NCBI GenBank assembly: GCA_012959395.1
Contig: DUDG01000030.1
Location: forward strand, 1 to 64,000
Length of the DNA: 64,000 nt
Direction: 5' to 3'
From: Flavobacteriaceae bacterium
GTDB lineage: Bacteria > Bacteroidota > Bacteroidia > Flavobacteriales > Flavobacteriaceae
Shown here one piece after another: positions 1-64,000 of this stretch (position 1 is the stretch's first letter; each line of letters starts with the position of its first letter). The notes under the pieces are model-generated. The model had not been told where the DNA came from, did no database searches, and was given only the letters and a program-made list of their open reading frames with translations. Position numbers and translations under genes: made by a program.

Positions 1-3000
1 CTACTTTTATAGTTTCACCAGTTTCATTAAAAGACGCATCTGGAACACCGTTTAAATCTACTTTTGACCATGAGTAATTATAAATTGAAGCAGTTGTTCC
101 CCCGTTCCAATTAGAAGTTCCAATTTCAACAGGTTGACCAGGGAGTGGGTTTAAACAGACAACCGTGTCATCGTCTATATCAAAACTAGGTAGTGGATTA
201 ACAGTAAAGGATATAGTAATTGTTTCTTGACAGCTGTTAAATAAAGGATTGGTGATAGTTACATTGATTTGATCTCCTGTAATTGCTGTGTAGTTGCTGC
301 CTAAAGTAATAGGACTTCCTGCTACACTAAATTCAAAATCAAAATCAGTAGGATTTTGAGTTTTTACACCACCGCTATTTGTAAGTAAGAGATCTTTAAT
401 ATTAGTCATATCAAAAACAGTTTTACCATCATCATTAGCTCCAGAAGCTACATCATCACAATCTTCTAGCTTATACTGACCAGGTACAGTAGGATCGGTA
501 GGGTAAGTTACAGGTTGTTGATAGACTTTAAAATCAATGGTTCCTTCACTAGAGCCAGGAGAGCTACTGGTATTAGTAGTATTATTAGTTAGAGTAACAG
601 TAATGGTTTGATCGTCAGTATTGAAGCTTAAAGGAAGTGTAGGGTCAAGCGTTACAGTTGTTCCTGTATCATTAACATAAGTGTATTCAACTTTAAACTT
701 AGTAGGGTCTTGTGATGTAGCTCCAGTAGGGTCTATAGTAAACTCACTAAATAATGAAGAGGTGTCAAATTCAGAGTACATGTCTAAAGGAGTTTGCTCA
801 TCACAAAGTTCTTGCAGAATAACATCATAAAACACAGGTCTTTTTTCAACATAAAGAGTAGCGATTTGATAAAGTCCATAGCAAGTAGCAATTGCAGTGG
901 TCACGCTATCTTCAATATAAGCCCAGATTTCTTGCTCCCATCTGTTTTCAGCGGCGTTAAAAGTAAATCCATTTTTACTTGGGTCAGTAGTAAAGTCAAC
1001 ACTAGTATTGATTTTGTCAGAAGAGATTAGAGCATCGTTTTCACTTCTATAAAAAGAAAATATTTTACCCGTAAATAAAGGCTCTGCAGCAATTAAATCA
1101 CTTTTAATGTTATTAAACAGACTTTTAGCAAAAGTTTCAATACCATCTTGACCTTGACCTGTTGGATCAGGGTCTGTTTCTATAAGATACGATTCAATTA
1201 AAGCATAAGCAGGGGGTAATGTTGTTTTAGCCCAAGCTAAATTAATTGTAATAGTTGAACTTTGACATCCTGTGCCAAGACTGGGTTGAGTACTTATTTT
1301 AGCAGTAACGGTTTCAGTAAGTCCAAGATTTACTAATGATGGAATAGTATAATTAGTAGGGTCAGTAATAATATTGCCAGAAGAATCAAGATATTCAAAA
1401 GTTTCGTTTGCGTAATTAGATGAAAAATTATCTTCTTGATCAGTTAAATTAAACACACCCAAATTACATTGATTAACATCTACTTCCGTTCTAAATAAAA
1501 CAGGTTTTTTATTTATAATTAATCTAGCGACTTGTTTAGTGTCAACACATGGCGTAGAGAGGTTTGTATTTTCTGTTCTAACCCAGATTTCTTGTTCCCA
1601 TCTATTTTCTGTAGTATTAAGACTAAATCCATTTTTAGCAGGATCTGTGACAAAATCAACAGAGGGATCAATTACATTTATGTTTGCTGTTGCATCAGCA
1701 TCAGATCTAAAAAAAGTAATGGTAGTACCAGCAGTATTAAACAAAGGTTCTGCAGTGATTAGATCTGTTTCAATATTAGCAAAAATAGACTTGTCAAAAG
1801 TCTCAATACCATCTTGACCTCCACCTAGAGGATCGGTAGATGTTTCACATGCTATTTCATCTATGGAAAGAAAAGATGTAGGAATCTCACAATATCCTGC
1901 TTTAAGTTCTATTGTTCCTGACTGTGAACATCCAACTCCTAATGATGGCTTGCTGCTTATATTAACTGTAATTAGTTCAATATTTGAAATATTCAAATCT
2001 GGTAATTGAAAATTGGTTGGATCACTAATTACGTTTCCACTAGAATCTATAAACTCAAATGTTTCGTTTTCACTATTTGATGATAATAAAGCCTGATAAG
2101 ATGTTAGATCAAAGATTAGGTTATTACATTGTTCAGACGAAATACTGTTGGTAAGTAAAAAAGGATAAGGATTAACAGTTAAATTAAAATTTGTTGCTAA
2201 AGAAATACAGCCAGATTCAATGTTTTTAACTCTAGCAAATATTTGTTGTGTTTGAACACTAGGAATGGAGGGATTATATGACGAATCTGGTGTATTTTGA
2301 TGAGTTTTATTTAGTCCTGTTAAGCTTGAGTCCTGAGCTTCGGATGGTGTAAGATGGTAAGATACTTCAAAGCCTGTATTTAAAGTATAATCAGCCATTG
2401 GTTGTCCATCTAAAATATGATTATCAAGTAAGCTTAAATCAAAAGTTGAAATTCCGTCATAATGATCACTCCCACCATCACATAAAGTAATTACAGGATC
2501 ATCTACATCAACAGACTTGGTACTTGGCAATGTAGCCTGAACTTTTAAAACAGCAGGGGTTGAAATAGTATTACATAAAGCTCCATTAGAATAAGTCATA
2601 ACTCTGTACTCCCATCCATCCATTGAAGCAGTAATGTTTAAAATTTTTAATTCACTATCAATAGTAAGTGGAGTAGTTAAAGGGTCATCCAATACATTTT
2701 CCCAGCCAGCTCCAGTACCTTTATTTACCAACCATTGATAGTAAGGGGTATATCCAGTTCCAGGATCTACAGTGACAAAAAATTCAGCATTTTGACCAGC
2801 TTGACAAACTTGATAATCTATAGGCTGAGTAGTAATTGCAACATTGGGAGCAGCAATGTCTAAAAACAAATAATTTGATGTAACAGGATCTGTTGGTGGT
2901 AAATCATAGTCACTGCTTGAATTTAAAAGAGCTATAATCCTTCCCCTGTTATCAACATCAGGATATTGAATAACCTCATCGGAGTTGGCCCCGTAATTTT

Positions 3001-5593
3001 TATCTCCATATATTCCATCATTGTTAGGATCAATATCAATTCTAGGACGATTATTTATAGGGGTATTATCAAAGTTGTTATCAGCTTCTATCACGTCATT
3101 ACATCCATCTCCATCACTATCTAAGTCATACATGTTCTGTTTTCCATCAGAGTCTGTATCTAAATTATAATCTAATATTTGAAATTTACCATGAAAGTTT
3201 GAGTCATCTACGGCTAAACTGCCAATAATATGACTAAATAGAAATCCTTCAATGTCATATGCGTAAAATTCAAACTTAGCATTAGGATCTAAAGGGTTAG
3301 TATTATATTTAAAAATAACTTTATTACCACTGAAACCATCAGGTGGAATGACAACAAATCCGCTACCATTATTTACTAATAATCTTTCCCCTGGATCAAT
3401 CACAGTTATATTTTTTTCAGAAGGATAGACTTCTATACTAAAACTTTCTTCAGAATTAATGACATGTGAAACAGAAGAATCTTCAGTAAAAAAAATATTT
3501 AATCTTTGATTTTCATCTAAAGCATCGTCATATTGTAATGGGTTTATTTTATAAGTTGCAGTTTCATTCACTCCAATTGGGACTATTGTCGATTTAAATG
3601 TTCCTGCCGAGGTCCCCTCAAAAGTACTTGTAGTTGTGGGGGAATATAATCCAGAAGTTTTAAAGCTAACGGTTGGTAAAATTAAATCAGGATTATAAAT
3701 ATCAGATAAGTCAATATTTGCACTTCCTAACGACTCTTCAACATTTAGAATTCCGTCATTATCTAAATCTAAATCAAGGTTATCAATAATACCATCTTCA
3801 TCAAAATCAGTAGGGCATATGCTAACTGTTTGTTCTTCTGAGAAGTAATCTTGATCGAAGCAAGCTAATTTTCCTCTTAATTTATAAGTACCCGGCTCAA
3901 TTGGTTTATAATTTTGGGAATCATTTGTATGAGTGGGATCGTTAGGATTTATAGGGGCATCAACATAGGCACTTGATGTAGTATCGTATTTTAGCCATTG
4001 GTATGAATCAAAACTTGCACTTGTAGTTAATTCTACATTTGAAACACCACTAGAACTTATACAAACTCCAAGAGGATTTATTGTTAAATTAGGGACAACT
4101 TGTGGGTTAGATACAAACCCTGAATAATAACTTCCAGCTGATGCAAAACCTCCAAAAGTTGCTGAAGCAAGATAAAGCTCTTTATCAGAAGTTATTTTAA
4201 TGTTTCCTTGTAAAAAAATTCCACTACTAATTGTTGAAGTTTCAGAAATTAAAAAATAAGTTTTGTAACCAGGTTTTCCAGCCACATCATTTGATAGTGA
4301 AGACAAAGGTATAAGACCAGCAGTTCCACTGTTATCAGCATATAAACTGCCATTTTTATATATTTTTAAATCTGCTCCATCTTCAGTTAAAATAGTTAAT
4401 GTACCCCCTTCAAACTTTTTATTTCCTATATAATCTATGTAAGGTATGTTGTCGATATTCCCTCTTGAAGAACAAGAAAGAGGAGGTACAAATACTAATC
4501 CTTGATTAGCTCTACCAGCAGTACCTCCTGTATCATACCCAATTCCTTGATAAGCAACTAATTTAAAAGAAGGATCCTGAGTTTTAATATAAATATTATG
4601 ATTGTTGGTATAGTCTGTACCTTCAAAAATCACATGTTCTCCAGTATTTAAAGTAGTATAAGGGGTCGAATTACCATCTTTATAAATTTCTGTTCCATCT
4701 CTATCTGCAATTAATATGACTTTTTCAATCTCATCTAAAGCATATCCTTTAACAAACACATACTCATCTCCTAATCTATCAATTCCAGTAATTTGATCCA
4801 TTCCATAATCCATGTTATTATACTCTCCGTTCATTAAAGATCCGCCAATTGATCCACAAGTAACAACTACAGGTTTTGGATCGGAACTTCCAAGAGCATC
4901 TTCAGAAATTACTAACGCCCCTATTAAGGCTTGTTTTATTACATCTGAATTAGCAAATAAAGGGTTATGTCCTAATATATAGGTTCCGTATTTTTGTAAA
5001 GTGATTTCAATAGGGAAGGATCCAGTATAATTTTCCAACACAGTTCCTGCAGGCAAATCATCAATGGTGATTTTAGTATTGTCCTCAGTTGCAAAAATAG
5101 ATATGAAATTTTCTCCTCCTGAACCAGGTGTATTGGTAAAAGTTGCGGTTCGAAATCTTGTCCCTAACGCAGCACTTCCTTTACTAACATAGGCGGCGGC
5201 ATGAAATTTCTGATTACTATTTGAAAGGGAACTATTTAACCTAAAACTGACATAAATTAAATTACTTGATTCAACGATGAATCCAGCATCAGTAAAAGTG
5301 CTATTAGAAGCAGTGCTGAAAACTTTCACTAATTGAGTGCTATTTCCAGAGCCAACAGAATATACCCAAGGATCATCATTAGAGATAGCTTTTGTTATCC
5401 AGTCAGATCTTGTGCCACCAATAGGCTTTATAGTAACGTTTATACTTCCTATACTGGGGGTAGAAATATATAGCCATTGATCCCCCACAGTCTCTCCAGT
5501 AATTGCAGGGATGTAATGAATTTTACTTAATTGAGCTGTGAGACTTAATGAGATTATAAAAAAAACTAAAACAAAAACTATCTTTTTTATCAT
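1..5593 (-). CDS. Giant secreted repeat protein with IgGFc-binding-like N-terminal region (partial; 3' end lies beyond the left edge)
   Basis: Open minus-strand frame from ATG at 5593 (MIKKIVFVLVFFIISLSLTAQLSKIHYIPAITGETVGDQWLYISTPS...), with signal peptide, IgGFc-binding-like region, DxDxDG Ca-binding-type motifs (DFDEDGIIDNLDLDLDNDGI), an Ig-like segment and repeated CDDG/FDTS units. Paralogous to the 5627-13111 protein. Absent from the ORF track because no stop falls in the window. Confidence 0.85.
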   Translation of the reverse strand, partial: MIKKIVFVLVFFIISLSLTAQLSKIHYIPAITGETVGDQWLYISTPSIGSINVTIKPIGGTRSDWITKAISNDDPWVYSVGSGNSTQLVKVFSTASNSTFTDAGFIVESSNLIYVSFRLNSSLSNSNQKFHAAAYVSKGSAALGTRFRTATFTNTPGSGGENFISIFATEDNTKITIDDLPAGTVLENYTGSFPIEITLQKYGTYILGHNPLFANSDVIKQALIGALVISEDALGSSDPKPVVVTCGSIGGSLMNGEYNNMDYGMDQITGIDRLGDEYVFVKGYALDEIEKVILIADRDGTEIYKDGNSTPYTTLNTGEHVIFEGTDYTNNHNIYIKTQDPSFKLVAYQGIGYDTGGTAGRANQGLVFVPPLSCSSRGNIDNIPYIDYIGNKKFEGGTLTILTEDGADLKIYKNGSLYADNSGTAGLIPLSSLSNDVAGKPGYKTYFLISETSTISSGIFLQGNIKITSDKELYLASATFGGFASAGSYYSGFVSNPQVVPNLTINPLGVCISSSGVSNVELTTSASFDSYQWLKYDTTSSAYVDAPINPNDPTHTNDSQNYKPIEPGTYKLRGKLACFDQDYFSEEQTVSICPTDFDEDGIIDNLDLDLDNDGILNVEESLGSANIDLSDIYNPDLILPTVSFKTSGLYSPTTTSTFEGTSAGTFKSTIVPIGVNETATYKINPLQYDDALDENQRLNIFFTEDSSVSHVINSEESFSIEVYPSEKNITVIDPGERLLVNNGSGFVVIPPDGFSGNKVIFKYNTNPLDPNAKFEFYAYDIEGFLFSHIIGSLAVDDSNFHGKFQILDYNLDTDSDGKQNMYDLDSDGDGCNDVIEADNNFDNTPINNRPRIDIDPNNDGIYGDKNYGANSDEVIQYPDVDNRGRIIALLNSSSDYDLPPTDPVTSNYLFLDIAAPNVAITTQPIDYQVCQAGQNAEFFVTVDPGTGYTPYYQWLVNKGTGAGWENVLDDPLTTPLTIDSELKILNITASMDGWEYRVMTYSNGALCNTISTPAVLKVQATLPSTKSVDVDDPVITLCDGGSDHYDGISTFDLSLLDNHILDGQPMADYTLNTGFEVSYHLTPSEAQDSSLTGLNKTHQNTPDSSYNPSIPSVQTQQIFARVKNIESGCISLATNFNLTVNPYPFLLTNSISSEQCNNLIFDLTSYQALLSSNSENETFEFIDSSGNVISDPTNFQLPDLNISNIELITVNISSKPSLGVGCSQSGTIELKAGYCEIPTSFLSIDEIACETSTDPLGGGQDGIETFDKSIFANIETDLITAEPLFNTAGTTITFFRSDADATANINVIDPSVDFVTDPAKNGFSLNTTENRWEQEIWVRTENTNLSTPCVDTKQVARLIINKKPVLFRTEVDVNQCNLGVFNLTDQEDNFSSNYANETFEYLDSSGNIITDPTNYTIPSLVNLGLTETVTAKISTQPSLGTGCQSSTITINLAWAKTTLPPAYALIESYLIETDPDPTGQGQDGIETFAKSLFNNIKSDLIAAEPLFTGKIFSFYRSENDALISSDKINTSVDFTTDPSKNGFTFNAAENRWEQEIWAYIEDSVTTAIATCYGLYQIATLYVEKRPVFYDVILQELCDEQTPLDMYSEFDTSSLFSEFTIDPTGATSQDPTKFKVEYTYVNDTGTTVTLDPTLPLSFNTDDQTITVTLTNNTTNTSSSPGSSEGTIDFKVYQQPVTYPTDPTVPGQYKLEDCDDVASGANDDGKTVFDMTNIKDLLLTNSGGVKTQNPTDFDFEFSVAGSPITLGSNYTAITGDQINVTITNPLFNSCQETITISFTVNPLPSFDIDDDTVVCLNPLPGQPVEIGTSNWNGGTTASIYNYSWSKVDLNGVPDASFNETGETIKV
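73..202. repeat. 130-bp near-identical copy shared with 6334-6463
   Basis: AGTAATTATAAATTGAAGCAGTTGTTCCCCCGTTCC...GTAGTGGATTAAC; one mismatch seen by eye (AACCGTG vs AACTGTG). Confidence 0.9.
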
Positions 5594-5626
5594 CAACTTA
5601 TATATACTATTATGTCAAATATATAT

Positions 5627-8600
5627 TTAATTTCCTCTTATAAGGCTAAAGTGTCCTTTAAATTCTCTTCCATCTTCTAGCAGTGTTCTAAACCAGTAAT
5701 CAGTTGCGGGCATAGGTTTTTCATTAAAGGTGCCGTCCCAGCCTGTACTCAAGGGATCTAATTCTTTTAGCAGCTTACCGTGTCTATCGAAGATATATAC
5801 TTTACTGTTTCCGTTAAATTCTTTTCTAATTCCTAGTATTTTCCATGTTTCATTTATGCCATCTCCATTAGGTGTAAAGTATTTTCTGTAACCAATAATA
5901 GACACGTCAATACTGGCAATGCCACATCCATAATCGTAGATGTAATAACTGTTTTTATCTCTAATGTACAAGGTATGTATCCCAGGTTTAATATCATTAA
6001 AAACAGGATCATCTTGATAGGACCCAAAAGCATCGTCTAAAGCAAACTCATATTTTCCAATACCTAAATCAGATACGTTATTAATTGTAATGGTATTGGC
6101 GTTGTCATTAGCAAGGTCTACTACTTGAATAAAATGGTCATATTCACTTTTTGTTATACTTCCGTCATCATCTAAATCAAGGCTTGCCATTTCTGATTCG
6201 CTTACCGTTATACTTTTTGTTCTAATGCAAAAGGTTACAGGATTTTCAACTATGACTGTATAGATTCCACCCTTATCTACTTTTATAGTTTCACCAGTTT
6301 CACTAAATGAAGGGTCACTGTCAAGGGTCCAGTAGTAATTATAAATTGAAGCAGTTGTTCCCCCGTTCCAATTAGAAGTTCCAATTTCAACAGGTTGACC
6401 AGGGAGTGGGTTTAAACAGACAACTGTGTCATCGTCTATATCAAAACTAGGTAGTGGATTAACCACAAACTCAATAGATTCGGTAATAACACAATCCAAA
6501 TTAAGCGGATTGGTTACAGTTGCTATTACGCTTTGTGTTTTGGTGTTAAACGGATTAGGTAGAGTAGCTGCTGTTAGGCCGACTCCTTTATCATCAGTAT
6601 AATTAAAGCTCACAGTGTAGTCTATTAAATTTTGAGAAAGTCCTGTGGCAGGATTAGTTAAAAGTGTATTCAATATAGTAGAGGTATCGAATTCAGAGTA
6701 ACCATCCTTATCATCAGCTCCATCATCGCAATGTGCAGCAATGGTGACTGGATAAGCTTCAGGTGAATCATCTACTATAAATTCAATTGTCGTTTTGTCA
6801 TAACACAATCCATCCGGATTTGTGATGTTTGGATAGGAAGGATTACGTTCAACTTTAATGGTGATGGTTTGAGAAGCTGTTTCGAAAGTTGAAGCAATGT
6901 TAGCAGCTGGTATTTCAGTTCCATCTTCATTATAATAAGTTATTGTAAGTATTGACTGATCTTGAATAACACCTGTATCAGGGTTTGTTAGCAAACTGGC
7001 AACAACATTACTTGTATCAAATGGATAAATACCATCTTGAGAGTCATTATCCAATGGACTATCACCGTCACATTGTCTTAAGATTGTTACTGGATATGCG
7101 ACAGGTCTTGGCTCTACATATAATTCTGCTACTTGCGCATAACCTAAACAAGTGAATTGTGTAATATCAATGTTAACAATCCTTGCCCATATTTCTTGAG
7201 TATTTGGATTTATATTTGTAAAATCTTGATCAATATCAATAGGGTTTTGACCAGTTAATCCGTCTTCAGAATTTGTGTGGAGAGTAACTCTAATTTTTTG
7301 GCTATCAAATTTTAGATTAGAAGATATTAATTTCTCTTTTATTTCTTTTAGAATAGTAGATGAAAAAACAGAAATTCCATCTTGATCATTTGCAGGTGAA
7401 TCATCACATACATTGTAGAAGGTACTAAAGTCTTGCATAAATGTATCAGAAATTTCACTTGCACCAACTGTAATTTCAATTTTTAATCTATCAGCTCCAC
7501 CTTGTGTTTTAGAAGTTCTTATACATCCATCTTCAGTAGTGATTTTAATCCATACCTCATCATAAAATGGAGAATTCTCATAATTTTCTGGATCATCAAT
7601 TTTTGTTAATAAATCAAGATCCTTATAATATTCAAATGTTTCATTTTGATAATTGTCCGAAAATAATAATTGTGATTCGGAGAGATCATGCAATGTAACT
7701 CCATCATTTTCTGCACCCTTACCATCATCACATTGTTCAATTTTAATTAAATTTTCTTTTATAACTGGAAGTGGAACAACAGTAAAGTCAATATCTTTTG
7801 TAATGACACAATTAGTATTAATTATATTAGTTACTGTTGCAACAACAGTTTGTGTTTTTGTATTAAATGGATTTGGTAATTGATGTGAATTTTGAGTACT
7901 ACCGTTTTCATCAACGTAGCTAAAAGAAACAGAATAATCATCTAGACTCTGCATTTGATTGCTATCGGGATTTGTAAGTAAAGTTTGGATAACGGATGAA
8001 GTATTAAATTCTGAATAACCATCAATATCACTAACTCCATCATCACATTGACTATTTATTAATACTTCATAAGATTCAGGACTATTATCAACTATAAATT
8101 CTAAAGTAGTTTCGTCATAGCATTTTTGTGGAGTATTATTTTCTACTTTAATTGTTATTATTTGAGACTCTGTCTCATAGATTTCGGGCAATACATTACC
8201 TATGAAATTATCATCTTTATCATAGTAATAAGTTGTAACATCTGTTTGGCCATTTAAAAGGGTATCTTGAATACCAGAAGTATCAAATGGGAAAATACCA
8301 TCTTGGGAATTTGTGTCAAGTGAGCTATCACCGTCACATTGTCTAGCTATAGTTACAGTGTTAGCAAATGGAAGGGCTTCAACAATTAAATCAAATGCTT
8401 CTCCTGTAATAAAACAACCTGGATATGAGCCACTTGTTTTAATTATCCTAAAGTAAATGGTTTGTTGATTATTTTCCTCAATAGTAAAATTATCTGGATT
8501 ATCAATTCCATTACTATTTAAATCATTTGCATCTGCAAGACTTGTGTGATATGTTACAACAAAGTCATTTAAAGATTGATTGTCTTCATCACTTGGATCA

Positions 8601-11600
8601 GTTGTTGCATTACCGGATCTTAACTCTTCTGTTCTATTTCCTAGGTTAAATTCTCCAACTCTACCATCTCTATTATCATCACAAAGAATTATATTATCAA
8701 CTTCAAAATAAATGGGTTTGGGTTTTACTATAAGCTTGAATGATGTCTCAGAAATAAAGCACCCTGTTGTATTATTCTCAACTCTTATAAAAATTTCTGT
8801 AGAATTAACAAACCAGTGAGGTTCAGTCGATGGTTTTATAGGATTTGTATAAGGAAAAGTAATAACATTTGTTGCAGTAGAGGCATCTTCAGATAATGTA
8901 TAGAATGTAACAGTATAATCATTTTCGCTTTGGTCTTGCCCTAATATTGATGGAATCAATGCATCAAAATCAGCTTTTGTTAGAGTTATACTTCCATTAT
9001 TTCCATCATCATCAGTGTTATCGCAAAACTCATAGTCAGGGATAGTTTTAGCAGTTGGATTTGGATTGACTGTTATTGTTTTTTCAATTTTACATACTAC
9101 ATCATTGGTTGTAACTTTTACAAAGTAGGTAGTTGTTTGAGTTGGACTTACATCTAATGAACCAGTTCCAGGATTATCAATTAGAACTTCATTCCCATCA
9201 TTATCATAATAACCCCAAACTATACTTGTAGATCCAGTATATTCAAAAAGTGGCCACGACTGCCCATTACCTATTGACATATCGTTCCATGCTTTTCCAT
9301 TATTTGAAAATTCAAATTGTCCATAGTGCTCACTACCCGCATCATTAGGTTCATCAGTCCACCAGTTAACATAGGTGTCCTTTAAATATGCACCATTAAC
9401 CCACTTCCATCCTGCATAATTTTGAGCTGCATTTCCAGGCTCAGCATATTCAGGATCATTAAGATCTTGATAAAGTCCTAGCCAAAAATATATCCCATCA
9501 TTTCCTGTTAATCCCATTGAATTTAGACCATTCCAAACAGTTGTTTCCATATCTGCATCTAAGATCACGTACATTCTTGCACTGGATGAACTATCCCCCG
9601 AATTGTAATTATCAGTAATTTGTTTTGCAGTTGTCCAATCTATTGGACTAAATCCAGTTTGACCAGTACCGGCTTGAATCATAAAATAGGTTTTTCCAAA
9701 GCTAGTATCCCATGTTACAGGCTCTCCATTATTTGTAATGAAAATAAGATTGTTTTCAGCAGAGAAATCAGCAGCAGTTTTTGCTATATTTTCAATTGTA
9801 AGTTTTGTAGTGTCACCAACACATACCACTTCATTTGAAGCATTTAATATTGGATTTGATATATAGGCTTTACTTTCAGTTCTACCTGAACTTATACAAC
9901 CTTCATTATCAATAAATTCAGCATAATAAAATTTATTATGTTCAAGTGGTGTCGTTGAATCTAAAGGAGTCGTTGCATTAACAGAGTCATACCAATAAAG
10001 TGTCAATGTAGCTCCATCATTTGAAGCAACTAGGTTGGAAACCTTTGGAGTATCTGTTTGACAAAAAGTTTGGATTTGAGATACAATAGGATTATCTGGG
10101 GACTCATTTACTGTAAGTGAAATATTTGAATCTGATCCTATATCACAAAGATATTCATCATCATTAACAAAAACTCTATACCTCCCATCCATTGCAGTTG
10201 TGATGTTAGTAATAGTTAATTTACTAGTAGTTGCTCCTGAATATGATCCTCCATCAGAAATATTTTCCCAATCCTTATCTATAAGGTTATAGAATTTCCA
10301 TTGATAATAAATAGTGGTTTGAGATGATGATGATGCAGTTACTTCAAATTCTATAGTATTGCCCTCACATCCGCTTGTTGATTGAGGTTGAGTTTGAATT
10401 CCTACAGGATCACTAGGTGTTTGAAACAAATAATTTCCAGCTGTATTTTTTTTAGGATCAATTTCATATCCCCCAGCAGTTTTATGAGTGACAACCAGCC
10501 CTCTATCATCAATAACTCCTGCAGTGTTTGTATTTAGCGGAGAAGTTCCTAAAATTCCATCACTATCGGGATCTCCTAAAAATCCTGGATATATCCATCC
10601 TGCTTCAATAACATCATTACATCCATCACCATCACTATCGGGATCATAATAATCATAAAGGGCGTCTGCATTAGCTGTATTAACATCAGAATTAATTTTA
10701 TAATCAACTACTTCTAGTTTTCCCGTAAACAAAGAAACAGAAGATGTCTCATCTGCGCCAGAACTAATTTTAAAGCCTTCAACATCATAAGCTAAGAACT
10801 GGTATGAAGGAAGAGTTGTGTCAGCTCTATATTTAAATCGAATTAGATTTGAAGTATATGTAGTTATGCCAGAGCTGAATGTTTCACCATCATAATTTGT
10901 ATCAATTAACAATTGATCATCTGGGTCTAGTAATGTTACATTTCTAGTGGATGGGAGTACTCTAATTTCAAAATAATCTCCAGCAGTAATTGTTTCTGGT
11001 TTTCCAGTGAATTTATAGTTAAGAGGCTCTAAAGTGTTTTTTATTTCAAAAGATAAAATATGCTTAGTGGAAGGAGCTAATTCAAATTGTAATTCTCCAG
11101 TAGCAGATCCAGATATTTTATTATCATTGTCAGATCCATCAGTTGTTATTTGTACAGATATATTTACAACATTATTATTAGAATCTTTAAATACTGGAGA
11201 AGCTATGTTAGACAAGTCTACATTTAAATTTCCTGCAGATTCAACAGAATTATAAATACCATCATTGTCTAAATCTAGATCTAAATTATCTATAACACCA
11301 TCATTATCTGAGTCAGCAGGACAAATACTAATAGGTATTATTCCTGAATATTGATCAAAGTTTAAACAGCTAATAACACCTTTTAATCTATATTCTCCCT
11401 CTATTTCTGGTATGTAAGATTCTGTATTTTCTGATGCTCCTGGTGCTACAATAAAATTCCCACTGGCATCTTTAATCTGCCAAACCCATGAATTAAATCC
11501 AGATGAATTTGTTATTTGCAGAGTGATATTGGAACCTATGACATTGCCTTGATCGTCTATTTGTAAACAATTTCCAAGAGAATTGATGCCTAAGTTTAGT

Positions 11601-13111
11601 TCAGCATTTGGGGGAGTTGCAAAACCTGCATAGAAACCACCACTAGTTGCAGCACCAGAAGTATTAAAATATGCTAAATATAACTCACTATCTGAAGTTA
11701 CTTTAACATTTCCAGCAAGATCTGTAACGGAGTAAGCCTTATAATCTGAATTACCTAATACTGTAATAGGCGTCAAAGAAGAAATATCGTAATCCCCATT
11801 TGTATCATTAATTGTAATTGTTGCAGTATTTTTTGTAACTATTGAAACACCAGCTTGATCATCATATGGATTATCTCCTATAAAATCAATTTCTGGAACA
11901 TTGTTAACATCATCATTAGCTTCTTCATCTAGTGGGGGCACAAAAAACATACCCTGATTAGCTTCAGAAGTTCCACTCCCACCAATACCTTGATAAGCAA
12001 AAACAGGATGATTTTTATCTTGAGTTCTGACATACATGGTGGCACCTTGATCTTGAGTTGAATATCTAGTACTTGAGATTAAATAGTAGTCTCCTGCATT
12101 AATTGTTACAATTGGATTTGTGTTGTCGTCATTTATAAAAATTTGAGTATTGTCTACAGCTCCAACAATTAGAGGAGTTTCAAGTTCTCCACCAGTCTCA
12201 CGGTTTTGTCCATTCCCTTTTACAAAAATGTATTCATGACCAACTCTATCAAGACCAACAATTTGATCAATACCATGGTCATGACCTCCACCATTTGAAG
12301 AAAATGTTCCACTTGATGACCCAACATTTACTACTATGGGCTTAGTTTTATCTTCAACTCCTGCAATAGTAACAGATTTTATTAGAGCTCCGATTAAAGA
12401 ATTTCGCGCTTCACCAATATCATTGCCTGATGGGTAATTTATAGCAAGAATAATACTTTCATATTGATTAAGTGTTTTTGTAAATGGGCCTAGATAAGTA
12501 TAATTTGATATAGTTGTTGCACTGACAGCATTTGGCAGTTCAAAAGATACAATTGTATTATCTTTAGTAGCCATTACAGAAACAAAACTTAAAGATGTAC
12601 CTTGTGAATTTTCAGTTTCTTTAGTGCCCATTGTCATCATTCCAGCTCTAAAATGTGTACCTAAAGAAGCATCTCCCTTACTTACTAATGCGCCTGCTTG
12701 TGCTCCAGCATTGTATCTTACAGAAGTATAAATTGGACAATCTGCTTCAATCAAAAAACCAGCTTTCAAAGCGACAGTTCCACCAGTTGTATCATGATCA
12801 ACAAAAAGTTGTGTTTCACCACCGCTTCCTATGTCATATCTTATTGGATTACTATTACTAAGAAGAGTATATGTTGTCGGAGTATCTCCATTAAGGGGAG
12901 TAATAGTAACCGTTACATTGTCAGTACTTGGAGTTGAAAGATATATAAATTGATCTTCTGGAACTGAACCTCCGCCCCCGGTGATTTTATTAGCAGTTAA
13001 GGGAGGAATGTAGTGTACCTTACTAATTTGAGATGATCCCAAATAGAAAAACATTAAAAAAAACAATCCCAAAAAAACCTTCTTTAACACAGGCAAGATT
13101 ATTATGATCAA
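5627..13111 (-). CDS. Giant T9SS type-B sorted surface/secreted protein: IgGFc-binding-like N-terminus, Ig-like and C-type lectin-like domains, CDDG repeats, CHU_C/gliding-motility-associated C-terminal domain
   Basis: 2494-aa ORF. N-terminal signal peptide; MFFVPPL...IDFIGDNPYDDQAGVSIVTK typical of IgGFc-binding N-terminal regions; C-terminus YFTPNGDGINETWKILGI...VYIFDRHGKLLKELDPLSTGWDGTFNEKPMPATDYWFRTLLEDGREFKGHFSLIRGN typical of T9SS type-B sorting domain (PF13585/TIGR04131). Confidence 0.92.
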   Translation of the reverse strand: MIIIILPVLKKVFLGLFFLMFFYLGSSQISKVHYIPPLTANKITGGGGSVPEDQFIYLSTPSTDNVTVTITPLNGDTPTTYTLLSNSNPIRYDIGSGGETQLFVDHDTTGGTVALKAGFLIEADCPIYTSVRYNAGAQAGALVSKGDASLGTHFRAGMMTMGTKETENSQGTSLSFVSVMATKDNTIVSFELPNAVSATTISNYTYLGPFTKTLNQYESIILAINYPSGNDIGEARNSLIGALIKSVTIAGVEDKTKPIVVNVGSSSGTFSSNGGGHDHGIDQIVGLDRVGHEYIFVKGNGQNRETGGELETPLIVGAVDNTQIFINDDNTNPIVTINAGDYYLISSTRYSTQDQGATMYVRTQDKNHPVFAYQGIGGSGTSEANQGMFFVPPLDEEANDDVNNVPEIDFIGDNPYDDQAGVSIVTKNTATITINDTNGDYDISSLTPITVLGNSDYKAYSVTDLAGNVKVTSDSELYLAYFNTSGAATSGGFYAGFATPPNAELNLGINSLGNCLQIDDQGNVIGSNITLQITNSSGFNSWVWQIKDASGNFIVAPGASENTESYIPEIEGEYRLKGVISCLNFDQYSGIIPISICPADSDNDGVIDNLDLDLDNDGIYNSVESAGNLNVDLSNIASPVFKDSNNNVVNISVQITTDGSDNDNKISGSATGELQFELAPSTKHILSFEIKNTLEPLNYKFTGKPETITAGDYFEIRVLPSTRNVTLLDPDDQLLIDTNYDGETFSSGITTYTSNLIRFKYRADTTLPSYQFLAYDVEGFKISSGADETSSVSLFTGKLEVVDYKINSDVNTANADALYDYYDPDSDGDGCNDVIEAGWIYPGFLGDPDSDGILGTSPLNTNTAGVIDDRGLVVTHKTAGGYEIDPKKNTAGNYLFQTPSDPVGIQTQPQSTSGCEGNTIEFEVTASSSSQTTIYYQWKFYNLIDKDWENISDGGSYSGATTSKLTITNITTAMDGRYRVFVNDDEYLCDIGSDSNISLTVNESPDNPIVSQIQTFCQTDTPKVSNLVASNDGATLTLYWYDSVNATTPLDSTTPLEHNKFYYAEFIDNEGCISSGRTESKAYISNPILNASNEVVCVGDTTKLTIENIAKTAADFSAENNLIFITNNGEPVTWDTSFGKTYFMIQAGTGQTGFSPIDWTTAKQITDNYNSGDSSSSARMYVILDADMETTVWNGLNSMGLTGNDGIYFWLGLYQDLNDPEYAEPGNAAQNYAGWKWVNGAYLKDTYVNWWTDEPNDAGSEHYGQFEFSNNGKAWNDMSIGNGQSWPLFEYTGSTSIVWGYYDNDGNEVLIDNPGTGSLDVSPTQTTTYFVKVTTNDVVCKIEKTITVNPNPTAKTIPDYEFCDNTDDDGNNGSITLTKADFDALIPSILGQDQSENDYTVTFYTLSEDASTATNVITFPYTNPIKPSTEPHWFVNSTEIFIRVENNTTGCFISETSFKLIVKPKPIYFEVDNIILCDDNRDGRVGEFNLGNRTEELRSGNATTDPSDEDNQSLNDFVVTYHTSLADANDLNSNGIDNPDNFTIEENNQQTIYFRIIKTSGSYPGCFITGEAFDLIVEALPFANTVTIARQCDGDSSLDTNSQDGIFPFDTSGIQDTLLNGQTDVTTYYYDKDDNFIGNVLPEIYETESQIITIKVENNTPQKCYDETTLEFIVDNSPESYEVLINSQCDDGVSDIDGYSEFNTSSVIQTLLTNPDSNQMQSLDDYSVSFSYVDENGSTQNSHQLPNPFNTKTQTVVATVTNIINTNCVITKDIDFTVVPLPVIKENLIKIEQCDDGKGAENDGVTLHDLSESQLLFSDNYQNETFEYYKDLDLLTKIDDPENYENSPFYDEVWIKITTEDGCIRTSKTQGGADRLKIEITVGASEISDTFMQDFSTFYNVCDDSPANDQDGISVFSSTILKEIKEKLISSNLKFDSQKIRVTLHTNSEDGLTGQNPIDIDQDFTNINPNTQEIWARIVNIDITQFTCLGYAQVAELYVEPRPVAYPVTILRQCDGDSPLDNDSQDGIYPFDTSNVVASLLTNPDTGVIQDQSILTITYYNEDGTEIPAANIASTFETASQTITIKVERNPSYPNITNPDGLCYDKTTIEFIVDDSPEAYPVTIAAHCDDGADDKDGYSEFDTSTILNTLLTNPATGLSQNLIDYTVSFNYTDDKGVGLTAATLPNPFNTKTQSVIATVTNPLNLDCVITESIEFVVNPLPSFDIDDDTVVCLNPLPGQPVEIGTSNWNGGTTASIYNYYWTLDSDPSFSETGETIKVDKGGIYTVIVENPVTFCIRTKSITVSESEMASLDLDDDGSITKSEYDHFIQVVDLANDNANTITINNVSDLGIGKYEFALDDAFGSYQDDPVFNDIKPGIHTLYIRDKNSYYIYDYGCGIASIDVSIIGYRKYFTPNGDGINETWKILGIRKEFNGNSKVYIFDRHGKLLKELDPLSTGWDGTFNEKPMPATDYWFRTLLEDGREFKGHFSLIRGN
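6334..6463. repeat. 130-bp near-identical copy shared with 73-202
   Basis: See partner repeat at 73-202; constant offset of 6261 nt. Confidence 0.9.
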
Positions 13112-13271
13112 TAATTAAATAACAGCATAAATATAAAGCATTGGCAAGACTTGGCTTTATTAATTATAATAGTTTTTAATTATACATTTTTTATACTAAC
13201 TATTTCCTATGTTATTGAAAATGCTTTTTATAAATTTATATTATAAAAAGATTACAAAATTTTTCTAGAAA

Positions 13272-15551
13272 ATGAAAAACAATAAAAATAGAAGAGAGGC
13301 CTTATTATACCATTCTAAACCGAAACCCGGAAAGATTGAGGTAATGCCAACGACAAAATATAATAGTCAAAGGGATTTGTCTCTAGCTTATTCTCCAGGA
13401 GTCGCTTTCCCGTGTTTGGAAATTGAAAAGGATCCATCAAATGTATATAAGTATACTTCAAAAGGGAATTTGGTTGCAGTAATAACCAACGGAACAGCTG
13501 TACTAGGCCTTGGTGATATTGGTCCCGAAGCCTCTAAACCCGTTATGGAAGGCAAAGCCCTTTTGTTTAAAATTTTTGCTGGAATAGATGTTTTTGATAT
13601 TGAAATTGATGCTAAGGATACAGAAAAATTTATAGAAACTGTTAAGAATATTTCGCCAACTTTTGGAGGAATAAATTTAGAAGACATCAAAGCTCCAGAA
13701 GCTTTTGAAATAGAAAAAAGACTTTCTGAAGAACTCGATATTCCTGTAATGCATGATGACCAACATGGTACGGCTATAATTTCATCAGCAGCTTTATTAA
13801 ATGCTTTAGATCTTGTAGAAAAAAAGATAGAAGATGTACAAATGGTTGTTTGTGGAGCAGGAGCAGCTGCAATTTCTTGTGCTAGAATGTATAAAGCATT
13901 TGGAATAAAACGATCAAATATTGTGATGACTGACAGCAAAGGAGTTATAAGAAAAGACAGAAAAGAACTATCCTGTGAAAAAGCTGAATTTGCTACTAGT
14001 AGAGATTTAAATTCTCTTGATCAGGCAATGATAGATGCGGATATTTTTATTGGCCTTTCTAGATCAAATATGGTTAATCCAGGCATGTTATTAAGTATGG
14101 CAAAAAACCCTATTGTATTTGCTATGGCTAACCCTGATCCAGAAATTGAGTACTCTTTAGCAATGAAAACAAGAGATGATATTATAATGGCAACTGGTCG
14201 TTCAGATTATCCGAACCAAGTAAATAACGTTCTCGGATTTCCTTTTATTTTTAGAGGAGCATTAGATGTAAAAGCTACTAAAATTAATGATCAAATGAAA
14301 ATGGCAGCAGTGAAAGCTTTGGCTTCATTAGCGAAAGAGTCAGTTCCAGAATTTGTCAATATAGCCTATGATAAAACTAAATTGACTTTTGGAAAAAATT
14401 ATATTATTCCTAAACCATTTGATCCAAGATTGATTACAAAAATTCCCCCTATGGTAGCTAAGGCTGCTATGGATTCTGGGGTAGCTTTAGAACCTATAGA
14501 ATGCTGGGATAAATATGAAGAAGAGTTACACAATAGATTAGGAAGCGATAAAAAAATAGTTAGACTATTAACTAATAGAGCTAAAACTTCTCCAAAAAGA
14601 ATAATATATGCCGAAGCAGATCATTTAGATGTTTTGAAAGCCGCACAAATTGTACATGAAGAAGGAATAGGATTTCCAATACTTCTAGGAAATAGAGAAG
14701 TAATAGAAGAATTAAAAAAAGAAATTGAATTTGATGAAGACCTTCCAATAATAGATCCAAAATCTAAAGAAGAATTCCCTAATAGAGAAAAATATGGTAA
14801 AAAATATTGGAAAATGAGAAAAAGGAAAGGGATTACTTATTTCAGAGCAGTAAATAAAATGAAAGAAAGAAACCTGTTTGCAGCAATGATGATATACAAT
14901 GGAGATGCGGATGCATTAATTTCAGGCTATTCTCGAAGTTATCCGGTAACTGTTAAGCCAATATTTGAAGTAATTGGCAGATCTCCAGGAGTAAACAAAG
15001 TGGCTACCACAAACTTAATGATTACTAGCAAAGGCCCTCTTTTTTTGTCTGACACTTCAATTAATATTGATCCATCTTCTAAAGATTTAGCTATAATTGC
15101 AAAGATGACTTCTGATACAGTTAAGATGTTTGGCTTGGAACCTATTATAGCTATGGTTTCATACTCTAATTTTGGCTCTTCTAATCATCCAATGGTGTTA
15201 AAAGTAAATGAGGCTGTAAATTATTTACATAGAAATTTCCCTAAACTTAATGTTGATGGACCTGTGCAATCAGATTTTGCTCTAAATAAAGAAATGTTAA
15301 AAGAAAAGTTTTCTTTTTCAAAGCTGTCTGGCAAGAACGTGAATACATTAATTTTTCCAAACTTAGATTCAGCAAACACTAATTATAAAGTTATAAAAGA
15401 GCTAGATAATGCGTTATCAATTGGTCCCATAATGATGGGTATGTCTAAAGCCGTACATGTAATTCAGTTAGGGGCAAGTGTTGAAGAGATGGTAAATATG
15501 TCAGCAGTTGCTGTAGTAGATGCTCAAAAAAAATCTAAAATTAAAAAATGA
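13272..15551 (+). CDS. maeB: NADP-dependent malic enzyme with C-terminal phosphotransacetylase-like domain
   Basis: 759 aa; malic enzyme motifs (YSPGVAFPCLEIEKDP, VMHDDQHGTAIISSAALLNAL, VVCGAGAAAISCARM) fused to a PTA-like domain (YAEADHLDVLKAAQIVHEEGIGFPILLGNREVI). Confidence 0.95.
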   Translation: MKNNKNRREALLYHSKPKPGKIEVMPTTKYNSQRDLSLAYSPGVAFPCLEIEKDPSNVYKYTSKGNLVAVITNGTAVLGLGDIGPEASKPVMEGKALLFKIFAGIDVFDIEIDAKDTEKFIETVKNISPTFGGINLEDIKAPEAFEIEKRLSEELDIPVMHDDQHGTAIISSAALLNALDLVEKKIEDVQMVVCGAGAAAISCARMYKAFGIKRSNIVMTDSKGVIRKDRKELSCEKAEFATSRDLNSLDQAMIDADIFIGLSRSNMVNPGMLLSMAKNPIVFAMANPDPEIEYSLAMKTRDDIIMATGRSDYPNQVNNVLGFPFIFRGALDVKATKINDQMKMAAVKALASLAKESVPEFVNIAYDKTKLTFGKNYIIPKPFDPRLITKIPPMVAKAAMDSGVALEPIECWDKYEEELHNRLGSDKKIVRLLTNRAKTSPKRIIYAEADHLDVLKAAQIVHEEGIGFPILLGNREVIEELKKEIEFDEDLPIIDPKSKEEFPNREKYGKKYWKMRKRKGITYFRAVNKMKERNLFAAMMIYNGDADALISGYSRSYPVTVKPIFEVIGRSPGVNKVATTNLMITSKGPLFLSDTSINIDPSSKDLAIIAKMTSDTVKMFGLEPIIAMVSYSNFGSSNHPMVLKVNEAVNYLHRNFPKLNVDGPVQSDFALNKEMLKEKFSFSKLSGKNVNTLIFPNLDSANTNYKVIKELDNALSIGPIMMGMSKAVHVIQLGASVEEMVNMSAVAVVDAQKKSKIKK

Positions 15552-16129
15552 TAACACAATTAAAAGGAAGATTAGTTGAAAAATCTCCTACTGATGTAGT
15601 TATAGACTGCAATGGAGTAGGATATATGATACATATTTCGTTAAATACTTTTTCCAAACTCACAGATTCAGAAAGCATTACTTTATTTACTCATTTACAA
15701 GTAAAAGAAGATTCTAATACTTTATTTGGATTTTATGAAAAAACGGAAAGAAATTTATTTAGACAACTTATTTCAGTTTCAGGAATTGGAGCTAGTACTG
15801 CTAGAACGATGTTGTCTTCTTTAACTCCAAAAGAAATTCAAAGCGCCATAATTTCAGGAAATGTTTCAACTATTCAATCTGTTAAAGGGATAGGTCTTAA
15901 GACTGCTCAAAGAGTAATTATAGACCTTAAAGATAAAGTAAGTTTAATTTCAGGAAATGATGAATTTATAGGAAATATTAGCAATACAAATCAAGATGAA
16001 GCGTTATCTGCATTAGAGGTGTTAGGGTATAACAGAAGGCACACTAATAAAGTTATCGAAACACTTTTAAATAATTCGCCAGAAATGTCTGTTGAAGAGT
16101 TAATAAAGAGTGCGTTAAATAAATTGTAA
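15548..16129 (+). CDS. ruvA: Holliday junction branch migration protein RuvA
   Basis: 193 aa; MITQLKGRLVEKSPTDVVIDCNGVGYMIHIS, LISVSGIGASTARTMLS and VKGIGLKTAQRVIIDLKDK helix-hairpin-helix motifs. Confidence 0.96.
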   Translation: MITQLKGRLVEKSPTDVVIDCNGVGYMIHISLNTFSKLTDSESITLFTHLQVKEDSNTLFGFYEKTERNLFRQLISVSGIGASTARTMLSSLTPKEIQSAIISGNVSTIQSVKGIGLKTAQRVIIDLKDKVSLISGNDEFIGNISNTNQDEALSALEVLGYNRRHTNKVIETLLNNSPEMSVEELIKSALNKL

Positions 16130-16133
16130 AGTA

Positions 16134-19100
16134 TTGGTTAGATTTCTTATAAAAAGAAAAGTATTTATTGTATCATTTTTCTTAGTTGTATTATATAATT
16201 ATAATATGCTAGGTCAAAAGGTTATTACTTTAGACACAATAGGAAATACTATTTATTTAGGAAAGTTTAAACTAATTCCTCCTTCTTTTTTTGTTTCAAA
16301 ATATACTTATGATCCTTTGATTGATAAATATATTTATACCACTAAAGCTGGAGAAATTGATGTTGGAATCCCATTAGTATTGACGCCTGATCAGTATAGG
16401 AAATTGATTAAAGAAAATAATATTAAAAAGTATTTTCAAGACAAACTTAGTCTAATTGAAGAAGAGAATTCTGAGAATTCTTCAAAATTAAAAAATTTAC
16501 TTCCAGATTTATATATTAATTCTAATTTTTTTGAAACTATTTTTGGAGGAAATGAAATTGAACTAACTCCACAAGGTTCTATTTCAATGGACATTGGAGC
16601 CAGATATCAAAAAAGCGACAATCCCTCATTTTCAAGTAGAAATCAAAGTAATATAAGTCTTGATTTTAATCAAACAATTAGCTTGAGTATGAATGGTAAA
16701 ATAGGTGAAAGATTAACTATAAGTTCAAATTATGATACTCAGTCAACTTTTGACTTTCAAAATTTATTAAAATTAGATTACACACCTACAGAAGATGATA
16801 TTATTCAAAAAATTGAACTAGGTAATATTAGCATGCCTCTAAGTGGATCTTTAATTTCTGGCGCACAAAGTTTATTTGGTTTCAAAACCGAATTAAAATT
16901 TGGAAACACTAAAGTAGTCACTGTTTTATCTGAACAAAGATCTCAATCTCAAACAGTAGTTGCTAAAGGAGATGGTAGCTTTGAAGAATTTTCAATATAC
17001 CCATTGGATTACGATGAAAATAAACATTTTTTTTTAGGTCAGTACTTTAGAGATAAGTATGATCAAACTCTTAAAACATTCCCTTATTTAAATACACAAA
17101 TAAAAATTACAAGAATAGAGATTTGGGTTACAAATAGAACCAACCAAACTCAAAATGTAAGAAATGTTTTAGGGTTACAAGATCTAGGAGAATCAAATCC
17201 TGAGAAAACTAAATTGGATGAATTTTATCCAAATTTTATAACTAAACCTGGATTAAATGTTTATCCAGATAATTCAGTAAATAAATTAGATCCTGAAACC
17301 ATAGATAATGGATTGTTAAATGCTTCAATTAGAGATATTTCTAAGGTAAAAGAAGGTTTTGGATCTATTTCTAATTTAGTAAGCGAGGGGAATGATTATT
17401 CTGTTTTAGAAAATGCAAGAAAGTTAGAATTAAATGAATATAAATTACATGATAAGTTGGGATATATATCATTAAATCAACCCCTTAATAATGATGAAAT
17501 ATTAGCTGTAGCTTATCAATTTACTGTTGGTGGAGAGGTTTTTCAAGTGGGAGAGTTTGCAAATGATGGAATAGATGCCACTAGCTTTACGCAACAAAAT
17601 AATGACCCGCAAATTTCAAATAACAGTTTAATAGTAAAATTATTAAAAAGTAGTTTAACTAATATCAATCAGCCAGTTTGGGATTTGATGATGAAAAATA
17701 TTTATTCTATAGGTTCATATCAAATTAACAAAGACGACTTTAAATTAAATATTTTCTATACTAATCCATCTCCATTAAATTATATTGAGCCAGTAGATCC
17801 TCTAATTTGGCCTAGTTCAATTGAAGGTAAAACATTATTGTCTCTTTTTAATTTTGATAAGTTAAACATGAATAATGATATCCAAAATGGTGGTGATGGA
17901 TTTTTTGATTTTGTTCCAAACATTACAATCGATTCAAATAATGGGTTAATTATTTTTACATCAATAGAACCTTTTGGAGAATATTTATTTGAAAAATTAA
18001 AAGACGTAAATTCTTCTGGTGAGAGTTATAATAATAAAGATTCTTACAATTTAAACCAGAAAAAATTTGTTTATAAAGAAATTTATGATTTATCTAAAAC
18101 TGGAGCTGAAGAAAATATAGAAAAGAATAAATTTCAAATTAAAGGATCTTATAAAACATCTGGCGAGGTTGGAGGAATTGCTATTGGACAGTTTAATGTT
18201 CCCAGGGGGTCTGTAAAAGTAACAGCTGGAGGAAGACTTCTCCAGGAAGGAACGGATTATACAGTTAATTACCAAGCGGGAAGAATCCAAATATTAGACG
18301 AAACTTTAAAAAATTCTAACATTCCTATAGAAATCTCAACTGAGAGTAATTCTTTTTATTCTCAGCAAAAGAAAAGCTTTTCAGGAATTAATATTGAACA
18401 TAAGTTTAATGATAATTTTATTATAGGCGGATCACTTATGAATCTAAGTGAAAGATCAATTACTCAAAAGGCTAATTATGGAGTTGAACCAGTAAACAAT
18501 ACGATGATAGGATTTAATGGCATGTATTCAGCTGAAGTCCCCTTTTTAACTAGGTTTGCTAATAAATTACCTAATGTTAGAACAGAAGCACAATCGTTTA
18601 TTTCATTAAAAGCTGAAGTGGCTTACCTTCACTCAGGTACTCCTAAAAATTCAGGATATGAAGAAATTGCCACTGTATATGTTGATGACTTTGAAGGTTC
18701 AGAAACAAATATTGATATAAAAGACACTTTTTCCTGGAATCTTTCAAGTGTGCCAGAAAATGTTAATGGATCAGATTTTGGAATTAATGATTTAAGACTT
18801 GGACATTATCGAGCTAAATTGGCATGGTACAATATTGATCCAATTTTTTACACAAGACAAAGACCAAGTGGAATTGATGATAATGAATTATCCAAAAACG
18901 AAACTAGAAGGATCTTTATTGAAGAAATTTTTCCTCAACAAGATTTAATTGAGGGTCAATCTAGAATTCAAAACACTTTAGACCTTAGTTATTACCCAGA
19001 AGAAAAAGGGCCATATAACAATAATTTAAACACTACTTTTAGTCAATCACCAAAAAAGAATTGGGCAGGAATAACTAGAAAAATTAATTCTACTAATTTT

Positions 19101-22100
19101 GAGCAAGCTAATGTAGAGTTTGTGCAATTTTGGCTTTTGGACACTTTTGAAGATAATATTTCAAATGAAAATGAACTAGGGACATTAGTTTTTAATTTGG
19201 GAAGTATTTCAGAAGATATTTTAAAAGATGGTAAAAAATTATATGAAAATGGCCTTCCAACTCTAAATTCTCAACAGATAACAAATAATTCTAATTGGGG
19301 AGTTTCTCCAGTAACTCAATCTTTAGTTTATTCTTTCGATTCAGACACAAATAATAGATCTGTTCAGGATTTGGGTTATGACGGCATGAATGATCAAGAT
19401 GAATTAGAAAAATATTTTAATGGACAAACAAGCGATCCTGCGGGAGATAATTATCAATATTATTTAAATGCTAATGGCGGTATTTTAGATAGATACAAAA
19501 ACTATAATGGTACTCAAGGTAATTCGCCAATTTCTGTAACGAATTCGGTAAGAGGGTCAACAACTATTCCAGATAATGAAGATGTTAATCAAGACAATAC
19601 CATGAATACTATTGACAGTTATTTTGAATACTCCGTTCCTATTAGAAAAAACATGGATGTTGGAAATCATCCATTTATAAGCGATGTAAGGGATAATGTT
19701 AAAGTTGATCTTCCAAATGGTCAATCTAAAATTACGAGATGGATTCAGTTTAAAATTCCAGTATTTAAACAATTCTACAATAGTAGCAAGTATAGTCCTT
19801 TTTTTAAATCAATTAATGGAATTGATAACATGAGATCCATTCGTTTTATGAGAATTTTTCTTAAAGATTTTTCTAATCCGCTAACATTAAGGTTTGGAAC
19901 TTTAGATTTGGTAAGGACTGATTGGAAAAGGTATTCAAAAAACTTAAATAAAGAAAACATAACTTATCCTAATACGTCATTTGAAATAGGTTCTGTTAAT
20001 ATTTTAGAGAATGAAAATAGAGTGCCAATAAACTATGTTCTTCCTCCAGGAGTTGAAAGAGAAGAAATAAATTCTAATAATACAATAATTAGACAGAATG
20101 AACAATCAATGAGTATTAAGGTTAATGACCTTCAGCCAAAGGATTCTAGAGCAGTTTATAAAAACCAAAACTTTGACATGAGACAATATAAGACTCTAAA
20201 AATGTATATACATGCTGAATCATTAGAAGGAAGCACTAAGTTACCTGGTGAAGGAGCTACTGAAGAGTTTGACAAAAGATTGGTTGGTTTTATAAGAATT
20301 GGATCAGATTTTACAGATAATTATTATCAGATTGAAGTTCCGTTAAAACCTACTTCATTTAATCAAAATTCTTCTAATAGATATAGTGCTGATCAAGTTT
20401 GGGAACCTGAATCAAATTCAATTGATTTTTCTTTAGAAAAACTAACTCAATTGAAAGCCATAGCTATTGCTAATAATTCTAATTTATCAGAAGTTTTATA
20501 TTTCAATGATGAACTTGAAATTATTAAAGAATTTACATCTATTTCAAGCTTGCCAGGAGATAAAAAATACAAATTTGCAATTAAAGGAAATCCGACAATT
20601 GGAGCTATTAAAAATTTAATGATTGGAGTAAAAAATCCATCTGATAAAAATGGGGATATTCTATCAGCAGAGGTTTGGTTTAATGAATTAAGACTTTCCG
20701 AAATAGATGGAAAAGGAGGATGGTCTGCATTAGGCTCTTTGGATGTAAATATTGCAGATTTTGCTAATGTTTCACTTTCAGGAAAAATGTCGACTATTGG
20801 TTTTGGGTCAATTGACAAAACACCAAACCAAAGAAGTAGAGAAGAATTAAAACAATACAGTTTTATTAGTAGCGTCAATTTAGGGAAACTTCTTCCTGAG
20901 AAATGGCAGATTCAAGTTCCTTTGTCATATAGTGTTTCTAAAGAATTTACCACTCCTGAATACGATCCTTTTTATCTAGATATTAAATTAAATGATCGAC
21001 TTAATTCTGCCACTAGAAAAAGCCAAAAAGATTCGATAAGAAACCAAGCAGTTTCCTATAAAAAAATTAACAGTATTAATTTGATTGGTTTGAAAAAAAA
21101 TAGATCAGATGATCAAAAAGAAAAGATTTATGATATTGAAAATTTTGATTTTTCATACAGTTACAATCAAGAGATGCAACATGATTATGAAATAGAGAGC
21201 TTAACAAGAAAAACGGCTAGAGCTAGTGCGCAGTATAGCTACACTTTCAATCCATTTGTAATATCCCCATTTGAATCGATAAAATTCATTAGTGAGAATA
21301 AATATTTAGAATGGTTAAAGGAATTTAATTTTAATCCATTATTGTCAAGTATATCATTTAACACAAACATTAATAGAACTTTTAATAGCCAAAGATTTAG
21401 AGATGTTTACATTGAAGGGGCTGATGCTTCAAAACAAATAGCTTTGCCCGATATTCAACAACGAAATTTTCTGTTTGATTGGAACCTTAGTTTAAGTCAA
21501 AATTTGACTAATTCTTTAAGATTAGATTTTTCAGCATCTAATAATAGCATTGTTAAAAATTATTTTCAAAATGATTCAGAAGGTAATATCGTAATAAACA
21601 AAGAGTTAGATATATGGGATGGATTCTGGAATACAGGTGAAGCAAATTCACATAATCAGTCATTTCAGTTAAGCTATCAACTCCCCTTTAAGTTTTTCCC
21701 TTTAATTAATTTTATATCTACTAGCTATAGTTATTCTGGAGATTTTAATTGGGAAAAGGGATCAGATGCAATGGCTTTGGTTGAAGATGAATTAGGAAAT
21801 ATTCTTGGCAATGTTAATACAATTCAAAATGCCAATACACATACTGTAACCACATCATTTAATATGTCTAAGTTTTATAAAAACTTAGGATTGGAGAAAA
21901 AGAAAAACCCCAAAACAATTCAAGATAAAATAATTAATTCATTTATAGGACTTTCAACGGGGCTTACCAGGCTGAAGTTGAATTATGCGGAAAATAATGG
22001 AAAAGTCCTTCCTGGCTATACTCAATCTCTTGGGTTTTTAGGAACTTCTAGACCTTCTTTAGCTTTTGTTTTTGGTAGTCAATCGGATATAAGATATGAG

Positions 22101-23270
22101 GCTGCTAAAAATGGATGGTTAACAAATTTTCCAAGTTTTAACGAGCAGTTTACTCAAGTTCATAACACTAAGCTTGATTTAGTAGCTGAATTAAGTTTGA
22201 TAGACGATTTAAAAATTGACATAAATGCTAATAGGGTTTATTCTGAGAATTTTTCTGAGAACTTCATAATAACAGATAATCAATATAATTCTTTGTCTCC
22301 AAATTCATTTGGAAATTTTGCTATTTCAACTATTTTAATAAAAACATCATTTAAGAAAAGTGATGAAAATGAATCAATAACTTTCAATAATTTTCAAAAT
22401 AATAGATTAATAATAGCAAATAGATTAGCTTTAATTAATGGTAGTTCAGGTGGTGGAATAGATGAATTTGGTTATCCTTTAGGATATGGCAAAAATAATC
22501 AAGCTGTTTTAATTCCTGCATTTATTTCTGCATATTCCGGACAAGATCCTTCGAGTATTTCATTAAGCGCCATTAGAAGTACGCCACTTCCAAATTGGTC
22601 TTTACAATACAACGGACTAATTAATCTAGAGTTTTTTAAAGAAAGATTTAAAAGGTTTAGCATAGGACATTCATACCGCTCTAGTTATACATTAAATAGT
22701 TTTAAATCTAACTTAGAATTTGATTTGGAAGATCTTTCATTAAAAGATGTGTCTGGGAATTTTTTAAATGAAATACTATACACTAATATCAATTTAGTTG
22801 AACAGTTTAATCCTTTATTAAAAATTGATATGGAATTGAAAAATTCAATTAGGTTAGTAGTGGCATTAAAGAAAGATAGAGCTCTTTCTTTAAGTTTAGA
22901 TAATGATTTACTTACCGAAAGTTCAGGAACAGATTATTCAATTGGATTTGGCTATAGAGTTAAAGATTTAAAATTTAGAAATGGTTTTGGAGGAAGACAA
23001 AAAGTTTCTAAAGGCGATTTAAATATCAAAGCAGATGTAAATATAAGAGATAATATTACCATTATTAGAAATTTAAATATTTTAGATAATAAAGTTACGG
23101 CTGGACAAACAATGTGGTCATTAAAGTTATCTGCAGATTACGCTTTAAGCAAAAGTTTTAATGCAGTTTTCTTTTACGATCACTTATTTTCAAAATTTGC
23201 AATATCATCTGCTTTTCCAATGACTACAATAAGATCTGGAATGACTTTAAGATATAATTTTGGAGAATAA
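16134..23270 (+). CDS. sprA: T9SS outer-membrane translocon / gliding motility protein SprA (TTG start)
   Basis: 2378 aa directly downstream of ruvA, as commonly seen in Flavobacteriia; SprA-like features (GSISMDIGARYQKSDNP, FNVPRGSVKVTAGGRLLQEGTDYTVNYQAGRIQILDETL, VYVDDFEGSETNIDI) and beta-barrel C-terminus ending RYNFGE. Confidence 0.93.
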   Translation: MVRFLIKRKVFIVSFFLVVLYNYNMLGQKVITLDTIGNTIYLGKFKLIPPSFFVSKYTYDPLIDKYIYTTKAGEIDVGIPLVLTPDQYRKLIKENNIKKYFQDKLSLIEEENSENSSKLKNLLPDLYINSNFFETIFGGNEIELTPQGSISMDIGARYQKSDNPSFSSRNQSNISLDFNQTISLSMNGKIGERLTISSNYDTQSTFDFQNLLKLDYTPTEDDIIQKIELGNISMPLSGSLISGAQSLFGFKTELKFGNTKVVTVLSEQRSQSQTVVAKGDGSFEEFSIYPLDYDENKHFFLGQYFRDKYDQTLKTFPYLNTQIKITRIEIWVTNRTNQTQNVRNVLGLQDLGESNPEKTKLDEFYPNFITKPGLNVYPDNSVNKLDPETIDNGLLNASIRDISKVKEGFGSISNLVSEGNDYSVLENARKLELNEYKLHDKLGYISLNQPLNNDEILAVAYQFTVGGEVFQVGEFANDGIDATSFTQQNNDPQISNNSLIVKLLKSSLTNINQPVWDLMMKNIYSIGSYQINKDDFKLNIFYTNPSPLNYIEPVDPLIWPSSIEGKTLLSLFNFDKLNMNNDIQNGGDGFFDFVPNITIDSNNGLIIFTSIEPFGEYLFEKLKDVNSSGESYNNKDSYNLNQKKFVYKEIYDLSKTGAEENIEKNKFQIKGSYKTSGEVGGIAIGQFNVPRGSVKVTAGGRLLQEGTDYTVNYQAGRIQILDETLKNSNIPIEISTESNSFYSQQKKSFSGINIEHKFNDNFIIGGSLMNLSERSITQKANYGVEPVNNTMIGFNGMYSAEVPFLTRFANKLPNVRTEAQSFISLKAEVAYLHSGTPKNSGYEEIATVYVDDFEGSETNIDIKDTFSWNLSSVPENVNGSDFGINDLRLGHYRAKLAWYNIDPIFYTRQRPSGIDDNELSKNETRRIFIEEIFPQQDLIEGQSRIQNTLDLSYYPEEKGPYNNNLNTTFSQSPKKNWAGITRKINSTNFEQANVEFVQFWLLDTFEDNISNENELGTLVFNLGSISEDILKDGKKLYENGLPTLNSQQITNNSNWGVSPVTQSLVYSFDSDTNNRSVQDLGYDGMNDQDELEKYFNGQTSDPAGDNYQYYLNANGGILDRYKNYNGTQGNSPISVTNSVRGSTTIPDNEDVNQDNTMNTIDSYFEYSVPIRKNMDVGNHPFISDVRDNVKVDLPNGQSKITRWIQFKIPVFKQFYNSSKYSPFFKSINGIDNMRSIRFMRIFLKDFSNPLTLRFGTLDLVRTDWKRYSKNLNKENITYPNTSFEIGSVNILENENRVPINYVLPPGVEREEINSNNTIIRQNEQSMSIKVNDLQPKDSRAVYKNQNFDMRQYKTLKMYIHAESLEGSTKLPGEGATEEFDKRLVGFIRIGSDFTDNYYQIEVPLKPTSFNQNSSNRYSADQVWEPESNSIDFSLEKLTQLKAIAIANNSNLSEVLYFNDELEIIKEFTSISSLPGDKKYKFAIKGNPTIGAIKNLMIGVKNPSDKNGDILSAEVWFNELRLSEIDGKGGWSALGSLDVNIADFANVSLSGKMSTIGFGSIDKTPNQRSREELKQYSFISSVNLGKLLPEKWQIQVPLSYSVSKEFTTPEYDPFYLDIKLNDRLNSATRKSQKDSIRNQAVSYKKINSINLIGLKKNRSDDQKEKIYDIENFDFSYSYNQEMQHDYEIESLTRKTARASAQYSYTFNPFVISPFESIKFISENKYLEWLKEFNFNPLLSSISFNTNINRTFNSQRFRDVYIEGADASKQIALPDIQQRNFLFDWNLSLSQNLTNSLRLDFSASNNSIVKNYFQNDSEGNIVINKELDIWDGFWNTGEANSHNQSFQLSYQLPFKFFPLINFISTSYSYSGDFNWEKGSDAMALVEDELGNILGNVNTIQNANTHTVTTSFNMSKFYKNLGLEKKKNPKTIQDKIINSFIGLSTGLTRLKLNYAENNGKVLPGYTQSLGFLGTSRPSLAFVFGSQSDIRYEAAKNGWLTNFPSFNEQFTQVHNTKLDLVAELSLIDDLKIDINANRVYSENFSENFIITDNQYNSLSPNSFGNFAISTILIKTSFKKSDENESITFNNFQNNRLIIANRLALINGSSGGGIDEFGYPLGYGKNNQAVLIPAFISAYSGQDPSSISLSAIRSTPLPNWSLQYNGLINLEFFKERFKRFSIGHSYRSSYTLNSFKSNLEFDLEDLSLKDVSGNFLNEILYTNINLVEQFNPLLKIDMELKNSIRLVVALKKDRALSLSLDNDLLTESSGTDYSIGFGYRVKDLKFRNGFGGRQKVSKGDLNIKADVNIRDNITIIRNLNILDNKVTAGQTMWSLKLSADYALSKSFNAVFFYDHLFSKFAISSAFPMTTIRSGMTLRYNFGE

Positions 23271-23325
23271 TTTTTTATGAAAAAATATTTTTTAGAATTA
23301 CATTTACACAAATTAAAATTATCAA

Positions 23326-23706
23326 ATGGAAATTAAATCAGAGTTAAAATACACTAAAGATCATGAGTGGATACAAATTGAAGGAAATGATGTTATAATA
23401 GGCATTACTGATTATGCTCAGAGTGAATTAGGAGATATCGTTTTTGTTGAAATAGAAACTATAGGCGATGATTTGAAAAAAGAAGAGATTTTTGGTTCAG
23501 TTGAAGCTGTTAAGACAGTTTCTGATTTGTTTGCTCCTTTATCGGGTAAAATAATTGAAATAAATGAAGCCTTGGAAGATAATCCAGAACTAGTTAATAA
23601 TGATCCTTACGGTGAAGGATGGATTATTAAAATGGAGATTAAAGATCTTTCAGAAACTGAAGATTTGTTAGATGCCGATTCTTATAAAGATTTAATTGGT
23701 GGATAA
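23326..23706 (+). CDS. gcvH: Glycine cleavage system H protein
   Basis: 126 aa; KYTKDHEWI, GITDYAQSELGDIVFVE, GSVEAVKTVSDLFAPLSGKI lipoyl-lysine motif. Confidence 0.97.
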   Translation: MEIKSELKYTKDHEWIQIEGNDVIIGITDYAQSELGDIVFVEIETIGDDLKKEEIFGSVEAVKTVSDLFAPLSGKIIEINEALEDNPELVNNDPYGEGWIIKMEIKDLSETEDLLDADSYKDLIGG

Positions 23707-24067
23707 GACTTTATATAAAAAGGTTACATTAGTCTATACTTTATTAATAGTAATTATTTCATTAATCCCCATACCTGACTTTCCTATACCTGAATTTAAA
23801 CTTTTTGAATTAGACAAGTTTATCCATTTGTCTATGTATTATGTAATGTCTATTATGTGGATAAGATTAGATTATTTTAAAGAGAATTCTTTTCCATTTA
23901 AAAGTTTACTATTGGTTTTTATTATAGCAAGTTTAACTGAATTTTTACAGGGAGTATTGCCTATTGGAAGATATAGTGATTGGGCAGATTTTATTGCAAA
24001 TTCTACAGGAATATTAATAGGAATACTAACATATAGATTGTATTTTTCTAAAAATAAATGGTCTTAG
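23696..24067 (+). CDS. VanZ-like family membrane protein (TTG start overlapping gcvH)
   Basis: 123 aa; FELDKFIHLSMYYVMS...LTEFLQGVLPIGRYSDWADFIANSTGILIG typical of VanZ-like proteins. Confidence 0.8.
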   Translation: MVDKTLYKKVTLVYTLLIVIISLIPIPDFPIPEFKLFELDKFIHLSMYYVMSIMWIRLDYFKENSFPFKSLLLVFIIASLTEFLQGVLPIGRYSDWADFIANSTGILIGILTYRLYFSKNKWS

Positions 24068-24117
24068 TGTTTGATTTAAAAAAAAAAATTATCTTAGCTC
24101 AACAATAATTAGAATTT

Positions 24118-24816
24118 ATGCAACTGAAAAAAAATCCGCAATCTGATCTAAGAAATTATAGTAGTTTACTATTTGCTTTTGGATTATGTATTGTTTTGCT
24201 TGTTTCATGGAGAGCTATTGAAGCTAAAACATATGAGACTAAATATGGTTATGAATCTTTAAATGTAGATAATGATGATGATGAAGAAATTCCTATTACA
24301 GAACAACTAAAAACACCACCACCACCACCACCACCACCAGCTCCTGAAATTATTGAAGTAGTTGAGGATGAGGAGGAGATTGAAGAAACAATTATTGAAT
24401 CTACAGAAACTGATCAAGAAGAAATAGTTGAAGAAGTTGAGGTTATGGAAGAAGAGATGGAGATGGATATTCCGTTTGCTATAATTGAAGATGTTCCATT
24501 ATTTCCAGGATGTGAAAGAGTAGCCAAATCTAAAAGAAGAGATTGTTTTCAAGAAAAGATGAACATTCATATTAGAAAAAACTTTAGATATCCTGAAATT
24601 GCTCAAGAAATGGGTATTCAGGGAAGGGTTTTTGTTATGTTTACGATAGGATCTGACGGTAGTATTATTAATATTAAGACAAGAGGACCTGATAAAAATC
24701 TTGAAAAAGAAGCCAAAAGAATTATTACTAAATTACCTCAAATGACACCTGGAAGACAAAGAGGTAGGGCAGTTAGAGTTCCATTTAGTATTCCTATTCA
24801 GTTTAAATTACAATAG
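24118..24816 (+). CDS. Energy transducer TonB family protein
   Basis: 232 aa; single N-terminal TM, polyproline and acidic linker, C-terminal TonB domain (YPEIAQEMGIQGRVFVMFTIGSDGSIINIKTRGPDKNLEKEAKRIITKLPQMTPGRQRGRAVRVPFSIPIQFKL). Confidence 0.93.
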   Translation: MQLKKNPQSDLRNYSSLLFAFGLCIVLLVSWRAIEAKTYETKYGYESLNVDNDDDEEIPITEQLKTPPPPPPPPAPEIIEVVEDEEEIEETIIESTETDQEEIVEEVEVMEEEMEMDIPFAIIEDVPLFPGCERVAKSKRRDCFQEKMNIHIRKNFRYPEIAQEMGIQGRVFVMFTIGSDGSIINIKTRGPDKNLEKEAKRIITKLPQMTPGRQRGRAVRVPFSIPIQFKLQ

Positions 24817-24900
24817 CACTTTTTGTAATAGCGCTTAAATCTATAGAAAATAATTGTTTTCTCTATTATTCTGCATTAACTTCGCGCTCTATTTTAATTT

Positions 24901-25815
24901 ATGGCCAGCAGCTCATTGAAAACAGAATTATCTGTTAATCCTTTTAAGGCAAGTTTTAATAATTTTTTTGAATTAACAAAGGCTAGATTAGCTGTAAGCG
25001 TAGTTTTTTCTTCTATTGTTGGTTATTTACTAGCTTCAGATTCCTTTAATTTCTCTACCGTTTTATTATTATCTTTTGGGGGTTATTGTATGGTTGGAGC
25101 GTCTAATTCTTTCAATCAAATTATAGAAAAAGATATTGATAAGTTAATGGATAGGACTAAAAACAGGCCTATTCCATCGGGAAGAATGTCAGTAAGTGTG
25201 GCGTTTATTATTTCAGTTATCCTTACTCTAATTGGAGTTGTCATTTTATATAAGATTAATCCTAAGACTGCCCTTTTTGGAGCTATTTCAATATTTATTT
25301 ATACATGCTTATATACTCCTTTAAAAACGATTACTCCGCTTTCAGTTTTTGTTGGAGCAATACCTGGAGCTATCCCTTTTATGCTTGGTTGGGTAGCTGC
25401 TACTAATAGCTTTGGCATTGAACCGGGAACATTGTTTATGATTCAATTTTTCTGGCAGTTCCCTCATTTTTGGGCCTTAGGATGGATGCTTCATGATGAT
25501 TATAGTAAAGCAGGAATTAACATGTTGCCTACAAGAAAAAAAGATAAATCAACCGCACTACAGATTGTTTTATATACTATTTGGATGATAATAATTTCTA
25601 TATTTCCTGTCAGTGGATTAACGGGAGATTTAAAACTCTCTATTGTATCAGCTTGTGTGGTACTAGTTTTAGGATTAGGGATGCTTTATTTTGCAATTAA
25701 CCTATATAACAAGATGAGTACTTCTGCTGCTAAAAAAGTATTCATTTCGAGTATAGTTTATTTAACACTTTTACAAATAACTTATTTAATTGATAAAATT
25801 TATATATGGATTTAA
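24901..25815 (+). CDS. ctaB: Protoheme IX farnesyltransferase
   Basis: 304 aa UbiA-type; NSFNQIIEKDIDKLMDRTKNRPIPSG motif, multi-TM; adjacent to cox genes. Confidence 0.95.
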   Translation: MASSSLKTELSVNPFKASFNNFFELTKARLAVSVVFSSIVGYLLASDSFNFSTVLLLSFGGYCMVGASNSFNQIIEKDIDKLMDRTKNRPIPSGRMSVSVAFIISVILTLIGVVILYKINPKTALFGAISIFIYTCLYTPLKTITPLSVFVGAIPGAIPFMLGWVAATNSFGIEPGTLFMIQFFWQFPHFWALGWMLHDDYSKAGINMLPTRKKDKSTALQIVLYTIWMIIISIFPVSGLTGDLKLSIVSACVVLVLGLGMLYFAINLYNKMSTSAAKKVFISSIVYLTLLQITYLIDKIYIWI

Positions 25816-26384
25816 ATGCTCAAGAAGATAGAAAAAAACATATAAGAGCAAAAAAGATGATGCTTTTGTTTTCTATGTTAAGTATTTCTATGACTTTTGC
25901 TGGGCTTACTAGTGCTTATATAGTCAGCAAATCAAGACCGGATTGGTTAATTGATTTTCAATTGCCATCTGCCTTTTTTATAAGTACAATTCTGATTATT
26001 TCAAGTAGTTTTTCAATATGGAGGGCTAAAAAAAATGTAAAAAATAATAATATACCAACCACATCTTTTTGGCTAGGAATTACTTTTTTATTGGCGATTG
26101 CTTTTGTAATCTCTCAATTTTCTGGATTTCAAGAACTTATTTCTAAAGGATATTTTTTTACAGGTGCGCAAAGCACAGTGACGACTTCTTTTTTATACGT
26201 ATTAGCAGTTCTTCACTTAGTTCATGTTTTCGCGGGCATGATAGTACTAATTGTTGTTTTTTATAATAATCAAAAAAATAAATATAACATTGAAAAATTA
26301 GGGTTTGAATTAGCTGTTACTTTTTGGCATTTCTTAGGTTTTCTATGGTTGTATTTATTTGTTTTTTTAAATTTCTTTAGATAG
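25806..26384 (+). CDS. Cytochrome c oxidase subunit III-like protein
   Basis: 192 aa; SAYIVSKSRPDW, TTSFLYVLAVLHLVHVFAGMIVL, FWHFLGFLWLYLFVFLNFF typical of subunit III. Confidence 0.88.
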   Translation: MDLNAQEDRKKHIRAKKMMLLFSMLSISMTFAGLTSAYIVSKSRPDWLIDFQLPSAFFISTILIISSSFSIWRAKKNVKNNNIPTTSFWLGITFLLAIAFVISQFSGFQELISKGYFFTGAQSTVTTSFLYVLAVLHLVHVFAGMIVLIVVFYNNQKNKYNIEKLGFELAVTFWHFLGFLWLYLFVFLNFFR

Positions 26385-26424
26385 TAAAAATATGTAACTT
26401 CGTAACCTTAATTTATAAAAATAA

Positions 26425-27408
26425 ATGAGCTCAACTATTACAACATCCATTAATAATGAGAAAGATTTATGGGGAGGTGGAAACAGACCTTTCAAAGCTA
26501 GCTACGGCAAGCTTATGATGTGGTTTTTTATTGTTTCAGATGCATTATCTTTTTCAGGTTTTCTTGTTGCCTATGGATTTTCTAGATTTAAAAACATTGA
26601 TTCATGGCCTATTGCAGATGAAGTATTTACTCACTTTCCTTTTTTACATGGCATAGATGCTCCAATGTATTATGTGGCAATAATGACATTTGTATTGATA
26701 TTCTCTTCTGTTACTATGGTGTTGGCAGTAGATGCTGGTCATCATATGCAAAAAAATAAGGTAGCTGTTTATATGTTACTTACAATAATTGGTGGGGCTG
26801 TTTTTGTGGGATCTCAAGCATGGGAATGGAGTAATTTTATTAGAGGAGAATTTGGTGCAGTTGAAACAAAGGGAGGTCAAATATTTCAATTTATAAACAA
26901 AGAAACTGGGGAAAGAGTAGCCCTTGATGAATTTGCAATTGAAAGTCATACAGATAGGATTCAACATGAAAGTAATAGCGGCGTGTGGTTTTATGGTGAA
27001 GGTTCTTTACCATCTTTCACACCTGATGAAGTCATAGCTGGAGTTATTGCAAACTCTCAAATAGTTATTAAAACTGAAAAAATTGATGCAAATGGACATA
27101 AACTTATTTTAAGTAGAGAAGAGTCATTGGAAAAAATAACAGAATCAAAAAATGTTGTTGAGGGTGCCAACCTAGTTAATAATGAATATGGTAATAGACT
27201 TTTTGCTGATTTTTTCTTTTTTATTACAGGATTCCATGGATTCCATGTATTCTCTGGAGTGATAATTAATATCATCATTTTTTTTAATGTCCTTGTTGGA
27301 ACTTATGAAAGAAGAGGCCATTATGAAATGGTTGAAAAAGTAGGATTGTATTGGCATTTTGTGGATCTAGTATGGGTATTCGTATTTACTTTCTTTTATC
27401 TTGTTTAA
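26425..27408 (+). CDS. Cytochrome c oxidase subunit III
   Basis: 327 aa; GSQAWEWSNF, FFITGFHGFHVFSGV, VGLYWHFVDLVWVFVFTFFYLV; long soluble insertion between TMs. Confidence 0.93.
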   Translation: MSSTITTSINNEKDLWGGGNRPFKASYGKLMMWFFIVSDALSFSGFLVAYGFSRFKNIDSWPIADEVFTHFPFLHGIDAPMYYVAIMTFVLIFSSVTMVLAVDAGHHMQKNKVAVYMLLTIIGGAVFVGSQAWEWSNFIRGEFGAVETKGGQIFQFINKETGERVALDEFAIESHTDRIQHESNSGVWFYGEGSLPSFTPDEVIAGVIANSQIVIKTEKIDANGHKLILSREESLEKITESKNVVEGANLVNNEYGNRLFADFFFFITGFHGFHVFSGVIINIIIFFNVLVGTYERRGHYEMVEKVGLYWHFVDLVWVFVFTFFYLV

Positions 27409-27419
27409 TTTATATATAA

Positions 27420-27806
27420 ATGGAAAATAGCACACATAAATTAGAAATTTTTAGAGGTCTTCTTAAGTTTAAATCTAACGAGACTAAAATCTGGGGAGTA
27501 TTATTTTTTCTTTCTATAGTAACAATAGTTGAAGTAACGCTAGGAATTAATAAGCCTGAGGTTTTAATTGTTAATTCTTTTTTAAGTATGAAGCTTATAA
27601 ATTGGATATTTGTTATTTTGACTATAGTTAAAGCGTATTATATTGCATGGGATTTTATGCACTTAAGAGATGAACCTCAAGGACTACAATTCTCCATTGT
27701 AATTACTCTTATATTTTTAATTTCTTATTTAGCCTTTATTTTTTTGGTAGAAGGAAACTACATTTTTGATATAATGTATGAAGGTTTTTTAAGTTGGAAT
27801 TTCTAA
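27420..27806 (+). CDS. Cytochrome c oxidase subunit IV-like (cytochrome C oxidase subunit IV family)
   Basis: 128 aa, three TMs, FVILTIVKAYYIAWDFMHLRDE motif; cox cluster context. Confidence 0.85.
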   Translation: MENSTHKLEIFRGLLKFKSNETKIWGVLFFLSIVTIVEVTLGINKPEVLIVNSFLSMKLINWIFVILTIVKAYYIAWDFMHLRDEPQGLQFSIVITLIFLISYLAFIFLVEGNYIFDIMYEGFLSWNF

Positions 27807-27827
27807 AAGAGAATGTAAATTATCTTA

Positions 27828-28463
27828 ATGAAAAAGTATATTATACTTACTATTCTTTTTGTTTTACCCTTAGTAGTATATCTTTTTTTTGCTTCGGGAA
27901 TAAATCATTTTGCTAAACTTCCAGTATTAACTAATGATGTTTATGATATTTCAAAAATTTCAAATACTACTTTTATTAATAAGATAACTATCCTGGGGTT
28001 TTTTGGAAAAAACATTAAAGACAAACATGGTGACGCGTTAAATCTTAATCAAAAAATATATAAAAGATTTTATAAGTTCAATGATTTTCAGTTTGTAATG
28101 ATTCAGCCTGATGGAACGGAAGAATTAACAAATCAGTTAAAAAATGAATTAAAAAGAGGAACCAATACTGATCTTGTTAATTGGAGTTTTGTTACCATTA
28201 GTGATCGGAATATTCTAGATGTTTTTCAAAGTTTGAAAACAGACTTCAATCTTGATTTAAATCTTGGAACACCTTATGTTTTTATTATTGATAGAGATGG
28301 TAAATTAAGAGGACGAGATGATAATGAAGACACCAAATATGGGTATGATTCTAGATCTGTTGCGGATATAAATAATAATATGATAGATGATGTAAAGGTT
28401 ATTTTAGCAGAATACAGAATGGCTCTTAAAAAGAACAATATTTACAAAGATCAGCTTAAATGA
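27828..28463 (+). CDS. Membrane-anchored thioredoxin-fold/SCO-like protein lacking cysteines
   Basis: 211 aa; N-terminal TM; ITILGFFGKNI...LGTPYVFIIDRDGKLRGRDD resembles a thioredoxin/SCO fold; no Cys in the ORF; directly upstream of SCO1. Confidence 0.7.
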   Translation: MKKYIILTILFVLPLVVYLFFASGINHFAKLPVLTNDVYDISKISNTTFINKITILGFFGKNIKDKHGDALNLNQKIYKRFYKFNDFQFVMIQPDGTEELTNQLKNELKRGTNTDLVNWSFVTISDRNILDVFQSLKTDFNLDLNLGTPYVFIIDRDGKLRGRDDNEDTKYGYDSRSVADINNNMIDDVKVILAEYRMALKKNNIYKDQLK

Positions 28464-29158
28464 AAAAGTATTCTTATATAGGAATTTCATTCATTATTTT
28501 AATTTTTGGAATTTTATTTTTCCCAAAAATAATGGACCGAATCGAAAAACAGTCCATTTCTGAAAACACAAGATTAACCAAATCAGATGTTTTGAGTTTC
28601 ATAAAACTTAATGGAGAAAAAAGAAAAGTTCCTGAGTTTATTTTTTTAAATCAAGACAGTTTATTAATTAGTAATGAAGATTTTAATGGAAAAGTTTTTG
28701 TTGCTGAGTTTTTCTTTACTAAATGTCCGTCTATTTGCATAGAGATGAATAGAAACATGAAAATTTTAGACGATAAGTTTGGTGAAAGAGAAGATTTTGG
28801 AATAGTATCTTTTACTATAGACCCAGAAAATGATACTCCTACAGTTTTAAAAAAGTATTCAGAGCTTATAGAAGTCAAATCTAAAAATTGGCATTTTTTA
28901 ACTGGTGAAATTTCTGATATATATAAATTATCAAATGCAGGATTCAATATTTTCTCATCAATCAATCCAGAAGTTGAAGGTGGGTTTGAGCATCAAGGAT
29001 TCTTTGCTCTTATTGATCAAAACGGGTATATTCGTTCAAGGGTTAATCAGTATGGGGTGCCTTTAGTGTACTACCTTGGAATTAATAATGAAGATAGCCC
29101 TGATCAAGGAATAAAGATGATTGAACAGGACATTAAACAATTATTAAAAATAGAGTAA
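28460..29158 (+). CDS. SCO1/SenC family copper chaperone
   Basis: 232 aa; CPSIC CxxxC motif (FFFTKCPSICIEMNRNMKIL), ...FSSINPEVEGGFEHQGFFALIDQNGYIRSR with conserved His region. Confidence 0.93.
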   Translation: MKKYSYIGISFIILIFGILFFPKIMDRIEKQSISENTRLTKSDVLSFIKLNGEKRKVPEFIFLNQDSLLISNEDFNGKVFVAEFFFTKCPSICIEMNRNMKILDDKFGEREDFGIVSFTIDPENDTPTVLKKYSELIEVKSKNWHFLTGEISDIYKLSNAGFNIFSSINPEVEGGFEHQGFFALIDQNGYIRSRVNQYGVPLVYYLGINNEDSPDQGIKMIEQDIKQLLKIE

Positions 29159-29673
29159 TGGCAAATGAAACTAAATATGGGATTTGGATTAAAATAGTTT
29201 CAGTAGCAATACCAGTCGTTGTAGCTATTCTATTTACAGTTAGAATACCTGATGTTGAACCACTATCCTTTTTACCTCCTATTTATGCTACTATAAATGG
29301 CTTAACTGCACTACTTTTAATTCTAGCTTTAAGAGCAATTAAGTCTGGGAAAAGAGCATTACATGAAAGGCTTATGAAAATCTGTATTGGTCTTTCGTTA
29401 GTTTTTTTAGTGATGTATATAGCTTATCACATGACCTCAGATCCAACTCCATTTGGCGCAGAAGGAGCGATTGCTTATTTATATTATTTTATTTTAATAT
29501 CACATATTATATTATCAATTGTCCTTATTCCACTTGTATTAACTAGTTATGTTAGAGCAATTCAATCTGAGTTTGATCCACATAAAAAAATAGCAAAAAT
29601 TACTTTTCCAATATGGTTGTATGTTGCTGTAACAGGTGTGGTTGTTTATTTAATGATTTCACCATATTATTAA
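29158..29673 (+). CDS. DUF420 family membrane protein
   Basis: 171 aa, multi-TM; LPPIYATINGLTALLLILALRAIKSGKRALHERLMKI...AYHMTSDPTPFGAEG, HISHIILSIVLIPL-type motifs; cox cluster context. Confidence 0.88.
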   Translation: MANETKYGIWIKIVSVAIPVVVAILFTVRIPDVEPLSFLPPIYATINGLTALLLILALRAIKSGKRALHERLMKICIGLSLVFLVMYIAYHMTSDPTPFGAEGAIAYLYYFILISHIILSIVLIPLVLTSYVRAIQSEFDPHKKIAKITFPIWLYVAVTGVVVYLMISPYY

Positions 29674-29674
29674 A

Positions 29675-29845
29675 ATGAGTTTAATTGACTTACAATGTGC
29701 TATGTGCCGAGCTGTTTTGGAATCTGGAGCTGATCAAAAAGCTGCAGAAAGCTTAAATGATGGCATTGTCTATTTGATGATTATCCCATATATACTTGGT
29801 GCATTTACACTTTATTTTCTCTATTTAAAATTTTTTAAAAAATAA
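29675..29845 (+). CDS. 56-aa small membrane protein with CxxC motif at the end of the cox cluster (not in ORF track)
   Basis: Read directly: MSLIDLQCAMCRAVLESGADQKAAESLNDGIVYLMIIPYILGAFTLYFLYLKFFKK*; ATG 1 nt after the DUF420 stop; CxxC and one TM. Confidence 0.75.
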   Translation: MSLIDLQCAMCRAVLESGADQKAAESLNDGIVYLMIIPYILGAFTLYFLYLKFFKK

Positions 29846-29877
29846 ATTTGATTATGAATATTTTTTTATACATTTGC

Positions 29878-29901
29878 TACTATGTAATGCATAGTACTAT
29901 G
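29878..29901. promoter_or_regulatory. Palindromic candidate operator upstream of the small-ORF/PadR/PspC cassette
   Basis: TACTATG-TAATG-CATAGTA inverted repeat (29878-29896) overlapping the perfect 12-bp palindrome CATAGTACTATG (29890-29901); 42 nt before the ATG at 29944. Confidence 0.5.
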
Positions 29902-29943
29902 TATTGTATATATAAAGATTGAATAAACAATAAAATTTTAATT

Positions 29944-30078
29944 ATGAATTCTAAGAATGAAAACAATCAACTTAATGAAACAAGAAACAATTTTAATAAT
30001 AAAGTTTCAAGATTAAATATGTTAGGTGATTGTAAAAGCGTTAAATGGAATACACAAAGACGCTTTAGAACAATATAA
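29944..30078 (+). CDS. Putative 44-aa small protein
   Basis: MNSKNENNQLNETRNNFNNKVSRLNMLGDCKSVKWNTQRRFRTI*; first ATG after the palindromic site. ORF evidence only. Confidence 0.4.
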   Translation: MNSKNENNQLNETRNNFNNKVSRLNMLGDCKSVKWNTQRRFRTI

Positions 30079-30087
30079 AAACACACT

Positions 30088-30189
30088 ATGGAACAGCTTA
30101 TACTATGGAAAGATTTAATTGGCTTGATTGTTTTACTATTGTTTATAGTAATTACTGTCACTATTATTAAAAGAAAAATTAAAAATTAA
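30088..30189 (+). CDS. Putative 33-aa single-TM small protein
   Basis: MEQLILWKDLIGLIVLLLFIVITVTIIKRKIKN*; one hydrophobic helix followed by a basic tail, co-directional, tightly spaced. Confidence 0.45.
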   Translation: MEQLILWKDLIGLIVLLLFIVITVTIIKRKIKN

Positions 30190-30194
30190 AACAA

Positions 30195-30416
30195 ATGAAA
30201 AAACTATTATTTATTCTATTTGCCTTTAGCTTATCATTAACTTCCTGTTTTAACAGAGTAACTCCTGAAGTTAGTGTTAAAAATGATATTCATTTAACAA
30301 TTGATGGAGAAAATATTGACGGTCTTCAAGGCGAATGGACTATTATTTTTGAGGAAAAAGAAGAGAATGATAAAGAAATAATTATCATAACAATTGAAAA
30401 AAAAGAGATCAAATAA
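30195..30416 (+). CDS. Putative small lipoprotein
   Basis: 73 aa; MKKLLFILFAFSLSLTSCFNR lipobox, acidic/lysine-rich tail. Confidence 0.65.
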   Translation: MKKLLFILFAFSLSLTSCFNRVTPEVSVKNDIHLTIDGENIDGLQGEWTIIFEEKEENDKEIIIITIEKKEIK

Positions 30417-30433
30417 TTCGGATTTAAACTAAA

Positions 30434-30766
30434 TTGAATACAGATAATTTTAAAATTCAAATAAGAAAAGGACTTTTGGAATTTTGTATTTTGCAAATTA
30501 TTTCAAGAAACGAAGTCTATACATCCGATATTATAGAAGAATTAAAAAATTCTAAAATAATTGTCGTAGAGGGAACGGTTTATCCACTTTTAAATCGCCT
30601 TAAAACATCTGGGTATATAAAGTATGAATGGAAAGAGTCTAAACAGGGTCCGCCAAGAAAGTATTATTCAATTACTGAATTAGGAATTAATTATATAAAG
30701 GAATTAATAGTTTCATGGAACGAAATAAATAGCTCTGTCAAGAAACTTTTAAATACAAAAATATAA
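30434..30766 (+). CDS. PadR family transcriptional regulator
   Basis: 110 aa, TTG start; LLEFCILQIISRNEVYTSDIIEELKNSKIIVVEGTVYPLLNRLKTSGYIKYEWKESKQGPPRKYYSITELG is a canonical PadR winged helix. Confidence 0.95.
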   Translation: MNTDNFKIQIRKGLLEFCILQIISRNEVYTSDIIEELKNSKIIVVEGTVYPLLNRLKTSGYIKYEWKESKQGPPRKYYSITELGINYIKELIVSWNEINSSVKKLLNTKI

Positions 30767-30767
30767 A

Positions 30768-31994
30768 ATGAAAAAAACACATACAATTAACATAGGTCAT
30801 TCAATTTTTAATATTGATGAAGATGCTTATGAAGTTTTATATAAATATTTAGATTCAATAAAAACTTATTTTAATACAATTGATAATGAGGGAGAAATAA
30901 TGAAAGATTTTGAATTAAGAATAGCTGAAAATTTTTCTTCAAAAACATCAGATTATAAAAAAAGTATTGATTTAAATGATGTTAAGAATACGATTAAAAT
31001 CATGGGAACTTTAGAAGATTTCGAGGAAATTCCTGATAATGATAAGAATAAAGAGACGCAAAATAATCAGCAAAAATATAATAATAAGTTATACAGAGAT
31101 TCTAGTAATCGGATAATAGCTGGGGTTTGTTCAGGGATTGCTCAATACTTTAAAATTGATCCAATAATTGTAAGGGTTATATTTTTCATTGCTGTCCCTC
31201 TCAATTTAATTGTCTACATAATTTTTTGGTTAGGAATTCCCATAAAAGATTTTGATCCTAATTTAAGAAATACGCTTTATAGAGATAAAGAGAATGGCAT
31301 AATTGGTGGAGTTGCAAAAGGACTTTCTAATTATCTTAAAATTGATGTTAATTTGATAAGAGTTATTTTCTTTGTTAGTTTGTTTTTTGGAGGTGCTGGG
31401 TTATTGTTTTATTTATTTTTATGGTTTTTCACTAAAGAAGCTAAAACTATTGGTCAGAAAATGAATATGTCAGGTTTCAATGTTAACTTATCAAATATTG
31501 AAGAGTTCATTAAAAAAAAAACAAGAAATCTAAATAAATCTGAAAATACAATTACAAGAATTTTTTTATTTCCATTTAGGTTAGTAGCCCCTTTAATTAA
31601 TGCGCTAAGTGGCCTTGCATTAATATTATTTAAAGCGTTGTTTTCTTTAACAGTCACCATTATTATCGCCTTATCATCTGCATTGCTTTTATTTATTATA
31701 ATGGGCCTTTATAATGAAGTTGAAACAGATCATATGTTTTATGACTTAATTAATGCTATACCTAATTATTTAATTGTTTCAATATCCATTAACCAAATAC
31801 TTACGATAATTTTAGCAATATTAACTGTTGCTATAATCCTGTTTAAAACTAAGATTAAACGCTATTTAATAATCATACTTTTTGTTTTTTGGCTTACTTT
31901 TTTAATATTTAATATAATGTCTATTTCAAGCTTAATTATCGAATTTCACGAATCAGGAATTTTACCAAAGTGGATCAAAGTGGATTTATGGTAA
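30768..31994 (+). CDS. PspC domain-containing membrane protein (two tandem PspC domains)
   Basis: 408 aa; KLYRDSSNRIIAGVCSGIAQYFKIDPIIVRVIF and TLYRDKENGIIGGVAKGLSNYLKIDVNLIRVIF; further TMs at C-terminus. Confidence 0.92.
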   Translation: MKKTHTINIGHSIFNIDEDAYEVLYKYLDSIKTYFNTIDNEGEIMKDFELRIAENFSSKTSDYKKSIDLNDVKNTIKIMGTLEDFEEIPDNDKNKETQNNQQKYNNKLYRDSSNRIIAGVCSGIAQYFKIDPIIVRVIFFIAVPLNLIVYIIFWLGIPIKDFDPNLRNTLYRDKENGIIGGVAKGLSNYLKIDVNLIRVIFFVSLFFGGAGLLFYLFLWFFTKEAKTIGQKMNMSGFNVNLSNIEEFIKKKTRNLNKSENTITRIFLFPFRLVAPLINALSGLALILFKALFSLTVTIIIALSSALLLFIIMGLYNEVETDHMFYDLINAIPNYLIVSISINQILTIILAILTVAIILFKTKIKRYLIIILFVFWLTFLIFNIMSISSLIIEFHESGILPKWIKVDLW

Positions 31995-32253
31995 TTTTTT
32001 CTAAGAACATCTAAATTAAAAAAAATATAATTCAAATTAAACTTTATTATATACTTATTGTCTACTTAGTATTAAATCACTAGAATTGCACAGTTTAAAG
32101 ATATAAATTATAAAAATGTAAGTGTTATAATAAAATGATAATGATCATAAACTAAAAGAAAAAAACAGAATAAATTAGTAAACTATTTTTACTTAAAGTG
32201 AACCCAAATACAAAGAAAAATATAAAGATGAACAAAATAATAATCAAGAGATT

Positions 32254-32946
32254 ATGATTAAAATAAAAGATTTACATAAGTCCTATAGAATGGGTACTAG
32301 CTCTTTACATGTTTTAAAGGGTATTAATTTTGAAGTAGAAGAAGGAGAGTTGGTAGCTATAATGGGATCTTCTGGATCAGGAAAATCTACTTTATTAAAT
32401 ATTATTGGGATGTTAGACCTATTAGATAAAGGATCTTATGAATTGGACGGAGTTCCAATTAAAGATTTGGATGAAACAAAAGCTGCTAATTATAGAAATA
32501 AGTTTCTTGGATTTGTTTTTCAATCTTTTAATTTGATTAATTATAAAACTGCTTTAGAGAACGTCACACTTCCACTATATTATCAAGGTGTAAAAAGAAA
32601 AGAAAGGGAAGCTTTAGCATGGAAGTATTTAGATGATTTTGGCTTGAAAGAATGGGCTACTCATTTGCCAAGTGAATTATCTGGGGGTCAGAAACAAAGA
32701 GTGGCTATTGCTAGAGCTATGGTCACTAAACCGAAAGTCCTTTTGGCAGATGAACTTACGGGAGCTTTGGATTCTAAGACTTCAGAAGAAGTAATGGCAC
32801 TTATTCAAGAGATAAATCAAGCTGGTAAAACAATTTTAATTGTTACTCATGAAGAAGATATTGCAAATATGTGTACTAGAATAGTTCGTTTAAAAGATGG
32901 AATTATAATGGAAGACAAAAAAAATAAAATGGTAAAAGCTATTTAA
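32254..32946 (+). CDS. ABC transporter ATP-binding protein (MacB/LolD-like)
   Basis: 230 aa; Walker A GSSGSGKSTLLN, signature LSGGQKQRVAIARAM, Walker B VLLADELTGALD. Confidence 0.95.
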   Translation: MIKIKDLHKSYRMGTSSLHVLKGINFEVEEGELVAIMGSSGSGKSTLLNIIGMLDLLDKGSYELDGVPIKDLDETKAANYRNKFLGFVFQSFNLINYKTALENVTLPLYYQGVKRKEREALAWKYLDDFGLKEWATHLPSELSGGQKQRVAIARAMVTKPKVLLADELTGALDSKTSEEVMALIQEINQAGKTILIVTHEEDIANMCTRIVRLKDGIIMEDKKNKMVKAI

Positions 32947-34178
32947 TGTTTAGTAGAGATCGTTGGCTAGAAATTTTTGAAACAATTAGAAAGAATAAAC
33001 TAAGAACCTTTCTATCTGGATTCACTGTGGCTTTAGGTATACTAATTTTTGTAGTATTATTTGGTTTTGGAAATGGTCTTAGAAATACTTTCGAAAGTTT
33101 TTTTGAGGATGATGCAAAAAATACTATATGGTTAAGGTCAGGAAGGACTTCTAAACCATATCAGGGTTATGAGTCTAACAGATTGATTGAGTTTGATAAT
33201 GATGATTTAAAAGAAATATCTTCTAGATTTGAATTTTATATTGAAGGAATTACTCCTAGAATTTCATTTAATGGGAATGCTGGATACAAGCTAGAGTCCA
33301 ACAATTATTCAATTAGAGGGGTTGGTCCTTCTCATCAAAAAAATGAGATGACTATAATGATGAAAGGAAGGTATATTAACGGATTAGATGTAGATAATAA
33401 AGAAAGAAATGTTGTTATAGGCAGATTAGTTGAACAAGATTTATTTAAAGGTGAAGATGGTATTGGAAAATTTATTTCTGGAGGAGGAAGATCATGGAAA
33501 GTTGTTGGTGTTTTTCAAGATGATGGTGGAGATAATGAAGAAAGAATCATTTACGCTCCATACACGACTATTCAATTGATTCAAAAAAGTACTGATAAGG
33601 TAGGTCAAATAATTATTTCTTATAAACCTGAAATTGGATACAGCGGAGCTGTAGCTTTCGAAAATCAATTAAGGAAATATATAAAACAAAGGAAAAATAT
33701 TGACCCTACGGATCCTAGAGGAGTTTTCATAAGGAGTGCAGCAGCTGACATGAAATCGAATGATCAATTTGCTTCGGTTTTACAATACATAATATCATTT
33801 GTAGGAATAGGAACTTTATTGGCTGGAATAATTGGAATTTCAAATATTATGGTCTTTGTAGTTAAAGAAAGAACAAAGGAATTAGGAATTAGAAAAGCAA
33901 TTGGGGCAACTCCAAAATCAATTATTGGAATGATTCTTCAAGAATCGATTTTTATTACAACAATTTCTGGATATGTTGGACTTTTTACAGGAATAGCATT
34001 TTTAAATTTTATTGGCGATAAATTAGAAGAACAGTATTTCATAACGGATCCTTTTATAGATCTTTTAACGGGAATATTGGCTACTGTAATATTAATAGCT
34101 TTTGGTGCTTTTGCAGGATATCTTCCAGCAAAAAGAGCAGCCAGAATTAAACCAATTGAGGCTTTAAGAGATAGTTAA
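32946..34178 (+). CDS. ABC transporter permease (MacB/FtsX family)
   Basis: 410 aa; N-terminal TM, MacB periplasmic-core-like region, KERTKELGIRKAIGATPKSIIGMILQES and AKRAARIKPIEALR. Confidence 0.93.
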   Translation: MFSRDRWLEIFETIRKNKLRTFLSGFTVALGILIFVVLFGFGNGLRNTFESFFEDDAKNTIWLRSGRTSKPYQGYESNRLIEFDNDDLKEISSRFEFYIEGITPRISFNGNAGYKLESNNYSIRGVGPSHQKNEMTIMMKGRYINGLDVDNKERNVVIGRLVEQDLFKGEDGIGKFISGGGRSWKVVGVFQDDGGDNEERIIYAPYTTIQLIQKSTDKVGQIIISYKPEIGYSGAVAFENQLRKYIKQRKNIDPTDPRGVFIRSAAADMKSNDQFASVLQYIISFVGIGTLLAGIIGISNIMVFVVKERTKELGIRKAIGATPKSIIGMILQESIFITTISGYVGLFTGIAFLNFIGDKLEEQYFITDPFIDLLTGILATVILIAFGAFAGYLPAKRAARIKPIEALRDS

Positions 34179-34179
34179 T

Positions 34180-35445
34180 ATGAAAAGATTATTTGATAAA
34201 GATACCTGGCAAGAAATTTTTGGATCTATCCAAAAAAATAAAATTAGAACCATTATCACTATGATAGGTGTTCTTTGGGGAATTTTTATATTCATAACTT
34301 TATCGGGATCTTCTAAAGGTCTTGATAATGGCTTTGAGAGAGCTTTTGAATCTATTGCCTCAAATAGTATTTTTATTTGGGCTCAATCAACAGGCCTGCC
34401 TTATAAAGGATATAAATCAAATAGAAATATTACTTTAAAAATTCAAGATGTAGATGTTTTAAAAAAGAAAGTGAAGGGAATTAAGTTTATTGCACCAAGA
34501 ATTGCGGCTGGTATTTTTGGAGGAGCTGGAGGAAATATAGTAAGAGGTACCAAATCAGGAACCTATGCTATATATGGAGATTATCCAGAGTATATTAAAA
34601 TAGCTACTACTAAAATATATGATGGGGGAAGATTTATAAATGAATCTGATATTAAATATGAAAGGAAAGTATGTGTTATTGGAGAAAGAACACAACTAGA
34701 ATTATTTGAAAAAGACGAAGATCCCATTGGGGAATTTATTAGTATAAATAAAATAAATTTTAGAGTAGCTGGAGTTCATAAATTTGTTGAAGGTGGTGGT
34801 TTTGGAGATGATGGGGATATTTATATTCCTTTTACAACCTTTAGAAAAATATTTAATACTGGAGACGATGTGGCATTTTTTATGATTGCTGCTGATGAAG
34901 ACATAGATGGCGTTAAAGTAGAGAAAGAGATAAGAACCACTTTAAAACAAATACATAAAGTTGATCCAAATGATAAGCGTGCAATAGGCGGGTTTAATCT
35001 AGGAGAAGTTTTTAAAAGAACAATGAATTTCGCTAATGGGCTTACCTTTTTATCTTTAGTGGTTGGCATTGCTACCATTTTAGCAGGTGTGATCGGAATA
35101 GGTAATATTTTACTTATTTCTGTAAAAGAAAGAACCAAAGAAATTGGAATTAGAAGGGCTTTAGGAGCCACCCCATCAGAAGTAAGAACACAAATCATAT
35201 TAGAATCGGTTTTTTTAACTATTCTAGCAGGTATAATTGGAATAATATTGGGAGCATTTGTATTGTCTGGAATTAATGCTGCAACTGTAGATATTACAGA
35301 TTTCCCTTACACTAACCCAACAGTACCTATTCCTTATGTTTTAGGGGCGCTAGGACTTATGGTTATACTTGGAACATTAATAGGAATTATACCAGCCCAA
35401 AGAGCTGTTAGCATAAAACCAATAGACGCATTAAGAGAAGAATAA
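34180..35445 (+). CDS. ABC transporter permease (MacB/FtsX family), second copy
   Basis: 421 aa; KERTKEIGIRRALGATPSEVRTQIILES, AQRAVSIKPIDALREE. Confidence 0.93.
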   Translation: MKRLFDKDTWQEIFGSIQKNKIRTIITMIGVLWGIFIFITLSGSSKGLDNGFERAFESIASNSIFIWAQSTGLPYKGYKSNRNITLKIQDVDVLKKKVKGIKFIAPRIAAGIFGGAGGNIVRGTKSGTYAIYGDYPEYIKIATTKIYDGGRFINESDIKYERKVCVIGERTQLELFEKDEDPIGEFISINKINFRVAGVHKFVEGGGFGDDGDIYIPFTTFRKIFNTGDDVAFFMIAADEDIDGVKVEKEIRTTLKQIHKVDPNDKRAIGGFNLGEVFKRTMNFANGLTFLSLVVGIATILAGVIGIGNILLISVKERTKEIGIRRALGATPSEVRTQIILESVFLTILAGIIGIILGAFVLSGINAATVDITDFPYTNPTVPIPYVLGALGLMVILGTLIGIIPAQRAVSIKPIDALREE

Positions 35446-35462
35446 TAATTTAATTAATAGAT

Positions 35463-36590
35463 ATGAAATATTTAAAATACATTGGAATTACCTCACTTGT
35501 TTTGGGAATATTATATGCAAGTGCTTTTTTTATTAAATCAAATAGTAAATCATCAATTGTGTATGATACGCAGACTCTAATTACAGCTACAATTGAAGAT
35601 AAAATTGTAGCTACAGGAAAAGTCTTACCTGAAGATGAAGTTAATGTTGTACCTCAAATTGCAGGAATAATACAGAAAATACTAGTTGAAGAGGGAGATG
35701 AAATTTCAGCAGGAGATTTAATAGCTAGAATTAAAGTAGTTCCAAACGAACAAACCTTAAATAGTGCTGAAGGGAGAGTGAAAAGTGCAATAATTGTTTT
35801 AAGTAATTCTAAGATAGAATTTGAAAGAAATAAAGCTCTTTTTGCTAAAGAAATTATTTCAGAACAAGATTTTAATTCAGTCACTCTAAGATATAATCAA
35901 GACATGCAAAATCTGTCAAATGCTAAAAGTGATTTACAGATAATTAAATTAGGTTCTTCTGGAAGTTCAACTATAACAAACACGAATGTTAGAGCCACCG
36001 TTTCAGGAACTATTTTAGAAATTCCTGTTAAAGAAGGGGATCAAGTTATTCAGGCTAATACTTTTAATGCAGGAACAACCATTGCTACTATTGCCGATTT
36101 AAATAAGATGATTTTTGAAGGCCAGGTTGATGAAGGAGAAGTTGGTAAGTTGAGTGTAGATATGCCATTAATAATAACTTTGGGAGCTATAGAAGGTAAA
36201 GAATATAATGCTAAATTAAGATTAATTGCTCCTAAAGGAACAGAAGTAGCCGGGGCTATTCAGTTTAAAATTGAAGGAGAAGTTTATCTAGATGATGAAT
36301 ATGTTATAAGGGCTGGATATAGTGCGAATGCTTCAATAGTAACTCAAAGAAAGGTTGATATTACTGCAATTAGTGAATCGTTATTACAGTACGATTCTAA
36401 AACAAAAAATCCGTATGTAGAAATTGAAACTTCTGATCAAAAATTTATTAGAAAAGATGTTAAATTGGGCATTTCAGATGGTATTAATGCGGAGCTGATT
36501 GAAGGAGTATCAAAAACCGATAAAATTAAAGTTTGGAATAAAACAGAGCCAGATAAAAGAGGAGAGGTTGAAGAAGAAGAAGAAGACTAA
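35463..36590 (+). CDS. HlyD/MacA-type periplasmic adaptor subunit
   Basis: 375 aa; N-terminal TM, biotinyl-lipoyl-like VVPQIAGIIQKILVEEGDEISAGDLIARI, barrel-sandwich and beta-barrel regions. Confidence 0.92.
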   Translation: MKYLKYIGITSLVLGILYASAFFIKSNSKSSIVYDTQTLITATIEDKIVATGKVLPEDEVNVVPQIAGIIQKILVEEGDEISAGDLIARIKVVPNEQTLNSAEGRVKSAIIVLSNSKIEFERNKALFAKEIISEQDFNSVTLRYNQDMQNLSNAKSDLQIIKLGSSGSSTITNTNVRATVSGTILEIPVKEGDQVIQANTFNAGTTIATIADLNKMIFEGQVDEGEVGKLSVDMPLIITLGAIEGKEYNAKLRLIAPKGTEVAGAIQFKIEGEVYLDDEYVIRAGYSANASIVTQRKVDITAISESLLQYDSKTKNPYVEIETSDQKFIRKDVKLGISDGINAELIEGVSKTDKIKVWNKTEPDKRGEVEEEEED

Positions 36591-36627
36591 GAATGCAAAA
36601 ACTAAATTATATAGAAAAATAATAAAT

Positions 36628-38046
36628 ATGAAAATTTTAAAAACTTTAATAATATTTTTTATTTGCTCTAATATTCAATACGCTCAAGAGACATGGACTC
36701 TAGAAGCTTGTGTAAATAGAGCATTAGAAAAGAATATTTCTATAAAACAATCAAAGTTAGATTACGCTGGTTCTCAAATAGATAAGCAAGGAGCAATTGG
36801 AAATTTTTTGCCTAATGTAAATATTGGCAGTAGTCATTCTTGGAATGTCGGTTTAAATCAGAACATAACAACTGGTCTTTTAGAGAATTTCACTACTCAA
36901 TTCTCATCAATGAATTTAAATTTAAATGTCAATTTATATAATGGTCTTCAGAATATTAAGAGATTACACAGAGCCAATCTTTCAATTTTAGCTAGCCAAT
37001 ATCAATTAGAGGATATGACCGAAAACATAGCACTGCTAGTAGCTAATTCTTATTTGCAGATTCTTTTTAGCAAAGAATCTTTGGCAGTTCAACATTTGCA
37101 ATTAGATATTACTGTAAAAGAATTAAAAAGAATTAAGGAGTTGGTTTCAGCAGGGGTTGTCCCTAAAGGAGATTTATATGAAATTGAAGCTAATTTAGCT
37201 TCTCAAGAAAAAAATTTAGTTGACGCTCAAAATGCTTATTATTTATCTAAGATTTCTTTAGCTCAATTATTGTTAATTGAAGACTACGATGGATTTGAAA
37301 TAGCTAATGAAACTTATGATATTCCTATCTCTAATAATTTAGATAAATCACCATATGAAATTTATAATTTTGCAGTTGGAAATAGAAAGGATATTAAACT
37401 TAGTGAAACTAATGTTGAAATAGCCAAGAAAGACTTAGAATTGTCTAAATCTCTTTTACAACCTAGATTGTCTGCTTTTTATTCTTATAGTTCTAGAATA
37501 GGATATTCAGATAGAATAGTTGCAACTGATGAAATTGCATTTGTTCCTATTGGAGTTGTAGAAGGAACGGGTGAAAAAGTGGTAGCACCTTATCAGAAAA
37601 TGGCAACAGTAAGTCCGCTTTCTTTTTCTGATCAATTTGACTTAAATGCGGGTCAAAACTTCGGATTAAGTCTTTCAATCCCTATATTAAATAGTCTTTC
37701 TAATAGGACAAACGTTAACAGATCTAAGGTGAATATTTTAAGATCTGAAAATTCTTTACAACAGAAAAAACTTGATTTAGAAAATTCAGTAAACCAATCT
37801 TATAATGATGCTAAAGGCGCTTATAAAGCTTATCTAGCTTCTCAGAAGTTGGTTGTTGCTAGAAAATTAGCTTTTGAGTATGCTCAAAATAAATTTGAGG
37901 TTGGATCCTTGAATTCATTTGATTTTACTCAGGCCAAGCAACGTTATGAACTAGCTCAATCAGAATTAATAAGAACTAAATACGATTATATTTTTAAACT
38001 TAAAGTATTAGATTTTTATTTTGGAGTACCTATCAAAGTAGATTAA
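36628..38046 (+). CDS. TolC family outer membrane protein (start revised from track ORF 36499)
   Basis: MKILKTLIIFFICSNIQYAQETWTLEACVNRALEKNISIKQSKLDYAGSQ...; signal peptide begins at ATG 36628, so the upstream 43 codons overlapping the adaptor gene are unlikely to be used. Confidence 0.93.
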   Translation: MKILKTLIIFFICSNIQYAQETWTLEACVNRALEKNISIKQSKLDYAGSQIDKQGAIGNFLPNVNIGSSHSWNVGLNQNITTGLLENFTTQFSSMNLNLNVNLYNGLQNIKRLHRANLSILASQYQLEDMTENIALLVANSYLQILFSKESLAVQHLQLDITVKELKRIKELVSAGVVPKGDLYEIEANLASQEKNLVDAQNAYYLSKISLAQLLLIEDYDGFEIANETYDIPISNNLDKSPYEIYNFAVGNRKDIKLSETNVEIAKKDLELSKSLLQPRLSAFYSYSSRIGYSDRIVATDEIAFVPIGVVEGTGEKVVAPYQKMATVSPLSFSDQFDLNAGQNFGLSLSIPILNSLSNRTNVNRSKVNILRSENSLQQKKLDLENSVNQSYNDAKGAYKAYLASQKLVVARKLAFEYAQNKFEVGSLNSFDFTQAKQRYELAQSELIRTKYDYIFKLKVLDFYFGVPIKVD

Positions 38047-38058
38047 ATGGTTTAACTC

Positions 38059-38724
38059 ATGCCTTATATTTTAAATATAGAGACATCTTCAACAAATTGT
38101 TCTGTTTCATTGGCACATAATGGGATGGTTATTTCTTTAAAGGAAAAGAATGATGAAAAATACTCTCATTCAACCAAATTGCATGCTTTTATTCAGGAAG
38201 TTCTAAAAGATTCAAACGTTTCAATTAATGAATTATCCGCCATAAGCGTAAGTAAAGGACCAGGTTCTTATACTGGCTTAAGAATTGGAATTTCTGCAGC
38301 TAAAGGGCTCTGTTTTGCTTTAGATATTCCATTAATTTCATTATCAACTTTATTAATTCTTTCAAAACAAATAAAAATTGAAAAAGGACTAATTGTTCCT
38401 GTGTTAGATGCTAGAAGAGATGAAGTTTATTCAGCTGTGTATGATTCAAAATATAATTTGATTCAAGAAGAGAAACCGGAGATTATTAATAAGGATTCTT
38501 TTAAACAATTGCTTAAAGATGACAAACTGCATTTAATTGGAAGTGGCCAAGAAAAATGCAAGTATTTATTATTAGAAAATTCTAATTTGATTTTTTTAAA
38601 TAACAATTCTTACCCTTCTTCTAAAGAAATGGCCTTATTATCTTATAAAAAATTTACAAATTCTGATTTCGAAGACTTAGCTTATTTCGAGCCAGCTTAC
38701 TTAAAAAACTTTGTGCTAAATTAA
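38059..38724 (+). CDS. tsaB: tRNA threonylcarbamoyladenosine biosynthesis protein TsaB
   Basis: 221 aa; ILNIETSSTNCSVSLAHNG, ISVSKGPGSYTGLRIGISAAKGLCFALDIPLI. Confidence 0.95.
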   Translation: MPYILNIETSSTNCSVSLAHNGMVISLKEKNDEKYSHSTKLHAFIQEVLKDSNVSINELSAISVSKGPGSYTGLRIGISAAKGLCFALDIPLISLSTLLILSKQIKIEKGLIVPVLDARRDEVYSAVYDSKYNLIQEEKPEIINKDSFKQLLKDDKLHLIGSGQEKCKYLLLENSNLIFLNNNSYPSSKEMALLSYKKFTNSDFEDLAYFEPAYLKNFVLN

Positions 38725-38726
38725 GT

Positions 38727-39608
38727 TCAACCATTAATTGCATTTACACTAGAAATCATCCCAGGAAGCATTTCTTTTAACATATTTTCTATTCCACTTT
38801 TAAGAGTTATAGTTGATGACGGACAACCACTACAGGCTCCTTGAAGTATTACATTAACTTTTTTACTTTCATTATCATATGATTTGAAAACAATATTACC
38901 TCCATCTGAAGCTACTGCAGGCTTTACATGTTTTTCAATAATTTCTATAATGTTTTTAGAAACATCATCTAAATCTTCAATTGTATTAGGCTCAGATTTT
39001 TTAATAAAATTTTCTTTATAAATAATTGTATTATCATCCTGAATAAATGAACGTATAAATTCCCTAACATCCATTACATTTTCATCCCAATTTGAATTAT
39101 CTTTCTGTATTATTGAAATGAAATTAAAATCAAAAAAAACTTCTTTAACAAAAGGAAAGCTAAATAACGATTTCGCTAAAGGAGCATCATTAGTATGCTC
39201 AACTTTTTTGAATTCATAAACATCATCAAATAATTTTTTATTTACTACAAATTTCATAGCATTAGGATTTGGAGTACTTTCTGCATAAACAGTTACTGGA
39301 GAAGCTTTTTTTAATTCAGATTCATTAACTAAACCACCATCATTTAAAAAATCTTCTAACTGTTTACATAATTCATTTTGAACATCTTTCCAATCTAGGA
39401 TGTTTAGTTTTTCAACATAAACAGAATGTTTATTAAGCACTACTTTTTTTACAAAGGGCAAATAAAAAATTTGTTGAATTAAAGGGAAGTCTTTTGCTTG
39501 GTCAATTTTTTCAAATTCAATCCTTTTGTCGGATAAAAATATATTAGAGTAAAATTCTAATTCTTCCTCTCTACTTGTTTCTTTAAATTTAATAGTATGT
39601 TTTTCCAT
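38727..39608 (-). CDS. NifU/Nfu family Fe-S scaffold protein with tandem Nfu N-terminal domains
   Basis: 293 aa; repeated P.FVKxV segments, ESTPNPNAMKFVVNKKL, C-terminal KPAVASDGGNIVFKSYD...LQGACSGCPSSTITLKSGIENML. Confidence 0.93.
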   Translation of the reverse strand: MEKHTIKFKETSREEELEFYSNIFLSDKRIEFEKIDQAKDFPLIQQIFYLPFVKKVVLNKHSVYVEKLNILDWKDVQNELCKQLEDFLNDGGLVNESELKKASPVTVYAESTPNPNAMKFVVNKKLFDDVYEFKKVEHTNDAPLAKSLFSFPFVKEVFFDFNFISIIQKDNSNWDENVMDVREFIRSFIQDDNTIIYKENFIKKSEPNTIEDLDDVSKNIIEIIEKHVKPAVASDGGNIVFKSYDNESKKVNVILQGACSGCPSSTITLKSGIENMLKEMLPGMISSVNAING

Positions 39609-40378
39609 TAGATGATATTGATTTCATATTTTTTATCTAAAATTTTATTTAATGAGCTAGAATCTCCATTACAATAAAAAGAATAGTTACCTTGATTAGA
39701 TTCTTTGTTAATTTTATGTTTATTGATTAAAGCTTTGGTTTGTTTAGCAACAGCTTCTCCACTGTCAATAATTTTAATCGTGTTTGGCAAAATTTTTGAA
39801 AGTATTTTATTTAAAAAAGGGTAATGAGTGCACCCTAAGACTAGATGGTCTATTTTTTTCCCTATCATTGAATCAAGATACTTATGTAATAAGCGCTCAA
39901 TTTCAACTCCTTCAAAAATTCCATTTTCAATTAATTGAACCAACCCATCTCCATTTTTTTCAATTATTTCAATATTTGAAGCATAGTCATTTGAAGTAGA
40001 ATTAAATAACGAGCTTGAGAGTGTTCCTTTAGTAGCTAGTATTCCTATTTTTCCAGTCTTAGTTTTTATAGCTGCTGATTTTATAGCTGGCTCTATGCCA
40101 ATAAACGGAAAATTAAAACTATTTCTTAAATCTGAAATACTATTTGTTGTTACCGTATTACATGCTACTACAATTATTTTACATCCTTTATCTAATAACC
40201 AACGAGTATTTTTAAAACTCAACTCTTTAATAGTTTTTATTGATTTATTTCCATAAGGAGAGTGTAAATTATCAGAGAAATAAATAACATCTTCATTAGG
40301 TAATAATTTTTTTATAGAATTAAAGATGGTTATTCCTCCAATTCCAGAATCAAAAATACCTATGGGTGAGTTATTCAT
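39608..40378 (-). CDS. murI: Glutamate racemase
   Basis: 256 aa; IGIFDSGIGGITI, IVVACNTVTTNS, LVLGCTHYPFL. Confidence 0.95.
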   Translation of the reverse strand: MNNSPIGIFDSGIGGITIFNSIKKLLPNEDVIYFSDNLHSPYGNKSIKTIKELSFKNTRWLLDKGCKIIVVACNTVTTNSISDLRNSFNFPFIGIEPAIKSAAIKTKTGKIGILATKGTLSSSLFNSTSNDYASNIEIIEKNGDGLVQLIENGIFEGVEIERLLHKYLDSMIGKKIDHLVLGCTHYPFLNKILSKILPNTIKIIDSGEAVAKQTKALINKHKINKESNQGNYSFYCNGDSSSLNKILDKKYEINII

Positions 40379-40384
40379 TAAATA

Positions 40385-40422
40385 AAAATAAAAAAAACTA
40401 TCTAAATTTCTTTAGATAGCTT
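40385..40422 (-). terminator. Rho-independent terminator between ompH and murI
   Basis: Perfect 9-bp stem CTATCTAAA (40398-40406)/TTTAGATAG (40411-40419); on the minus strand the loop reads GAAA and is followed by a long T run. Confidence 0.75.
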
Positions 40423-40449
40423 TTATTTTTTACAAAATTAAAAATAGAT

Positions 40450-40956
40450 TTAGAATCCTAATTCTTTTTTTACTTCTTCCATTAAATCTTTTCCATTAGC
40501 TAAGATTAAACTACCACCTTGAGTTGCATCTATAACATAATCAAAGCCTTGTTCTTTAGCAATTTTTTGAATAGCTTCTTTTGCTTTATCAATTAAAGGC
40601 TTAAGTAAATCTGCTTGTTTTTTTTGAACATCTTGAGCAGCAGTTTGTTGATATTGTTGAATGTTTTGCTCCATACCAGCTAATTCTTTTTGACGAGCTT
40701 GATTAGTAACTTCTGTTTGATTTTGAGCATCAGCAGAATACGTTTGAAGTTTAGTTTGATACTCTTTCATTGACGCATCGATTTCAGTTGCATAAGTTTT
40801 TTGAAGTTTTTCAAGTTGTGCTTGAGCTTCCTTAACTTCAGGCATTTGACTGATTAGTGTTTGCGAATCGATATGCGCAACTTTACTTTGAGCCGTCATA
40901 GTTGTCAAAGCAAATAGAAATAAAATTGCAGCACTTAATGTTTTAAAAATTTTCAT
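40450..40956 (-). CDS. OmpH/Skp family periplasmic chaperone
   Basis: 168 aa; signal peptide, KVAHIDSQTLISQMPEVKEAQAQLEKLQKTYATEIDASMKEYQ, FDYVIDATQGGSLILANGKDL. Confidence 0.93.
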   Translation of the reverse strand: MKIFKTLSAAILFLFALTTMTAQSKVAHIDSQTLISQMPEVKEAQAQLEKLQKTYATEIDASMKEYQTKLQTYSADAQNQTEVTNQARQKELAGMEQNIQQYQQTAAQDVQKKQADLLKPLIDKAKEAIQKIAKEQGFDYVIDATQGGSLILANGKDLMEEVKKELGF

Positions 40957-40959
40957 TTA

Positions 40960-41709
40960 TTAACTTTTTTTAGGGTTTTTTTCTTTTCTTAATTTTAAAA
41001 GGCTATCTCTTTTTCGTTGATAATCTTTTCTTTTTTCTTCTCTTTGTTTTAAAAGCAATTCTCTTTTAGAATTAACTTCTTCAGCTTTTTTTGCCTTTTT
41101 TTCTTCAATTAATTTTTTTCTAGCTTCATACTCTGGATTAAAACTTTCATCCTCGAATACAATATTAAGCTTTTCTAATTTTTCTGTTCTTAATATACTT
41201 TTTAAAACCAGATCGCTAATATCGTATTTTTTTTTGGAATATAGCATAATTGCATCAGCAGATTGATCAAAAATCTTGTCAAACTTTTTTTGTTCAGCTA
41301 TAGTCTGAACAACATTCATCACTTGATCTTGAATAGGTCTGATAAGCATAAGCTCTTGCGCTACCCAATCACCATTTACGCCAAATCGCTTAATTTGATA
41401 ATCATTTAGTTGTTTTTCTTCAAAAGCTATTTCTGATTCTCTGTCTCGAATTATATCAAATGTAAGAAGCGGTTTTTCTACCAGTAAACTATCTTTTAAT
41501 ATTTCAATTTCATCTTTTTTTGACTCGATTTCTTTTTTCCATTTACCTATTTTTTCTTCTAATTGTTGATTAGCTAGCTTGTAATCTTCCATCTGAGAAA
41601 GAATGTATTCCATATTTATATAACCAATTCTTTCACTTTTTTGAGAAAAGCATAATTGGAAGCTTAATAAACTAATGAAAATTAAGTATGAGATGTTTTT
41701 TCTAATCAC
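40960..41709 (-). CDS. OmpH/Skp family protein with long charged C-terminal extension
   Basis: 249 aa; IGYINMEYILSQMEDYKLANQQLEEKIGKWKKEIE, Lys/Glu/Arg-rich tail. Confidence 0.9.
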   Translation of the reverse strand: MIRKNISYLIFISLLSFQLCFSQKSERIGYINMEYILSQMEDYKLANQQLEEKIGKWKKEIESKKDEIEILKDSLLVEKPLLTFDIIRDRESEIAFEEKQLNDYQIKRFGVNGDWVAQELMLIRPIQDQVMNVVQTIAEQKKFDKIFDQSADAIMLYSKKKYDISDLVLKSILRTEKLEKLNIVFEDESFNPEYEARKKLIEEKKAKKAEEVNSKRELLLKQREEKRKDYQRKRDSLLKLRKEKNPKKS

Positions 41710-41742
41710 TTGTAAATCTTTAGCTTATTAAAGATAATAATT

Positions 41743-44268
41743 CTAAAATTGTTGACCGATCACAAAATGAGTCTCCCAGCCATGAGGCTCCAGATCACCT
41801 TCAATATCGCTATCTAAACCATATCCAAAATCAATTCCTAACATCCCAAAAGCAGGCATAAAAATTCTAATTCCAAGTCCGGCAGATCTTTTAGAATTAA
41901 AAGGATTAAAATCGCGGAAATTGTCATATCCATTTCCTGATTCTAAAAACGTTAAAGCAAAAATTGAAGCAGAAGGCTTAAGAGTGATTGGGTATCTTAA
42001 TTCCAAAGAGAATTTATTATAAATAGTAGAACCCTCTTGACTTGAAAGAGACTGATTAGTATATCCTCTTAAAGCTACAGTTTCTCTACCATCCATAGCG
42101 TATTGAGACATACCATCTCCCCCTAAATAAAACCTATCAAAAGGAATCACTCCTCTATCGTTATTATATGCTCCTAAGAAACCAAATTCAGCATGAGCTT
42201 TTAATACAAATTTATTTATTAATCTAGTATACCATGTTCCATTAAACTTTATTTTGTAAAATTCTAGCCATTTAAATCTTTCTTGATCAATCTTTGCTTG
42301 ATCTGGGTTTCCATCATCATCTTGATAGTCTAGTTGATCTCCTAAATTGGCATAATCTATGTCATTAAATAAAGAATAAGGCAAAGTAAACTTACCGCTT
42401 AATGTAAATTGAGAACCTCCCATTGGAAAAACAGGATTTGTATATGTATTATCTCTAGATAAAGCAATGGTATAAGCTATATTATTAGATTTTCCATCCC
42501 CAAAAGTAAAAAGACCAGTATAATAATTATTTAAATTATAATATTGATATCCAATAGATTGCTGTAGGGCGAAATAATCATCAGGGATTCTTAGTCTTTT
42601 TGCTAAACCGATTGTAGCTCCTGAAATTTCAAAAAATTGATTTTTATTAGCTAATCCAGTAAAATAATCATATCTAAATTGTTTTGTTCTAGATAATGAT
42701 ACAGAAAATGAAACGGGTTGTTTTCCTCCTAACCAAGGCTCAGTAAAAGAGAAACTAGCAGTGTTATAAAATCTATTTGCCTGAAATCTTAATGACAAAC
42801 TTTGACCATCACCCATTGGAACAGGTTTATAAGCCGCTTTGTTACGTAGATTTCTTGCCGAAAAATTATTAAAGGAAAGTCCTAGAGTTCCAATAAAACC
42901 ACCACCTCCATAACCTCCTTGTAATTCAACTTGACTAGCCCCTTTTTCAACGAGTCCATACTCAATGTCAACAGTACCATTATTAGGATCAACATTTTTG
43001 AAATCTGGACTAATTTGCTCAGCATCAAAAAATCCCATCTGTCCAAGTTCCCTAACTGTTCTTACGACTTTATCTTTACTGTATAGTTCACCAGGTTTAG
43101 TTCTTAGTTCTCTATATATTACGTGATCATTAGTTCTAGTATTTCCAACTACAGTAATTTTATTAAAATAGGCTGGCTTACCTTCTATAATTCTTATTTC
43201 AAAATTGATAGTGTCATTTTCAACAGCAACTTCAACAGGATTTATGCTAGAAAATAAATAACCGTTATTTTGATATAAGTTTGTTAAATCCTCACCATCA
43301 GGTTTGGTATTGTCAGCAATTCTTTTCTTAAGCAATACACCATTATATGTGTCACCTTTAAACAAACCTAATGCTCTTGATAATTGATTGTCTGAATAGA
43401 ATGTGTTTCCAAGAAATGAGATATTTCCGAAGTAGTATTTCTTACCTTCTTCAATATCAATATTTAAAGCAATATTATTTTTATTAATAATGACAGAATC
43501 CATTTTTATTCTAGCATCACGATATCCTTTTTCCTTATAAAAATCAATAATTGATATTAAATCTTCTTTATAATCTTTTTCAATATATTTTGATTTTTTC
43601 CAAAATCTTCCCAAGAATTTAGTCTTGGTATTTTTCATTTTCTTTTTTAATTTTTTACCCTTTACAATTTCATTTCCTTTAAAATTAATTTCATCAACCT
43701 TTACTCTATCTCCTAAATCAATATGAATTAACATTTTACTAAAATTAATCTCACTACTATCAGGCTTTACATCAATAGAGACTTTAGTATTTAAAAAACC
43801 ATCTTTTTTATACTTATTTATAATGTAGTTTTTGGTAGTTTTTATGAAATTTTCAGTGATTTTTTTTCCCTTTTTTAATTCAGTATCAGCAACTATAGTT
43901 TCGATTTTAGATTTTTTTAATCCAGTAATTTTAAACTCTGAAAGTGTTGGGAGCTCTTCAATTTGAATTTCTATACTTGCTTTATTGTTTTCTATCTTTG
44001 TAAGGTAGAAGTTTATGTCACTGAATAGATCAAGTTTCCACAGTTTACTTATAATAGCGCTTATTTCTTCACCTGGTATTCTGATCTTTTGCCCAGGTCT
44101 TAATCCCGTATAAGTAATAACGGTTTGCTCGTTAAAATTCTTTAATCCAGTTACTGAAATTTCTTCTAGAATATATTCACTTCCTTTAATGAAGTTCATT
44201 TCTTGGGCTTTAGAAATAAAGCTCAACATTAAAAAAGATAATAGAATATAATTTTTTAAAGTATTCAT
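41743..44268 (-). CDS. bamA: Outer membrane protein assembly factor BamA (start revised from 44310)
   Basis: POTRA repeats (FKGNEIVKGKKLKKKM, GNTRTNDHVIYRELRTKPGELYSKDKV) and Omp85 barrel (FDRFYLGGDGMSQYAMDGRETVALRGY). Signal peptide starts at MNTLKNYILLSFLMLSFISKAQ (ATG at 44268). Confidence 0.94.
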   Translation of the reverse strand: MNTLKNYILLSFLMLSFISKAQEMNFIKGSEYILEEISVTGLKNFNEQTVITYTGLRPGQKIRIPGEEISAIISKLWKLDLFSDINFYLTKIENNKASIEIQIEELPTLSEFKITGLKKSKIETIVADTELKKGKKITENFIKTTKNYIINKYKKDGFLNTKVSIDVKPDSSEINFSKMLIHIDLGDRVKVDEINFKGNEIVKGKKLKKKMKNTKTKFLGRFWKKSKYIEKDYKEDLISIIDFYKEKGYRDARIKMDSVIINKNNIALNIDIEEGKKYYFGNISFLGNTFYSDNQLSRALGLFKGDTYNGVLLKKRIADNTKPDGEDLTNLYQNNGYLFSSINPVEVAVENDTINFEIRIIEGKPAYFNKITVVGNTRTNDHVIYRELRTKPGELYSKDKVVRTVRELGQMGFFDAEQISPDFKNVDPNNGTVDIEYGLVEKGASQVELQGGYGGGGFIGTLGLSFNNFSARNLRNKAAYKPVPMGDGQSLSLRFQANRFYNTASFSFTEPWLGGKQPVSFSVSLSRTKQFRYDYFTGLANKNQFFEISGATIGLAKRLRIPDDYFALQQSIGYQYYNLNNYYTGLFTFGDGKSNNIAYTIALSRDNTYTNPVFPMGGSQFTLSGKFTLPYSLFNDIDYANLGDQLDYQDDDGNPDQAKIDQERFKWLEFYKIKFNGTWYTRLINKFVLKAHAEFGFLGAYNNDRGVIPFDRFYLGGDGMSQYAMDGRETVALRGYTNQSLSSQEGSTIYNKFSLELRYPITLKPSASIFALTFLESGNGYDNFRDFNPFNSKRSAGLGIRIFMPAFGMLGIDFGYGLDSDIEGDLEPHGWETHFVIGQQF

Positions 44269-44290
44269 TAAAAAATTATATAATTTATTT

Positions 44291-45016
44291 TTATTCACTA
44301 ATTTTTCCAAATCTTCTTTCTCTATTTTGATAATCTACTATTGCATTAAAAAAATCTTCTTTTCTAAAATCGGGCCAAAGAATATCAGTAAAAAACAATT
44401 CAGCATAAGCAATTTGCCAAAGTAAAAAATTACTAACCCTTCTTTCTCCTCCTGTTCTTATCAAAAGATCTACGCTTGGTAAATTTCGGGTGTAAAGATG
44501 CTCATTTATTATGTTTTCATCAATCTTTTCTTTAGAAATTATGTTATTTTTAACTTTATAGGATATAATTTTTATAGCATTTATTAATTCTTGCCTAGAT
44601 CCATAGCTAATTGCCAGGTTAAGATTGAGTTTATTGTTTTTTGAAGTCTTTGAAATAACCTCGTTTAATTTTTTTCTAGTATTAGATATTAAAGAATTTA
44701 TATCTCCAATTGCAGTTAGTTTAATATTGTTTTTATTTAAAGAATCGAATTCATTTTCTAGTGAGCTAACTAATAATTTCATAAGAGCATTCACTTCAAA
44801 TTTTGGTCTTTCCCAATTTTCCATAGAGAAAACATAGAGAGTCAAGTTTTTAATTCCAAGATCTAATGCGCCAGAAATACATTCTTTAACCGATTTAGTG
44901 CCATTTTTATGACCAAAAATTCTTTGTTTACCTATTTTTTTTGCCCATCTACCATTACCATCCATTATTATAGCGATATGATTTGGTAAATTGGAATTTA
45001 ATATTTCATTATTCAT
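44291..45016 (-). CDS. uppS: Isoprenyl transferase (undecaprenyl diphosphate synthase)
   Basis: 241 aa; HIAIIMDGNGRWAKK, RTGGERRVSNFLLWQIAYAELFF. Confidence 0.96.
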   Translation of the reverse strand: MNNEILNSNLPNHIAIIMDGNGRWAKKIGKQRIFGHKNGTKSVKECISGALDLGIKNLTLYVFSMENWERPKFEVNALMKLLVSSLENEFDSLNKNNIKLTAIGDINSLISNTRKKLNEVISKTSKNNKLNLNLAISYGSRQELINAIKIISYKVKNNIISKEKIDENIINEHLYTRNLPSVDLLIRTGGERRVSNFLLWQIAYAELFFTDILWPDFRKEDFFNAIVDYQNRERRFGKISE

Positions 45017-45726
45017 TATTTAGGGCAATAACAAGGTTGATCTCCAAAAATATAAGTAAGAGTAAATCCGGTAAAAACATACCAATCTTGACTCAGATTA
45101 GCTCCAAAAGCTTTTTGAGAATAAAGTTCCATGTTTTTATACTGTGGATAACTTCCATCTAAATTATCTGTAAAAGAATGATTTGCTCTAACTTCCAGCC
45201 CCAATATTATGTTGCTAAATGGTTTTATTTTATATCCAATAGTAATTGGAATAGAGAAAGTAGAATTTTCACCATACTTTCTAGCTTGAGACATTCCTAT
45301 AGGATAATGAAGAGCATTATATCTTAAATAATTTATACCTGTATGAACATAAGGAGTCATTTGTAATGCATCATTCATTAAATCAAATTCAAAAAAATTA
45401 AAATCTACTCCTAAGCTAATTTCTGAAATGGTATTTTTAAAATATTTTCCTCTTTGTTTTCGATAATCAACACTAGATTTCCAATTATCTGAGCTTCCAA
45501 TATCTGAATAGTTAAATGAAAATCTTCCAGCAATTCTGTTACTAAAGTTTTTTCTAAATAATACTCCAAAAACATAATTCGGATTTTGAAAAGGATTTAC
45601 ATATGTAGTTGGTCCAACATCTCCTATATAGTTAGAATTTCCAATAAAAACTCCTATTTCATTATTTTGAGAGAAAGAATTCATTATAAAAAAAAAGCTT
45701 AAAAAGTAGAAAAATTGTTTAAACAT
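45016..45726 (-). CDS. PorG-like / DUF6089 family outer membrane beta-barrel protein
   Basis: 236 aa; signal peptide, EIGVFIGNSNYIGDVGPTTYVNP, GVLFRKNFSNRIAGRF; located next to uppS-bamA as commonly seen for porG-type genes. Confidence 0.8.
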   Translation of the reverse strand: MFKQFFYFLSFFFIMNSFSQNNEIGVFIGNSNYIGDVGPTTYVNPFQNPNYVFGVLFRKNFSNRIAGRFSFNYSDIGSSDNWKSSVDYRKQRGKYFKNTISEISLGVDFNFFEFDLMNDALQMTPYVHTGINYLRYNALHYPIGMSQARKYGENSTFSIPITIGYKIKPFSNIILGLEVRANHSFTDNLDGSYPQYKNMELYSQKAFGANLSQDWYVFTGFTLTYIFGDQPCYCPK

Positions 45727-45748
45727 ATAATATACGTAAATATAAAAA

Positions 45749-46633
45749 TTATAAATTTCTCTTATCCTCTCCCCACAACAATTTATTTCTTAAAGTTTTG
45801 TAAAAACTATTTTCTTCAAAATAAGCAATATGAATTTTAAACTTGGCCTTTTGAACAGTTATTAAGGTTTCATTTTTAACAGAAATTATTCTTGAATCAA
45901 GCGAAACTAAATGAGATTTTTCTCTACCTAATACAGAAAGTTCAATTTTGGTTTCATCAGAAATAATTAGTGGTCTGGCATTTAAATTATGAGGCGCTAT
46001 AGGAGTTAGGGATAGGGTTTGACTTAAGGGACTCATTATTGGCCCTCCACAACTTAAGGAATATCCAGTAGATCCTGTTGGCGTGGAAATAATTAACCCA
46101 TCAGCCCAATAAGAGTTCAAATATTCTCCATTTAAATTTGTTTTAATTTTAATCATTGAAGTAGTGTTTTTCCTGCCAACAGTTACTTCGTTTAAAGCTA
46201 TTGCAAATTCATTAATTGTTTCATTCCCTTTAATTTCTACTTCTAATAAGGTTCTTTTTTCAACTTTATATTTCCCAATTAGAATTTTGTTCAATTCAGG
46301 TTTTAATAAATCTTGATTTAATGTTGCAAGAAATCCAAGTCTACCGGTATTTATTCCAATAATGGGGATTTCTAAATTTCTAATAAATGAAATTGATCTT
46401 AAAAGCGTACCATCTCCACCTATAGTAATCATTAAGTCAAATGAATTGTCCAAGTCTTTGTAAGATGAAAAAATTTTATAATCTGGTTGAAAGCCTAATT
46501 TGTTTTCTAAAAGTTTGTGAAAATTACTTTCAACATAAAATTTTATATTATATTTCTTACCTAAATTTAAAAGCTCAACCATCACTTTTTTAGTGTGTTT
46601 TTCAGAGTTTTGACTGTAAATAGCAATTTTCAT
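45749..46633 (-). CDS. nadK: NAD kinase
   Basis: 294 aa; ITIGGDGTLLRSI, GINTGRLGFLATL, WADGLIISTPTGSTGYSLSCGGPI. Confidence 0.96.
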   Translation of the reverse strand: MKIAIYSQNSEKHTKKVMVELLNLGKKYNIKFYVESNFHKLLENKLGFQPDYKIFSSYKDLDNSFDLMITIGGDGTLLRSISFIRNLEIPIIGINTGRLGFLATLNQDLLKPELNKILIGKYKVEKRTLLEVEIKGNETINEFAIALNEVTVGRKNTTSMIKIKTNLNGEYLNSYWADGLIISTPTGSTGYSLSCGGPIMSPLSQTLSLTPIAPHNLNARPLIISDETKIELSVLGREKSHLVSLDSRIISVKNETLITVQKAKFKIHIAYFEENSFYKTLRNKLLWGEDKRNL

Positions 46634-46716
46634 ATTGAAAGTTAAATTCTATTGCAAATTAATTAAAAAACGATAGATATAATTAGACTAAAGCTCTATT
46701 TTTGAAAAAATATAAT

Positions 46717-47430
46717 ATGGTTAAATTAAGTGTAAATATTAATAAAATTGCAACTATAAGAAATGCTAGAGGTGGTAATAATCCTGATCTGCTTTCAATG
46801 GCCAGAGACATTCAGGCTTATGGAGCAGATGGAATTACTATTCACCCCAGACCAGACGAAAGACACATAACTTATAATGATGCAATTTGTTTGCCAAAAG
46901 TAATAAACAAAGAGTTTAATATTGAAGGCAATCCTATTGATAAATTTATAAATTTAGTTAGTAAAATTAAACCTGATCAAGTAACTCTTGTTCCTGATTC
47001 TATTGATGCCGTCACTTCAAATGCAGGTTGGGATACTATAAAAAACAAGAATTTTTTAAAAGAAGTTATATCAGAGTTTAAAAAAAATGGAATAAGAACT
47101 TCGATCTTTGTTGATCCTGAACTTAAATTTATTGAAGGCGCTAAGGAAACAGGAACAGATAGAATTGAATTATATACCGAATCCTATGCCACTAATTTTG
47201 AAAAAGGAAATTTAGGTGAGATAAATAAATATATTAAAGCTTCAAGTTTGGCTAATAAGTTAGGGATGAAAATTAATGCCGGGCATGATTTAAACCTTCA
47301 AAACATTAATTACTTCGTTTCAAATCTCCCTTTTTTAGATGAGGTGTCTATTGGTCATGCTATTGTTTGCGAATCACTGTATTTAGGAATTGAAAATGTA
47401 ATCAATCTTTATTTGCAAAAAATCAAATAA
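46717..47430 (+). CDS. pdxJ: Pyridoxine 5'-phosphate synthase (start revised from 46702)
   Basis: MVKLSVNINKIATIRNARGGNNPDLLSMARDIQAYGADGITIHPRPDERHI, LVPDSIDAVTSNAGWD, INAGHDLNLQN. Confidence 0.95.
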   Translation: MVKLSVNINKIATIRNARGGNNPDLLSMARDIQAYGADGITIHPRPDERHITYNDAICLPKVINKEFNIEGNPIDKFINLVSKIKPDQVTLVPDSIDAVTSNAGWDTIKNKNFLKEVISEFKKNGIRTSIFVDPELKFIEGAKETGTDRIELYTESYATNFEKGNLGEINKYIKASSLANKLGMKINAGHDLNLQNINYFVSNLPFLDEVSIGHAIVCESLYLGIENVINLYLQKIK

Positions 47431-48200
47431 TGCTTTTAAAAAGTAAAATTTTAGGAGAGGGTGACCATACTTTAATTATACTACACGGATTTTTAGGAAT
47501 GTCAGATAACTGGAATTCTTATGCAAAGAAAATGATTACATATGGGTTTAAAATTCATTTAATTGATCAAAGAAATCATGGGGAGAGCTTTCATAGTTAT
47601 GATTTTAGTTATAAAATTTTAGCTAATGATTTAAAGTTATATGTAGATCATTATAATCTAAATAATTTTTCTATAATAGGTCATTCAATGGGGGGAAAAA
47701 CAGCTATGATGTTTTCTAATTTATTTCCTGAAAACATTAATAAATTAATTATAGTTGATATTTTACCTATTTATTATAAAAATAATTATGAAAATATTTT
47801 GAAATCTTTAAAAAAATTGGATCTCAAAAATATAAGTTCAAGATCAGAAGCAATGAGTGCATTGTCAGATTCTTTTCCAGACCCTTTATTTCGAGCGTTT
47901 TTATTGAGAAATCTATTCAGGAAAAATGAATATGAATTAGCATTTAGAATAGATTTAGATATTATTTATTATAATTTAAGAGAGATAGAAATTGCACTTC
48001 CAAAAGACCTTTTTTTTGATGGTGAAACTTTGTTTATTAAGGGAGATAAATCTGATTATATTGATGATCAAAAAATGGTTTTAACAAGGAAACAGTTCCC
48101 AAATTCTAAATTGGTCAATATTTCAAATGCAGGTCATTGGGTACATGCAGAAAACCTCAAAGATTTTATTGAAGAGACTTTATTTTTTTTAAAATCTTAA
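47430..48200 (+). CDS. Alpha/beta-fold hydrolase (YbfF-like)
   Basis: 256 aa; LIILHGFLGMSDNW, DQRNHGESFHS, IIGHSMGGKTAMMFS, C-terminal His (NAGHWVHAENLKDF). Confidence 0.92.
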   Translation: MLLKSKILGEGDHTLIILHGFLGMSDNWNSYAKKMITYGFKIHLIDQRNHGESFHSYDFSYKILANDLKLYVDHYNLNNFSIIGHSMGGKTAMMFSNLFPENINKLIIVDILPIYYKNNYENILKSLKKLDLKNISSRSEAMSALSDSFPDPLFRAFLLRNLFRKNEYELAFRIDLDIIYYNLREIEIALPKDLFFDGETLFIKGDKSDYIDDQKMVLTRKQFPNSKLVNISNAGHWVHAENLKDFIEETLFFLKS

Positions 48201-48257
48201 AAGTTGTCCACCTTTGTAAAAAGACCTATTTTTACGCCCTAATTTTTAGATTAAATA

Positions 48258-49583
48258 ATGAAAGTTTCAAGAAATGATATAGATAAACTTAATTCAATTT
48301 TATCAGTTGCTATCGATAAATCAGATTACCAGGCAAATGTAGAAAAAGTATTAATTGACTATAAAAAAAGAGCAAATATTCCTGGTTTCAGAAAAGGACA
48401 TACTCCAATAGGTTTAATCAAAAAACAATACGGACCCTCTGTTAAAGTTGATGAAATAAATAAACTGATGCAGAAAGCTTTAAATGATTTTTTAGCAGAA
48501 GAAAAGCTAGCAATTTTAGGTAATCCATTACTTATTGAAAAGTCTGATTTGGATTGGGATTCTGATACATTGACTTTCGAATTCGAAATTGGCCTTTCAC
48601 CTAAATTTGAAGTTTCTTTTAAAAACAAAAAAGCTATTCCATCTTTTGAGATTGATATTGATTCAAAAATGATAGATGATCAAATTAAAAATATTCAAAA
48701 TCAATATGGAAAATTAGTTTCTAAAAAAGTTATAGAAGATGGACTTGAAATAAATGGAACTTTTTCTAATCAAGACTTAGAAGTGAATAATTCTTCTACT
48801 TTTCAATTGAAAAATATTAAAGGTAAATCTAATAAAGAAGCATTTAAAGCTTTGAAAATTGGAGAGAGTTTGGGTTTAAAAACCAGTGGACTTTTTAAAG
48901 AAGATTCAGATTTATCATTTCATTTAAAATTAAATGATCAAAATAGAGATCAAATTAAAAAAGTTCAATTTTTATTAAATGAAATTAATGAAAGACAACC
49001 TGCTGATTTAGATCAAGAATTATTTGACAAGTTATTTGGTAAAGGTATCATCAAATCGGTTACTGAACTCAAAGCTAAATTAAAGTTAGATGCTAAAGGT
49101 AATTTTGTTAACCAAACAGATCAAAAATTATTAAATGATATTAATGATTACTTGATAGATAACACAAAGTTTGATCTTCCAGATATATTTCTTAAAAAGT
49201 GGATGCGGACAGCAGGGGAAAATAAATTATCTAAAGAGGAGGCAGAAGATGAGTATACAAAATCTGAAAAAGGATTAAGGTACCAGCTGATTGAGTCGAA
49301 AATTATTGATCAAAATGATATAAAAATTGATTTGGAACAAATTAAAAACTTTTCAAAAGAGTTGATTAAAATTCAAATGAAACAGTATGGTCAAAATAAT
49401 CCTGACGAAAAAGAACTTGATTCTATTTCTCAAAGAATTTTATCTAATAAGGATGAGGTTAAAAGGATTTCAGATCAGTTATTAAGCAAGAAATTAATTG
49501 AAATATTTAAGTCAAATCTTAAATTCAAAAACAATAAAGTTTCTTATGAGAAATTTATTGAAATGGCTTATAGCAAAAATTAA
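48258..49583 (+). CDS. tig: Trigger factor
   Basis: 441 aa; YKKRANIPGFRKGHTPIGLIKKQYG ribosome-binding signature; followed by clpP-clpX. Confidence 0.93.
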   Translation: MKVSRNDIDKLNSILSVAIDKSDYQANVEKVLIDYKKRANIPGFRKGHTPIGLIKKQYGPSVKVDEINKLMQKALNDFLAEEKLAILGNPLLIEKSDLDWDSDTLTFEFEIGLSPKFEVSFKNKKAIPSFEIDIDSKMIDDQIKNIQNQYGKLVSKKVIEDGLEINGTFSNQDLEVNNSSTFQLKNIKGKSNKEAFKALKIGESLGLKTSGLFKEDSDLSFHLKLNDQNRDQIKKVQFLLNEINERQPADLDQELFDKLFGKGIIKSVTELKAKLKLDAKGNFVNQTDQKLLNDINDYLIDNTKFDLPDIFLKKWMRTAGENKLSKEEAEDEYTKSEKGLRYQLIESKIIDQNDIKIDLEQIKNFSKELIKIQMKQYGQNNPDEKELDSISQRILSNKDEVKRISDQLLSKKLIEIFKSNLKFKNNKVSYEKFIEMAYSKN

Positions 49584-49618
49584 TTAACTTTATTTATAAT
49601 AAGATAAGAACTCTAACT

Positions 49619-50278
49619 ATGGATTACTCAAAAGAATTTAAAGAATATTCTATTAAACATCATGGAATCAACTCTCTATATTATGATAAGTTAGTGAGTA
49701 GCATGACCCCTTACATTATCGAGGAAAGACAGCTAAATGTAGCTCAAATGGACGTTTTTTCCAGATTAATGATGGATAGAATTATTTTTTTAGGTACAGG
49801 GATTAATGATTCAATAGCTAATATTATTCAAGCACAATTGCTTTTTTTAGAGAGTACCGACAAAGATAAAGACATACAAATTTATATTAATTCTCCAGGG
49901 GGTTCTGTTTATGCAGGATTAGGAATTTATGATACTATGCAATTCATTAATCCAGAAGTTGCTACCATTTGCACTGGTATTGCAGCTTCGATGGCAGCTG
50001 TTTTATTATGTGCTGGTCAAAAAGGAAAAAGATCTGGTTTAACTCATTCTAGAGTAATGATACATCAACCTTTAGGGGGAGCTCAAGGGCAAGCTTCAGA
50101 TATTGAAATAACAGCTAGAGAAATAGGAAAGTTAAAAAAGGAATTATATGAAATTATTTCTGTTCATTCTGGTCAAAAATATGATAAAGTACATAGTGAT
50201 AGTGACAGGGATTACTGGATGAAGGCTCAAGAGGCTAAAAAGTATGGAATGATTGATGAAGTATTAAAGAAAAAATAA
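49619..50278 (+). CDS. clpP: ATP-dependent Clp protease proteolytic subunit
   Basis: 219 aa; INSPGGSVYAGLGIYDTMQ, GIAASMAAVLLCAGQKGKR, HSRVMIHQPLGGAQGQASDIEI. Confidence 0.97.
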   Translation: MDYSKEFKEYSIKHHGINSLYYDKLVSSMTPYIIEERQLNVAQMDVFSRLMMDRIIFLGTGINDSIANIIQAQLLFLESTDKDKDIQIYINSPGGSVYAGLGIYDTMQFINPEVATICTGIAASMAAVLLCAGQKGKRSGLTHSRVMIHQPLGGAQGQASDIEITAREIGKLKKELYEIISVHSGQKYDKVHSDSDRDYWMKAQEAKKYGMIDEVLKKK

Positions 50279-50347
50279 AAATTCATGAATAATAAAAAAA
50301 TTTATTTTTCAGTAGCTTTTATATTTTTATTTATTTAATTAGATAAT

Positions 50348-51577
50348 ATGTCTGATAAAAATTTAATCTGTTCTTTTTGTGGATTAAGTAAGGTACAAAC
50401 TAATTTGCTTGTTGCTGGACAAGAGGCTCATATTTGTGATAGTTGTATTGAGCAAGCTTATGGTATTATTATTGAAGAATCTAAAAGAGGAGAAGATTCC
50501 TTAAAAAATGAAGAATTTAAGATTTCTAAGCCTAAAGAAATTAAAGGTTTTTTAGATGATTATGTTATTGGTCAAGACCAGACTAAAAAGGTTTTGTCTG
50601 TTGCAGTATACAATCATTATAAAAGATTAAACCAAAAACAATCAAAAAATGATATTGAAATAGATAAAAGCAATATTCTTATTGTTGGTCAGACTGGTAC
50701 TGGGAAAACCTTGTTAGCAAAAACCATAGCTAAAATGCTTGATGTTCCATTAGCAATTGTTGACGCGACAGTTCTTACTGAAGCAGGATATGTTGGGGAG
50801 GATGTAGAAACAATATTAACAAGACTTTTACAAGCATCAGATTATGATCAAGATAAAGCAGAGAGAGGTATAGTTTTTATTGATGAGATTGATAAAATAG
50901 CTAGAAAAAGTGATAATCCATCAATTACAAGAGATGTTTCAGGTGAAGGGGTGCAGCAAGCACTATTGAAGCTATTAGAAGGAGCTATAGTTAATGTTCC
51001 TCCTAAAGGGGGAAGAAAGCATCCTGATCAAGAATTCATAGAATTGGATACTCAAAACATATTGTTTATAGCAGGAGGTGCTTTTAATGGAATAGAAAGA
51101 ATTATTTCAAAGAGGTTAAATATGCAAGTTGTAGGATATAAAAATCCTAAAGATAAAAATACAAATTTTGATAATTTACTAACTTACATATCCCCTAAAG
51201 ATCTTAAAGATTTTGGTCTTATACCTGAAATTTTAGGTAGATTACCAGTTCTGTCATATATGAACAATCTTGATAAGAAAGCGCTGAGATCAATATTGAC
51301 TGAACCAAAAAATGCTATAATTAAACAATTTGAAAAGCTTTTTGAAATGGATGATATTAATATTTCATTTACAGATGAAGGACTTGATTATATAGTAGAA
51401 AAAGCTTTAGAATATAAACTAGGAGCAAGAGGTTTAAGATCAATATGTGAAATAGTTTTAAATGATGCCATGTTTGAATTGCCAAGTTCAAAAAGAAAAA
51501 AATTAACTATTGACAAAAATTATATTTTAAATAAATTATCTGATTCAAGTTTAAATATTTTGAAGGCCGCTTCTTAA
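50348..51577 (+). CDS. clpX: ATP-dependent Clp protease ATP-binding subunit ClpX
   Basis: 409 aa; [26 protein letters not shown] zinc finger, [32 protein letters not shown]. Confidence 0.97.
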
Positions 51578-53082
51578 TTTAATTTTAATAATTCTTCTAT
51601 TAATCCTCTATTGTTACAAAGTCTAGGCACCTTGTTTTGTCCACCTAATTTCTTTTTGTTTTTAAGCCAAGTATAAAATAAATTTTTTTTGGCCACTTTA
51701 ATTTCAAGTTCGGACATTGTAATATTTTTAAATCTTTTTGATTTGTAATCTGAATTTGTTTTTTTAAGATTATCATCTAAATCAGTTGTAAATTGTATTA
51801 AATCTTTTGGAGGGTCATTAAATTCTATTAACCATTCATGATGTCCTGAGTTTCCATTATCCATAAAAAATGGAGCAGCAGTATAATCCACAATAGATGA
51901 TTTATGAGATATTAGCGTTTGTTCTAGGGCTTTCTCAGCATTTTCAATTATTAGTTCTTCTCCAAATGCATTTATAAAGTTTTTAATACGTCCTGTTATT
52001 TGAATTCTAAAAGGAAATACAGAAGTAAATCTAATCGTATCACCTATTATATATCTCCAAAGACCAGAATTGGTAGATATTATAATCACATAGTTTATTT
52101 TTTTTCTGACTTGTGAAAGATTTATTATTTTTTGATTTAGTTTGCCATAATTTTTGGCTTCAATAAATTCATAATAAATACCATAGTCAAGCATAAGTAA
52201 TAGTTCATTAGAATCATTACTATCTTGAATTGCAAAAAATCCTTCAGAAGCATTATACGTTTCATAAAATTTAACATCTTTATTCAGTATTTTTTTAAAC
52301 TCATTACGATAAGGATTGAAATTAACCCCCCCATGAAAATATACTTCAAGATTTTCCCAAATCTGATCAATATTTGTTTTATTACTTCTAAGTAATATGT
52401 TATTTAATAGGTTTAACATCCAGGATGGGACACCTGCTAAACTCGTTACATCTTCATTTAAAGTATTTTTTATTATTGCTTCAATTTTTTCATCCCACTT
52501 ATCCATAAGTGAAATTTCATTGTTTGGAGTACTAATCATCTCTGCCCAAATTGGTAAATTATCAATTAAAATAGCTGACAAATCTCCAAAATAATTATTG
52601 TTATTTTCATATAGTTTTTTACTTCCTCCAAGCCTTAGTGATTTTCCAGAAAATAAATTAGAGTTAACATTATTATTAATGTAAAGACATAGAACATCTT
52701 TACCTGCTTTAAAATGACAATCTTCAAGACATTCATTACTCACAGGAATGAATTTACTAACTGAGTTAGTAGTACCACTTGATTGAGCATACCATTTTAT
52801 TGGATTGTGCCAAAAAATATTTTGCTCCCCCTTTATGGATCGCTCAATTAATTTAAAAAAATCTTCATAATTGCTTAAAGGTACTCGACTTGAAAATGTT
52901 TCATAATTTTTAATTGATTTAAAATCATGTTTATGTCCAAATTCTGTATTTTTTGCACTATTTATTAATGTTGTTAAAACTTCATCTTGAACTTCTAAAG
53001 GATATTTCATAAACAACTCAATTTGGTGAATTCTTTTTTTTAGAAACCAAGCCATTACAGTATTTAGAAAAGAAAAAGGCAT
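51574..53082 (-). CDS. GH3 auxin-responsive promoter family protein (acyl-acid amido synthetase-like; start revised from 53169)
   Basis: [65 protein letters not shown] are GH3/ANL-like motifs. [22 protein letters not shown] start at 53082 is more plausible than the long ORF start. Confidence 0.9.
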
Positions 53083-53152
53083 TTTTATAGTATCTTTATT
53101 TGAATAAAAATAATTTATTTTTTTTAATATGTTCCAAAATGTTTTGATTAAA

Positions 53153-53923
53153 ATGAAAGTAGAAAACAATGAACAAGTTGATTATTTTCTAGATTTCAAG
53201 AATAATTTTATTCACATGAATCAATTAATTGGAAAAAAAATAATTTTAAAATTTAAAGGTTATGAATGTTTAAACTGTCAATCTAATTTAGAGATTTACC
53301 GACAGGGATATTGTAAGAAATGCTTTTTTGAAATACCTAGTACTGCTCAATGGGTAATGAAACCAGAGTTAAGTAAAGCTCATTTAAATATAGAAGAAAG
53401 AGATTTAGAATATGAAAAATCAGTTCAATTAAAACCGCATATTGTTTATTTGGCTTTTTCTAGTGAAATAAAAGTTGGTGTAACAAGAAAAACTCAAGTC
53501 CCATATAGATGGATTGATCAAGGAGCTATTAAAGCTATACAAATATTAGAATTACCAAATCGTTATTTGGCTGGGATTAGTGAAGTTGAACTAAAAAAAC
53601 ATTACTCTGACAAAACTAATTGGAGAGAAATGCTTAAGGTAAATAATACTCAAATAGACTTGGAAAGTGAAAGAATAAATTCATTAAAATCACTTCCAAA
53701 TGAAGTTTTAAGTTTTTGCAACGATCAATCTTTTAAAACATTCAACATAAGTTATCCTGTTCAAAAACATCCTATAAAGCCCAAAAGTTTAAATATTATT
53801 AAAGAGAATAGTTTTTCTGGCGAATTAGTGGGTATTAAAGGTCAATATCTAATTTTTAGTGACGATACTGTTTTTAATGTAAGATCTAATGAAGGAATTG
53901 TTGTGAGTATTGAATTAGATTAA
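53153..53923 (+). CDS. DUF2797 family protein (zinc ribbon plus GIY-YIG-like segment)
   Basis: CLNCQSNLEIYRQGYCKKC zinc ribbon, HIVYLAFSSEIKVGVTRKTQVPYRWIDQGA; start revised from 53129 to MKVENNEQ. Confidence 0.85.
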   Translation: MKVENNEQVDYFLDFKNNFIHMNQLIGKKIILKFKGYECLNCQSNLEIYRQGYCKKCFFEIPSTAQWVMKPELSKAHLNIEERDLEYEKSVQLKPHIVYLAFSSEIKVGVTRKTQVPYRWIDQGAIKAIQILELPNRYLAGISEVELKKHYSDKTNWREMLKVNNTQIDLESERINSLKSLPNEVLSFCNDQSFKTFNISYPVQKHPIKPKSLNIIKENSFSGELVGIKGQYLIFSDDTVFNVRSNEGIVVSIELD

Positions 53924-54621
53924 AGTGTAATTTCCTCTCCAATTTTTAAATTAAATTTTTCCCTAAATAAATAAACGAATAGATATAAAAGAGGGGTGTC
54001 TAAAAGAGCAATAATTATTTTAAAAATAATCCCTGATATTGCAAGACCCCAAAAACTTTCCCATTTTAGCACATTAAATAAACATAGTAAAGATATTACA
54101 GTTATTGTATCAATAATTTGAGAGCTAAAAGTTGAAAAATTATTTCTTAGCCATAACATTTTTCCTTTTGTTAAGTTTTTCCAAAAGTGATAAATTTTAA
54201 TATCAATAAACTGGGCAAATAAGTATGCTAACATAGAAGCTAATACAGCCAGTCCTGATAAAGAAAAGACCTTGGAAAAAGTTTCATTATCAATTGGTGA
54301 AGAAGTTAATGCTGGGACACTGTTAGATATAAAAATAATTAATAATGAAAAAAATGAAGCGAAAATACCAGCTATTACAACTTGGTTAGCTTTTTTTTGG
54401 CCATAAATTTCTGAAATTAAGTCTGTCACTAAAAATGTTATTGGATAAGGAAGAATTCCTACAGAAAGCTCAAATAATTGAATTCCACCAATAGATAAAT
54501 TAAAAGGGTACCAGTAAAAAAATTTTTGAAAAATTAGATTTGAAACTACTAAGGAAGTTATAAATAAAGCAGACAGGTATAAATATATTTTATTAGCTAA
54601 AATTTTTTTTGATTCAGACAT
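53920..54621 (-). CDS. Queuosine precursor transporter (YhhQ/VUT family)
   Basis: 233 aa, multi-TM; PYPITFLVTDLISEIYGQKKANQVV is diagnostic of this family. Confidence 0.9.
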   Translation of the reverse strand: MSESKKILANKIYLYLSALFITSLVVSNLIFQKFFYWYPFNLSIGGIQLFELSVGILPYPITFLVTDLISEIYGQKKANQVVIAGIFASFFSLLIIFISNSVPALTSSPIDNETFSKVFSLSGLAVLASMLAYLFAQFIDIKIYHFWKNLTKGKMLWLRNNFSTFSSQIIDTITVISLLCLFNVLKWESFWGLAISGIIFKIIIALLDTPLLYLFVYLFREKFNLKIGEEITL

Positions 54622-54697
54622 TTTTATTTCTAATTATTTAAAAATAGTACATTAATAAAGATAAGATATTATAAATTCTTTTTTTTAATTTGGCTTA

Positions 54698-55828
54698 ATG
54701 AAGACGAATAAAGTTTTACTATCAATTGGAAGTAATATAGGAGATAGAAAAAAAAATATACAAACTGCTTTAAATCTAATTGATCAAAAAATTGGAGATG
54801 TTATCTCAATTTCAAAATTATACCAAACTCCATCTTTAGGTTTTATTGGAGATGATTTTTATAATTGTTGCATAGCTATTAGTACGAAACTAGATCCTTT
54901 AGAAGTTTTAAATAGAATATTTATAATTGAAAAAGAAGGAGGAAGATTAAGAAACAATACCAAAAAATATAAATCAAGAACAATAGATATAGATATATTA
55001 TTTTATGAAAATAAAATAATAAATTCTTTAGAGCTTAAGATTCCCCATCCGCATCTTCAAGAAAGGGCATTTGTAATTCTTCCACTATTAGATATAGCTA
55101 AAAGCAAAATTCATCCAATATTAAAAATTACTATAGCGGAATTAAAAGATGATTTGAAAGATTTAAATTCAATTCATCAGCTAGAGTATGTTTTAAAAAT
55201 GCCAATTTTAAATACGATGGAATTATTCAACAATATCGTAATTGAAGGTAATATAGGAATTGGTAAAACAACTTTATCGAAAAAACTTTCAAAAGATTTA
55301 AATAAGAATTTAATATTAGAAGGTTTTAAAGAAAATCCATTTTTAGATAAATTTTATCAAGATCCAAATAGATATGCTTTAAACTTAGAACTTACTTTTC
55401 TAATAGATAGATGTAGACAGTTAAATGATTATAAAAATCAAATGGATTTATTTAAATCAGGAGTAGTTTTCGACTATGATATATTTAAATCATTAATTTT
55501 TGCTGGAGTTACTTTGTCAGAAATTGATTTTAATTTATTTAGAAGCATTTTTTATTCTATGACTAAGGACTTATTAAAATCTAATTTGGTTATATGTCTA
55601 TTACAAACAACAGACAAATTACTTATAAATATTAATAAGAGAGGAAGGAATTATGAAAAAGATATTAATAAAGATTATTTAGATAAAATAAGTAATGCTT
55701 ATTTAAATTATTTAAATAACAGACCTGAATTAAATGTAGTGTTTGTTGATGTTTCAGACTTAGATTTTGTTGAAAAAGATGAAGATTATCTAAAATTATT
55801 ATTTAGAATTAAACAAAAATTAAGATAG
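54698..55828 (+). CDS. folK: HPPK (FolK) fused to deoxynucleoside kinase
   Basis: 376 aa; N-terminal HPPK (LLSIGSNIGDRKKNIQTAL, RTIDIDILFYE, IPHPHLQERAFVILPLLDIA); C-terminal dNK (IVIEGNIGIGKTTLSKKLS P-loop, LTFLIDRCRQL). Confidence 0.93.
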   Translation: MKTNKVLLSIGSNIGDRKKNIQTALNLIDQKIGDVISISKLYQTPSLGFIGDDFYNCCIAISTKLDPLEVLNRIFIIEKEGGRLRNNTKKYKSRTIDIDILFYENKIINSLELKIPHPHLQERAFVILPLLDIAKSKIHPILKITIAELKDDLKDLNSIHQLEYVLKMPILNTMELFNNIVIEGNIGIGKTTLSKKLSKDLNKNLILEGFKENPFLDKFYQDPNRYALNLELTFLIDRCRQLNDYKNQMDLFKSGVVFDYDIFKSLIFAGVTLSEIDFNLFRSIFYSMTKDLLKSNLVICLLQTTDKLLININKRGRNYEKDINKDYLDKISNAYLNYLNNRPELNVVFVDVSDLDFVEKDEDYLKLLFRIKQKLR

Positions 55829-56347
55829 AGCCTTAAAGAATTCCCAAATTAATATTCCAGAACAAATAGATACGTTTAAAGAATGTTTAGTTCCATATTG
55901 AGGGATTTCAATCACATCATCAGACAAATTAATAGCATTTTGCGAAACCCCTTTTACTTCATTTCCAAAAATCAAAGCGTGTTTGCTATTACTAGGAATG
56001 GTTAAATCTTTAAGTTTTTTAGACCTATCAGCTTGTTCAATGCTCCATATAAAAATATTTTCTTTTTTAAGATTTATTATAAGTTCTTCAATATTTTTTG
56101 AATATTCCCAATCTACGCTTTCTGTAGATCCTAAAGCTGTTTTATGGATGTCTTTATTTGGGGGACATGCTGTAATTCCACATAAATAAATTTTTTCAAT
56201 TAAAAATGCATCTGAAGTTCTAAAAACAGATCCAATGTTGTTCAAGCTTCTAATATCATCTAAAATTATTATTAATGGTGTTTTAGAAATTTTTTTAAAT
56301 TCATCTATTTCAATTCGTTCGAGTTCGCTATTTTTTAATTTTCTCAT
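55820..56347 (-). CDS. TrmH/SpoU family RNA methyltransferase
   Basis: 175 aa; LDDIRSLNNIGSVFRTSDAF, ALIFGNEVKGVSQNAI, IPQYGTKHSLNVSICSGILIWEFF. Confidence 0.93.
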   Translation of the reverse strand: MRKLKNSELERIEIDEFKKISKTPLIIILDDIRSLNNIGSVFRTSDAFLIEKIYLCGITACPPNKDIHKTALGSTESVDWEYSKNIEELIINLKKENIFIWSIEQADRSKKLKDLTIPSNSKHALIFGNEVKGVSQNAINLSDDVIEIPQYGTKHSLNVSICSGILIWEFFKALS

Positions 56348-56435
56348 TTAGATTTGAATACATATAATTAAGATTTCACAAAGTAATAGATTAAATTTCT
56401 AAATAATAGTAAATTAGCTTTTAATCAACTATAAA

Positions 56436-59030
56436 TTGAAAAAAGAAATAAAAAAAGTGACTCCGTTAATGAGGCAGTATAATAAAATCAAGGAAAAATA
56501 TCCTGATGCATTATTACTGTTTAGAGTAGGAGATTTTTATGAGACTTTTCATGAAGATGCTGTTAAAACATCTAAAATATTAGGAATTGTTTTAACTAAA
56601 AGAGGAGCTGGGAGCAATAGCGAAACTAAGCTAGCAGGGTTTCCACATCATTCACTTAATACCTATTTGCATAAACTTGTCAAAGCAGGTGAAAGAGTAG
56701 CTATTTGTGATCAATTAGAAGATCCTAAAACAACCAAGTCTATTGTCAAAAGAGGAGTTACTGAACTTGTAACACCTGGTGTAGCTTTAAATGATGGTAT
56801 TTTGGAAAAAAAATCAAATAATTTTCTTGCCTCAATATTTAACATTAAAAATAAGTATGGTATTTCTTTTTTAGACATTTCAACTGGGGAACTATTAATT
56901 TCAGATGGAGAGTTAGACTATATTAAGAATTTAATTCAAAGTTTTGACCCTAAGGAACTCTTAATCCCTAAGAAAATTAAAAAGGAATTCAATTTAATTT
57001 TTGGAAGTTATAATTCTATTTTTTATTTAGATGATTGGGTATACAATAAGGATTTTGCATTAGAAAAGATAAAAAATCAATTTAAAGTCACTAGTCTTAA
57101 AGGTTTCGGAATTAAAGAAGATAATTTAGGAATTATATCATGTGGTTCTATACTTCATTATTTAGAAGAGACTCAACATTCTAAATTGTCTCATATTACA
57201 AATGTTCATTTGATTATTGACAAGCATCATGTGTGGATGGATCATTTTACCATGTCTAATTTAGAATTATTAAATAGTAATTCAAGAGACGGAGTTTCTT
57301 TATTAGATATTATAGATTATACATCTACTCCGATGGGTGGAAGAATGCTTAAAAGATGGATTATTCATCCAACTATAAATATTAAAGAATTAGAATTCAG
57401 ACATGGAGTGGTTGATTTTTTTGTTAAATCAAATGATTGTTTAAATGAAATAACATTTAAGTTAAAATCATTTAGTGATTTAGAAAGAATAATGGCAAAA
57501 GTAGCTACTTCTAAAATTTCACCAAGAGAATTAGTTCAACTTAAATTTACTTTAAATAGTATCAGTCCAATTAAAAAAACACTTAAATCAAAGTCAAATA
57601 AATTTATTCAAAAAATTGAAAATTCATTAGATGATTGTGATTCTCTAATTAGTTTATTGGATAGAAGATTAGACGAAGATGCTCCAGTAAGTATTTCTAA
57701 AGGAAGTGTAATAAAAAGCGGTTTTAATAGTGATCTTGATGAATTAAGAAATTTGTCAAAATCTGGAAAAACTCATTTAGACGAAATTCTAGAAAAAGAA
57801 AAAGAATTAACAGGAATAAGTTCTTTGAAAATTAGTTTTAATAATGTGTTTGGATATTACTTAGAAGTTAGAAATATCCATAAAGATAAGGTTCCTGAAC
57901 AATGGATTAGAAAGCAAACTCTAGTAAATGCCGAAAGATATATAACAGAAGAATTGAAGGAATATGAATCTAAAATTTTGAGTGCAGAAGAAAGTATTCT
58001 AAAACTAGAAAATCAAATATTTGATGAACTAATCCAAATGGTTATTCCTTTTATTCCTTTAATTAAGACAAATTCAAATTGGATAGCAATTGTAGATTGT
58101 TTGTGCGGTTTTGCTGATTTAGCATTAAAAATGAATTATTCAATGCCATCAATTAATAATTCAAATGATTTAAAAATAATTGAAGGGAGACATCCGGTAA
58201 TAGAATCTCAATTAACACTTGAAAACCCATACATTCCAAATGATATTTTATTAAACAATATTAAAGATCAAATTTTAATAATAACGGGGCCAAATATGTC
58301 TGGTAAATCGGCTATTCTTAGGCAAACTGCATTAATTGTGTTATTGGCTCAAATAGGAAGTTTTGTTCCAGCAAAACATGTAGAAATGGGAATAGTAGAC
58401 AAAATTTTCACTAGAGTTGGTGCTAGTGATAATATTTCTATTGGAGAGTCGACTTTTATGGTTGAAATGAATGAAGCCGCATCTATCGTTAACAATATTT
58501 CTAGTAAAAGTTTGATTTTATTGGATGAAATTGGAAGAGGGACTAGTACTTATGATGGCATTTCCATAGCTTGGGCTATTACAGAATTTTTACATGATCA
58601 TCCTTTTAAACCTAAAACTTTATTTGCTACTCATTATCACGAACTTAATATGATGGCAGATTCATTTGAAAGAATTAATAATGCAAATGTATCAGTAAAA
58701 GAAACGGGAGATAATGTTATTTTTCTAAGAAAATTAGTTGAAGGCGGGAGTGCTCATAGCTTTGGAATTCATGTAGCTAGAATGGCAGGTATGCCTAAAC
58801 AGCTTATTTCTTCAGCAATAAAAATATTAAATAAATTAGAAAAATCTCACCAGTTTAATAAAAACAATAAAACAAACGAAGACCTAGATCTTCAATTAAG
58901 TTTTTTTAATCTAGATAATCCTAAGTTGGAAGAGTTAAAAGAAGATATTTTGTCTTTAGATATTGATGAATTAACCCCAGTTGAAGCCCTTATTAAATTA
59001 AATGAAATTAAAAGAATTTTAAATTCTTAA
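56436..59030 (+). CDS. mutS: DNA mismatch repair protein MutS (TTG start)
   Basis: 864 aa; PLMRQYNKIKEKYPDALLLFRVGDFYE, ITGPNMSGKSAILRQTALIVLLAQIGSFVPA, LLDEIGRGTSTYDGISIAWAITE. Confidence 0.97.
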   Translation: MKKEIKKVTPLMRQYNKIKEKYPDALLLFRVGDFYETFHEDAVKTSKILGIVLTKRGAGSNSETKLAGFPHHSLNTYLHKLVKAGERVAICDQLEDPKTTKSIVKRGVTELVTPGVALNDGILEKKSNNFLASIFNIKNKYGISFLDISTGELLISDGELDYIKNLIQSFDPKELLIPKKIKKEFNLIFGSYNSIFYLDDWVYNKDFALEKIKNQFKVTSLKGFGIKEDNLGIISCGSILHYLEETQHSKLSHITNVHLIIDKHHVWMDHFTMSNLELLNSNSRDGVSLLDIIDYTSTPMGGRMLKRWIIHPTINIKELEFRHGVVDFFVKSNDCLNEITFKLKSFSDLERIMAKVATSKISPRELVQLKFTLNSISPIKKTLKSKSNKFIQKIENSLDDCDSLISLLDRRLDEDAPVSISKGSVIKSGFNSDLDELRNLSKSGKTHLDEILEKEKELTGISSLKISFNNVFGYYLEVRNIHKDKVPEQWIRKQTLVNAERYITEELKEYESKILSAEESILKLENQIFDELIQMVIPFIPLIKTNSNWIAIVDCLCGFADLALKMNYSMPSINNSNDLKIIEGRHPVIESQLTLENPYIPNDILLNNIKDQILIITGPNMSGKSAILRQTALIVLLAQIGSFVPAKHVEMGIVDKIFTRVGASDNISIGESTFMVEMNEAASIVNNISSKSLILLDEIGRGTSTYDGISIAWAITEFLHDHPFKPKTLFATHYHELNMMADSFERINNANVSVKETGDNVIFLRKLVEGGSAHSFGIHVARMAGMPKQLISSAIKILNKLEKSHQFNKNNKTNEDLDLQLSFFNLDNPKLEELKEDILSLDIDELTPVEALIKLNEIKRILNS

Positions 59031-59102
59031 TTATTACTGTTTATTTAAGGGAATTTAATTTATTTTTTTTTAATTTTTTGTTTTACATTTGCAAACCAAT
59101 TT

Positions 59103-59174
59103 GCGAAAGTAGCTCAGGGGTAGAGCATCACCTTGCCAAGGTGGAGGTCGCGGGTTCAAATCCCGTCTTTCGCT
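59103..59174 (+). tRNA. tRNA-Gly (anticodon GCC)
   Basis: GCGAAAG/CTTTCGC acceptor stem, anticodon loop TTGCCAA, GGTTCAAATCC T-arm; no encoded CCA. Confidence 0.96.
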
Positions 59175-59188
59175 CTAAGAAAAGTTAA

Positions 59189-59274
59189 GCTCGAGTGGTG
59201 GAATTGGTAGACACGTTGGACTTAAAATCCAATGAACAGTAATGTTCGTGCGGGTTCAAGTCCCGCCTCGAGTA
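59189..59274 (+). tRNA. tRNA-Leu (anticodon TAA)
   Basis: Acceptor GCTCGAG/CTCGAGT (terminal G-U), anticodon stem-loop TTGGA-CTTAAAA-TCCAA, variable arm, GGTTCAAGTCC T-arm. Confidence 0.96.
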
Positions 59275-59278
59275 CGAG

Positions 59279-59314
59279 AACCCTTGTTAATCATCTGATT
59301 TTCAAGGGTTTTTT
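59279..59314 (+). terminator. Rho-independent terminator after tRNA-Leu
   Basis: Stem AACCCTTG (59279-59286)/CAAGGGTT (59303-59310) followed by TTTT. Confidence 0.8.
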
Positions 59315-59326
59315 GCTTTTAGGAAT

Positions 59327-60646
59327 TTAACTATTTTTCTCTATAATGGGTTCTAAATTTCCATCAAGAGGAGTCATTTTAGGCATAATTAAATGTACTA
59401 GACCTAAAACAACAAGGTATAATGATCCAGCACCCAGGAATGCCCAGAAATAACCCGAGTTTCCCGCCTGATCCAATACAGAGCCCAGTGCAATATCTGC
59501 CAACATTCCGGCGACAGCACCAATCATACCTCCAATACCAACAACTGAAGCTGTTGCTTTTTTCGGAAAAACATCTGAGACCAGTGTAAAAATATTAGCC
59601 GACCAAGCTTGATGGCCTCCTGCACCAATACCAATAAGTGTAATTGCTAACCATTTACTATCGGTAATAGCAACAAAACTTACAGGAAGAATGATTATTG
59701 CACAGATAAGCAAAGTAATTTTTCGAGCTTTATTTATGGTCCAACCTTTTTTTATAAAAGCACCAGACAAATACCCTCCTAAAATACTTCCAGCATCTGC
59801 TAAAATATAAATTAAAAAGAAGGGTAAGGCAATATCCTTAATATTAACATCAAATTTATCAGCTAAAAATTTAGCCCCCCAAAACAAATAAAACCACCAA
59901 ACAGCATCCGTTACTTTAGCCAAAGAGAATGCCCAGGTTTGTCTTTTAGGAAGTACTTTTTTCCAGGGAAGTTTCTCCCCCGTTTCAACTTCTGAATCAC
60001 TATTAATATATTCTAATTCTTCTTTCGTGACTTTAGGGTGATCTTCTGGTTTTTTATAAGTTCTTAACCACAAGAGTACCCAGATAGAACTAAGTACACC
60101 CGTAATAAGGAATGGTATTTGCCAGTTTTTACCATCTAAATGAACAATCCAACCAACAACAAATGGAGCAGCGATTGCTCCTACACTTGTGGCAGCATTA
60201 AAAATGCCGGTTGCAAAAGCACGCTCTTTTTTAGGAAACCATTCCGCAACACCTTTGATAGCAGCTGGGAAGTTTCCCGATTCACCAAAACCTAATCCAA
60301 AACGGACAGCTATGAATCCTATTAAACTAAAAGCAGGACGAACAGCGGCATGCAGCATACCAAAAACACTCCATATACCAATGGACAATGCATATCCTTT
60401 TTTTGTTCCAAGTCGATCAATTAAACCGCCCATGGTTAATAACCCAAGTGCGTATGCAATTTTAAACGATACCATAATCATTGCATAGTCTTTGTTTGTC
60501 CAGTCAAATAGTTTCTCAAGTGTCGGAGCCATTACACCAATAAGACTCCTGTCAAAGTAGTTAATTGATGTGGCAAAAAAGAGCAACGCCAGTATTCGAA
60601 ATCGATACCTTCCTACTTGTGTTTTTTGATCATTCATTATCTTCAA
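59327..60646 (-). CDS. MFS transporter, hexuronate (ExuT-like) family
   Basis: 439 aa; NYFDRSLIGVMAPTLEKLFDWTNKDYAMIM, RFGLGFGESGNFPAAIKGVAEWFPKKERAFATGIFNAATSVGAI; adjacent to uxaC. Confidence 0.92.
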   Translation of the reverse strand: MKIMNDQKTQVGRYRFRILALLFFATSINYFDRSLIGVMAPTLEKLFDWTNKDYAMIMVSFKIAYALGLLTMGGLIDRLGTKKGYALSIGIWSVFGMLHAAVRPAFSLIGFIAVRFGLGFGESGNFPAAIKGVAEWFPKKERAFATGIFNAATSVGAIAAPFVVGWIVHLDGKNWQIPFLITGVLSSIWVLLWLRTYKKPEDHPKVTKEELEYINSDSEVETGEKLPWKKVLPKRQTWAFSLAKVTDAVWWFYLFWGAKFLADKFDVNIKDIALPFFLIYILADAGSILGGYLSGAFIKKGWTINKARKITLLICAIIILPVSFVAITDSKWLAITLIGIGAGGHQAWSANIFTLVSDVFPKKATASVVGIGGMIGAVAGMLADIALGSVLDQAGNSGYFWAFLGAGSLYLVVLGLVHLIMPKMTPLDGNLEPIIEKNS

Positions 60647-62050
60647 TTAAAAATCAAAATATTCTTTTGCATTATTATAGCTGATATCTCTTACCATACC
60701 ACCTATCCATTTAATATCATTTGGCAATTCTCCTCTTTTTATTTCATCTCCAAGTAAATTACATAACACTCTTCTAAAGTATTCATGTCTTGGAAATGAT
60801 AAAAAGCTTCTGGAATCGGTTAACATCCCTACAAAACAGCTGATAAGGCCCATATTCGAAAGCGCATTCAACTGCTTTACAATGCCGTCTTTTTGATCTA
60901 AAAACCACCATCCGGATCCCAATTGAACTTTTCCTTTAATTTTTCCATCGTTAAAATTCCCAATCATAGCAGCCATTACTTCATTATCTGCCGGATTCAA
61001 ATTGTATAAGATTGTTTTTGTCAGTTTATCTTTACTATCCAATGCATTTAAAAAGTTCGATAAATTTTGAGCTTGTGGGTAATCACCTATCGAGTCCCAT
61101 CCTGTATCTGGTCCTAAAATGGTGTGCATTCTTGTATTGTTATTTCTCAATGCCCCCAAATGATATTGTTGAACCCATCCAAACTCATGATAAGTCTCCG
61201 CTAAGAACAATAAAATCGCACTTTGGAATTTTAAGGCTTCTTCAGAACTGATATTTTGACTACTTCTTTTTTTGCAAAAAATGGTATTCACTTCAATTTC
61301 AGTAAAATTATCAAAATAAATTTGATCCAGACCGTGATCACATAATTTACAACCATTTTGATCGAAGTATTCAATTCTTCTTTTTAATGCTTCACATAAA
61401 CCAGTATAAGACTGTATAGATATATTAGCAGCTTTTTCCAGCTCATCAATGTAGCTATTATACCCTTCATTGGAAATTAAAATAGCCTTATCAGGTCTAA
61501 ATGCAGTACTTACTTTTATATTTAAATTACTATTGGAAATTTTTTGATGGTATGCAAGTGTGTCTGTTGGATCTTCGGTCGTACAAACAACTTCCACATT
61601 TACTTTTTTTAATAAATTTTGACAACTATAATCTTTAGAAATCAATTTATCGGCAGTCTCATTGTATATTTTTTCAGCCGATTTGCCATTCAATAATTCG
61701 TAAATATCAAAATAACGCGCAAGCTCTAAATGTGTCCAATGGTACAGTGGATTTCTCATTGTATATGGAACAGTTTTAGCCCACTGCATAAATTTTTCTT
61801 TATCAGATGCATCACCGGTAATGAATTTTTCATCAACACCTAAAGTTCTCATTGCTCGCCACTTATAATGGTCTCCATTAATCCAAATTTTAGTAATATT
61901 ATTAAAAATTTTATTTTCAGCAATTTCTTGTGGAGGTAAATGATTGTGGTAATCTATTATTGGCATTTCTTTTGCGAAATTATGATATAGTTGTTCCGCA
62001 AAATCATTTTCAAGCAAAAAATTATCGTGTATAAAATTGGTTTTATTCAT
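60647..62050 (-). CDS. uxaC: Glucuronate isomerase
   Basis: 467 aa; MPIIDYHNHLPPQEIAENK, DHYKWRAMRTLGVDEKFITG, LTDSRSFLSFPRHEYFRRVLCNLLG. Confidence 0.96.
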   Translation of the reverse strand: MNKTNFIHDNFLLENDFAEQLYHNFAKEMPIIDYHNHLPPQEIAENKIFNNITKIWINGDHYKWRAMRTLGVDEKFITGDASDKEKFMQWAKTVPYTMRNPLYHWTHLELARYFDIYELLNGKSAEKIYNETADKLISKDYSCQNLLKKVNVEVVCTTEDPTDTLAYHQKISNSNLNIKVSTAFRPDKAILISNEGYNSYIDELEKAANISIQSYTGLCEALKRRIEYFDQNGCKLCDHGLDQIYFDNFTEIEVNTIFCKKRSSQNISSEEALKFQSAILLFLAETYHEFGWVQQYHLGALRNNNTRMHTILGPDTGWDSIGDYPQAQNLSNFLNALDSKDKLTKTILYNLNPADNEVMAAMIGNFNDGKIKGKVQLGSGWWFLDQKDGIVKQLNALSNMGLISCFVGMLTDSRSFLSFPRHEYFRRVLCNLLGDEIKRGELPNDIKWIGGMVRDISYNNAKEYFDF

Positions 62051-62067
62051 TTTTTTAAATAAAATTA

Positions 62068-62853
62068 TTATTCATTACTTGGTTTGCCAATGGTCGCTAA
62101 AATTCCACCGTCAACATAAATGACCTGTCCATTTACAAAATCACTCGCCTTTGATGACAAAAAGACTGCTGTTCCAACTAAATCTTCAGGGTCACCCCAT
62201 CGACCTGCTGGAGTTCTACTTATTATAAAATCATTAAAAGGATGGCCGTCCACTCTAATAGGGGCTGTTTGGCTCGTTGCAAAGTATCCCGGACCTATTC
62301 CATTTATCTGAATGTTGTGTTTCGCCCATTCAGTAGCCATATTGCGTGTTAACATTTTTAATCCCCCTTTCGCTGCAGCATAAGCAGAAACTGTATTTCT
62401 CCCTAATTCACTCATCATAGAGCAAATATTGATGATTTTACCTTCGCGACGTGCTATCATTTTTCTGCCTACATATTTAGATACAATAAAAGGGCCTACC
62501 AAGTCAACATCAATCACAGCTCTGAAATCTTCTGTTTCCATAGCTTCCATTGGAACTCTTTTAATGATTCCAGCGTTATTAATCAAAATATCAATTGGTC
62601 CGACTTCCTTTTCAATTAAATCGATATGTTCTTCTACTGCTTTATCATCAGTAACATCAAAAACATATGTATGCACTGTTAAACCTTCTTTTTCGTATTC
62701 TATTTTTGCTTTTTCAAGCATTTCAGCCGTGTAATAATTAACGATCAATTCTACTCCTGCATGGCCCAAACCTTTTGCCATTGCCATTCCCAAACCATGT
62801 ACAGCTCCTGTAACTAAAGCTCTTTTACCTGTTAAATTAAACAAATTTTTCAT
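62068..62853 (-). CDS. SDR oxidoreductase, gluconate 5-dehydrogenase / KduD-like
   Basis: 261 aa; ALVTGAVHGLGMAMAKGL, NNAGI, SAYAAAKGGLKMLTRNMATEWAKHNIQINGIGPGYFAT, FVNGQVIYVDGGILATIG. Confidence 0.92.
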   Translation of the reverse strand: MKNLFNLTGKRALVTGAVHGLGMAMAKGLGHAGVELIVNYYTAEMLEKAKIEYEKEGLTVHTYVFDVTDDKAVEEHIDLIEKEVGPIDILINNAGIIKRVPMEAMETEDFRAVIDVDLVGPFIVSKYVGRKMIARREGKIINICSMMSELGRNTVSAYAAAKGGLKMLTRNMATEWAKHNIQINGIGPGYFATSQTAPIRVDGHPFNDFIISRTPAGRWGDPEDLVGTAVFLSSKASDFVNGQVIYVDGGILATIGKPSNE

Positions 62854-62858
62854 ACATA

Positions 62859-63251
62859 TTACTTTAATTCGTTAGGTGCATAGATATCCATATCACTATA
62901 ATCTAAATTTTCTCCGGCCATACCCCAAATAAAAGAATAGTTTGAAGTTCCGGCTCCGGAATGAATAGACCATTCAGGTGACAGTATTGCTTGATTATTT
63001 TCCAGAAAAATATGTCTTGTATTTTGCGGTTCTCCCATAAAATGAGAAATTGTTTGCCCTTCTTCCAAATCAAAATAAAAATAGACCTCCATCCTTCTGT
63101 TATGCGTATGGGCAGGCATTGTGTTCCAAATATTTCCAGGTAATAACTCCGTAAGACCCATTTGTAATTGACATGTTTCTACTATGCTGTTTACAATAAG
63201 CTTACTTAAAACTCTTTTGTTTGCATATTTTTCACTTCCTAGTTGAATAAC
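62859..63251 (-). pseudogene. kduI: 5'-truncated 5-keto-4-deoxyuronate isomerase (kduI) remnant
   Basis: In-frame translation from 63251: [66 protein letters not shown]...APNELK matches only the C-terminal half of KduI; an in-frame TAG (63252-63254) and a second stop (63258-63260) block the frame upstream. Confidence 0.8.
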
Positions 63252-63257
63252 CTAAAA

Positions 63258-63458
63258 TTATAATGTTGTCGTTAATTGTTTTTCTATATCAGGGGTTACA
63301 TTATATTTCTTTTTGATAGCTTCTAGCTTTCCACCGGCTTGTACAAAGCTTTTAGCTTTTTCTATAGCTACTTTGTTCATTGGTAAACCATTAGTTGCAT
63401 CAGCGTCTTGCGTATCATCAATATCACCAATTTTGATAATTTTGTTGATATTTGTCAT
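63258..63458 (-). CDS. 66-aa hypothetical ORF of uncertain origin
   Basis: MTNINKIIKIGDIDDTQDADATNGLPMNKVAIEKAKSFVQAGGKLEAIKKKYNVTPDIEKQLTTTL*; not part of KduI; abuts the kduI truncation point in the same frame. Confidence 0.4.
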   Translation of the reverse strand: MTNINKIIKIGDIDDTQDADATNGLPMNKVAIEKAKSFVQAGGKLEAIKKKYNVTPDIEKQLTTTL

Positions 63459-63507
63459 AAGTTCAACTGCAAAATGAATAAAATCTTTAATAAGTTAAAT
63501 TGAGATA

Positions 63508-64000
63508 ATGAAAATTCTAGTCGCACCAGATTCTTTTAAAGAAAGTTTATCTGCAATACAAGTAGCAGAGGCCATTTCAAAAGGAGTGCTTAAAATTATT
63601 CCAAATGCAGAAATAATTAAAACACCTATTTCAGATGGTGGTGAAGGCTTATTGGATGCACTTGTTAATGATAAAAATGGAAAAATAATTACTGTCAAAG
63701 TATATGACCCTTTATATAGATCTATTGCAGCAGAATACGGAATTTTAAATGAAGGCACTACTGCTGTTATTGAAATGGCAAAGGCATCAGGTCTTGAACT
63801 TTTGAAAGAACAAGAAAAAAACCCTGATATAACCTCTTCTTATGGAACAGGTCAACTCATCCTAGATGCGCTTGATAGAGGATGTCAAAAAATTATTATT
63901 GGAATTGGAGGGAGTGCGACCAATGACGGTGGAATGGGAATGGTTAAAGCATTAGGAGGTAAATTTATTAATAAAGAAGGAGTTGAATTAACTGAAGGAG
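63508..64000 (+). CDS. Glycerate kinase (partial; runs off right edge; not in ORF track)
   Basis: MKILVAPDSFKESLSAIQVAEAISKGVLKIIPNAEIIKTPISDGGEGLLDALV...SSYGTGQLILDALDRGCQKIIIGIGGSATNDGGMGMVKALGG, canonical GlxK-type glycerate kinase motifs. Confidence 0.93.
   Translation, partial: MKILVAPDSFKESLSAIQVAEAISKGVLKIIPNAEIIKTPISDGGEGLLDALVNDKNGKIITVKVYDPLYRSIAAEYGILNEGTTAVIEMAKASGLELLKEQEKNPDITSSYGTGQLILDALDRGCQKIIIGIGGSATNDGGMGMVKALGGKFINKEGVELTEG

Follow-up and report, generated by a model that had tools for sequence, protein, structure and literature searches.

The two giant genes that open the window, by which we mean the analysed 64 kb at the start of contig C30 in a Flavobacteriaceae MAG (G000; 1.49 Mb, 68% complete), are best explained as encoding surface adhesins of a kind whose heads vary at a genomic slot beside sprA and whose tails are, in relatives, homogenised by gene conversion, an arrangement compatible with the use of one shuttle; we put the probability of this reading at roughly 0.55. 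The products would be long surface proteins with a binding head on a beta-sandwich stalk, the head region of the right gene combining an IgGFc-binding-like domain with what appears to be a Ca2+-type lectin, and with a type B export signal that is seen in the right gene only. They would leave the cell through SprA, be collected by a PorP/SprF shuttle and be held by that shuttle at the outer membrane. The slot of this genus lies between maeB-ruvA-sprA and a PorP/SprF gene, with its heads replaced between species, and in relatives that carry a second, shuttle-less copy, gene conversion copies the stalk and signal between the genes and may in this way keep different heads compatible with one shuttle. 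We entertain more tentatively a stronger version, a modular system in which slot heads are exchanged, conversion keeps the tails identical because one dedicated shuttle reads them all, and the tail of the shuttle decides whether an adhesin rides the gliding track or stands still.

Two large minus-strand ORFs follow one another head-to-tail (Table 1), as a preliminary description of this DNA had stated, and much of the domain content that it had read from the translations was recovered. Matches to the IgGFc-binding profile PF17517 reached 122.3 bits in the right gene and 99.9 bits in the left, against a curated cut-off of 25.6 bits. A whole-ORF hmmscan of the left gene listed no domain at all; its first 565 aa alone scored 99.8 bits for PF17517, and the miss looks like a filter effect, an example of how scanning a long repetitive ORF in full can overlook a domain. 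Both N-termini, read by eye, are hydrophobic and resemble Sec signal peptides, ending ...SSQ in the right gene and ...TAQ in the left, and DxDxDG motifs follow the head in both translations. Ig-like segments, reported earlier for both genes, were recovered in the right gene, where PF19081 exceeds its cut-off and PF13927 falls below. The CDDG...FDTS-type arrays were confirmed by iterated HMM searches, which counted nine units for the right gene and seven for the left one, the first right-hand unit being weak and overlapping the lectin domain; the units carry two conserved cysteines. One unit was modelled as a beta-sandwich (pLDDT 93.6), and since its comparison with the PDB gave no match at E ≤ 0.001 (best 0.063), nothing beyond "beta-sandwich" can be said of it. 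The right gene does end in a type B T9SS domain, with TIGR04131 at 110.7 bits and CHU_C (PF13585) at 45.3 bits, both over cut-off. Its tail also contains an EF-hand-like loop, DLDDDGSITKSEY (window 6089-6208, minus strand; residues 2302-2341), with a weak NCBIfam lanmodulin match (E = 0.0038).

Two features had gone unmentioned in the preliminary description: the C-type lectin domain of the right gene and the presence of sprA three genes away. A profile built from five members of the lectin domain matched Mincle and DC-SIGN in the PDB (E = 4.6e-9), and the EPN and WND motifs are invariant in all five. Pfam Lectin_C matched three of these members and missed the one from the right giant, which, searched alone, gave a DC-SIGN match at 0.0011. 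The domain thus resembles C-type lectins of the DC-SIGN, Mincle and mannose-receptor kind, from which it differs in being bacterial and set within a T9SS giant; it is predicted to be of the Ca2+ type and to bind sugar. The PF17517 heads of both giants and of two Flavobacterium relatives are about 40% alike; their profile matched no solved chain in the PDB, and a structure model (pLDDT 54) was too poor for a structural search. Like FCGBP and its bacterial relatives, both giants carry this domain well above the curated cut-off; IgG binding is not implied for these heads. Literature searches found no paper on IgGFc-binding domains together with the T9SS, and nothing on binding by bacterial PF17517 proteins. 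On the whole, the domains support the earlier picture of surface-adhesin-like T9SS giants with IgGFc-binding-like heads, and from them we infer adhesion itself.

Table 1 Features of the giant genes and the flank of the slot, in window coordinates.
Feature	Position	Strand	Remarks
Left giant gene, 1865 aa read, no stop	1..5596	-	Cut by contig start
Left head, IgGFc-binding-like (PF17517)	4451..5179	-	99.9 bits
Left stalk, seven units	194..2512	-	Residues 1029-1801
Left copy of near-identical patch, just before contig start	73..202	-	99.2% identity to right copy
Right giant gene, 2494 aa, complete	5627..13111	-	Start TTG 13111, or GTG about 13090 by comparison with relatives
Right head, IgGFc-binding-like (PF17517)	11675..12682	-	122.3 bits
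Right Ig-like segment (PF13927)	10169..10399	-	Score below curated cut-off
Right Ig_7 domain (PF19081)	9860..10099	-	Over cut-off
Right C-type lectin domain, EPN and WND motifs	9077..9634	-	About residues 1160-1345
Right stalk, eight CDDG...FDTS-type beta-sandwich units	6455..9058	-	Residues 1352-2219
Right copy of 130-nt near-identical patch, common to left gene	6334..6463	-	99.2% identity
Right type B T9SS sorting domain (TIGR04131 / CHU_C)	5636..5896	-	Profile matches
maeB (malic enzyme), slot flank	13272..15551	+	
ruvA, slot flank	15548..16129	+	
sprA, T9SS outer-membrane translocon	16134..23270	+	TIGR04189 2576 bits; PF14349

Contig C30 starts at the window edge, which is why the left gene is cut there. 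Its end was sought on the other contigs of the genome through the expected PorP/SprF neighbour and was not found in this 68%-complete MAG. A type B CTD fragment on contig C13 (L048, 6951-7169, minus strand; one internal TAA, TIGR04131 75.7 bits) was rejected as the missing end, since it is a broken scrap, sits inside a third type B locus and differs in CTD type. The left product, too, would be exported via the T9SS, on a tail presumed to lie beyond the contig start. It is improbable, in our view, that we are dealing with a duplicate in decay or cut short, devoid of an export signal, and with a tandem that is a passing duplication: although the end of the left gene is unseen and type B genes do decay elsewhere in the same genome (the C13 scrap), its 1865 codons are open without a stop, its L-type head is found at 60% identity in G014, and the two heads represent different, old types, which a recent duplicate would not.

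The giants are separated by 30 bp if the left gene starts at its TTG (5596) and by 33 bp if it starts at its ATG (5593). No terminator-like site was found within this gap, and promoter-like sites around the 33-bp gap were no more frequent than expected by chance. Given the 33-bp gap and the lack of a terminator-like site, co-transcription of the two genes is plausible, and to this extent the earlier proposal of a co-transcribed pair stands. Pairing as a unit does not: among the congeners examined, the right/left tandem was seen in none besides the source genome, the two heads are of different types, and the content of the slot varies even between sister species. A conserved tandem pair was therefore rejected, and, since fillings vary between species, the tandem of the window is one of several slot fillings. 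Head-to-tail runs of PF17517 genes do occur in other families of the order (five genes in G040, three in G053 and two in G042; L104, L105 and L106), with C-termini that are not of the giants' type.

The slot itself can be traced across the genus. In the window, maeB, ruvA and sprA run divergently from the right giant. In five relatives (G010, G015, G016, G011 and G017) the slot giant is likewise divergent from these genes and convergent with a PF11751 (PorP/SprF) gene; a giant adjoins maeB also in G003, G004, G008, G012, G013, G018, G019 and G020, and in G002, G005, G006, G008, G010-G013 and G015-G018 the giant, or its CTD end, has a PorP/SprF gene as neighbour. A PF11751 search of the incomplete source MAG returned no PorP/SprF gene, the far end of the slot being unseen here. 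Fillings across the genus comprise at least four head types, or none, as in G009, where the slot is empty, and many genomes carry a second giant copy elsewhere, at an unlinked locus that has no shuttle gene. Genes for alpha-L-fucosidase and sulfatase occur near the slot in relatives (L053, 658-1983, minus strand; L066, 10923-12335, minus strand). Beyond the genus, maeB-ruvA lies upstream of sprA in 18 of 20 other genera of the family, and in none of the 20 was a related giant or a PorP/SprF gene found beside maeB-ruvA; a family-wide slot is thus not supported, and the variable cargo slot looks specific to this genus.

Heads in this slot have been replaced between species. In the head tree each type is well supported, the joins among types being less sure and including long branches. 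Type m (13 rows) sits in the slot in every case with a readable flank, type a (8 rows) at the unlinked second locus, type R comprises the right gene of the window and G004, both in the slot, and type L the left gene and G014. The two heads of the window are therefore of different types, and their placement departs from the sprA tree: sprA groups G000 with G011 (100/99) and G004 with G014 (100/100), whereas the right head of G000 goes with G004, its left head goes with G014, and the slot head of G011 is of the m type. Lectin-headed giants adjoin maeB in G014 and G002. At its C-terminal end (the last 165 aa) the right gene clusters with G010, G005, G002, G015 and G006 (100/99) and not with the sister G011, so that it was probably replaced in the G000 lineage.

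The evidence for homogenised tails comes chiefly from two relatives with both copies. The two copies of G011, one in the slot and one at the second locus, lie on different contigs in different syntenic settings and are 99.7% identical over 2323 nt, a stretch that continues about 26 nt beyond the stop; in G016 the corresponding stretch is 2346 nt at 90.6%, with the last 1200 nt at 99-100%. Overall the shared block reaches 16-26 nt past the stop codon. The a- and m-type copies differ at 1 codon in the last 700 in G011 and at 5 in the last 430 in G016, whereas between their heads 639 of 844 codons are changed in G011 and 656 of 860 in G016 (about 75%), and the orthologous tails of the two genomes differ at 238 of 429 codons (55%), 144 of these 238 differences being silent. 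In both genomes, then, the tails of paralogues are more alike than those of orthologues and stand beside diverged heads. Because heads of type a from different species make up one clade and those of type m another, both copies must be older than the species, and near-identical tails on copies of that age imply that the tails have been copied since, that is, by gene conversion. To judge from these alignments, the stalk and export signal of the G011 and G016 copies are undergoing ongoing gene conversion. Five further genomes point the same way, with contigs of both loci that have common ends: G008 (141 nt, 100%), G012 (591 nt, 98%), G013 (99 nt, 100%), G018 (144 nt, 99%) and G017 (109 nt, 97%). 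Within the window pair, the sign of conversion consists of the short 130-nt patch, which is 99.2% identical between right and left, where the closest of the other species reaches 77-81% and the remainder of the pair mostly 45-60%. That contig C30 breaks at this patch would fit a longer identical stretch beyond. A literature search for gene conversion in connection with the T9SS in flavobacteria led to a paper in which the term occurs in the reference list only.

One may object that the identical tails of the relatives are assembly errors, in the form of collapsed or copied repeats. Many contigs of the genus do end inside these tails, and one contig of G003 (C26, L066, 1-20000) links, by way of a giant gene, the flank upstream of the second locus with the flank downstream of the slot, the result either of recombination across the tail that both loci share or of a chimeric assembly. 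This explanation is nevertheless very improbable, as the contigs of G011 and G016 are few and long, each tail is bordered on both sides by the syntenic flanks of its own locus, and the G016 copies are not fully identical, differing at the 5 of 430 codons given above and at more further upstream. A rather unlikely alternative, to which we give more credence than to assembly error, is that the tails are homogenised merely as long, similar repeats that recombine, without selection for fit to a shuttle, in proteins that are still T9SS adhesins. The converted block covers about 700 aa and runs on past the stop, far beyond the 85-aa signal, and could thus have arisen by such recombination; moreover, two neighbouring type B genes at another locus of G016 (C3, L099, 5610-7631 and 10359-17810, minus strand; 674 and 2484 aa) have tails identical over at least 400 codons. 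Against this, the heads are also 60% identical in nucleotides and yet remain unconverted, type B genes that stand in tandem in Flavobacterium and in G026 have similar repeats and are not homogenised (52-63% nt identity over the last 90-200 codons), and cargo and shuttle go missing together.

The last point bears on the sharing of a shuttle. In G011 and G016 a PorP/SprF gene stands beside the slot copy and none is near the second-locus copy. G009 has neither PF17517 giants nor a PorP/SprF gene anywhere, retains GldJ, and keeps at the second locus, where relatives carry a giant, a CTD scrap of about 54 aa (C45, L061, 1599-1757, minus strand), a deletion scar. At the locus of the C13 scrap, relatives carry a third type B giant with a PorP/SprF gene, both gone in G000. 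Cargo and shuttle are therefore jointly absent in two places, which are few cases and drawn from incomplete MAGs. Type B proteins of F. johnsoniae depend on a PorP/SprF shuttle, to which they remain bound; three orphan cargo proteins use one common shuttle, and one CTD was accepted by the shuttle of a 68%-identical cargo and not by those of 43%- or 26%-identical cargo (PMC12618676, PMC9143113); the conserved motifs are necessary, not sufficient, for recognition by type B shuttles (PMC12618676). These observations support, as a proposal, that tail conversion would keep orphan cargo readable by the slot shuttle.

The shuttles themselves differ in their tails. Those of the slot end in DCDCF or ECDCF in one clade and in NINLFN or NIDLFN in the other, and a second shuttle type ends in PCGCK (Cys-X-Cys). 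In the genomes compared, the type of shuttle tail agrees with the type of CTD, but both also follow the two sprA clades, which weighs against our preferred reading. In F. johnsoniae, the Cys-X-Cys tail of SprF binds the moving GldK track (PMC12635249). The Cys-X-Cys ends of one slot-shuttle clade and of the second shuttle type (DCDCF, PCGCK) are like this tail, whereas the slot shuttles of the other clade lack the Cys pair; a GldJ gene is present in the source genome and its congeners. By analogy, the adhesins of Cys-X-Cys-tailed shuttles may move and those of NINLFN- or NIDLFN-tailed shuttles may stand still.

The giants are otherwise similar to SprB-SprF and the other type B CTD and PorP/SprF pairs of F. 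johnsoniae (PMC9143113, PMC12618676, PMC12635249), in being, by prediction, large cargo of the Sec and T9SS type B route, in having a PorP/SprF gene as neighbour in relatives and in including orphan cargo. Unlike in those pairs, the shuttle gene of the slot is convergent rather than directly downstream in the same direction, the heads are IgGFc-like and lectin domains that vary by species at one slot, and the tails are homogenised between unlinked copies.

In P. gingivalis, the products of rgpA, kgp and hagA are PorV-dependent, LPS-linked type A cargo. They resemble the giants as T9SS proteins that join different N-terminal parts to identical repeats of the adhesin region, and these identical repeats break assemblies (PMC5266723), just as, on account of homogenised tails, MAG contigs of the present genus often break inside the giant genes. 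They differ from the giants in that two have protease heads and one general shuttle serves all, so that the matching of shuttles is not at stake.

The domains, the secretion route and the pairing with a shuttle are of kinds already known; as far as the literature searched shows, what is new is a slot next to sprA whose heads can be exchanged, and unlinked copies whose type B tails are homogenised. With signals copied from locus to locus among the cargo genes and with two types of shuttle tail, the genus provides natural matched and mismatched pairs for tests of shuttle recognition. The arrangement also suggests how a small-genome bacterium (assemblies of 1.1-1.9 Mb) may change its adhesion targets with its export machinery unchanged.
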